DNA from: Planctomycetota bacterium
GTDB lineage: Bacteria > Planctomycetota > Planctomycetia > Planctomycetales > Planctomycetaceae
Length of the DNA stretch: 32,847 nucleotides
Reading direction: 5' to 3'
NCBI GenBank assembly: GCA_018242565.1
Contig: JAFEBR010000999.1
Coordinates: 1 to 32,847, forward strand
The number at the start of each line of letters is the position of its first letter. Within the stretch, counting starts at the first letter, position 1. The translations under genes and the position numbers were made by a program. The notes beneath the pieces are model-generated. The model worked only from the letters and a program-made list of their open reading frames with translations, ran no database searches and was not told the origin of the DNA. Positions 1 through 32,847 of the stretch are shown piece by piece.

Positions 1-83
1 GGAATGAAATCCTTGATCGTGTCACCAGCCAGAATCCCGCTGTCTTCAAGCTGCTGGATGAATTTGTGAATGGAGACGGCCAT
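1..83 (-). CDS. N-terminal fragment of a probable Ser/Thr protein kinase (partial, runs off the window)
   Basis: An ATG at 83-81 on the minus strand opens a frame with no stop to the window edge, giving 27 complete codons that begin MAVSIHKFIQQLEDSG and end near IKDFI. From memory of the family, planctomycete Ser/Thr kinases often start with such a short helical region (a hydrophobic F-x-x-x-L followed by DSG and a short loop) ahead of the kinase domain. No catalytic motif lies inside the window, so the kinase call is inference. It could also be another protein sharing this N-terminal adaptor. No convincing Shine-Dalgarno site precedes the ATG. Confidence 0.45.
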   Translation of the reverse strand, partial: MAVSIHKFIQQLEDSGILAGDTIKDFI

Positions 84-523
84 CTTCAGGCTTCGACTTC
101 AGGTAATGGAATGGAACAAGAATCGTCTGCGACATGTTCCCGAAACACGCACCAATTTACCAGACAAACTGGACATGCTCGTCACCAGCGGCGTCACCGC
201 AGCAGACGCAAACGCTCACCGGGCAGGCGAGCAGGCGTCAGGGGCAGGCATGGTCGTGGGCAATGGTGGTATAGGCGTCTCGCTGGCGGGGGCAGGCGAG
301 CCGCCAGCCCCACAACCAGGCCCGGCACCGTACGAAAAGTGCGGGACGAGCGGGGCCGCCCCGCCGTGGATTTGTTGTGGAGTTTTAATTGTCGCTGCAC
401 AACTGCTTAACAATCGCCCCGTGCTGACCTGGCCAGGCACTGCGGATTCAGCGCTCGCTTGGGGAGTACCGGCTTGTTGGTCGAACGCTACTGGCTGGGT
501 CTTCGGACCTTCATTCGTTTACC

Positions 524-551
524 CGCTGGGGCTTGCCAGACAGCCCCAGTG
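524..551. repeat. Stem-loop, 8-10 bp stem
   Basis: CTGGGGCT (526-533) pairs exactly with AGCCCCAG (542-549) around an eight-base loop. The stem extends by one G-U and one C-G pair to 524/551. No T-tract follows on either strand, so a classical intrinsic terminator is unlikely. Confidence 0.5.
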
Positions 552-571
552 GGACGGCCCTCTCCCCCTGA

Positions 572-596
572 CCCCTCTCCCCAAATGGGAGAGGGG
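572..596. repeat. Perfect 10-bp stem-loop of C/G-run type (REP-like)
   Basis: CCCCTCTCCC (572-581) pairs perfectly with GGGAGAGGGG (587-596) around the five-base loop CAAAT. A second half-copy, CCCTCTCCCC, lies just upstream at 558-567. Palindromes of this CCCTCTCCC/GGGAGAGGG type occur as dispersed intergenic repeats in many GC-rich bacterial genomes (family knowledge). Dispersal in this genome cannot be judged from one window. Confidence 0.55.
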
Positions 597-844
597 AACA
601 GTTGACGCAGGGGCGTCGTTCTGTTTAACCCCTAATCGGTTCAACCAAGTTTGGTGGGGTTGCCCAGGATAGCTGACACAAGGTCGGCTCCCCTGTGCGG
701 TGCAGCACTACGCTTTCAGCATTGTGGTTTAAGCCGGACTGGCCCAAACAGAGAACCATAAACCGCGATGGTCTAAAGGTCCCTTGGGGCCACGCGCCTG
801 ACGGCATGCCGTATGCGGGTCCCTGCCACCGGGGCCTGGCTTCT

Positions 845-2377
845 CTATCCTGCTGCGAGCGCCGCGCGGGCCTGTTGCATCAAAGCATTGTCCGGGCTTC
901 CGGAACCGGTCAAATTGAAGACACTCGCGGCCAGGTAGCTGGCCCGCCAGGGGGGCGAAAGGTGATATACGTCTTCCAGCACAGCCGCACTGAACTTGTA
1001 GTCGTGCGCGTCGTTCCCCTTGGAAAACACCAGCAACCGGGCTGCATCGAGCAACGGCTTGGGGTCAGACTGGGTCTGCAGATAGGCCAGGACCTTGCGG
1101 GCGGCCGTCATCCGGTCTCGGCTGATCTCGCCGCAAATCTCGGCAACCGCGTCGGTCTCGTGCTGCAACGCGAGCGGTTCGAGCTTGTCGACGAGAGCCG
1201 TGTGGGTGGCACCGCCGCGAGCCAGGGCCGCCGCACGGAACGCGGGGACAAACGCGGCACACTGCAACAGAATCCAGCGCCGATTTGTATCGTCGGCCGT
1301 ATTCTCATAGAGATACCGCAGGGCATTCGCCGTCGTGACGGCGTGCAGTCCGACAATTCCCGGATGCTGCAGCAAGACCTCAGAGGCGCCACACAAGAGG
1401 GCATCCCAGACCGATTGCGGCGAGATCTGCCGCTGGAGCAGATCGACACAGGCCTGGGAAGCTTCCAGATCCGAAGTCTGCCGGAGCGTTGCCAGATACT
1501 CGGCGGTCGCACCCGCATCAATGCGTCCGCTGCGCCAGCCGGGCTTCAGGTTTTCGGCCAGGCGGAGATTCTCGCGGCCGGCCCGATCGGCCGCCAACTC
1601 CGCCCGCGCGGGATTCTGCCCATCGTGCGCCAGCATCGCATACGCGAGCGACCGCAGCACGGGTTCGGCGTGCTGCCAGCCGATGCAGGCCAAGGTCCGC
1701 CGTGAATTGGCCAGAAAGATGGCTTTATGCCCGATCGACCGAAAATCGCGCGGTGCGTAACGGCTGAACAGTTCCCAAACTTCGTCGGCACCATGTGTGC
1801 GAACGAGACCCGCCACGGCGACATCGGCCGCCGCGACATCCCAGGTCTCCATGGCCGTAATAAATGCCTGCCGGGCCTGCTCCGCCGCCGGCACCGCCGC
1901 TTCATCGACCGGCCCCATGCGCCACCCATTCCGCTCGGACACATTCTGGGCCTGGGCCCCTTTGAAATGATCGACGGCCCAGAGAATGGGGAGCCAGCGT
2001 TCCCGATCGGGCGCCGCCAGGCTGGCCAGGTGAGCCGCGTTGACGACGAGCACTGCATGGAATTTGAATCCCACGCTGGGGCGTGGTTCCACATTGCGGA
2101 CCCCGGCCAAAAACAGCGCGGCCAGCAGTTCCTGGTACGACAGGCCGCGCTGAATGCGTCGAATCGTTTCGGCCACCAGTTTGTCGCGCGGCATTTCTTC
2201 CAGAAATCGAACCAGGGGTTCAATCTCGGGTTGTAATCGAACCACCGCCGGCTGTGCCCGGGCGTCTGCGGCCGAAACTGGGGGGAGTTGCGTTAAGGCC
2301 TGCCAATCGGCCCAACTGATGACGGCGGCACCGGCCGCGGCCTGCAGAAACTGTCGACGCGAACCAGCCGAGGGCAT
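845..2377 (-). CDS. Tat-signal secreted protein of unknown function
   Basis: This is a 510-residue protein. The N-terminus carries a twin-arginine signal: R7-R8 in SRRQFLQ, an Ala-rich hydrophobic stretch to about residue 20, and a likely cleavage region near SAADA (35-39). It is therefore probably folded in the cytoplasm and exported by Tat. The mature part is mainly alpha-helical and rich in spaced histidines: H107 in FKFHAVL, H116, H137 in AVDHFKG, H217 in IGHKAIF, H236, and another in GLHAVTTANALRY near residue 345. Tat export plus ordered histidines suits a cofactor or metal protein, but that is inference. I do not recognise a named family; similar Tat-exported proteins exist in planctomycetes as far as I recall. 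GGAG at 2386-2389, eight bases before the ATG, supports the start. It is transcribed alone, divergent from the LarA-like gene. Confidence 0.8.
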   Translation of the reverse strand: MPSAGSRRQFLQAAAGAAVISWADWQALTQLPPVSAADARAQPAVVRLQPEIEPLVRFLEEMPRDKLVAETIRRIQRGLSYQELLAALFLAGVRNVEPRPSVGFKFHAVLVVNAAHLASLAAPDRERWLPILWAVDHFKGAQAQNVSERNGWRMGPVDEAAVPAAEQARQAFITAMETWDVAAADVAVAGLVRTHGADEVWELFSRYAPRDFRSIGHKAIFLANSRRTLACIGWQHAEPVLRSLAYAMLAHDGQNPARAELAADRAGRENLRLAENLKPGWRSGRIDAGATAEYLATLRQTSDLEASQACVDLLQRQISPQSVWDALLCGASEVLLQHPGIVGLHAVTTANALRYLYENTADDTNRRWILLQCAAFVPAFRAAALARGGATHTALVDKLEPLALQHETDAVAEICGEISRDRMTAARKVLAYLQTQSDPKPLLDAARLLVFSKGNDAHDYKFSAAVLEDVYHLSPPWRASYLAASVFNLTGSGSPDNALMQQARAALAAG

Positions 2378-2385
2378 GACCAGAT

Positions 2386-2389
2386 CTCC
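2386..2389 (-). promoter_or_regulatory. Ribosome binding site GGAG of the Tat-signal protein
   Basis: Read on the minus strand, GGAG lies eight bases before the ATG at 2377-2375. This is one of the few good Shine-Dalgarno sites in the window and it fixes the start directly before the Tat signal. Confidence 0.6.
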
Positions 2390-2650
2390 ACAAAGTGAGC
2401 ACAGAGTGAGGAGTCGCTAAGGGCACTCTAAACCTGCCCTGCGCGGCACGCAAGAGCGATCTGCGATCGGGAGGCTGCGTCGCGCTCATGATAATTTCCT
2501 GGCGAACGCCGGCGCAGTTGAAGCGCGGAGGGCAGGTCGAACCTGGGAATCGGCGCGAGGTGTCCGGACAGCCAGGAAATGCAGCCGGTTACGAGTTCCG
2601 TGAACGGCTTGATTCCGTTAAAATCCAGGCATACCACGGCCCCCCTGACA

Positions 2651-2654
2651 GGAG
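2651..2654 (+). promoter_or_regulatory. GGAG ribosome binding site that decides the start of the LarA-like gene
   Basis: GGAG within CAGGAGTCC lies 11 bases before the ATG at 2666. The spacing is slightly long, but there is no such site before the alternative ATG at 2579, so the shorter protein is favoured. Confidence 0.45.
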
Positions 2655-2665
2655 TCCACAGCGCG

Positions 2666-3946
2666 ATGATGTTTCCGAAGATGATGCGTTTGCGTCAAAA
2701 GTTCGATTGCCCCCGAGTCAATGACATTCCCGGCACAGTTGCGGCCGAGTTGAAACGGCTGAATCTGGGAACCCGGGTAAAGCCCGGACAATCGGTGGCG
2801 ATCACAGTGGGCAGTCGCGGTATCGCCAACATCGCGATCATCACCAAGGCCATCGTTGAACACGTGAAAAGCCTGCAGGCCCAACCATTCATTGTGCCGG
2901 CCATGGGGAGCCACGGCGGGGGTACCGCCGAAGGGCAACGCCAGATTATTGAAGGCTACGGCGTGACCGAAGACTTTCTGGGAGTGCCAATTCGGGCCTC
3001 GATGGAAACGGTGATTGTCGATCAGACGCCGCAGGGAATTCCGGTGCATTTCGACAAGCACGCGTTTGGCGCCGATCACGTGATTGTTTCGGGCCGGGTC
3101 AAACCGCACACCAATTTCGTGGGGGAAATTGAAAGCGGCTTGCACAAGATGATGCTGATTGGGCTGGGCAAGCACAACGGCGCCAAGATTTATCACCGCG
3201 CCATTATGGATTACAGTTGGCTGGATATCGTCAAGGCGGTGGGACAGAGCGTGCTGCACAAATGCAAAGTGCTGTGCGGCGTGGGCATCGTGGAAAACGC
3301 CTACGATGAAACGGGGCTGATCGCCGCCGTGGCGCCGCAGGAATTTCTGGCCCGCGAAATCGAACTGTTGGCGCTGGCCAAACAATGGCTGCCGCGACTG
3401 CCGTTCAACAAGGTCGACCTGCTGATTATCGACGAAATCGGCAAGAACATCAGCGGAACGGGGATGGACACCAACGTGATCGGCCGCAAGTACAACGACC
3501 ATCGCGCCACCGATCGCGACAACGCGGCGGTCAAGACGATTTTTGTACGCGGGCTGACCGAAGCCACCCACGGCAACGCCACCGGCATCGGGATCGCCGA
3601 GTTTACGAACAACCGCACGATCGCCTCGGTCGACCGGCGCATTACGGCGATCAATTCCATTACCGGGGGCCATGCCCCGGCGGCCGCCTTGCCGATTGGC
3701 TACGACACCGATCGCGAAGTCCTCGAGAACGCGTTTCCGACGATTGGCCTGACGGAGCCCGAACAAGCCCGCGTGGTGCAGATTTCGAACACGCTGCAAC
3801 TGGCGGAAGTGCTGGTCAGCGAAGCCTATCGGCCGCAGCTGGCCGGTCGCGATGACCTTGAAGTCATCGAAGAGCCCCACGCCATGGAATTCGACGACGC
3901 GGGGAATCTGTTCCCCGTATCGGCTGTTCCGGCAGGAGTGCATTGA
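2666..3946 (+). CDS. LarA-like (lactate racemase superfamily) protein, substrate unknown
   Basis: A 426-residue protein, the usual length for LarA, the enzyme that uses a nickel-pincer cofactor to racemise lactate and related 2-hydroxy acids. Visible motifs are GSHGGG (81-86, with H83), RVKPHTNF (144-151, with H148), then ESGLHKM with K161, followed by GLGKHNGAK and H177. In classical LarA the cofactor-bearing Lys sits ten residues after the equivalent His; here the spacing is thirteen. It therefore belongs to a divergent branch of the family and its substrate cannot be read off. No maturation gene (larB, larC, larE) is nearby. An upstream in-frame ATG at 2579 adds 29 unrelated-looking residues; the ATG at 2666 has GGAG 11 bases before it and is preferred. 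It is convergent with the DCC-family gene, 40 bases apart. Confidence 0.85.
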   Translation: MMFPKMMRLRQKFDCPRVNDIPGTVAAELKRLNLGTRVKPGQSVAITVGSRGIANIAIITKAIVEHVKSLQAQPFIVPAMGSHGGGTAEGQRQIIEGYGVTEDFLGVPIRASMETVIVDQTPQGIPVHFDKHAFGADHVIVSGRVKPHTNFVGEIESGLHKMMLIGLGKHNGAKIYHRAIMDYSWLDIVKAVGQSVLHKCKVLCGVGIVENAYDETGLIAAVAPQEFLAREIELLALAKQWLPRLPFNKVDLLIIDEIGKNISGTGMDTNVIGRKYNDHRATDRDNAAVKTIFVRGLTEATHGNATGIGIAEFTNNRTIASVDRRITAINSITGGHAPAAALPIGYDTDREVLENAFPTIGLTEPEQARVVQISNTLQLAEVLVSEAYRPQLAGRDDLEVIEEPHAMEFDDAGNLFPVSAVPAGVH

Positions 3947-3957
3947 TCGAGCGGGGC

Positions 3958-3981
3958 GGTACCGGCCGATGGGCCGGCGCC
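3958..3981. terminator. GC-rich hairpin between convergent genes, possible bidirectional terminator
   Basis: GGTACCGGCC (3958-3967) pairs with GGCCGGCGCC (3972-3981) around a GATG loop, with one mismatch and one G-U pair. It sits between the stop codons at 3946 and 3987, where a shared terminator is expected. No T-tract follows, so termination may be weak or need another factor. Confidence 0.5.
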
Positions 3982-3986
3982 GACAA

Positions 3987-4469
3987 CTACGGCAGGAAGC
4001 GTGCGCGTTCGCTGGCGGTGGGCATCCGGCAGGTCGACTTTTCGCCAAACCAGCGATAGCGCCGCGCCGCAACCAGATCGTAGCCCCAGTTACGGAGGAC
4101 CGCGGGGATGCAGCGCAACATCCAGCCGGCCAGGCTCCAGACGCCCCCCAGGCGGATGAGCATCCGGCAGACCGCGTCGGATTTGCGGTACGTCCCGGTT
4201 TCGTCGAGCAAAACGACTGACTTGAGGGTCTCGGGAGTTTCCGGGCCCAGGTAGCGACGCGCGGTTTCCCCCTGCAGCGGGGAAAAGCGGAACTGCTGCT
4301 GCCGATCACGAGCCAGCACGAAATCGATCCAGTGATTGCACAGGCCGCACACCCCGTCAAACAAAATCAGGGGGGATTCGGGCCGGTCGGTGGCCGGCGC
4401 GGTCACCGAGCACGCAGCGGGCTCCAATGAGCCGGCAGGGAAATCGCTGGTCGTCGGGGACATGGTCAT
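3987..4469 (-). CDS. DCC-family (DUF393) thiol-disulfide oxidoreductase-like protein
   Basis: A 160-residue protein of the DCC family (YuxK-like). The defining motif is at 37-44, FDGVCGLC, with D38 and the C41-x-x-C44 pair. Further family features are FSPLQGETAR in the middle and the C-terminal block YDLVAARRYRWFG followed by C147. The family has a thioredoxin-like fold and is thought to act in thiol-disulfide chemistry, but substrates are largely unknown. The first 33 residues are Pro/Ser/Thr-rich and probably disordered. The ATG at 4469 is chosen; an in-frame ATG at 4463 and a TTG at 4508 are alternatives, and none has a good Shine-Dalgarno site. The gene stands alone. Confidence 0.85.
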   Translation of the reverse strand: MTMSPTTSDFPAGSLEPAACSVTAPATDRPESPLILFDGVCGLCNHWIDFVLARDRQQQFRFSPLQGETARRYLGPETPETLKSVVLLDETGTYRKSDAVCRMLIRLGGVWSLAGWMLRCIPAVLRNWGYDLVAARRYRWFGEKSTCRMPTASERARFLP

Positions 4470-4789
4470 GATCCAGGGACGGTAATCGCGGTGGAGATCA
4501 CGAGTCAAGCGGAGATTTCGCCCGCCTCGCGGAAACCTGTAGCGAACTGGTCTCGGTGATTTGACCGCATTTCGGGCCGTCGATTCACGCGGCCGACTCG
4601 TGGATGACAGAAATTCAGCCAGAATCGACCGCCCGAGACCAAGCGGAAGCGGGCCTTGGGAGCGGATAAAACCGCCTGTTTTGCGACAAAATCAGTAAAA
4701 GCCCAGTTCAGTTGTTGCATTGGCCCGAGAAAACCGCCCAGGAATGCAGCGGCGCCGTGGTTGCCCCTTTTCTGTCCTTCTCATAGGCT
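4470..4789. other. 320-base divergent intergenic region with a spaced direct repeat
   Basis: The region should hold promoters for both flanking divergent genes. I see no convincing -35/-10 pair. The 9-mer AAAACCGCC occurs twice in direct orientation, at 4668-4676 and 4730-4738, with starts 62 bases apart (close to six helical turns). This could be a pair of operator sites for the fusion gene, or chance. Short frames here have no coding features. Confidence 0.4.
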
Positions 4790-7700
4790 ATGCCCCTCAT
4801 GTCCCAAGCTTCCCTGGCAGACGAGCCTGTACAGTCCCATCCGCAAGACGAGCGGAGCGGATTAAGTTCGCGCAGTTTTATCTGCCTGGCGGTCACGCAG
4901 GCACTCGGCGCGCTCAACGACAACATGTTTCGCTGGCTGGCGATCGGTGTCGGAACGCACCTGCTGGCCCGCGATCGCATCGCCGCGTTGGGCCAGATCG
5001 CCGCCGACGCCCCGGAAGTGCTCGAGATCCGCAAAACGGCCGCAGTCGAAGCCCTGTCGTGGGGGATCTTCTGGTTCACACTTCCGTATCTGCTGCTGCC
5101 GGTATACGCCGGCTGGCTGGCCGACCGGTTCAGCAAGCGCAGCGTCATCGTCTGGTGCAAAGTTGCTGAAATCGTCTTGATGCTGCTGGTGCTGGGTTCA
5201 ATTCTGTCGGGGCAGGCCGCCTTGATGTTTGCCGTCCTGTTTCTGGTCGGGGCCCAGGCGGCTTTATTTGGGCCCGCCAAGTACGGCAGTATTCCGGAAA
5301 TGCTGCGGACCGACAGCCTGTCGGCCGGCAACGGGGTGATGGCCATGGTCACGGTCGTGGCCTCGGCAGTGGGGACAGTGGCCGGGTTGAAGCTGGCGTC
5401 GGTCACCGGAACCTACGGCACGGAAAACATGGGGCTGTCGGCGGGCGCCCTCGTCGGCACGGCGGTCGCAGGCTGGCTGGCCAGCCTCGGGATCCACGCA
5501 TTTCCGGCGGGCGAGCCGGCACTGGCGTTTCCGCTGGACCCCGTCACCCGGAGTTGGTCGCAACTCAAACTGTTGGCCGCAAACCGGTCGCTGCTGCGCA
5601 CGGCACTGGGCATTGCGTTTTTCTATTCGCTGGCGACGTTGACGCAGGCGAACGTGAAATTGTACGGCGAGGTGGTTCTGCAACTGGGAGAAAACGGCGT
5701 TTCATGGTTGCTATTGGGGCTGGTCGTGGGGGTCGGGGTAGGAAGCGTGCTCGCCGGCAAATGGTCCGCGGGGCGGGTCGAACTGGGCATTGTGCCGCTG
5801 GGCGCGTTGTCGATTGTGGTGTCGTCGCTGGCACTGTTCTTCGCGGGCAGTGGGATTGATCCGCAGCAGGATGTCTCGCGGCAGCATGCGTACTACCTCT
5901 CGCTGTTCTGCCTGGTCTGGCTGGGGGCCAGTGCGGGCCTGTTCGACGTTCCGCTGGAGGCGTTTCTGCAGCACCGCAGCGCCCGTGAAACGCGCGGTAC
6001 GCTGCTGGCGGCGAGCAATTTTGTGACGTTTGTGGGAATTCTGTGTACGCCCGCCATTTTGTACCTGTCGGAACATGTCTTCAAATTCTCGGCCCGATCG
6101 GCTTTTCTGGCTGCGGGACTGGCCACGATTCCGATTGCCTTCTACGTGATCATTCTGTTGCCGCAGGCGACCATTCGCTTCGGCACCTGGCTGCTGAGTC
6201 GCACCGTGTACCGGTTGCGAATTTATGGACGCGACAACCTGCCGGAAACGGGCGGTGCGCTTTTGGTCGCGAACCACGTATCGTGGCTCGATGCAATTTT
6301 CATCCTGATCGCGTCTTCGCGGCCGATTCGGATGCTGGCGTACGCCGATTACGTGCAGGGACCGTTCATCAGTTGGCTGACGAAGCTGTTCGGGGTAATT
6401 CCCGTGAAGGCCAGCGAGGGACCCAAGTCGCTCGTGCGGTCGCTCAACACGGCCCGCGAGTCGATCAAGCAGGGAGAACTGGTCTGCATCTTCGCCGAGG
6501 GGGCGCTGACACGCACGGGCCAACTGCAGCCGTTTCAACGCGGGTTGCTCAAAATTGTGGAGGGGACCGGCGCCCCGGTGATCCCCATTTATCTGGATGG
6601 ATTATGGGGCAGCATTTTCAGTTACTTCAAGGGTAAGTATTTTTGGAAGTTGCCGCGGCGCTGGCCTTATCCAGTCGCCATCTTGTTCGGGAAGCCGCTG
6701 CGCGACCCGGACAACGTGCATGATGTACGGCAGGCTGTTCAGGAGTTGGGAGTGGAAGCCATGGAATATCGGAAGAACGAAGAATTGAATCTGCCGCGGT
6801 TGTTTCTGCGGTCGTGCCGCAGAAGCCGACGGCGCCCGAAGGTGGCAGATTCCGGGGGTATGGACCTGACCGGGGGCGAACTGCTGCTGCGAACCCTGAT
6901 CGTCAAACGCGTGCTGGAACGGCTGGTCTTGCAGGCCGACGAAAAATTTGTGGGGGTGCTGCTGCCCCCTTCCGTCGGCGGAGTCATCGTAAATGCCGCC
7001 TTGCCGTTGACCGGCCGCATCGCCGTCAACCTGAATTACACGGCTTCCAGAGAGACGATCGACCATTGCATTCAGGCGGCCGAGATCCGGCACGTGATCA
7101 CCAGTCGCCTGTTCATGTCGAAAATGAAACTCGAGATCTCGGCTCCGGTCGTGTACCTCGAAGACTTCAAAGATCAGGTCACAGCGCTCGATAAAGCGGT
7201 CGCCGCACTGCAGGCGCATATCGTGCCGGTGACGCTTCTGGAGCGAATGTTCGGCCTGACGCGCATCAAGGGAGACGACCTGCTGACGATCATCTTCACT
7301 TCGGGATCGACCGGCGAACCGAAGGGGGTCATGCTGACGCACCACAACATCCGCGGCAACGTCGATGCGATCGAACAGCTTTTCCAGCTCAAAGGGAGCG
7401 ATGTGCTGCTGGGGGTCCTGCCGTTCTTCCACTCGTTCGGTTTCACGGGCACGTTGTGGACGGTCTTGTCGCTCGATCCCAAGGGGGTTTACCATTTCAA
7501 CCCGCTCGACGCCCGCGTGATCGGGACGCTGTGCGCCACCCACAAGGTGACGATCATGATGGCAACCCCCACGTTTTTGCGGGGCTACATCAAGCGCGTC
7601 GAACCCGAGCAGTTCAAAACGCTGGATGTTATCGTCACGGGTGCCGAAAAGATGCCGAGTGACGTGGCCCAGGCCTTCCACGACCGCTTCGGCGTGCGTC

Positions 7701-8383
7701 CGTTCGAAGGCTACGGCACGACCGAATTGTCGCCGGTTGCCGCGGTGAACATTCCGGATCATCGCTCGACCGATGCCAACCAGAAGGGAACAAAGGAAGG
7801 GACGGTGGGTCGCCCGCTGCCCGGCACGAGTGCCAAGGTCGTCGATCAGGATACGTTCGCCGAGCTGGGACTCGATCAACCCGGCTTGCTGCTGATCAAG
7901 GGCCCCAATGTGATGCGTGGGTATCTGAATGATCCGCAGAAGACGGCCCAGGTGATTCGCGACGGGTGGTACATCACCGGCGACATCGCCAAGATCGACA
8001 GCGAGGGGTTCATCACCATCACCGATCGCGCCAGCCGTTTCTCCAAAATCGGTGGCGAGATGGTTCCGCACATCAAGATCGAAGAAATCCTGCAGCGGAT
8101 CGCCGCCTCGGGCTCGAATGAAGAAACCGAATTGTACGTGGCGGTGACGTCGATCCCCGATGAGAAAAAGGGTGAACGGCTGGTGGTCGTGCATCGACCA
8201 CTGGCGAAATCGCTCGACCAGGTGATGGCCGAATTGAATGCGGCGGGGTTGCCCAACCTGTGGATCCCCTCGCGCGACAGTTTCGTGGAAGTGGCAGACA
8301 TCCCCCATCTGGGAACCGGCAAGCTCGACCTGCGGGGGATCAAACTGCTGGCCTTGGAGAAATTCGGCCTCGCCAAGTCTTAA
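4790..8383 (+). CDS. Trifunctional LplT-PlsC-acyl-ACP synthetase fusion (lysophospholipid transport and reacylation)
   Basis: A 1197-residue inner-membrane protein joining three activities. Residues about 25-445 are a major-facilitator transporter like LplT: FICLAVTQALGALNDNMF at the first helix, the loop motif GWLADRFSKR (108-117), and many hydrophobic helices. Residues about 460-670 are a PlsC-type acyltransferase with NHVSWLD (495-501, the NHx4D motif) and FAEG (568-571). Residues about 690-1197 are an AMP-forming acyl-ACP/acyl-CoA synthetase with TSGSTGEPKG (837-846), YGTTE (975-979), TGD ending at D1065 and the late catalytic K1178 in GTGKLDL. In E. coli LplT and Aas (which already joins the last two domains) are separate neighbours that flip 2-acyl lysophospholipids inward and reacylate them; here all are one chain. 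ATGs at 4790 and 4799 are both possible, neither with a strong Shine-Dalgarno site. Confidence 0.92.
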   Translation: MPLMSQASLADEPVQSHPQDERSGLSSRSFICLAVTQALGALNDNMFRWLAIGVGTHLLARDRIAALGQIAADAPEVLEIRKTAAVEALSWGIFWFTLPYLLLPVYAGWLADRFSKRSVIVWCKVAEIVLMLLVLGSILSGQAALMFAVLFLVGAQAALFGPAKYGSIPEMLRTDSLSAGNGVMAMVTVVASAVGTVAGLKLASVTGTYGTENMGLSAGALVGTAVAGWLASLGIHAFPAGEPALAFPLDPVTRSWSQLKLLAANRSLLRTALGIAFFYSLATLTQANVKLYGEVVLQLGENGVSWLLLGLVVGVGVGSVLAGKWSAGRVELGIVPLGALSIVVSSLALFFAGSGIDPQQDVSRQHAYYLSLFCLVWLGASAGLFDVPLEAFLQHRSARETRGTLLAASNFVTFVGILCTPAILYLSEHVFKFSARSAFLAAGLATIPIAFYVIILLPQATIRFGTWLLSRTVYRLRIYGRDNLPETGGALLVANHVSWLDAIFILIASSRPIRMLAYADYVQGPFISWLTKLFGVIPVKASEGPKSLVRSLNTARESIKQGELVCIFAEGALTRTGQLQPFQRGLLKIVEGTGAPVIPIYLDGLWGSIFSYFKGKYFWKLPRRWPYPVAILFGKPLRDPDNVHDVRQAVQELGVEAMEYRKNEELNLPRLFLRSCRRSRRRPKVADSGGMDLTGGELLLRTLIVKRVLERLVLQADEKFVGVLLPPSVGGVIVNAALPLTGRIAVNLNYTASRETIDHCIQAAEIRHVITSRLFMSKMKLEISAPVVYLEDFKDQVTALDKAVAALQAHIVPVTLLERMFGLTRIKGDDLLTIIFTSGSTGEPKGVMLTHHNIRGNVDAIEQLFQLKGSDVLLGVLPFFHSFGFTGTLWTVLSLDPKGVYHFNPLDARVIGTLCATHKVTIMMATPTFLRGYIKRVEPEQFKTLDVIVTGAEKMPSDVAQAFHDRFGVRPFEGYGTTELSPVAAVNIPDHRSTDANQKGTKEGTVGRPLPGTSAKVVDQDTFAELGLDQPGLLLIKGPNVMRGYLNDPQKTAQVIRDGWYITGDIAKIDSEGFITITDRASRFSKIGGEMVPHIKIEEILQRIAASGSNEETELYVAVTSIPDEKKGERLVVVHRPLAKSLDQVMAELNAAGLPNLWIPSRDSFVEVADIPHLGTGKLDLRGIKLLALEKFGLAKS

Positions 8384-8400
8384 TAACGGCAGACATCGTC

Positions 8401-8439
8401 GCCCGGCCCCCGCAGGTCTACCGCCTCCGGGGACTGGGC
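8401..8439. terminator. Interrupted GC hairpin between convergent genes, possible terminator
   Basis: GCCC (8401-8404) pairs with GGGC (8436-8439), and CCCCG (8408-8412) with CGGGG (8428-8432), separated by a three-base internal loop. It lies between the stops at 8383 and 8478. There is no T-tract, so the call is tentative. Confidence 0.35.
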
Positions 8440-8477
8440 ACGAGCGAATTCGGGCTTCGGCAACACCGGCAATCGCT

Positions 8478-9380
8478 TCAACGACTCAAAACGCCGCGCA
8501 GCGCCGATTCCAAAGTCGGATGGCGGAACTGGAATCCTGAGGCGGTCAGTTTCTGGGGTTGGACACGCGTGCTCGACAGCAACAAGGCGTCAGCCATTTC
8601 GCCGAAGGCCAACCGGGCCGCGAAGGCGGGCATCGGAAACACGGTGGGTCGGCCCAACACCTGGCCCAGAGTTTTCGTAAATAGGGCATTCGTGACCGCC
8701 TCGGGTCCGACGACGTTGATCGGTCCAGACAGGTCGTTGTGGGTCAGCACATGCAGAATCGCGCCAACGCAGTCATCGAGCGAAATGCAGCTCATGTACT
8801 GACGGCCGGAACCCAGGACTCCGCCAACTCCCATTTTGAAAGGAGTGAGCATTTTGGCCAGGGCCCCACCGGCCGCGCTCAGGATCACGCCAAATCGCAG
8901 GTTGGCCACGCGAATGCCCTTGGCTTGAGCGGGCTGACAGGCCGCCTCCCACTCGCGGCAGACATCCGCCAGAAAGTCGTTGCCCGAGGAACTCGTTTCA
9001 GTCAGAACTTCGTCGCCGCGGTTTCCGTAGAACCCGATCGCCGAGGCACAAATCAGAGTCGCCGGGGGATGGGCAACGTGCGCCAGAGCGTCGCACAACA
9101 GACGGGTACCACGAACACGGCTTTCGCGAATGCGGGCTTTGCGTGCAGCATCCCACCGGCCGGCCGCAATTGGCTCACCGGCCAAGTGAATCACGGCGTC
9201 GAGATTCTCCAACCCTGCCGCGTCGATGTAATTGGCCGCGGGATCCCAGCCGACCAGTTCCTTTGACGAATTGCGCGACTGGGACCGAACCAGGCGGACG
9301 ACCTCATGCCCCGCCCCGGTCAGAGCCGAGACCAGCGCAGTTCCTACCAGACCTGTCGAACCGGAAACCAGAATCTTCAT
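8478..9380 (-). CDS. TIGR01777-type NAD(P)-dependent epimerase (YfcH / SDR39U1 family)
   Basis: A 300-residue atypical short-chain dehydrogenase. The nucleotide-binding loop is GSTGLVG (7-13) in MKILVSGSTGLVG. Family landmarks are HLAGEPI (65-71), RIRESRVRGTRLL (84-95), SAIGFYGNRGDE (113-124), LRFGVILS (161-168), and SCISLDD (197-203), which corresponds to the conserved W-I-x-x-x-D block of the family. The reaction of YfcH/SDR39U1 proteins is not known; a cofactor-linked sugar or lipid role is only guesswork. The start at 9380 is fixed by GGAG six bases upstream and by the beta-alpha-beta motif directly after the Met; a longer frame to 9401 would include the ribosome site. It is convergent with the lipid-salvage fusion and divergent from the ABC-F gene. 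Confidence 0.9.
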   Translation of the reverse strand: MKILVSGSTGLVGTALVSALTGAGHEVVRLVRSQSRNSSKELVGWDPAANYIDAAGLENLDAVIHLAGEPIAAGRWDAARKARIRESRVRGTRLLCDALAHVAHPPATLICASAIGFYGNRGDEVLTETSSSGNDFLADVCREWEAACQPAQAKGIRVANLRFGVILSAAGGALAKMLTPFKMGVGGVLGSGRQYMSCISLDDCVGAILHVLTHNDLSGPINVVGPEAVTNALFTKTLGQVLGRPTVFPMPAFAARLAFGEMADALLLSSTRVQPQKLTASGFQFRHPTLESALRGVLSR

Positions 9381-9386
9381 CACAAA

Positions 9387-9390
9387 CTCC
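9387..9390 (-). promoter_or_regulatory. GGAG ribosome binding site that decides the epimerase start
   Basis: On the minus strand GGAG lies six bases before the ATG at 9380. The alternative in-frame ATG at 9401 would place this site inside the coding sequence, so 9380 is preferred. Confidence 0.7.
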
Positions 9391-9606
9391 TGCGAATTCA
9401 AAGTTTTGGCGGAAACCGCAGCGCCAGCCGAAGATTAACCAAGGCCCACGGGTTCCGAAAGACTGGCCCCCCTGCCCTGCGCCGAAAAATAGCCGCCTGC
9501 AGATCTGTGGACAATTTCTCGTGGAAACCACCGGGCCTGCAAGGTCCTGAAGACTCTCTGTGCAGCCTGCGGGCAATTCTTTATTCTCAACGCCCTGTAA
9601 CTGCCG

Positions 9607-9638
9607 TCTTGCCGGCCGAACTTGATGGACCGGCAAGA
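9607..9638 (+). promoter_or_regulatory. Leader stem-loop just upstream of the ABC-F gene
   Basis: TCTTGCCGG (9607-9615) pairs perfectly with CCGGCAAGA (9630-9638) around a 14-base loop, and is followed by AAATTCTG. It ends 23 bases before the ATG at 9662, so it would lie in the messenger's 5' leader if transcription starts upstream. Some ABC-F genes are controlled by leader attenuation, but there is no T-tract or evident leader peptide here. It may instead be an operator. Confidence 0.4.
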
Positions 9639-9661
9639 AAATTCTGTCGCTGAAAAGTCAT

Positions 9662-11566
9662 ATGCTGCTGTTATCGATTAACCAGGTGATCCGGCAATTC
9701 GATCGAGATCCGATTCTCGATGGGGTGTCGTTCGAGGTCCGCGCCGGCGAGAAAATCGGGCTGGTGGGGCCCAACGGCGCCGGCAAGACGACGCTGATGA
9801 AGATCCTGACGGGAACCGACGACCCCGATAAAGGGGAATGCGTGTTCCACGCCGGGGCCCAGGCCGCGTTGCTGGAACAGGCCGCCGAGTTCTCGGCCAG
9901 TCGCACGTTGCTCGACGAGGCCAAAGATGGCCTGGCGCCGCTGTATGCGTTGCAGCGCGAGGCGGAAGAAACCGCCCTGCAGATCGCCGCGGAAACTCAG
10001 CCTGCGATTCGCGAAAAACTGCAGCGACGCTACGACGCCGTGCAACTCGAACTGCACCGGCACTCGGCGTACAACATCGATCATCGGGTCGATGAGGTGT
10101 TATTGGGCCTGGGTTTCACGCGCGACCAGTACGACCGGCCGATCACCCAGTTCAGCGGCGGGCAACAGAACCGCGTGCTGCTGGCGCGATTGCTGCTGGC
10201 CGCCCCGGACCTGATGCTGCTCGACGAACCGACCAACCATCTCGACATCGAAGCCACCGAATGGCTGGAAGGCTTTCTGGCACGCTGTGAACAGGCGATT
10301 CTGGTAGTCAGCCACGACCGGTATTTTCTCGACAAGGTGACCAACCGCACGTTGGAACTGCACGCGGGGACGGTCGATGATTATCCCGGCAACTTCTCGA
10401 AATACTGGGAACTGAAAGCCGAGCGCTCGGAGTTGCTGGCACGCACGTTTGAGAAACAACAGGCGTACATCGATAAGACCGAAGATTTCATTCGGCGGAA
10501 CCATTATTCCAACAGCGTGCAGGCCCACGATCGCGAGAAAAAACTGGCCCGACTCGAACGGGTTGAGCGCCCGCGCGAAATCGTGGCCCCGGCGATGGCC
10601 TTCGGCAAACCGAAACGGGCCGGAGACTGGGTCATCGAGGCCAATCAACTCACCAAGGGGTTCGGCACGCCCTTGTTTACCGAGGTGTCGCTGAAAATCC
10701 TGCGGGGCCAGCGGATTGGGATCTTTGGTCCCAATGGCTCTGGCAAGACGACGCTGTTGCGGACATTGCTGGGGGAACTGACGCCCGATGCGGGAACCGT
10801 GCGCTTCGGCACCAACGTCGAAGTAGCCTACTACGATCAGCAACTGGCCGGGATTGGTCCCGAGGTCACTGTGGTCGATGCCGTCCGGCCGGCGAACAAC
10901 CCTGCCATGCTGCCCGCCGCCATTCGCGACCTGGTCGCCAAGTTCGGCCTGCGGGGCGACATCGTCCACCAGACAGTCGGCAGTTTGAGTGGCGGGGAAC
11001 GCAGCAAGGTCGCATTGGCCAAGGTCGCGGCACTGAATGCGAATGTGCTGATTCTCGACGAACCGACCAACCATCTCGACTTGTGGTCACGGGGCGCACT
11101 CGAAGACGCCTTGCGCGAGTTCGAAGGAACGGTGCTGTTCGTCAGCCATGACCGTTATTTCATGGACCGCGTGGCGACACACATCTTCGCCTTCGAACCG
11201 GGACGCTGGCGTCTCTTCGAGGGAAACTACACCAACTACCTCGCCTCGCTCAGGCGGGCCCGAGAAGAAGCCGGCCAGGCCCAGGCGGCCGCGGAACAAC
11301 GGGCCCGCGAACAAGCAGCGTCGGCACAAAAACCCACGGCGCAAACCCGGCGCAAGCGAAAATTCCCGTACCGGAAGGTCGAAGACCTGGAGGTGGAAAT
11401 CGCCAGCATTGAAGCCCGGATCGCCGAGTTGCAGGAGCAACTGGGGAACCCCGACCTGTACCGCGATGGCCAAAAGGTCAAGGACGTCCGGGATTCATTC
11501 GAAACGGCTCAAGCCACACTGTCGCAGTTATATGAACACTGGGAAGAAGCGTCGGAATTGAATTGA
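9662..11566 (+). CDS. ABC-F family ATPase, Uup-like
   Basis: A 634-residue soluble protein with two ABC ATPase domains and no membrane segments, as in ABC-F proteins that act on ribosomes. Domain 1 has Walker A GPNGAGKT (36-43), signature FSGGQ (164-168) and Walker B LMLLDEPTNHLD (184-195). Domain 2 has Walker A from G356 with K362, signature LSGGE (442-446) and Walker B around D466-E467. The linker between them (about 240-320) is charged and helical. A C-terminal extension (about 540-634) is basic then coiled-coil, with PYRKVEDLEVEIASIE and NPDLYRDG, resembling the C-terminal domain of E. coli Uup, which has almost the same length (635). The likely role is ribosome quality control or relief of stalled translation; a resistance role is less likely. 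The next gene follows after 82 bases on the same strand. No clear Shine-Dalgarno site. Confidence 0.9.
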   Translation: MLLLSINQVIRQFDRDPILDGVSFEVRAGEKIGLVGPNGAGKTTLMKILTGTDDPDKGECVFHAGAQAALLEQAAEFSASRTLLDEAKDGLAPLYALQREAEETALQIAAETQPAIREKLQRRYDAVQLELHRHSAYNIDHRVDEVLLGLGFTRDQYDRPITQFSGGQQNRVLLARLLLAAPDLMLLDEPTNHLDIEATEWLEGFLARCEQAILVVSHDRYFLDKVTNRTLELHAGTVDDYPGNFSKYWELKAERSELLARTFEKQQAYIDKTEDFIRRNHYSNSVQAHDREKKLARLERVERPREIVAPAMAFGKPKRAGDWVIEANQLTKGFGTPLFTEVSLKILRGQRIGIFGPNGSGKTTLLRTLLGELTPDAGTVRFGTNVEVAYYDQQLAGIGPEVTVVDAVRPANNPAMLPAAIRDLVAKFGLRGDIVHQTVGSLSGGERSKVALAKVAALNANVLILDEPTNHLDLWSRGALEDALREFEGTVLFVSHDRYFMDRVATHIFAFEPGRWRLFEGNYTNYLASLRRAREEAGQAQAAAEQRAREQAASAQKPTAQTRRKRKFPYRKVEDLEVEIASIEARIAELQEQLGNPDLYRDGQKVKDVRDSFETAQATLSQLYEHWEEASELN

Positions 11567-11637
11567 CAACCAGTGGGCACCGCGGCGCGAAAGGCCTCGC
11601 GATGCCTGACTTGGTGGTGATTCGTGCACGACACGAA

Positions 11638-11643
11638 GGGAGG
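11638..11643 (+). promoter_or_regulatory. Strong ribosome binding site GGGAGG of the carboxyltransferase gene
   Basis: GGGAGG lies five bases before the ATG at 11649 and is the strongest Shine-Dalgarno match seen in the window. It decides this start over the out-of-frame ATG nearby. Confidence 0.65.
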
Positions 11644-11648
11644 CAGCG

Positions 11649-13301
11649 ATGTGCGCAAGTGCTTCACGGCAACCGGAACCTGCGGCGGGCGCTGAGCCTC
11701 GGCAGTGGCAGGCGCTGCTCGATCAACTGCGGCGAGATCTGGCGACGGTCCAACAAGGGGGCGGCGCCAAGGCCATCGAGCGGCAACACGAGAAAAAACG
11801 GCTGACGGTCCGCGAACGCATTCAGGCCCTGGTCGATGATCCAGCAGAGTTTTTCGAACTCGGTGCTTTCGCGGCCTGGAACATGTACGCCGAGTGGGGG
11901 AGTGCGCCGGCTGCCAGCGTCGTCTGCGGCATCGGCACGGTATCGCGACGTCAGGTGATGATCATCGCCAACGATGCGACGGTTAAGGCGGGTGCGTTTT
12001 TTCCGATGACGGCGAAGAAGGTGCTGCGGGCCCAGCGGATCGCCATGATCAATCGGTTGCCGGTGTTGTACCTGGTCGATTCCGCGGGCGTGTTCTTGCC
12101 CCTGCAAGACGAGATCTTTCCGGATGAAGACGACTTCGGACGGATCTTCCGCAACAACGCCGTGATGTCGGCTCTGGGAATACCGCAGATCGCCGCGATC
12201 ATGGGGAACTGCGTGGCGGGGGGAGGTTATCTCCCCGTGCTGTGCGACAAACTGCTGATGACCGAAGGCTCGGGTCTGTACCTAGCTGGTCCGGCGCTGG
12301 TCAAAAGTTCCATCGGGCAGCAGGTCTCGCACGAAGAACTGGGGGGCGCCCAGATGCACGCGGCGATCAGCGGGACCATCGACTTCCGCGAGCCTGACGA
12401 CCCTCGTTGCCTGGCCCGACTGCGGGAACTCGTCGCACTGCTGCCGGAAGATACAAAAGCGGCGGTGTTTCGGCGTGATCCGGCGAGCGACCCGGCACGT
12501 CCCGCAACAGACCTCTACCGCTGTTTTCCCCCCGATCCGCAACAGCGCTATGAAATCCGCGAAGTCATCGAATGCCTCGTCGACGCGAATTCGTTTCAGG
12601 AATACAAAGCCGAATACGGCAAGACGCTGGTGTGTGGTTATGCCCGCATCGGAGGTTGGCCGGTGGGACTGGTCGCTAACCAGCATCATCCCGAAAAAAC
12701 CGAGAAGTCCGGTCTGCACTTTGGCGGCGTGATTTATCACGAAAGTGCCGACAAGGCAGCCCGATTCGTCATGGATTGCAACCAGACCTGGCTCCCTTTG
12801 ATCTTTCTGCAGGATGTGTATGGGTTCATGGTCGGACGAGATTCCGAGCAAGCGGGGATCATTCGTGCCGGGGCGAAACTCGTCAACGCGATCTCGAACA
12901 GTCGTGTGCCCAAACTGACTGTGATTCTGGGGGGCAGTTACGGCGCCGGGAACTACGCGCTGTGCGGGAAAGCGTTCGATCCGCGTCTGATTTTTGCGTG
13001 GCCCACGGCCCGATACGCCGTGATGGGTGGCCAGCAGGCGGCCGACACTCTGTTGGAAATCCAGGTCGCCGCATTGAAACGGGCGGGACAAGTCCCCGAG
13101 GCCGAAGAACTCGAAGCACTGCGGAAGAAGACAGTCGCATCGTACGAGGTCCAGACAGATGTCCGGTACGCCGCGGCACGGGGCTGGGTCGATGCGATCG
13201 TTGAACCGAGCCAAACTCGGGAGGCGCTGTTGACGGCGCTGTCGGTAGCGACCCGGCACGCCGACCCCGACCCGTTCCGCACGGGCGTCTTGCAGGTGTG
13301 A
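11649..13301 (+). CDS. Acyl-CoA carboxylase, carboxyltransferase (beta) subunit, MccB/PccB-like
   Basis: A 550-residue cytoplasmic protein with two crotonase-fold carboxyltransferase halves. It would transfer CO2 from carboxybiotin to an acyl-CoA such as methylcrotonyl-, propionyl- or acetyl-CoA. The N-half starts with the family's KLTVRERI-like stretch (LTVRERIQAL) and FFELGAF, and has the oxyanion-hole region GNCVAGGGYLPVLCD from G186. The C-half has EYGKTLVCGYARIGG and the second oxyanion loop GGSYGAGNYALCG from G428. LAGPALVKSSIGQQVS followed by LGGAQMH is most like methylcrotonyl-CoA carboxylase beta, though the usual H-C-x-x-S-G-x-x-D-H sequence after it reads HAAISGTIDF. Substrate is therefore uncertain. 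The biotin carboxylase/carrier subunit is not in the window, which is unusual for this type. Only the ABC-F gene precedes it on the same strand. Confidence 0.88.
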   Translation: MCASASRQPEPAAGAEPRQWQALLDQLRRDLATVQQGGGAKAIERQHEKKRLTVRERIQALVDDPAEFFELGAFAAWNMYAEWGSAPAASVVCGIGTVSRRQVMIIANDATVKAGAFFPMTAKKVLRAQRIAMINRLPVLYLVDSAGVFLPLQDEIFPDEDDFGRIFRNNAVMSALGIPQIAAIMGNCVAGGGYLPVLCDKLLMTEGSGLYLAGPALVKSSIGQQVSHEELGGAQMHAAISGTIDFREPDDPRCLARLRELVALLPEDTKAAVFRRDPASDPARPATDLYRCFPPDPQQRYEIREVIECLVDANSFQEYKAEYGKTLVCGYARIGGWPVGLVANQHHPEKTEKSGLHFGGVIYHESADKAARFVMDCNQTWLPLIFLQDVYGFMVGRDSEQAGIIRAGAKLVNAISNSRVPKLTVILGGSYGAGNYALCGKAFDPRLIFAWPTARYAVMGGQQAADTLLEIQVAALKRAGQVPEAEELEALRKKTVASYEVQTDVRYAAARGWVDAIVEPSQTREALLTALSVATRHADPDPFRTGVLQV

Positions 13302-13673
13302 GATTCTGGCTCCGGTAGATCCTGCCGCAAAGCGTGCGGAACGCGTTTCTGGCCTGGCGGATCGTCGTGCGACTTTAATCCGAGACACACCCGGTTCGCG
13401 GTACCGGCGTTTATCAACACGACACGACGCGGGCAGCAACAGGCAGACAGCGTGTTAAACTTTGCCGGTTAAGCAGACTTTACGGGCAGCGGCAGTCTCA
13501 TCGCAGGCCCGAAATGTCCCGCATTTCCTGCACATTTCGGTGATCGGGCAAATTGGGAATAAGCATTAAGACCAGCATTTACCGATTCCGATAATCTCAG
13601 AAAGGAGGCCCTGCGACCCAGGTCCTCTGGCGGCGATTGCTGCCATCGAATTTTCCGGGGGGAGACTTCAGCC
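13302..13673 (+). other. 372-base intergenic region upstream of the small Cys-rich protein
   Basis: No gene is supported here. The region holds an unusual set of overlapping inverted repeats at 13509-13540 (separate entry), an AT-richer patch around 13540-13600 that is a likely promoter zone, and AAAGGAGG near 13600-13608, which looks like a Shine-Dalgarno site but has no coding start after it at suitable distance. The true ribosome site of the downstream gene is GGGGGGAG at 13657-13664. Confidence 0.45.
13509..13540 (+). promoter_or_regulatory. Two mutually exclusive stem-loops (CATTTC half-sites)
   Basis: CCGAAATGT (13509-13517) pairs perfectly with ACATTTCGG (13532-13540) around 14 bases. 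The same left arm, GAAATG (13511-13516), can instead pair with CATTTC (13522-13527) around a five-base loop. The two structures cannot form together. Alternatively the DNA carries three half-sites of a CATTTC-type operator. It lies about 130 bases before the Cys-rich protein gene. Confidence 0.4.
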
Positions 13674-13982
13674 ATGCGTCGTTTGCTCGGTTCAATGATT
13701 CTGATTGTGGCGGCAGCCGGTTGCTGCGGCACCAAGGCCAACAAGCAATGTCAGAATCCGTTCAAGCCTCCGCTGAACTGCGTAGGCAATGCTTACGACG
13801 GCTCGGGGGCTCCGTGCTACCATCCGCCGGGACCGTTCTGGTGTTGCCTGCCCGGACCGGGTTCGACCTGCCGCGATCCGTACCTGAAGTACTACGAGCG
13901 CGAGCACGCGAACTGCATCGGCCGGCATGTTGCCGACCCGAATTACGCGTTGTACGACAACGACGAGGATTGCGAAGAATAG
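13674..13982 (+). CDS. Small Cys-rich secreted protein, possible lipoprotein
   Basis: A 102-residue protein I cannot assign to a family. It begins MRRLLGSMILIVAAAGCCG: a short export signal with a possible lipobox AAGC at 14-17, so C17 may be lipidated. The mature part has ten cysteines in all (17, 18, 26, 36, 48, 57, 58, 66, 81, 100), many Pro/Gly/Tyr, including CYHPPGPFWCC (48-58), and an acidic C-terminus (DNDEDCEE). The pattern suggests a disulfide-locked extracytoplasmic protein, or a metal-binding one. GGAG at 13661-13664, nine bases before the ATG, supports the start. The reading is strengthened by the export signal directly at the start codon. It is probably a single-gene unit or co-transcribed with the next gene 84 bases on. 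Confidence 0.75.
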   Translation: MRRLLGSMILIVAAAGCCGTKANKQCQNPFKPPLNCVGNAYDGSGAPCYHPPGPFWCCLPGPGSTCRDPYLKYYEREHANCIGRHVADPNYALYDNDEDCEE

Positions 13983-14066
13983 CTTGCCGGGTCTGACACA
14001 GATTCCCATAATGCGTCCGCGGCAGTCACTGCCGTTGTTTCGGATTCATCGGGGAATGATCAGACC

Positions 14067-15182
14067 ATGGACGCGTGCTATCGGATCCAGGACACCCGGG
14101 AGATTCTGTCTCCCGGGTTAATCGTTTTTCGCGAGTTGCTTGAGCAGAACCTTGAGTCGATGATTCGCATCGCCGGCTCGGTTTCAAGATTGCGCCCGCA
14201 CTGCAAGACGCACAAGATGCCGCAGGTGACCCGGATCGAACTCGACCGAGGCATCACCAAGCACAAATGTGCGACGTTCGCGGAAGCCGAAATGCTCGCG
14301 AATGCGGGGGTTCGCGATATTCTGCTGTCGTACAATATCGTCGGGCCGAACCTGGCGCGGGCCGTGGAGTTTAAACGGAAATTCCCGCAGGTAGCGTTTC
14401 AGGTCCTGGCCGACCATCCGCAACCGATCGCCGAGTTGGGGCGAGCCATGACCGCCGCCGGCCAGACGATCGAAGTGCTGCTCGACCTCGACGTGGGCCA
14501 GCACCGCACAGGAATTGCCGCTGGGCCTGAAGCGCTGAAACTCTATGGGGTACTGGCCCAGACGGCGGGGCTGAAACCGGGCGGGTTCCACGTGTATGAC
14601 GGCCATCAACACCAGAAATCTCGTGAAGAACGGGCCGCGGCGGTCAACGCCGAATGGGACAAGGTGGCGGCCTTCCGAGACTCGGTCACTCAGGCCGGGT
14701 TGGCCGTGCCGCGCATCGTCTGTGGCGGAACGGGATCGTTTCCGGTTTATGCGGAAAAGCACGATCCCGTCATCGAACTCAGTCCGGGCACCTGTATTTT
14801 CAATGACGCCGGTTACAGCGAGAACTTTCCCGATTTGGTGTTCAAACCGGCGACCGCGATTCTGACGCGAGTCATCAGTCGGCCGACGGCCGATCGCATC
14901 ACTTTCGACCTGGGTTATAAAGCAGTGGCCTCTGACCCGCCGGTTGGTAAGCGGTTGACGCTGCCTGATTTTCCCGACGCCGAGCAGGTGCTCCAAAACG
15001 AAGAGCACCTCGTCGTGAAAACGTCGCGAGCGAATGAGTTTTCGCCGGGCGATGAAACCCTGGCGATTCCCCGGCACATTTGCCCGACCGTGGCGTTGCA
15101 CAAACTGGTGTATGTCGTGTCGCATGGTCAGGTCGTCGACCGCTGGGAAGTGGTGGCCCGCGATCGTTGTCTGACGATTTGA
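14067..15182 (+). CDS. PLP enzyme of the D-threonine aldolase / D-serine dehydratase family
   Basis: A 371-residue fold-type III PLP enzyme (alanine-racemase-like barrel plus C-terminal beta domain). The cofactor Lys is K47 in RPHCKTHK (43-50), the hallmark of D-threonine aldolase and eukaryotic-type D-serine dehydratase. [10 protein letters not shown] is the family's active-site segment, and H337-x-C339 in PRHICPTV matches the divalent-metal site near the C-terminus. SPGTCIFND and [10 protein letters not shown] are further family blocks. It should cleave or dehydrate D-hydroxy amino acids (D-threonine to glycine and acetaldehyde, or D-serine to pyruvate); which one cannot be told. A weak GGGGA lies about 12 bases before the ATG. 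The ATPase gene follows after about 80 bases, but a functional link is not evident. Confidence 0.88.
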
Positions 15183-15265
15183 TCAGACCGATCCCACCGG
15201 CACAAATACCGGGTCCTCCTGGTACATATTTTTCGTTTCGCTCTTTTGATCGAGTCTTCAGTACC

Positions 15266-16156
15266 TTGTCTCAACTGTCACGCGTTTCCACAGGCCTCGC
15301 CGAACTCGACCAATTGCTGGGGGGCGGTTTGCTGCCCGGTACCTTAACCGTCATTGCGGGGGCCACTGGCATCGGCAAGACCCAGCTTGGACTGCACTTT
15401 GCCAACGCTGGCCAGCAGCAGGAAGGCCAGCGGGGGATCATTTTTGACATGACCTCGCGAGGCGATTCGCAGAATCAGGATGCGTATGCCGCACGCCTGT
15501 TCAACTGGCAGATTTCGCAACAGTCGGGGACGGCGGCGGTCGATCCGCCACGGGTCTGGGACCACGACCTGGCCCGCCGCGATTACCTGCACATTTTTGA
15601 GCGCACGGGGCGGCGCGTCACCCGCAACGACCTCGAGTATGACGACTGGAAAGCCTGGAAACTCGAACTGGTCAAAAAGCTGCAACTGGCGATCTGGTTT
15701 TTCTACGGCAATTTTGCCCACGGAGTGCGGCGCTGCGTGATCGACGGAGTTGAACCGACCGACAAACCGAGCGAGTCCTTTCAATTCGATCTGTTTGAAT
15801 ACATCTATCACCAGATTCTGCACAAAGAAGCAGACTGGGTGGCTCGCGATCTGTTTCGTGAACACTTCCGGGTGAATGCAGCGCTGGTCGCCGAGCGGAT
15901 GTATGACCATCGGCAGTTAAGCTGCCTGCTGCTGTACACCACACGTGAGATTCTGCTCGACGATCTGCTGCAGCGACCGCTGGATACCGGCGACGTGTTA
16001 TCGAACGCGAACACGATCATCCTGATGGGTAAAACCCGCGAAGGCTCGAAAATGGGACGGTCGCTGCACGTGGCCAAACATCGGGGCAGTGCCTGCGACG
16101 ACTCGATTGTGCCCTTTGAAATCACGACGAGCGGCCTGCATTTGAAGCTGAATTAA
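15266..16156 (+). CDS. KaiC/RecA-superfamily ATPase
   Basis: A 296-residue P-loop ATPase. It opens in KaiC/RadA fashion with [16 protein letters not shown] then Walker A GATGIGKT (32-39); the Walker B strand is RCVID (156-160). The C-terminus, with [10 protein letters not shown] near 267-276 and a final [11 protein letters not shown], is also KaiC-like. Between lies an atypical, mostly helical insert (about 95-230) with the aromatic-rich [12 protein letters not shown] (142-153). There is one ATPase domain only, so it is not a clock KaiC. The role is unknown; such proteins often act in regulation. The frame is open upstream into the preceding gene, but the only plausible start beyond that stop is TTG 15266, directly before the conserved region. 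It precedes the kinase gene by 328 bases on the same strand. Confidence 0.75.
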
Positions 16157-16280
16157 GCGAGTGAATCGTCTCAGGTGCGGTTGGTCGGCGGTATTGGCGT
16201 GGCGGCCGATGTTGTGCACGGTCCAACGGCATTCACGTTGACCAACTGTCGGCCAGAGCGTCGGCGGGAGGATCCAGCCC

Positions 16281-16323
16281 GCGCCTCGGTTTTTCGGCGC
16301 CTTTTCGCAGGGCTGGCGAAAAG
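16281..16323. promoter_or_regulatory. Two adjacent stem-loops: terminator of the ATPase gene or operator of the kinase gene
   Basis: GCGCC/GGCGC (16281-16285 with 16296-16300) is followed immediately by CTTTTCGC/GCGAAAAG (16301-16308 with 16316-16323), the second a perfect 8-bp stem with a seven-base loop. They end four bases before the candidate -35 box, a position suited to a repressor or activator site. They could also slow transcription coming from the ATPase gene. Confidence 0.4.
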
Positions 16324-16327
16324 ACGA

Positions 16328-16355
16328 ATGACATTTGCCGCCCAGGCGATATACT
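16328..16355 (+). promoter_or_regulatory. Candidate sigma-70-type promoter of the kinase gene
   Basis: ATGACA (16328-16333) and TATACT (16350-16355) each match the consensus at five of six positions, with a 16-base spacer. The kinase start codon lies about 125 bases downstream, leaving a long leader. Confidence 0.45.
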
Positions 16356-16484
16356 TTAGGCTCGTCTCGGTGCGTCCGCCAATGAGTCGGCGGCCCGTCT
16401 GACGCAACGAGGGGGCCAGATCCTGGCCCATACCCTGAGGATTCCGGGCTTTCGCAATCTCTAAGGATGGAGTGACTCTGGTTC

Positions 16485-17612
16485 ATGAACACAACGATTA
16501 CTTATACCGGCGCCGGCCAACCCGATGACGAGGACTTCTCGTTAAAGAGTGAGAAGCCGGCCGCCAAGCCCGAACAGGTGCTGTTTGCCCGGTACGAAGA
16601 AGTCGCCTGGTCTGAAGAACTGCAGTGGGACACCCGCTACCGTAAGCAGCGACTGCTAGGTGCCGGGGGCCAGGGAGCGGTGTATCTCGCCGACCGGTTG
16701 GGAGCTGACGGATTCCTGCGTCCGGTGGCCCTCAAGGTCTTCTCTCCTGAAACGTACTGCGATGCCGAGTCGTACCTGAAAGACATGCAGGCCTGCGCGC
16801 GGATCAGCGCGCGGGTGGCGCTGATTCAATCGGATCATGTCGTCGACATTCACGACTTCATCGAGCGCTGTGGCATCCGCCTGATGGAAATGGAATGGCT
16901 GGATGGTTACGACCTGCGCGAAGTCCTCAGCCAGAAGATGCTCGATTTGACTACGGAAAAAGTCAGCATCGAGCGTCGGCAATACGTCGAGCGCGTGATT
17001 CTGACGAGCGGTCCGGTGCAACCACGACTGTTGCCGGGAGTCGCCATCGCGGTGCTGCGCGACTGTCTGTCGGGCCTGGCGGCGCTGCATGCTGCCGGGA
17101 TTGTGCATGGCGACATCAAACCTGCCAACATCATGCTGACCCGGACCGGCAATGCGAAAATCATCGACATCGGTACGGCGATCGACCTGCGCGGATCAAC
17201 CGTGCGACGCATGTGGTCACCTGCCTACGCAGCCCCGGAAGTTCTCGAGGGGGGAGACAACACACCCCGATCGGACCTCGCGAGCCTGGGCTATGTGCTG
17301 GTCGAAATGCTCGCGGGTCGCCCCGTGTTCGAAGGGTGGGGTTCGATCCCGGAATTGATCCTGGAAAAGAAAACCCTCGATCGTCGCGTCGCTCAAATAT
17401 TGCCCCCGGAAGTCAGCAGCAATGAACTGCTTCTGAATCTGTGCCAGCAGTTGATTGCGCCGAATCCCGAACAGCGGTTTATGAGCGCCCAGTCGGCTGA
17501 CGTCGGACGCAAAGGGGCCGCCGATTTTCATAGGCAACTCGTCAAAGGCAATTTGGCCAGCGAATACGACTACGACATCCGGGGCTGGCTCGAACAACTC
17601 GCCGCTGCCTGA
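16485..17612 (+). CDS. Soluble Ser/Thr protein kinase with altered catalytic motifs
   Basis: A 375-residue Hanks-type kinase. Motifs in order: glycine loop LGAGGQGAVY (58-67), ATP-binding K84 in VALKVF, a likely C-helix Glu at E95, catalytic loop VHGDIKPAN (207-215, with D210, K212 and N215), metal-binding D228 in IIDIGTA, APE (250-252), and D264 and R331 in the C-lobe. Two positions differ from consensus: HRD reads HGD and DFG reads DIG. The key catalytic residues remain, so activity is expected, but the missing Arg of HRD means it is not an RD kinase and may not need activation-loop phosphorylation. An insert of about 30 residues (150-183) lies before the E-helix. The N-terminal 48 residues are acidic and probably disordered. 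There is no membrane segment or sensor domain, unlike many planctomycete kinases. The giant envelope genes follow after 275 bases. Confidence 0.92.
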   Translation: MNTTITYTGAGQPDDEDFSLKSEKPAAKPEQVLFARYEEVAWSEELQWDTRYRKQRLLGAGGQGAVYLADRLGADGFLRPVALKVFSPETYCDAESYLKDMQACARISARVALIQSDHVVDIHDFIERCGIRLMEMEWLDGYDLREVLSQKMLDLTTEKVSIERRQYVERVILTSGPVQPRLLPGVAIAVLRDCLSGLAALHAAGIVHGDIKPANIMLTRTGNAKIIDIGTAIDLRGSTVRRMWSPAYAAPEVLEGGDNTPRSDLASLGYVLVEMLAGRPVFEGWGSIPELILEKKTLDRRVAQILPPEVSSNELLLNLCQQLIAPNPEQRFMSAQSADVGRKGAADFHRQLVKGNLASEYDYDIRGWLEQLAAA

Positions 17613-17887
17613 AGCGGCCTTGTGAAAAGATCACCGGCACTTTGCCGCCAGACGAGCATTGCCAGGGTGGCGGTACGATCGCTTCTTTCGGTTTCCCGGC
17701 TTTCGGCGGTAGAATCAGCAGATCGCGTTCGGGCGGACTATTCCGAATCTTCGAGGGGTTCGCAGCCGAATCCCAAGCCCGCCGAATAAATCCCCCAGAC
17801 TCCCGACAATTCCAAACATAAACTTCCGTGCAGGAGACGGCGGACGTATGATCAAGGTTCATGCCGCCTGAATGTGAGAGTATGCAA

Positions 17888-20800
17888 ATGGGGATCGGCA
17901 GCCGATGGATTCGGAACCTCGTGCTCTGCGTGAGCATGCTGAGTACCGTTGCGCCCTGCCCGGCCCAGACAACATCCGGGGCGGATGATCCGCCGTCGGG
18001 TACGAGCGATTCCTCGGCCACCAGCAAACCGGCCGACACGCCGACCAGCAAGACCAGCCCCAAAGGGAATTCGGGTTCAATCGGCCCAGGGTTCGACATT
18101 CGCTTTCTGGAAGGCCCCGACGGACGCCCCGTCGCCGTGCCGGACAAGATCCAGCTTGAGGAATTCCTCAAATGGCGGACCGAGCAGGACTCTCGTGACG
18201 GGCCTCCTCCAGCCGCCGTCTCGAGCCTGTTCTTCGACGGGGTCGTCGCAGAAGACCGGGTCCTGTTGACGGCCCAGGTCGAAATTGTTGTCACCCGCGA
18301 ATCAGGCTGGCAGCGACTGTCGATCGGGATGTCGGAAGCGACTCTCCGTGATGCCCCCACTTACAAAGGGCCAGGCCGGGCGCTTCCAGGCGGGCTCAAC
18401 GCGGATGGCAACCATACCTGGTGGATTCAAGGCAAGGGGACGCACGTCCTGACACTGCCGTTGTCGGTGCCCATTCTGAAACTGGCGACCCGTAACGGCA
18501 TTCAACTCTCGCTGCCGACGACGGCCGCCCGCAGCAAACTAGTGTTGAAAATCGATTCACCCCACATTTCGGTCAAGGTTCCTGAAACCTCGACGCTGAA
18601 AACGAAACCGGCTGCGCAATCGACCGAGGTCGAAGTGATCGGTCTGGGGAATCGTCTCGATCTGGTCTGGCAGGTTTTGCCCGACGCCCAACCAACCGAC
18701 ACCGCGCTGGAAGTGACCACCTCGGTCGTCGCCACGGTCATCGATGTGCAGACGGTCAACATTGAATCAACTCAGCGCATTCAATCTCTGGGACAACAGG
18801 GAACTTTTGAGGAACTGCGAGTCGCGCTGCCGGCAGGATACGAACTGCTGCGGTTGGAGGGAAAAGAACTCAAAGATCACCACCTCGATCCAGCGAACCC
18901 GCAGCAGATGCTGGTCACTCTCAAACGACCGACAACGGGGCCCATCGACCTGAAGTGGACGTTAAGTCGGGCCGAGTCGCTCGTCATCGGGACGCCGTTC
19001 ACACTCGAAGGCTTTGACGTGGAGCGGGCCCGGTTGCAGACGGGTTACCTGGCGGTCGTCGTTCCAGGAGATTTCCGGGTCATTCCTGAAGAAGACAAAT
19101 TCCTGCAGCGCATCGACCTGGGGGACCTGCCCGGAACGATGCGTCAGGTCCCGGCCAAACTGGCGTATCGATTTCTGAACCGGTTGCTGCTGCGACTGAA
19201 ACTGCAACACATCGAACCGTACATTACGGTGGAACCGTCGATCATGCTGCACTTCACCGCTGACGCGGCCGAATGTGAATGCAGCTATCGCCTGCAGGTG
19301 GTTCGCGGCAGCATTTCGGCGTTTCGCCTGCGCTGGCCGCAGTGGAAACAGCAGGGCTGGATCGTCACCGACACTGAACTCCCTTCAAATCTTGAAATAT
19401 CCACGGCGACCACGGCGGATGACACCGACAGTCTGCAGTTTGTATTTCTGGAACCGACGCGAGGTGCTCCGGAAATTCGTTTCCGGGCCCGACGGCCGAT
19501 CGTGGGGGCGGGTGAGCCGTTTGTCATTTCGTTTCCCGTCTCGGATTCCGTCCGCGCGCCGGCGACCAAGCTGGCAACAGTGACCGCCGAGAATGTCGAA
19601 GTGGCTCTTCGTCCGACCGAAGGTACGATGGTCCCGTCGCTCGTCGATTCCCCCACCCGCTTTCCTTTGCCACGGGAATGGCAGTCCCTGCCCCGCACCG
19701 ATTACCGGCTCGAAACCGTCCGCCCCGAACTGCTCGTGGCACTCTCGGTGCATACTCGAAAAATTCAGGGGACGACCGAACTCGCCGCGGGCATTCGCGG
19801 GGGCGTCGTCACCACTCGGCAGAAATTTCTGTTCGACATCGCCTACGAACGCGTGTCACAACTGAGATTCAGCGTGCCCGAGGGGACCAGCGGCGACCAG
19901 TTCAAGTTCTTTTCCGGAAATGAACGCAAACTGAATTCAGTGGCCATCCCCGCCAGCAACGGCAGCCTGGCCGAGATCCGGGTGACACTCGAAGCGCCCA
20001 GCATCGGACATGTGGAAATCGAGGCGCAGCATACCAGTCCCGAATCGAAAGCGACGGCGGCTGATCCGACCACCCGATTGCTCATTCCCGTGCTGAAATC
20101 GCTGGATGTCGAGATCTCCGAGGCGCAGTTGACGATTCAGGACTCGGCCGCACGCGATGCGGTCGTAGAAGGATCGGGCTGGCACCGCAGGCTGAGCCCC
20201 GATGGCTCGTTTGTGTGGACCACCAACACGCTGCCGACACCGCTGTCGGTCACACTCTCCCGCAACTTTGCCCGTCCGCACCGCATGCAGGCCCCGAAGG
20301 CCCTCATCCGCTCGGTGATCACCGCGGGCGGAATCATTGAGAACCGCGCCCAATACCGGCTGTCTGAGGGAGTGTCGCAGATTCAAGTCACACTGCCGCG
20401 AGAACTGCGCACCAGTGACATCGAATTTTGGTGGAACCGCAACGAATTGGCCGTGACTCCCGAACTCGTGGCGGACTCCGGCATGATTCGTTACGACATT
20501 TTGCTCCCGGAACGGTCGGGGTCCTCGGATCGGGTGCTGACGATTAACTACCGCTCGCGAATCGGCACGGCCAGCCGGCTCGGCTCGGCATACCGCCTGA
20601 TCGCCCCGCACCTGCCTGACGATTTGCGGCTCGGTCAGGTCTACTGGGATGTGGAACTGCCCTACCAGGAGCACCTGTTCACGGTCCCCGAAGGCTATGC
20701 GTCGGCATTTCGCTGGGAATTTGGACGCACACTCTGGAGCCGGCATCCGGAGATGTCGGACCAGGAACTGCAGGCCTGGTTCGGCACGGCCTCTGGACCA

Positions 20801-21313
20801 GCGCCACCCACGATTCGCCCGGGTGACAATCATTACCTGTTCGCCTCGACCGGTGCCGCGCCGGACCTGGAATTCCACTCGCTCCGCAAATGGAGCCTGA
20901 CGCTGTTGGGCGCCGGCTTCGCGCTGGTACTGGGCCTGCTGGTCACACGCTGGCCGGCGGCCCGGCATCCTGCTGTGCTGCTGGCATCGGTCTTTTTCGT
21001 TGCACTGTTGGCGGTCTGGTACGCAGAACCGGTGCTGGTCCTGTTGCAACCGGCACTGCTGGGTTCCGTGCTGGCGATGCTGGCCAGTGGATTTCAGTCG
21101 CTGCAGCTCCGCAGTCGACAGCGAGTGCTCTTGTCGCTTGGTCCGGCCAGCGGTTTGTCCGTCCCCGCGGCGTCGCAGCCGAAGATGCAGGCCGTGGCCA
21201 TTGGGTCCAACGAACAGACGTCGGTCCGACTGCAGGCGGAACTGGCCCCGGCCCCCGAACGCGGGTCGAGCCAGATGTCCGGACGCTTGTCGGAAACGGG
21301 ATCGCACACATGA
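17888..21313 (+). CDS. Giant exported membrane-anchored beta-rich protein (unit 1 of the three-unit system)
   Basis: A protein of about 1141 residues of no recognised family. It starts with a Sec-type signal, MGIGSRWIRNLVLCVSML, with a cleavage site near CPAQ (about 24-27), then a Ser/Thr/Pro-rich linker. A short helix LEEFLKWR begins at residue 90. About five beta-rich modules follow, starting near residues 111, 292, 462, 641 and 814; each has a strand ending in L-R/Q-x-x-L/W-P, a variable loop, a second strand and a partner strand with P-x-x-G. The C-terminus has three membrane helices at about 1000-1075 and a roughly 65-residue tail. Most of the chain should lie outside the cytoplasmic membrane. 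In-frame ATGs at 17861 and 17882 also exist; GAGAG seven bases before 17888 and the signal peptide favour 17888. The stop overlaps the next start in ATGA. Confidence 0.82.
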   Translation: MGIGSRWIRNLVLCVSMLSTVAPCPAQTTSGADDPPSGTSDSSATSKPADTPTSKTSPKGNSGSIGPGFDIRFLEGPDGRPVAVPDKIQLEEFLKWRTEQDSRDGPPPAAVSSLFFDGVVAEDRVLLTAQVEIVVTRESGWQRLSIGMSEATLRDAPTYKGPGRALPGGLNADGNHTWWIQGKGTHVLTLPLSVPILKLATRNGIQLSLPTTAARSKLVLKIDSPHISVKVPETSTLKTKPAAQSTEVEVIGLGNRLDLVWQVLPDAQPTDTALEVTTSVVATVIDVQTVNIESTQRIQSLGQQGTFEELRVALPAGYELLRLEGKELKDHHLDPANPQQMLVTLKRPTTGPIDLKWTLSRAESLVIGTPFTLEGFDVERARLQTGYLAVVVPGDFRVIPEEDKFLQRIDLGDLPGTMRQVPAKLAYRFLNRLLLRLKLQHIEPYITVEPSIMLHFTADAAECECSYRLQVVRGSISAFRLRWPQWKQQGWIVTDTELPSNLEISTATTADDTDSLQFVFLEPTRGAPEIRFRARRPIVGAGEPFVISFPVSDSVRAPATKLATVTAENVEVALRPTEGTMVPSLVDSPTRFPLPREWQSLPRTDYRLETVRPELLVALSVHTRKIQGTTELAAGIRGGVVTTRQKFLFDIAYERVSQLRFSVPEGTSGDQFKFFSGNERKLNSVAIPASNGSLAEIRVTLEAPSIGHVEIEAQHTSPESKATAADPTTRLLIPVLKSLDVEISEAQLTIQDSAARDAVVEGSGWHRRLSPDGSFVWTTNTLPTPLSVTLSRNFARPHRMQAPKALIRSVITAGGIIENRAQYRLSEGVSQIQVTLPRELRTSDIEFWWNRNELAVTPELVADSGMIRYDILLPERSGSSDRVLTINYRSRIGTASRLGSAYRLIAPHLPDDLRLGQVYWDVELPYQEHLFTVPEGYASAFRWEFGRTLWSRHPEMSDQELQAWFGTASGPAPPTIRPGDNHYLFASTGAAPDLEFHSLRKWSLTLLGAGFALVLGLLVTRWPAARHPAVLLASVFFVALLAVWYAEPVLVLLQPALLGSVLAMLASGFQSLQLRSRQRVLLSLGPASGLSVPAASQPKMQAVAIGSNEQTSVRLQAELAPAPERGSSQMSGRLSETGSHT
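17888..21313 (+). repeat. Protein-level paralogous unit 1
   Basis: First of three diverged copies of one architecture: export signal, LEEFL helix followed by PPP, beta module with FFDGVVAEDRVLLTAQVE, further modules, and a three-helix membrane unit (DNA 20885-21112) containing EPVLVLLQPALLGS. Confidence 0.7.
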
Positions 21314-24150
21314 CCGGTTTGACACGCTGCCGGGTCCGTATGTGTGCAAGGCTGCTGAGCATTGCGGGGATTCTAATCGCTGGCGGACTGGCACTGACCA
21401 TTCACGCCGACGAAGTCGAAGGGTTCAATGAAACCGATTCACAGATTCGGCGAATCAAGGTTCCGGTCCAGCGACTCGATGCCTGGCTCAAAGGAGACTG
21501 GCAGCCACTGCCACTCAGTGAGATTGAGCGGCACTTTGATGACGCCGGCCGGTTGATCGTGCGTCCCACGCCGCAGATCGAACAAGCCGAATATTCCGCG
21601 ACCTTTGCCGACGGCGAAATCCGTAGCGGCCAGTTCTCGTGGTCGGTTCACCGGTCCGCCAACTCGCCGGCGGTTCTGGCACTCGGCTCGTTGAACCTCA
21701 ATCTGCAGAACCTGGCCTGGACCCATCGTAACCAGCCAGCCACAAAACAGCCGGTGATCTGTGGTATTTCTCCGCAGGGACACCCCTTATTGCTCGTCGA
21801 ATCGCCGGAAGGCACCGTCACCGGAACGTGGTCCGCCTCGGGCCGGCAACTGGCGGCCAGCACCGAATTCGACCTGCAACTTCCCAGGGCGAACCGTTCG
21901 ATTCTGAATCTGCAGGTGCCCCGCGGCATCGTCGTGACGAGTTCTGTGGGCGAAGTCCAACCCCTCTCGCAGGCCGCACTCGCCGAGACTTCCCCCTGGC
22001 AGGTGCGTCTGGGGGGCCGCACGCGCACGCGACTGCGGTTTACGATGGCCCCCGATCCGGCTGCCGCTCGACCCCGCAATGTGGTGCGTTCGAACATCAA
22101 CTACGTCGTACGGGCAGATGCCGTGCGAATTCTCGCAGATTTCGAATTCGACGTGCTCGAATCGTCCGTGAACGAACTGGTGTTTTCCCTGACGCCGGAA
22201 GTGCAGGTGACTTCGGTCGAATACGGCGATGGAGTGCCGATGTTGTGGACACAACACACCGTGGACCAGGAACCGGTGGTCACCGTCAAATTCCCCGAAC
22301 CGATTTCGGGCCCTGGCACAAAATTTCAATTGCGGGCGATCTCACAGGTCAAACAATTCGGACCACGGGAACTGCCCCGCATTCAACCTCTGCAGGCCGT
22401 CGTCGCCGACTGCAAGGTTGTGCTGGGCCTGCAATCTCCCTTCACGGCGGCCGATGTGCGGGCTGACGGTTACCGGCAACTCAGCCTGACGACCGGGGGC
22501 GACGGAGAAACGCTGCAGTTCCGCCAGTACCAACCGGGGGCGACGATAACCGTGGTCCCGGCAGAAAATCGGTCTGACCTGACATGTCGGGCCGTGTCAC
22601 TGCTGCAGTGCGACAGCAACCAGACGAACCTGACCACACAACTGGAATGCAGTGCCTTTGCGGGTTCGGTCTATTCGCTGTCGTTCCGCATTCCCGCCGA
22701 GTGGGAGGTGTTCGACGTGCGGAGCGTCGATTCCAGTTCCGACCGCGAACTGACCGGCCACGAAATCCGCGAGGCCCCGCAGAACGGGCCGATGTTGCGG
22801 GTCGATTTTCGTAATTCCATCAATTCCTCGCATCCGCAGCGGTTTCGCATCCTGGCAAGACGGCGTCCCTCGAAGACGGGCGACCAGTTGACGCTTCCCT
22901 TGTTCGCCCCGGCGGGGGCCACTTCGGTCGAGCATCTGGCGGTCGTCTCTGCCGACCACGAATGGCGACCGACATTGGTCGATCCGACCAGCGCCGAATC
23001 GGTCAGCCTCGAATCGCTTCCCGTTGAATATCGGAGTCTCGACTTCCTGGCCAACCGACTCGCCGACCCGCTTGGCAGTCCGGTGGTGTTCCGCAGTTTC
23101 GGAGCAGCCGACGCCGTCGACCTTCGCCTGGATCCGGTGTCCGCCAACAGTTCTGCCGACAAGTCGGATGACGATCCGCCCCAGGCCGCGGGCCCGGTCA
23201 AATCGGTCGTGCAACTTGATCGCGATCCGAAACGAGTTCAGGAAACCGGTCCCGTCGCCATCGAGACCACGTTGCGCATTTCGGATGCCGTGGCCGGATT
23301 CGATGAATACCGGGCGCGCATTCACACCACGACGTGGGACGATAACCACCCGCTGCGATTTCGCCTGCCACCGCCGGCCGAATTGATGGCGGTTTCCGTC
23401 GCCGGGAAGAGCCTGTCGATCGCTTCCGAACAGGGGCATTTTGTGGTTCCCAAGCCCAGCCGGGAACCAGGAACGGCCGGCGGTGCGATGACCATTGAAA
23501 TTGACTACCGGGTGCCCGCCGAATTGCGGGCCCTGCCCGATCGCCGCGCGGTGCTGATCCCCACGCCGATGGCTCCGGTGCTGAAGTTCGATCTGTCGAT
23601 TCTCGTATCGCCGCACCTGACCATCGAAGCTGCCGGGGGTTGGATGCCGCCGGAGTCGCAGTCCGAAGCCCGAGAGGGCTGGCAGCGGTTGCTGGGCCCG
23701 TTCGCCAGCCGACAGAACGATCGCTGGTTCAACCCCCTGGATCTCTCGAAATGGCGGCAGTCGTTGCGGACGGCGGGCCGCAGCCTGCAGTCTTCGACCG
23801 ATCTGACAGTGCAGCGGACGCAGTTCGCCAGCCTGCCTGCAGACCTGCAGATTGTGGTCTGGCAGAACTCTTCAGTCACCGGAACGACCATTGCCGCCTG
23901 GGCTCTGTGTGGCTGGCTGTGCCTGATTTGTCGCATGCACCCCTTCCGCGGCACTCGGGTCATCGGGGCTATCGTTCTGGCGGGACTCTGTGCCGCCACC
24001 CATCTGGCTCCTCTCGTTTACTCACAGATCACGGCGGGTGGGCTGGTGGGGTTCGTGGTGGCGGCGCTGCTTCCCAACGCAATCCTGAAATGGCGGCAGG
24101 CTCCCGCCGTGGTGCTGGCACAAAATTCCGTGGGCAGCACCCGCACCTAC
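21310..24150 (+). repeat. Protein-level paralogous unit 2
   Basis: Second copy: signal, VQRLDAWL helix, module with YSATFADGEIRSGQFSWSV, the block LGGRTRTRLRFTMAPD that matches LGNRLDLVWQVLPD of unit 1 in position and spacing, and a three-helix membrane unit (DNA 23878-24093) containing APLVYSQITAGGLVG. It is the shortest copy, with about 947 residues. Confidence 0.65.
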
Positions 24151-27100
24151 ATGTCGGCGAGCCTGCTGCTCATCGCTTCGCTTTCGACCGTGTTAACGAT
24201 TTGGTGCGGCCGCCTGGCTGACGCCCAAGACAACCCGTCGGGATTGCCAGCCAGGCCCGACGCCCGGGGCGCGGCAACCCGGCGGACATTTGATGTGATC
24301 ATCCCGGTGCACGAAAACGGAGCACCGCCCGAGACTCCCGAGCTGGTGTATGCCCAGCAGGAACTGCTTGATTTTCTGCAACAACGAGCCAGTCAGCAAA
24401 GTCCACCCCCGTATTTGATCGGTGCCTGTCATTATGCTGGTCAGCTCGATGGTTCACGGCAGATTTCCGTGAAAGCCAGTTTTGATGTGCATGTCTTCGC
24501 AACGGAGCCGATCGTGCACGTCACGCTTCCCGTCGGAAACGCGAACCTGGGTGGCAACGACGCGTGCCTGGTCAATGGCCAGGCGTTCCCCCTGCTGAAC
24601 AGTCGCAACGGACGTGGCGTACTGATCGGCTTGCCCGGTTTAGCTCCCGAACCTGCTGCCCCCCTGCCTCCGCAATCCGAGAACGCCGGCGCCAACGCCA
24701 GTGAACCGGCCGTTCCGCTTGCATTCGCCAGCCCGATCCGCCAGCAGACGTTTCACATTGAACTGAAACTCGAGCCCCCGACCGAAGTGAGCTCCGAGGG
24801 ACTTTCGGCCGCCGTCGTGTCGATTCCCGAAACTTTCCGCACCCAGGCCAGCTTCAGCAGTTCAGTACCCGAACTGGTCATCGGCCTGGCCGCGGGAGAC
24901 GTGAATCGCAAAAACGGACCGGCCGTCTGGCCCCAGACGTCGCGACAATCGCTGACTCCGGCCCCCTGCCGCCAGCTTGTGTATCGCTGGGGCTCGCGCG
25001 CCGAGCTCGAAGCGCCGCCCGTTACGGAAGCCCAGGTCGAACAATCGTGCCTGGCCGATTTCCTGCCCGGCGCCCTGCAACTGCGTTATCACCTGGGGTA
25101 TCGGTCCAAGACGGGCCGACTGGATGCTGTCCGCTGGGATTTGCCCCCCGGCCACGTGCTGCAGTCGATTCAGGCTCCGCATGTTTCGGGCTACCGGTTC
25201 CGGCCCCTGGCGAATGGTCACCGGGAACTCCTCATCGAGTTTTCGAAACCGCAGGCGGACGAATTCTCGATCACGGCGACATTCGTGGTCGATTTCGATC
25301 CACAGAAATCTCCGTTCCAACTGCAGTTCATGAATGCTGGCCGGACCACCGGTGCCGACCGACTTCGTATCGAAAACCGATTGAACCAGGTCGCGATCCG
25401 TCACGCGTCGGATTGGCTCATCACGCTTTCGGAAGAGTCTGCCACGCTCGCGACGGTGAAGCCCAAATCGGTCGATCAGTTTTTGAAAGAATGGAACCCC
25501 ACCGGGGCCCGGCCGCAACTGGCGTTTGAACTCGACCAGGTCGATCAGCTTAGCGTCTCCGTGGCGGCGAAGCAGTTCTCGCCTACAGTGCGGGGCACCT
25601 CCATCGGCCGCGTCTCGGCTCACCGTCTGGATTGGACCTACGACGCCGAAGTTGAACAGCCCGCGGTATCTCGTTTCATTTACCGCCTGCAGGTCGATCC
25701 TCAACTACGCGTCCGGAACGTGACGGTCAAAGAGGCAGGCGCCGACCGCCTGCTGCGCTGGTCGCGTGTGCGAGATACGCTGGTGCTCTTTTTGAATGAC
25801 CGAGCCACACGCACCCAAGCAATTCGAGTCGAAGCCAGCTTGCCAATATCGGGAACCCGAGAGTTTGTCCTGCCCCGTATCCAGTTTCTCGGGGCGGTCG
25901 CTGGCCCGGAACGACTGGAAGTCTTCGGCTCACAAGACACGCTCGTACACTTTACGAATCCCGATGATTTCCCGCTGACCGCGACTCCCACCGAGCGTCC
26001 GACCAACACCGCTGAACGCCTCGTGCTCAGCCTCGATGTCTTGCCGCAACACGTGATGCCCCGCCTGATTGTCGAACGCATGCCGTCCAAGGTGTTCGCC
26101 GAAATGACGACGATTCTGAAGCGTGACCAGCAATCGTGGCAGGCCACCACGGCGATCGCGTTTCGAATTCTGTCGGGGCAGGTGTCTGAGTTTTCGATCG
26201 ATATGCCCGAGGACGTCGCCACGGGCATGGAAATCACAACGCAGCCGAAGGCGCAAATCACCAGGCTGAATGAAGCTGACGGACGGGTCCAGTTCCAAAT
26301 GCATACCGCCGAGTCGATTCAGACGCGAATGGTGGCGATCCTGGCCCATCCTGGGCACCATATCCACCAGCCATGGAAATTGCCCGACATCCGTACAGGA
26401 CAGGTGGTTGTCGGTTCTTCTCAAATTATTGTCTGTGGCGATGGAATCGAACCGTTTGAGCCGACGCTGCAACCTGACGCCACGGCCAAAGTACCTGATT
26501 GGCTCGAGTCGACCGACCTGCCCGAAATCCCGCAGAATTCGCGAATCTACTCATGGCGCGGGACTCAGCCTTTTCTGGAATTTCGCGAACCGCGAAAGAA
26601 ACGACAGACGCAGATCGATACGGCACAACTCGATGTCTGGTGCGATGCCGACGGGACGCTGCGCGGCTGGCTGGGGCTCGCACTAGCGGACAGCGACGAA
26701 AGCCGCGTGGAACTCACCTGGCCGGCAGGCTGTCGCCTGTCATCCCTGTACGCCGCCGGACGGTTTCTGGACCACACCGCCGCGGCGGCCCACGACTCAA
26801 GCCAGTTGCAGGTACAGTTGCCGGCCGATCCCACCGAACCGGTCGTCTGGCTGTCGTGGGTCTTTCCGTCACAGTCGGCCCCGGCGCTCACACGGCCCCT
26901 GGCCTTGCCGATTCCCTGGCCCCGCGACCTGCCGGTCCAGCACCTGGCCGTCAATGTGCACTCGGCCGGCGAGTATCGGCTGGAAACGCATGCCGCGGCA
27001 GTCTCCGCTGCGGGCACACACCATGAACCCGTCTCACCAACCCTGCTCGTGACGAATGACGAACGCCGCGATACAGACAGCCTCGTCGGCCAGCGTGCGG

Positions 27101-27423
27101 ATGTCGATCTGGGTGGCACTGGGATGACGCCGCATCTCGACAGCCTCGTGCAGATTCGAAATAACCGAACCTGGCGCGGCTTATTCGCTGTGCTGTGGGC
27201 CGGTACTGGGGGCCTGCTGGCCTGGTTCAGCGCCAAACTGCGTCGCTGGCTGACGGCACGCGAACTGATCGCGTGGCTGGTCCTGGCGGTGAGTACCTGG
27301 CTGACCTGCTCGCCCGTGTGGGGCCTCGGCTTTCTGGGCATCGCCTGCGCCCGCCTCCTCGCGAGCCGAGGTACCGGGAGCGTTTCACCAGATCCTGCTT
27401 CCGCCGCTGCCAGTGCCAACTGA
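21310..27423 (+). CDS. Giant two-unit exported membrane protein (units 2 and 3 of the three-unit system)
   Basis: A protein of 2037 residues of no recognised family, translationally coupled to the preceding gene (4-base overlap). Residues 11-34 form a signal peptide or anchor (LLSIAGILIAGGLALTIHA). First half: helix VPVQRLDAWL (51-60), beta-rich modules near 257-346, 430-519 and 649-738, then three membrane helices (about 857-928). A fourth hydrophobic segment starts at M948 (MSASLLLIASLSTVLTIWC) and ends in LADA (969-972), like an internal signal peptide. Second half: helix QQELLDFLQQR (1016-1026), modules near 1035-1157, 1247-1331, 1436-1514, 1595-1682 and 1767-1854, then three membrane helices (about 1955-2020). 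Each half matches the layout of the preceding protein. The frame is open upstream to 20890, but that part overlaps the first gene and precedes the signal, so it is not used. No catalytic motif was found. Confidence 0.85.
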   Translation: MTGLTRCRVRMCARLLSIAGILIAGGLALTIHADEVEGFNETDSQIRRIKVPVQRLDAWLKGDWQPLPLSEIERHFDDAGRLIVRPTPQIEQAEYSATFADGEIRSGQFSWSVHRSANSPAVLALGSLNLNLQNLAWTHRNQPATKQPVICGISPQGHPLLLVESPEGTVTGTWSASGRQLAASTEFDLQLPRANRSILNLQVPRGIVVTSSVGEVQPLSQAALAETSPWQVRLGGRTRTRLRFTMAPDPAAARPRNVVRSNINYVVRADAVRILADFEFDVLESSVNELVFSLTPEVQVTSVEYGDGVPMLWTQHTVDQEPVVTVKFPEPISGPGTKFQLRAISQVKQFGPRELPRIQPLQAVVADCKVVLGLQSPFTAADVRADGYRQLSLTTGGDGETLQFRQYQPGATITVVPAENRSDLTCRAVSLLQCDSNQTNLTTQLECSAFAGSVYSLSFRIPAEWEVFDVRSVDSSSDRELTGHEIREAPQNGPMLRVDFRNSINSSHPQRFRILARRRPSKTGDQLTLPLFAPAGATSVEHLAVVSADHEWRPTLVDPTSAESVSLESLPVEYRSLDFLANRLADPLGSPVVFRSFGAADAVDLRLDPVSANSSADKSDDDPPQAAGPVKSVVQLDRDPKRVQETGPVAIETTLRISDAVAGFDEYRARIHTTTWDDNHPLRFRLPPPAELMAVSVAGKSLSIASEQGHFVVPKPSREPGTAGGAMTIEIDYRVPAELRALPDRRAVLIPTPMAPVLKFDLSILVSPHLTIEAAGGWMPPESQSEAREGWQRLLGPFASRQNDRWFNPLDLSKWRQSLRTAGRSLQSSTDLTVQRTQFASLPADLQIVVWQNSSVTGTTIAAWALCGWLCLICRMHPFRGTRVIGAIVLAGLCAATHLAPLVYSQITAGGLVGFVVAALLPNAILKWRQAPAVVLAQNSVGSTRTYMSASLLLIASLSTVLTIWCGRLADAQDNPSGLPARPDARGAATRRTFDVIIPVHENGAPPETPELVYAQQELLDFLQQRASQQSPPPYLIGACHYAGQLDGSRQISVKASFDVHVFATEPIVHVTLPVGNANLGGNDACLVNGQAFPLLNSRNGRGVLIGLPGLAPEPAAPLPPQSENAGANASEPAVPLAFASPIRQQTFHIELKLEPPTEVSSEGLSAAVVSIPETFRTQASFSSSVPELVIGLAAGDVNRKNGPAVWPQTSRQSLTPAPCRQLVYRWGSRAELEAPPVTEAQVEQSCLADFLPGALQLRYHLGYRSKTGRLDAVRWDLPPGHVLQSIQAPHVSGYRFRPLANGHRELLIEFSKPQADEFSITATFVVDFDPQKSPFQLQFMNAGRTTGADRLRIENRLNQVAIRHASDWLITLSEESATLATVKPKSVDQFLKEWNPTGARPQLAFELDQVDQLSVSVAAKQFSPTVRGTSIGRVSAHRLDWTYDAEVEQPAVSRFIYRLQVDPQLRVRNVTVKEAGADRLLRWSRVRDTLVLFLNDRATRTQAIRVEASLPISGTREFVLPRIQFLGAVAGPERLEVFGSQDTLVHFTNPDDFPLTATPTERPTNTAERLVLSLDVLPQHVMPRLIVERMPSKVFAEMTTILKRDQQSWQATTAIAFRILSGQVSEFSIDMPEDVATGMEITTQPKAQITRLNEADGRVQFQMHTAESIQTRMVAILAHPGHHIHQPWKLPDIRTGQVVVGSSQIIVCGDGIEPFEPTLQPDATAKVPDWLESTDLPEIPQNSRIYSWRGTQPFLEFREPRKKRQTQIDTAQLDVWCDADGTLRGWLGLALADSDESRVELTWPAGCRLSSLYAAGRFLDHTAAAAHDSSQLQVQLPADPTEPVVWLSWVFPSQSAPALTRPLALPIPWPRDLPVQHLAVNVHSAGEYRLETHAAAVSAAGTHHEPVSPTLLVTNDERRDTDSLVGQRADVDLGGTGMTPHLDSLVQIRNNRTWRGLFAVLWAGTGGLLAWFSAKLRRWLTARELIAWLVLAVSTWLTCSPVWGLGFLGIACARLLASRGTGSVSPDPASAAASAN
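24151..27423 (+). repeat. Protein-level paralogous unit 3, fused to unit 2
   Basis: Third copy: internal signal-like segment from M948 (ATG at 24151), QQELLDFLQQR helix followed by PPP, module with YAGQLDGSRQISVKASF, further modules, and a terminal three-helix unit (DNA 27166-27369) containing SPVWGLGFLGIA. It closely mirrors the N-terminal part of unit 1 (LEEFLKWRTEQ then PPP then the FDG strand). Confidence 0.7.
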
Positions 27424-27502
27424 GGTGTTGCTGGCGATTGTTCCAGACTGGCACACGGCAACAGGCCACGCGGGAATTACGACGAGAACCGATTCAACCA
27501 GC

Positions 27503-28549
27503 TTACGCTGGCCGTTCGCCAAAGCGTTGCGTCGCCAGGGTCGTGGCGACCCGAATGGCCTCGATCATGCCGTCAGCCTGAGCTTTCCCCGTCCAGGCGA
27601 TGTCGAACGCCGTTCCATGACTGGGGCTGGTGCGGACGATGGGCAAACCCAGAGTCACATTCACGGCCCGCCGCATGCCAAGCAGTTTGAGCGCGATGTG
27701 CCCCTGGTCATGGTACATGGCGACGACTCCGTCGAATTCGCCCGCCACTGCGCGTTGAAAAACCGAATCGGCGGGATAAGGCCCCGCTGCGGCCACGCCC
27801 GCCTGCACGGCCTCGGTGACGGCGGGACGGATCACGACCGCCTCTTCATCGCCAAATAAGCCTTCCTCGCCCGCGTGAGGATTCAGCGCACAGACACCAA
27901 TTCGCGGATGGGCAATACCCAACGACCCCAGAAACGTGTCGAGCAGACCGATTGTTTCCAGAATCCGGCCGCGTGTGAGCAGTTCCGGCACACTGCGAAT
28001 CGACGTATGCAACGTTGTGTGCGCGACCCCCAGGCCCTGCGGTAACCGGTCGGACAAAGCCGTACCGGGCAAATAGAGCATCATCGCAAAATCACGGACA
28101 CCGCAGATTTCCGCCAGGATTTCGGTATGTCCGGGGTAGTTCAAGCCGGCCAGATGCAGCGCTGCCTTACTCAGCGGGGCCGTCGCAATCGCATCGACCT
28201 GACGGGCCAGAGCCGCTTTCGCGGCGGCCACGAGCCAGTCGAAGGCCGCCCGACCAGCACGCGGATCATTTACACCCACCGGCACTTGATCGAGATCGGT
28301 CGCGTTCGGGTCCCAACAGGGCAGGCAATCGGCCGCCGGCTGCGCCTGATCCAGACGGTCTACGGCCGCGACCCGCAACGGCAACCGAACCGCTTCGATG
28401 GCCCGCCGTAAAATGTTTACGTTCCCGAAGACGATCGGCCGACACCAGTCGCACAAGCGGCCGTCATGCCAGGCGCGGACCAGCACCTCGGGGCCCACAC
28501 CGGCCACATCTCCCATCGTCAATGCAATTTGCGGCAACATGGCGGGCAT
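27503..28549 (-). CDS. pdxA: 4-hydroxythreonine-4-phosphate dehydrogenase
   Basis: A 348-residue cytoplasmic enzyme that oxidises 4-phosphohydroxy-L-threonine in the DXP-dependent route to pyridoxal phosphate. It opens with the family motif ALTMGDVAGVGPE (9-21). The three metal-binding histidines are H181 (TTLHTSIR), H225 (LNPHAGEEG) and H280 (YHDQGH). GHTEIL (140-145) and APLSKAAL are also conserved, and the C-terminus has TSPSHGTAFDIAWTGKA. It is slightly longer than E. coli PdxA (329). ATG 28549 begins four bases after the stop of rfbC, so the two are very likely co-transcribed; an in-frame ATG at 28540 is the alternative. It is convergent with the giant-protein operon. In-frame extension to 28597 would overlap rfbC and is rejected. 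Confidence 0.95.
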   Translation of the reverse strand: MPAMLPQIALTMGDVAGVGPEVLVRAWHDGRLCDWCRPIVFGNVNILRRAIEAVRLPLRVAAVDRLDQAQPAADCLPCWDPNATDLDQVPVGVNDPRAGRAAFDWLVAAAKAALARQVDAIATAPLSKAALHLAGLNYPGHTEILAEICGVRDFAMMLYLPGTALSDRLPQGLGVAHTTLHTSIRSVPELLTRGRILETIGLLDTFLGSLGIAHPRIGVCALNPHAGEEGLFGDEEAVVIRPAVTEAVQAGVAAAGPYPADSVFQRAVAGEFDGVVAMYHDQGHIALKLLGMRRAVNVTLGLPIVRTSPSHGTAFDIAWTGKAQADGMIEAIRVATTLATQRFGERPA

Positions 28550-28553
28550 GCAA

Positions 28554-29093
28554 TCAGGCAAAACAATCCGCCTGTTCGAACCGCACCCCGTTCGCATCTT
28601 TGGCCGAGATCGTGGGGCTCTCCACCGGCCACTTCACAGCCAATGTCGGATCGTTCCAGAGCACTGTCCGTTCGTCCTGCGGCACCCACACGTCAGTGCA
28701 TTTATAGATCACCTCAGCCGCATCGCTGATGACGCAAAATCCATGTGCGAAACCCGGAGGGACATACAGTTGCCGACGATTCGCTTCGCTGAGTTCCAGG
28801 CCGAACCATTTGCCAAAGGTCGGCGAACTGCGGCGCAGGTCAATTCCGACATCGAAAATCGCCCCGCGCACGGCCCGCACCAGCTTTCCCTGGGGACGGG
28901 TCAACTGATAGTGCAGTCCACGCAACACGCCACGCCGTGACGACGAATGGTTGTCCTGTACGAACTCTACGTCGATGCCAGCGGCGGCGAACTTTGGCCG
29001 CTGAAATGTTTCCATGAAGAACCCGCGGTCATCGCCAAAAACCTGCGGCTCGACGATGACCAGTCCAGGCAGTTCGGTGGGAATGAATTTCAT
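28554..29093 (-). CDS. rfbC: dTDP-4-dehydrorhamnose 3,5-epimerase
   Basis: A 179-residue cupin-fold epimerase (RmlC), the usual length. It makes dTDP-4-keto-L-rhamnose for cell-surface sugars. Active-site and family motifs: DDRGFFMETF (21-30), VLRGLHYQ with catalytic H61, QGKLVRAVRGAIFDVGID (68-85), YVPPGFAHGF (110-119), Y130 in EVIYKCTD, and D166 near the C-terminus. The other dTDP-rhamnose genes (rfbA, rfbB, rfbD) are not in the window. It is first in a two-gene unit with pdxA. No strong Shine-Dalgarno site is seen; the start is set by the conserved N-terminus MKFIPTELPG. Confidence 0.95.
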   Translation of the reverse strand: MKFIPTELPGLVIVEPQVFGDDRGFFMETFQRPKFAAAGIDVEFVQDNHSSSRRGVLRGLHYQLTRPQGKLVRAVRGAIFDVGIDLRRSSPTFGKWFGLELSEANRRQLYVPPGFAHGFCVISDAAEVIYKCTDVWVPQDERTVLWNDPTLAVKWPVESPTISAKDANGVRFEQADCFA

Positions 29094-29290
29094 GTCACTT
29101 TGTTCTCAAGGCAGAAGTGTGAGCCTAAACAGGTAGTGTACCATCCAGCCGGAAATCATACACCTTGCTTCGCTTGCGGTGGCATCGCGCCCGGGACACC
29201 GCTACGATTTTCTGATTCCATTGATGAATGCGTGGCAACTTGGGATCGCGGCAGTGCCGCCACGCGGATTTTGCCAAGAGACGGTGTATA

Positions 29291-30076
29291 ATGCAGGACG
29301 AATTGTTTTCCGTGGCCGGGCAGGTGGTGGTGGTTTCCGGAGGCAGCCGAGGCATCGGCGAGGCGCTGGCGGCCGGCTTTGTACAACGCGGCGCGCAGGT
29401 GATTATCACCGGCCGCGAAGCCGCCACGATTGAAAAAACGGCGTCAGACATTTCGACAGGCCCGTTGCCCGCCGTTCCCATGGTGTGTGACGTGGCCCAA
29501 CTGGAAGACATCGATCAATTGGTGAAGGGCGTCGTTTCCCGTTTCGGACGGATCGACACCCTCGTCAATGTCGCCGGCGTCAATAAACGCAAGAAAGTCG
29601 AGACCTTTTCACCCGACGAATATGACTTCATTTTGAACGTGAATCTGCGAGGGCTGTTCTTCTTGTCGCAGGCCGTGGGGAAACAGATGATCGCGCAGAA
29701 AAGCGGCACGATCATCAATATCGACTCGCTCAACACGAACTCGCCGTTGAAAGGCGTCATGCCGTACGCCATCAGCAAAGCCGGCGTGAGCATGATGACT
29801 CGCGGCATGGCTGCCGAGTGGGGAGAACACCGGATCCGCGTGAATGCGATCGCCCCGGGCTTCATTCTGACCGACATGACCAACAAACTCTGGTCGAACC
29901 CGACGATGCAGAAATGGGGCAACGACAACACCCCGCTGAAACGCCTGGGGCGGGTCGACGATCTCGTGGGGACCGCGATTTACCTGGCATCGCAGGCTTC
30001 GGCGTTCATGACCGGACAGGTCCTGTATGTCGATGGCGGCATGTCGGCCGGTACCCTCTGGCCCATCGAATTATAG
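29291..30076 (+). CDS. Short-chain dehydrogenase/reductase (classical SDR)
   Basis: A 261-residue NAD(P)-dependent oxidoreductase. The cofactor loop is GGSRGIG (17-23), the NNAG motif appears as NVAG (93-96), and the catalytic residues are S146, Y159 and K163 (YAISK). RVNAIAPGFILTDMT and the C-terminal YVDGGMSAGTLWPIEL are typical. Sequence style is closest to gluconate 5-dehydrogenase or KduD-type sugar SDRs (NVAGVNKRKKVE, SPDEYDFILNVNLRG), but the substrate cannot be assigned. The frame opens at 29228; the start at 29291 is chosen because the conserved Rossmann fold begins there and the 21 extra residues look non-coding. It is divergent from rfbC, 197 bases away. Confidence 0.88.
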   Translation: MQDELFSVAGQVVVVSGGSRGIGEALAAGFVQRGAQVIITGREAATIEKTASDISTGPLPAVPMVCDVAQLEDIDQLVKGVVSRFGRIDTLVNVAGVNKRKKVETFSPDEYDFILNVNLRGLFFLSQAVGKQMIAQKSGTIINIDSLNTNSPLKGVMPYAISKAGVSMMTRGMAAEWGEHRIRVNAIAPGFILTDMTNKLWSNPTMQKWGNDNTPLKRLGRVDDLVGTAIYLASQASAFMTGQVLYVDGGMSAGTLWPIEL

Positions 30077-30136
30077 TCTAGAAGGCTTCCCTGCTCGCCT
30101 GGCGTTACTTCAGGTCCGACCAACCGTGCCCCGGAC

Positions 30137-30162
30137 TCCGGGACCCGCAGGCGGGTTCCGGA
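30137..30162. terminator. Strong stem-loop (11 bp, CAGG tetraloop) between the SDR gene and yggS
   Basis: Bases 30137-30147 pair with 30152-30162, with one G-U pair and a CAGG loop. It lies 60 bases after the SDR stop and 56 before the next start. There is no T-tract, so it may be a factor-dependent terminator, an mRNA-end stabiliser, or a repeated palindrome. Confidence 0.5.
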
Positions 30163-30218
30163 AGACTGACCTGGTGGACATTACCAGCGACACGTGAATT
30201 CGACTGCAAATCGTGAAC

Positions 30219-30938
30219 ATGATCGACCCCGGCGAAGTCATTTCTCGAAACTTGACCGACGTGAAACGGCGGATGCAGGCCGCGTGCGAGCGTGCAGGAC
30301 GTTCGTCCGCCTCTGTTTCGCTGGTGGCGGTCACGAAATATGCCGAACTCGACTGGGTGCGGGCGATTGTCGCACTGGGAATGCAGGAACTGGGGGAAAA
30401 TCGTCCGCAACAACTGTTGCAGCGTGCTGATCAGATCACCGCTCCCGTGCAGTGGCATCTGATTGGCCCCTTGCAGCGAAACAAGGTGCGTGCCTTGCTG
30501 CCGCGGGTGACCCTCATCCATTCGGTCGACAGTGTCCGCCTGCTGGAAGCGATTGAACGAATTGCAGGTGAACTGCAACTGCAACCTCGCGTTCTGCTGG
30601 AAGTCAATCTGAGCCAGGAAGAGGCCAAGCACGGTTTCTCGGAAGCCGAACTGCGTGACGCCTGGACCTCGATCCAGACGCTGCAACACACCCAAGTCAT
30701 GGGCCTGATGACAATGGCAGCCTATTCTGAACAGGCCGAAGAGGCCCGACCGGTCTTTTCGCAACTGTGCCGTTTGAAAAACGAATTGAGCCAGCAAATG
30801 CCCGCCGCACGGGCGGATCAATTCCGTCACTTATCGATGGGGATGACCGGAGATTTCGAAGTGGCCATCGAGGAAGGGGCGACTTTAGTCCGCATTGGCA
30901 GCGCCCTGTGGCAAGGTCTGGAAGCGCCATCTGAATAA
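30219..30938 (+). CDS. YggS/PLPBP-family pyridoxal phosphate homeostasis protein
   Basis: A 239-residue PLP-binding protein with a single alanine-racemase-like barrel and no racemase C-domain. It buffers or delivers PLP in the cytoplasm rather than catalysing a known reaction. The PLP Lys is K40 in LVAVTKY. Other family blocks: ELGENRPQQLLQRA, WHLIGPLQRNKVR, LLEVNLSQEEAKHGF, GLMTMAA and the phosphate-binding SMGMTGDFEVAIEEGATLVRIG, given here as two adjoining parts (SMGMTGDFEVAI, then a stretch to RIGSALW). ATG 30219 is chosen over GTG 30213. The classical proC or cell-division neighbours of yggS are absent. It is convergent with the EF-hand gene. Confidence 0.93.
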   Translation: MIDPGEVISRNLTDVKRRMQAACERAGRSSASVSLVAVTKYAELDWVRAIVALGMQELGENRPQQLLQRADQITAPVQWHLIGPLQRNKVRALLPRVTLIHSVDSVRLLEAIERIAGELQLQPRVLLEVNLSQEEAKHGFSEAELRDAWTSIQTLQHTQVMGLMTMAAYSEQAEEARPVFSQLCRLKNELSQQMPAARADQFRHLSMGMTGDFEVAIEEGATLVRIGSALWQGLEAPSE

Positions 30939-30952
30939 CCGACCGAATGAAA

Positions 30953-30962
30953 GACCGCGGTC
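30953..30962. repeat. Palindrome GACCGCGGTC with a nearby direct copy of its core
   Basis: The 10-base perfect palindrome lies just after the yggS stop. Its core GACCGCGG recurs at 31003-31010, just before the stop of the convergent EF-hand gene. It may be part of a terminator region or chance in GC-rich DNA. Confidence 0.3.
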
Positions 30963-31015
30963 AGAATGCCGGGCCACGACCAGGATACAAAGGCACTGAT
31001 GTGACCGCGGACTCA

Positions 31016-32773
31016 CTACGGCGACTGCGGAGAATTGCGAGTCGCCGCCGATGTTCCCGCCGGTGCTGACTCAGGATTCGCCGCTGGCTGCGGCGCCGCC
31101 TGCTCGGCTTCAGTCGCAGTGATCAGTCCGTCGTGGTCGAGATCGAGCTTATTAAACAACGACAGGGGGCCCAGGAACTCGCGCTGTGACACATCCCCGT
31201 CACGGTTGCGATCCATCTTGCGGAACCAATCGGGACCTGCCGACGGGACCTGGATGATCGGTGCCGTGGTATCGCCCCGGTTGTTCATCGGCTGGTTGCG
31301 AAACAGCACCGGTTTTCCCAAACCCAGGTCGGCCCGAAAGCGACCGGCCAGTTCGACCGCGGTAATCGAGTCGTCGCCATCCACATCAAACGCTTTCAGG
31401 CGTTCAAAGCCATGAGCCAATTCGCGCCGACTTAAACGGCGGTCGTTATTCTGATCCATGACTTCAAACACGGACTTACCGTCGTGAGAGATCACCATTT
31501 CGATTCGACTTTGAGACGCCGCCGACTCTTGATCAATGTACGCCAGAATCTCGTCAAGCGTGACCATGCCGTCGCTGTTCCGATCGACCGTCTTGAAGTC
31601 GGCATCGGGTAACCCAAGAGCCGGAAATTCTGCTTCCGACAGGTAACCATTCTTGTCGCCATCGGCTGATTTGAATTTGGTGGTCCTGATCAACGCTCGG
31701 CTATCCTTGAGGTTGGATCGATTGGGTGAAACATGCATCTGCAGGCCCACACCGGCCGCGGACAAAGTCACGCGGCCCGTCTTGGTGTCGGCGGTGGTCG
31801 CTTTCATGCGATCGTCAACGACAGTCAGTCGCGCTTTGCCTTTCGCCGCCTGCCCTAACTGAGCTTCGAGCACGAGTTGTGGTTCAGGCCGTTTCAAAAA
31901 GGCCTGCAATTCGGCTTTGTTCCAGGTGCCATCGGCGTTTTGATCGAATTCCGCAAAGGCCGCGTCAGACACCGGCAGAAACCGTCGCTCAATTGACGGT
32001 TCGGCCTTGGGATCCGGCGTCTGCCCATAGCGCTGCAGAATCTTCTCGACCGCCAAGGTCGCTGTGGCTTCGTTATCAAACAACAGAAACGGTTGATCGG
32101 TCGCGGCACTTGCCCCGATTACGGGCTGATTGGGCAATTGTGGATTGCGGAACGGCTGCAATTCTTCGATCGTAAACGCTTCGTCTTCGTCCAGATCGAG
32201 CTTGCGCAAAGTTCGCGCCGCGGCGGCCAGTTCCTGGCGTGACAATCGGCCATCGTGATTGAGGTCCAGCAAACCAATCAGATCGACCCCTTGCGATGCC
32301 CGTTGAGGTTTTACCGACAGTTCAAACGTATTTCCGAACACTCGGTCGAGATAGCCACCGAGTTCATCGGCAGAAACTTTGTCGTCGGCAGGCGCGAGAT
32401 CGACAGCCTCCCAGCGTTCCGCCAGCAGAATTGTGTCGCGTGCCGTTGGAGATTTCACCAGCGGCGGGACATTTTTGGCCTCGTCGCGGTTCAACACGCC
32501 ATCGGCGTCTTTATCGTAGTTTTTGACAATTTGTGCTGCAAATGCTTCGCGGACCGCTTTCAATCCATGGCCATCAACCTGAAGCCGCACCTGAATGAAC
32601 AAGGGTGAGGTCGGTGCCAGCAGCACGAGATTCTGCACATCGCGATCGGCCTCGGCGGCCGAAAGCGCCGCGGGGGCCGCTTCCCAAGCCGCGAACAGGC
32701 CAGCCGCGACTAAGCCAGCCGACGTAAACAGCCGCGACAGGGAACGCCGAATTGTGCGCCCAGTTCTATTCAT
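31016..32773 (-). CDS. Secreted protein with ten EF-hand calcium-binding loops
   Basis: A 585-residue exported protein. The N-terminus (RTIRRSLSRLFTSAGLVAAG...) is a signal peptide with probable cleavage near LSAAEA (38-42). Twelve-residue EF-hand loops (D-x-D/N-x-D/N-G-x-h-x-x-x-E) start at residues 87, 170, 193, 277, 371, 397, 440, 463, 521 and 544. Seven have the consensus Gly at loop position 6; those at 193, 440 and 463 have E, R and D there and may bind weakly. Residues 126-137 may be an eleventh, decayed loop. Three pairs are only 23 residues apart (170/193, 440/463, 521/544), tighter than in calmodulin and closer to dockerin-like spacing. The stretch between about 290 and 365 is beta-rich and not EF-hand. 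The C-terminus is Ala/Pro-rich. A calcium-dependent structural or adhesion role outside the membrane is inferred. AAGG five bases before the ATG supports the start. Confidence 0.88.
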   Translation of the reverse strand: MNRTGRTIRRSLSRLFTSAGLVAAGLFAAWEAAPAALSAAEADRDVQNLVLLAPTSPLFIQVRLQVDGHGLKAVREAFAAQIVKNYDKDADGVLNRDEAKNVPPLVKSPTARDTILLAERWEAVDLAPADDKVSADELGGYLDRVFGNTFELSVKPQRASQGVDLIGLLDLNHDGRLSRQELAAAARTLRKLDLDEDEAFTIEELQPFRNPQLPNQPVIGASAATDQPFLLFDNEATATLAVEKILQRYGQTPDPKAEPSIERRFLPVSDAAFAEFDQNADGTWNKAELQAFLKRPEPQLVLEAQLGQAAKGKARLTVVDDRMKATTADTKTGRVTLSAAGVGLQMHVSPNRSNLKDSRALIRTTKFKSADGDKNGYLSEAEFPALGLPDADFKTVDRNSDGMVTLDEILAYIDQESAASQSRIEMVISHDGKSVFEVMDQNNDRRLSRRELAHGFERLKAFDVDGDDSITAVELAGRFRADLGLGKPVLFRNQPMNNRGDTTAPIIQVPSAGPDWFRKMDRNRDGDVSQREFLGPLSLFNKLDLDHDGLITATEAEQAAPQPAANPESAPAGTSAATRNSPQSP

Positions 32774-32847
32774 GATGACCTTGTTGATCGTTTTGGCCGA
32801 AATCTTTGTTCATGCTATCTGCCCGGTACGCGAATTTCCAGATGAAA

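Follow-up and report, generated by a model that had tools for sequence, protein, structure and literature searches.

Two adjoining giant genes of planctomycetes encode three paralogous beta-array proteins of a probably undescribed envelope system

What do two adjoining giant genes of a planctomycete encode, and what might their products do? The planctomycete envelope is unusual and its periplasm is enlarged. The genes were found in the window (the whole 32,847-nucleotide stretch of Planctomycetota bacterium DNA that was analyzed), and a sequence-only reading had proposed that they hold three tandem paralogous units, one alone and two fused, of an undescribed envelope system. The gene models are as follows.

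17861-21313, plus strand: gene 1, unit 1 (U1), 1150 aa
21310-27423, plus strand: gene 2, fused U2-U3 precursor, 2037 aa

Gene 1 has an equally good start at M10 (17888). The true start of gene 2 is the ATG at 21310, where the two genes overlap by 4 nt at the stop of gene 1 (ATGA), and translational coupling of the two genes is inferred from this overlap. A gene 2 start at 20890 was rejected, as it marks only the longest open reading frame. The unit extents are 17861-21310 (U1), 21310-24138 (U2) and 24139-27420 (U3), and the gene pair covers approximately 10 kb. The two genes encode three related proteins, predicted to be exported and membrane-anchored, two of which are made as one chain. In the sections drawn on here, a survey of planctomycete ‘giant genes’ (>5 kb; the Reva and Tummler class) describes these as mostly encoding surface proteins or PKS/NRPS (PMC5177795); gene 2 (6.1 kb) fits the size rule, and those sections mention neither a triplicated coupled pair nor a fusion separated by a signal peptide.

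The relationship among the units was examined by all-against-all profile-profile alignment with hhalign. U1 and U2 aligned with an E-value of 1.2e-40 over 869 columns, U1 and U3 with 3.4e-46 over 977 columns (1.9e-50 in an independent run), and U2 and U3 with 1.8e-30 over 825 columns. Reversed profiles of another unit, used as a control, gave no match better than 0.002, and U1 against its own reversed profile reached 2e-4 over 92 columns. A chance origin of the triplication was rejected because the reversed-profile controls gave nothing comparable. U1, U2 and U3 are full-length co-linear paralogues, a stronger relationship than had been claimed from the sequence. Within each unit, a beta module of about 170 residues is repeated in tandem. 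The parts of U1 are listed below.

17861-21313, plus strand: U1 as a whole (signal peptide, disordered linker, short helix, five beta modules, C-terminal membrane helix bundle)
17897-17944, plus strand: signal-peptide helix (aa 13-28; AlphaFold), followed by APCPAQ at 17951-17968
18155-18190, plus strand: short helix with LEEFL (aa 99-110; AlphaFold), followed by PPP at 18203-18211
18209-18676, plus strand: beta module 1 (approximate borders from the model)
18230-18259, plus strand: FFDGVVAEDR in beta module 1
18644-18670, plus strand: LGNRLDLVW in beta module 1
18707-19174, plus strand: beta module 2 (approximate)
19187-19690, plus strand: beta module 3 (approximate)
19694-20260, plus strand: beta module 4 (approximate)
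20288-20749, plus strand: beta module 5 (approximate)
20888-21118, plus strand: membrane helix bundle, with a conserved LLQPAxxG motif at 21041-21064

The corresponding parts of U2 and U3 are given next; the U2 of the window has about one module fewer than that of its relatives.

21310-24138, plus strand: U2 (signal peptide, N-terminal segment, about four beta modules, three membrane helices)
21604-21633, plus strand: FADGEIRSGQ, first beta module motif of U2
22009-22041, plus strand: LGGRTRTRLRF of U2
24109-24162, plus strand: U2/U3 boundary, a conserved GSTxxxR-type loop, predicted to be cytoplasmic from the inferred topology
24139-27420, plus strand: U3, 1094 aa, with the same architecture as U1
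24148-24219, plus strand: internal signal-peptide-like helix of U3
24214-24228, plus strand: signal-peptidase-I-like site LADA|Q after the internal helix
24358-24396, plus strand: short helix ELLDFL (U3 aa 74-86; AlphaFold), followed by PPP in SPPPYL at 24400-24417
24412-26988, plus strand: about five beta modules, with YAGQLDGSRQ at 24433-24462
27163-27372, plus strand: membrane helix bundle (AlphaFold)

AlphaFold models of U1 and U3 (pLDDT 79 and 76, respectively; pTM 0.42-0.43) agree on a common order of signal helix, short helix, about five beta modules and membrane helix bundle, as had been read from the sequence, and they place the bundle at the C-terminal end, where a membrane unit had been expected. 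The first-module motifs FFDGVVAEDR, FADGEIRSGQ and YAGQLDGSRQ occupy aligned positions, as do the PPP motifs after the short helices of U1 and U3, and LGNRLDLVW of U1 aligns with LGGRTRTRLRF of U2. The proposed L-x-x-F/W-L helix core held for LEEFL in U1 and ELLDFL in U3, both of which lie in modeled helices, but not for RLDAWL in U2, where LEEFL aligns instead with SEIERHF (21517-21537).

Searches of Pfam, NCBIfam, PDB sequences, PHROGs and PADLOC, with single proteins and whole alignments, found no relative of the units, nor did any profile search assign them to a known family; in PHROGs and PADLOC they matched no known phage or defense protein. Scattered weak matches of one or two members to TgpA_N and SBP_bac_10 were judged to be chance or artefacts of open reading frame ends. 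A literature search found no paper describing the gene pair. By fold, U1 and U3 resembled the beta domains of ribophorin I/Ost1, integrin-alpha legs and the N-domains of M1 aminopeptidases in Foldseek, and a search of viral folds gave mostly low-probability matches to tail and envelope beta-proteins, with a few M1- or ITIH-like ones. The units had no match to the catalytic gluzincin domain or the M1 N-domain in Pfam or NCBIfam. Matches to PF17900 in two genomes fall elsewhere than the unit genes.

The distribution of the gene pair was then surveyed, and it proved to be conserved across family, order and phylum. The unit set was present in 118 of 120 genomes of the window's order and in 103 of 294 sampled across the phylum. 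It is therefore not universal in the phylum, as about 65% of the sampled genomes had no match at E 1e-5, a fraction to which divergence and incompleteness contribute. The usual arrangement is gene 1 followed by a fused gene 2-3, and this fusion is the commonest state across the phylum. Versions with three separate genes, which had been suggested as something to look for, were found in two lineages (L134 in genome G118 and L175 in G069). The order and identity of U1, U2 and U3 are kept in the order- and class-level loci and in most of the more distant ones; some lineages have two units only (L161, L162 and L169-L171), so that a complex of strictly three chains cannot be general. An apparent triple fusion in L144 (a 3688-aa open reading frame) was rejected, as the U1 sequence is read in a different frame and the long reading frame simply stays open upstream. 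A plasmid search gave no match. The window's own genome also holds a second copy of U1.

The unit set belongs to no described protein family, and its near-universal presence in close relatives and its occurrence across the phylum suggest that the set probably forms an as yet undescribed structural machine in the cell envelope. For the lineage of the window, the scaffold would be a near-universal housekeeping component. In a transposon study of Planctopirus limnophila, about 20% of the essential genes were of unknown function (PMC10632474). A pair of about 10 kb that is kept in 118 of 120 genomes and has no family model in the libraries tested qualifies as a strong candidate for one of the core parts of the envelope, and it provides a named gene set for deletion, tagging and imaging.

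The fusion of U2 and U3 raises the question of whether the product remains one chain. A strict [AVGS]xA[QED] site follows the U3 helix in 18 of 31 proteins and follows only 6 of 89 U2 membrane helices taken as controls (Fisher p 1e-8), and a loose cleavage motif is found there in 30 of the 31. An internal signal helix and a conserved cleavage motif, the marks of a polyprotein processed by signal peptidase, are thus both present. The conservation of an AxA|Q-type site after the internal membrane helix and before U3 suggests that the fused product is probably cut. The alternative is a single polypeptide with two membrane bundles, in which the AxA-like site is a relic of formerly separate signal peptides. 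An uncut chain would suit the prevalence of the fused form across the phylum, as well as the absence of even the loose site from one of the 31 proteins and of the strict one from 13; however, the strength of the enrichment over control helices and the near-complete retention of the loose motif make this unlikely, though it is a serious contender. If cut, U2-U3 would be a rare candidate for a bacterial polyprotein.

The gene neighborhood offers a further indication of function. A YfbK-type vWA gene lies directly upstream of the units in nine distant genomes from seven families (G121, G134, G136, G170, G188, G199, G230, G251 and G286). An ECF sigma factor, confirmed by Pfam, is found upstream in four of these (G134, G188, G230 and G251), two of which also have a zf-HC2 anti-sigma domain (G188 and G230). 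At L174, 4-nt overlaps run through all four genes. The window's own locus lacks this operon, which was not observed in the order to which the window belongs either; the only YfbK-type vWA match of the window's genome is on another contig. The vWF_A, VWA and YfbK_C domains are carried by the neighbor proteins of the distant relatives, whereas the units themselves have none of them (Pfam). vWA proteins have been proposed as force transducers in clusters that list TPR, tolQ and tolR genes (PMC12204202), but these were not recognized beside the units among the loci and neighbors scanned. The operon of the distant relatives would serve as a readout for whatever the complex senses.

The explanation tentatively favored, at a little under an even chance, is that the three paralogous units form a heteromeric periplasmic scaffold anchored in the inner membrane and linked, in some lineages, to vWA/ECF-sigma sensing. 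A putative heteromeric envelope complex, as the sequence-only reading had suggested, is supported by the export signals, the membrane bundles, the U1-U2-U3 order, the translational coupling and the vWA/ECF-sigma operon. Each unit would be exported by its own predicted signal sequence, would hold an array of four to five beta modules beyond the cytoplasmic membrane and would be kept anchored by its predicted C-terminal helix bundle. The U2-U3 precursor would be cut after insertion, at the internal signal-peptidase-I-type site, to release U2 and U3, and the mature products would be three separate chains, like those of lineages with three genes. These chains may then assemble as a U1-U2-U3 heteromer and cooperate to bridge or brace the wide periplasm. 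Some members of the phylum would make the complex together with the YfbK-type vWA protein. This protein has an anti-sigma zinc finger in some genomes, where it also comes after an ECF sigma factor. In that part of the phylum, the condition of the scaffold probably governs an envelope-stress response by way of the vWA protein. Weighing against this explanation are the lack of the vWA/sigma operon at the window's locus, the many sampled phylum genomes with no match, the lineages with two units only, and the tree of the units, in which the deep branches are weakly supported and U2 and U3 group together in the vWA-linked lineage.

Other functions would also account for parts of these observations. 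The units might instead act as a scaffold like ribophorin I or PIG-T, holding acceptor proteins or glycans beside a membrane glycosyltransferase during lipid-linked glycan transfer at the outer face of the cytoplasmic membrane. Ribophorin I/Ost1 was the top PDB fold match of U1 (Foldseek E 6e-10) and among the top matches of U3 (3e-9), which also included the GPI-transamidase subunit PIG-T; UppP-type undecaprenyl-pyrophosphate phosphatase genes, identified by sequence similarity and motif only, lie convergently downstream at nine loci, and three class-level relatives have a PMT-family glycosyltransferase gene upstream. Ribophorin I (PF04597), a non-catalytic oligosaccharyltransferase subunit, likewise has an export signal, tandem beta domains outside the cytoplasm and a C-terminal anchor (all predicted for the units), and like the units it lacks a catalytic site. 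However, its lumenal region is much shorter than the approximately five modules of a unit, it has one main helix rather than a bundle, and the units are three paralogues with no oligosaccharyltransferase genes, STT3 included, noticed nearby. Membership of PF04597 was rejected at the sequence level, as the units had no profile match; across eight genomes the Ribophorin_I profile gave nothing significant (best E 0.3, outside the unit genes). The TM-scores were low (about 0.13 by query and 0.22-0.34 by target), so the match may reflect a generic similarity of tandem beta-sandwiches, and the neighbors vary, with no transferase fused or constantly adjacent. This function is therefore improbable, although the fold would bear on the origin of lumenal scaffolds if the resemblance exceeds convergence.

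A trans-envelope bridge for lipid or polymer transport, resembling LetB or TamB in action and built from beta-saddle modules, was considered still less probable. The long membrane-anchored beta arrays, their conservation throughout an order and the UppP and HtrA-like neighbors in part of the family are consistent with it, but none of the best 50 Foldseek matches was described as MCE, AsmA or TamB, and models at this pTM allow no judgement on a continuous groove. The lowest probability was given to a surface complex for adhesion or cell-cell contact, with integrin-like beta legs and a MIDAS-type vWA partner. Integrin-alpha chains were strong fold matches (E 5e-10 for U3 and 4e-8 for U1), vWA genes adjoin the units in the seven families described above, in the window's own genome the second U1 copy has a VIT-vWA gene upstream, and its sister species has a VIT frame on the same contig. 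Nevertheless, the helix bundle predicts anchoring in the cytoplasmic membrane rather than exposure at the outer surface, the window's own set has no vWA neighbor, and the integrin-leg matches are a generic tandem-beta signal. The fold of U1 also matches ITIH1, an inter-alpha-inhibitor heavy chain, but the units lack the VIT and vWA domains of such proteins (PF08487, TIGR03788; Pfam negative), and the VIT profile had no significant match to the unit profiles (best probability 7.6%).

A more elaborate form of the favored scaffold is rather doubtful: an envelope machine typical of the phylum, for which no relative has been described, composed of three ribophorin-like beta-array chains, two of them made via a polyprotein cleaved by signal peptidase, that would span the periplasm and have its mechanical state read by a vWA-anti-sigma protein and passed to an ECF sigma factor.

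The units lie on the plus strand in two coupled genes, U1 alone and U2-U3 fused:

17861-21313, + strand: gene 1 (U1), 1150 aa
21310 (ATG) to 27423, + strand: gene 2 (U2-U3), 2037 aa
24214-24228: signal-peptidase-like site after the membrane helix that precedes U3, LADA|Q in the window

The TGA of gene 1 and the ATG of gene 2 at 21310 share a 4-nt overlap; an ATG at 20890 was rejected as the gene 2 start, since all it offers is a longer reading frame than any other. Upstream, 248 nt from gene 1, lies a Ser/Thr kinase gene (16485-17612). Long antisense open frames across gene 1 (e.g., 17542-18360, - strand) are probably due to high G+C content and do not indicate genes.

Profiles were built from relatives' sequences (39 for unit 1 and 35 for gene 2, the latter split at a conserved loop that separates the internal membrane bundle of gene 2 from the membrane helix after it). 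Profile-profile comparison matched U1 with U2 (E 1.2e-40, 869 columns), U1 with U3 (3.4e-46, 977 columns; 1.9e-50 when repeated by a separate comparison) and U2 with U3 (1.8e-30, 825 columns). The controls were far weaker: a reversed profile of another unit gave a best match no better than 0.002, and self-reversed U1 gave 2e-4 across 92 columns. The triplication proposed in the sequence-only reading is real. The motifs named there fall in aligned columns, but the U2 equivalent of LEEFL is SEIERHF and not RLDAWL. Suboptimal U1 alignments were offset by about 170, 340 and 520 residues, which shows U1 to be built of about five modules in a row; similar internal offsets occurred in U2 and U3, and U2 of the window is about one module short of its relatives.

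The gene pair recurs in other planctomycetes: among 120 genomes from the order, all at least 90% complete, 118 match the unit-1 profile, as do 103 of the 294 in a phylum-wide sample. In the commonest form, U1 precedes a fused U2-U3. When each unit was scored against the three profiles, the order U1-U2-U3 was constant across the order and class and held in most, not all, distant loci. Two distant lineages carry three separate genes (locus L134: 1128, 1237 and 1138 aa; locus L175: 1202, 1419 and 1470 aa), and two-unit loci were either fused (L161, L162, L169-L171) or separate (L165-L168, L173).

The membrane helix preceding U3 resembles a signal peptide. For 18 of 31 proteins, a strict [AVGS]xA[QED] site comes after this helix, versus 6 of 89 other U2 membrane helices (p 1e-8); a loose rule gave 30 of 31 versus 49 of 89. 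The motif suggests cutting by signal peptidase between U2 and U3, in agreement with the three-gene lineages; the alternative is that U2-U3 stays uncut.

AlphaFold2 models of U1 and U3 (pLDDT 79 and 76) bore out the claimed common order of elements: N-terminal signal helix, short helix, beta modules and a C-terminal helix bundle of similar length. Module packing is uncertain because pTM was 0.42-0.43. PDB fold neighbours of both models were ribophorin I/Ost1, integrin-alpha chains and M1-type aminopeptidases, with ITIH1 in addition for U1 and PIG-T for U3. No credible match to the units was found in Pfam, NCBIfam, PDB sequences, PHROGs or PADLOC, and a VIT profile matched them without significance; profile searches placed none of them in a known family. 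A ribophorin-like glycosylation scaffold is one rival explanation: ribophorin I/Ost1, of the oligosaccharyltransferase, resembles U1 and U3 in fold, but the Ribophorin_I profile gave no significant match across eight genomes. Ribophorin membership was rejected for want of a sequence relation, and its likeness to the two models is therefore taken as one of fold.

Neighbouring genes varied. Within the window's family, 22 of 34 loci of the window's set have an inositol-monophosphatase-family gene immediately upstream (PF00459 in the single gene tested), a gene similar in sequence to UppP is convergent downstream in nine loci, and HtrA-like genes lie nearby in eight; the window contains neither an UppP-like nor an HtrA-like gene. 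Neighbour genes in related loci bear a prepilin-like DUF1559 signature; assignment of the host to the planctomycetes is based on this signature, on the sequence-only reading and on the pattern across the phylum. In three class-level relatives (loci L095, L098 and L099), HEAT-repeat and PMT-family membrane glycosyltransferase genes precede the units, the HEAT-repeat gene with the start motif LRTLLAWLDDTLPP.

In nine distant genomes from seven families, a YfbK-type vWA gene precedes the units, an adjacency unlikely by chance because each genome holds only one to four such genes. A Pfam-confirmed ECF sigma factor gene lies directly upstream in four of the nine (genomes G134, G188, G230 and G251), and in G188 and G230 the vWA protein begins with a zf-HC2 anti-sigma domain. 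At locus L174, 4-nt overlaps link all four genes. YfbK-like vWA proteins of the phylum have been proposed as periplasmic force transducers (PMC12204202), which would fit a mechanical envelope role for the units.

The three paralogues, whose gene overlap, conserved order and conserved cleavage-like motif are established at the sequence level, are predicted to have export signals, membrane bundles and beta arrays outside the membrane. U2-U3 would be cut into separate chains, and the units would form a heteromer, a scaffold spanning the periplasm; in some lineages its state may be reported via the vWA protein to the ECF sigma factor. A transport bridge and an adhesion complex are rival explanations.

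A second paralogous U1 was present in all 17 family genomes sampled in the phylum survey, followed by its own U2-U3 in the eight loci read (L097, L100, L101, L146-L150). In an approximate tree with weakly supported deep branches, U1, U2 and U3 formed separate groups and the second set clustered with distant-phylum units. These groupings suggest that the triplication is old and, subject to those deep branches, that the window's set is the faster-evolving paralogue. In the window's genome (G000), the second U1 (L132:2706-5963, contig C326) and second U2-U3 (L157:9285-17477, contig C1171) are on different contigs, the latter with a truA-like gene upstream instead of U1; either a split pair or an assembly error would account for this. 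A VIT-vWA gene (TIGR03788-like; L132:2-2395) lies 311 nt upstream of that second U1. In the sister species, a VIT frame is on one contig with the second U1 (G001:C161), and none was seen nearby in the other genera examined. Separate giant VIT-domain open frames of about 2900-3350 aa occur in the window's own genome (L202, contig C1088) and several relatives (L184, L185, L192, L208, L209).

Elsewhere in the window, 2579-3946 encodes a group 22 nickel-pincer-cofactor-dependent isomerase (NF052515, exceeding the curated cut-off). The protein of 31016-32773 (- strand) is similar in sequence to EF-hand calcium-binding families, its NCBIfam matches, lanmodulin among them, all falling under cut-off. 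An MFS, acyltransferase and AMP-ligase fusion at 4790-8383 is an acyl-[ACP]-phospholipid O-acyltransferase (NF006386).
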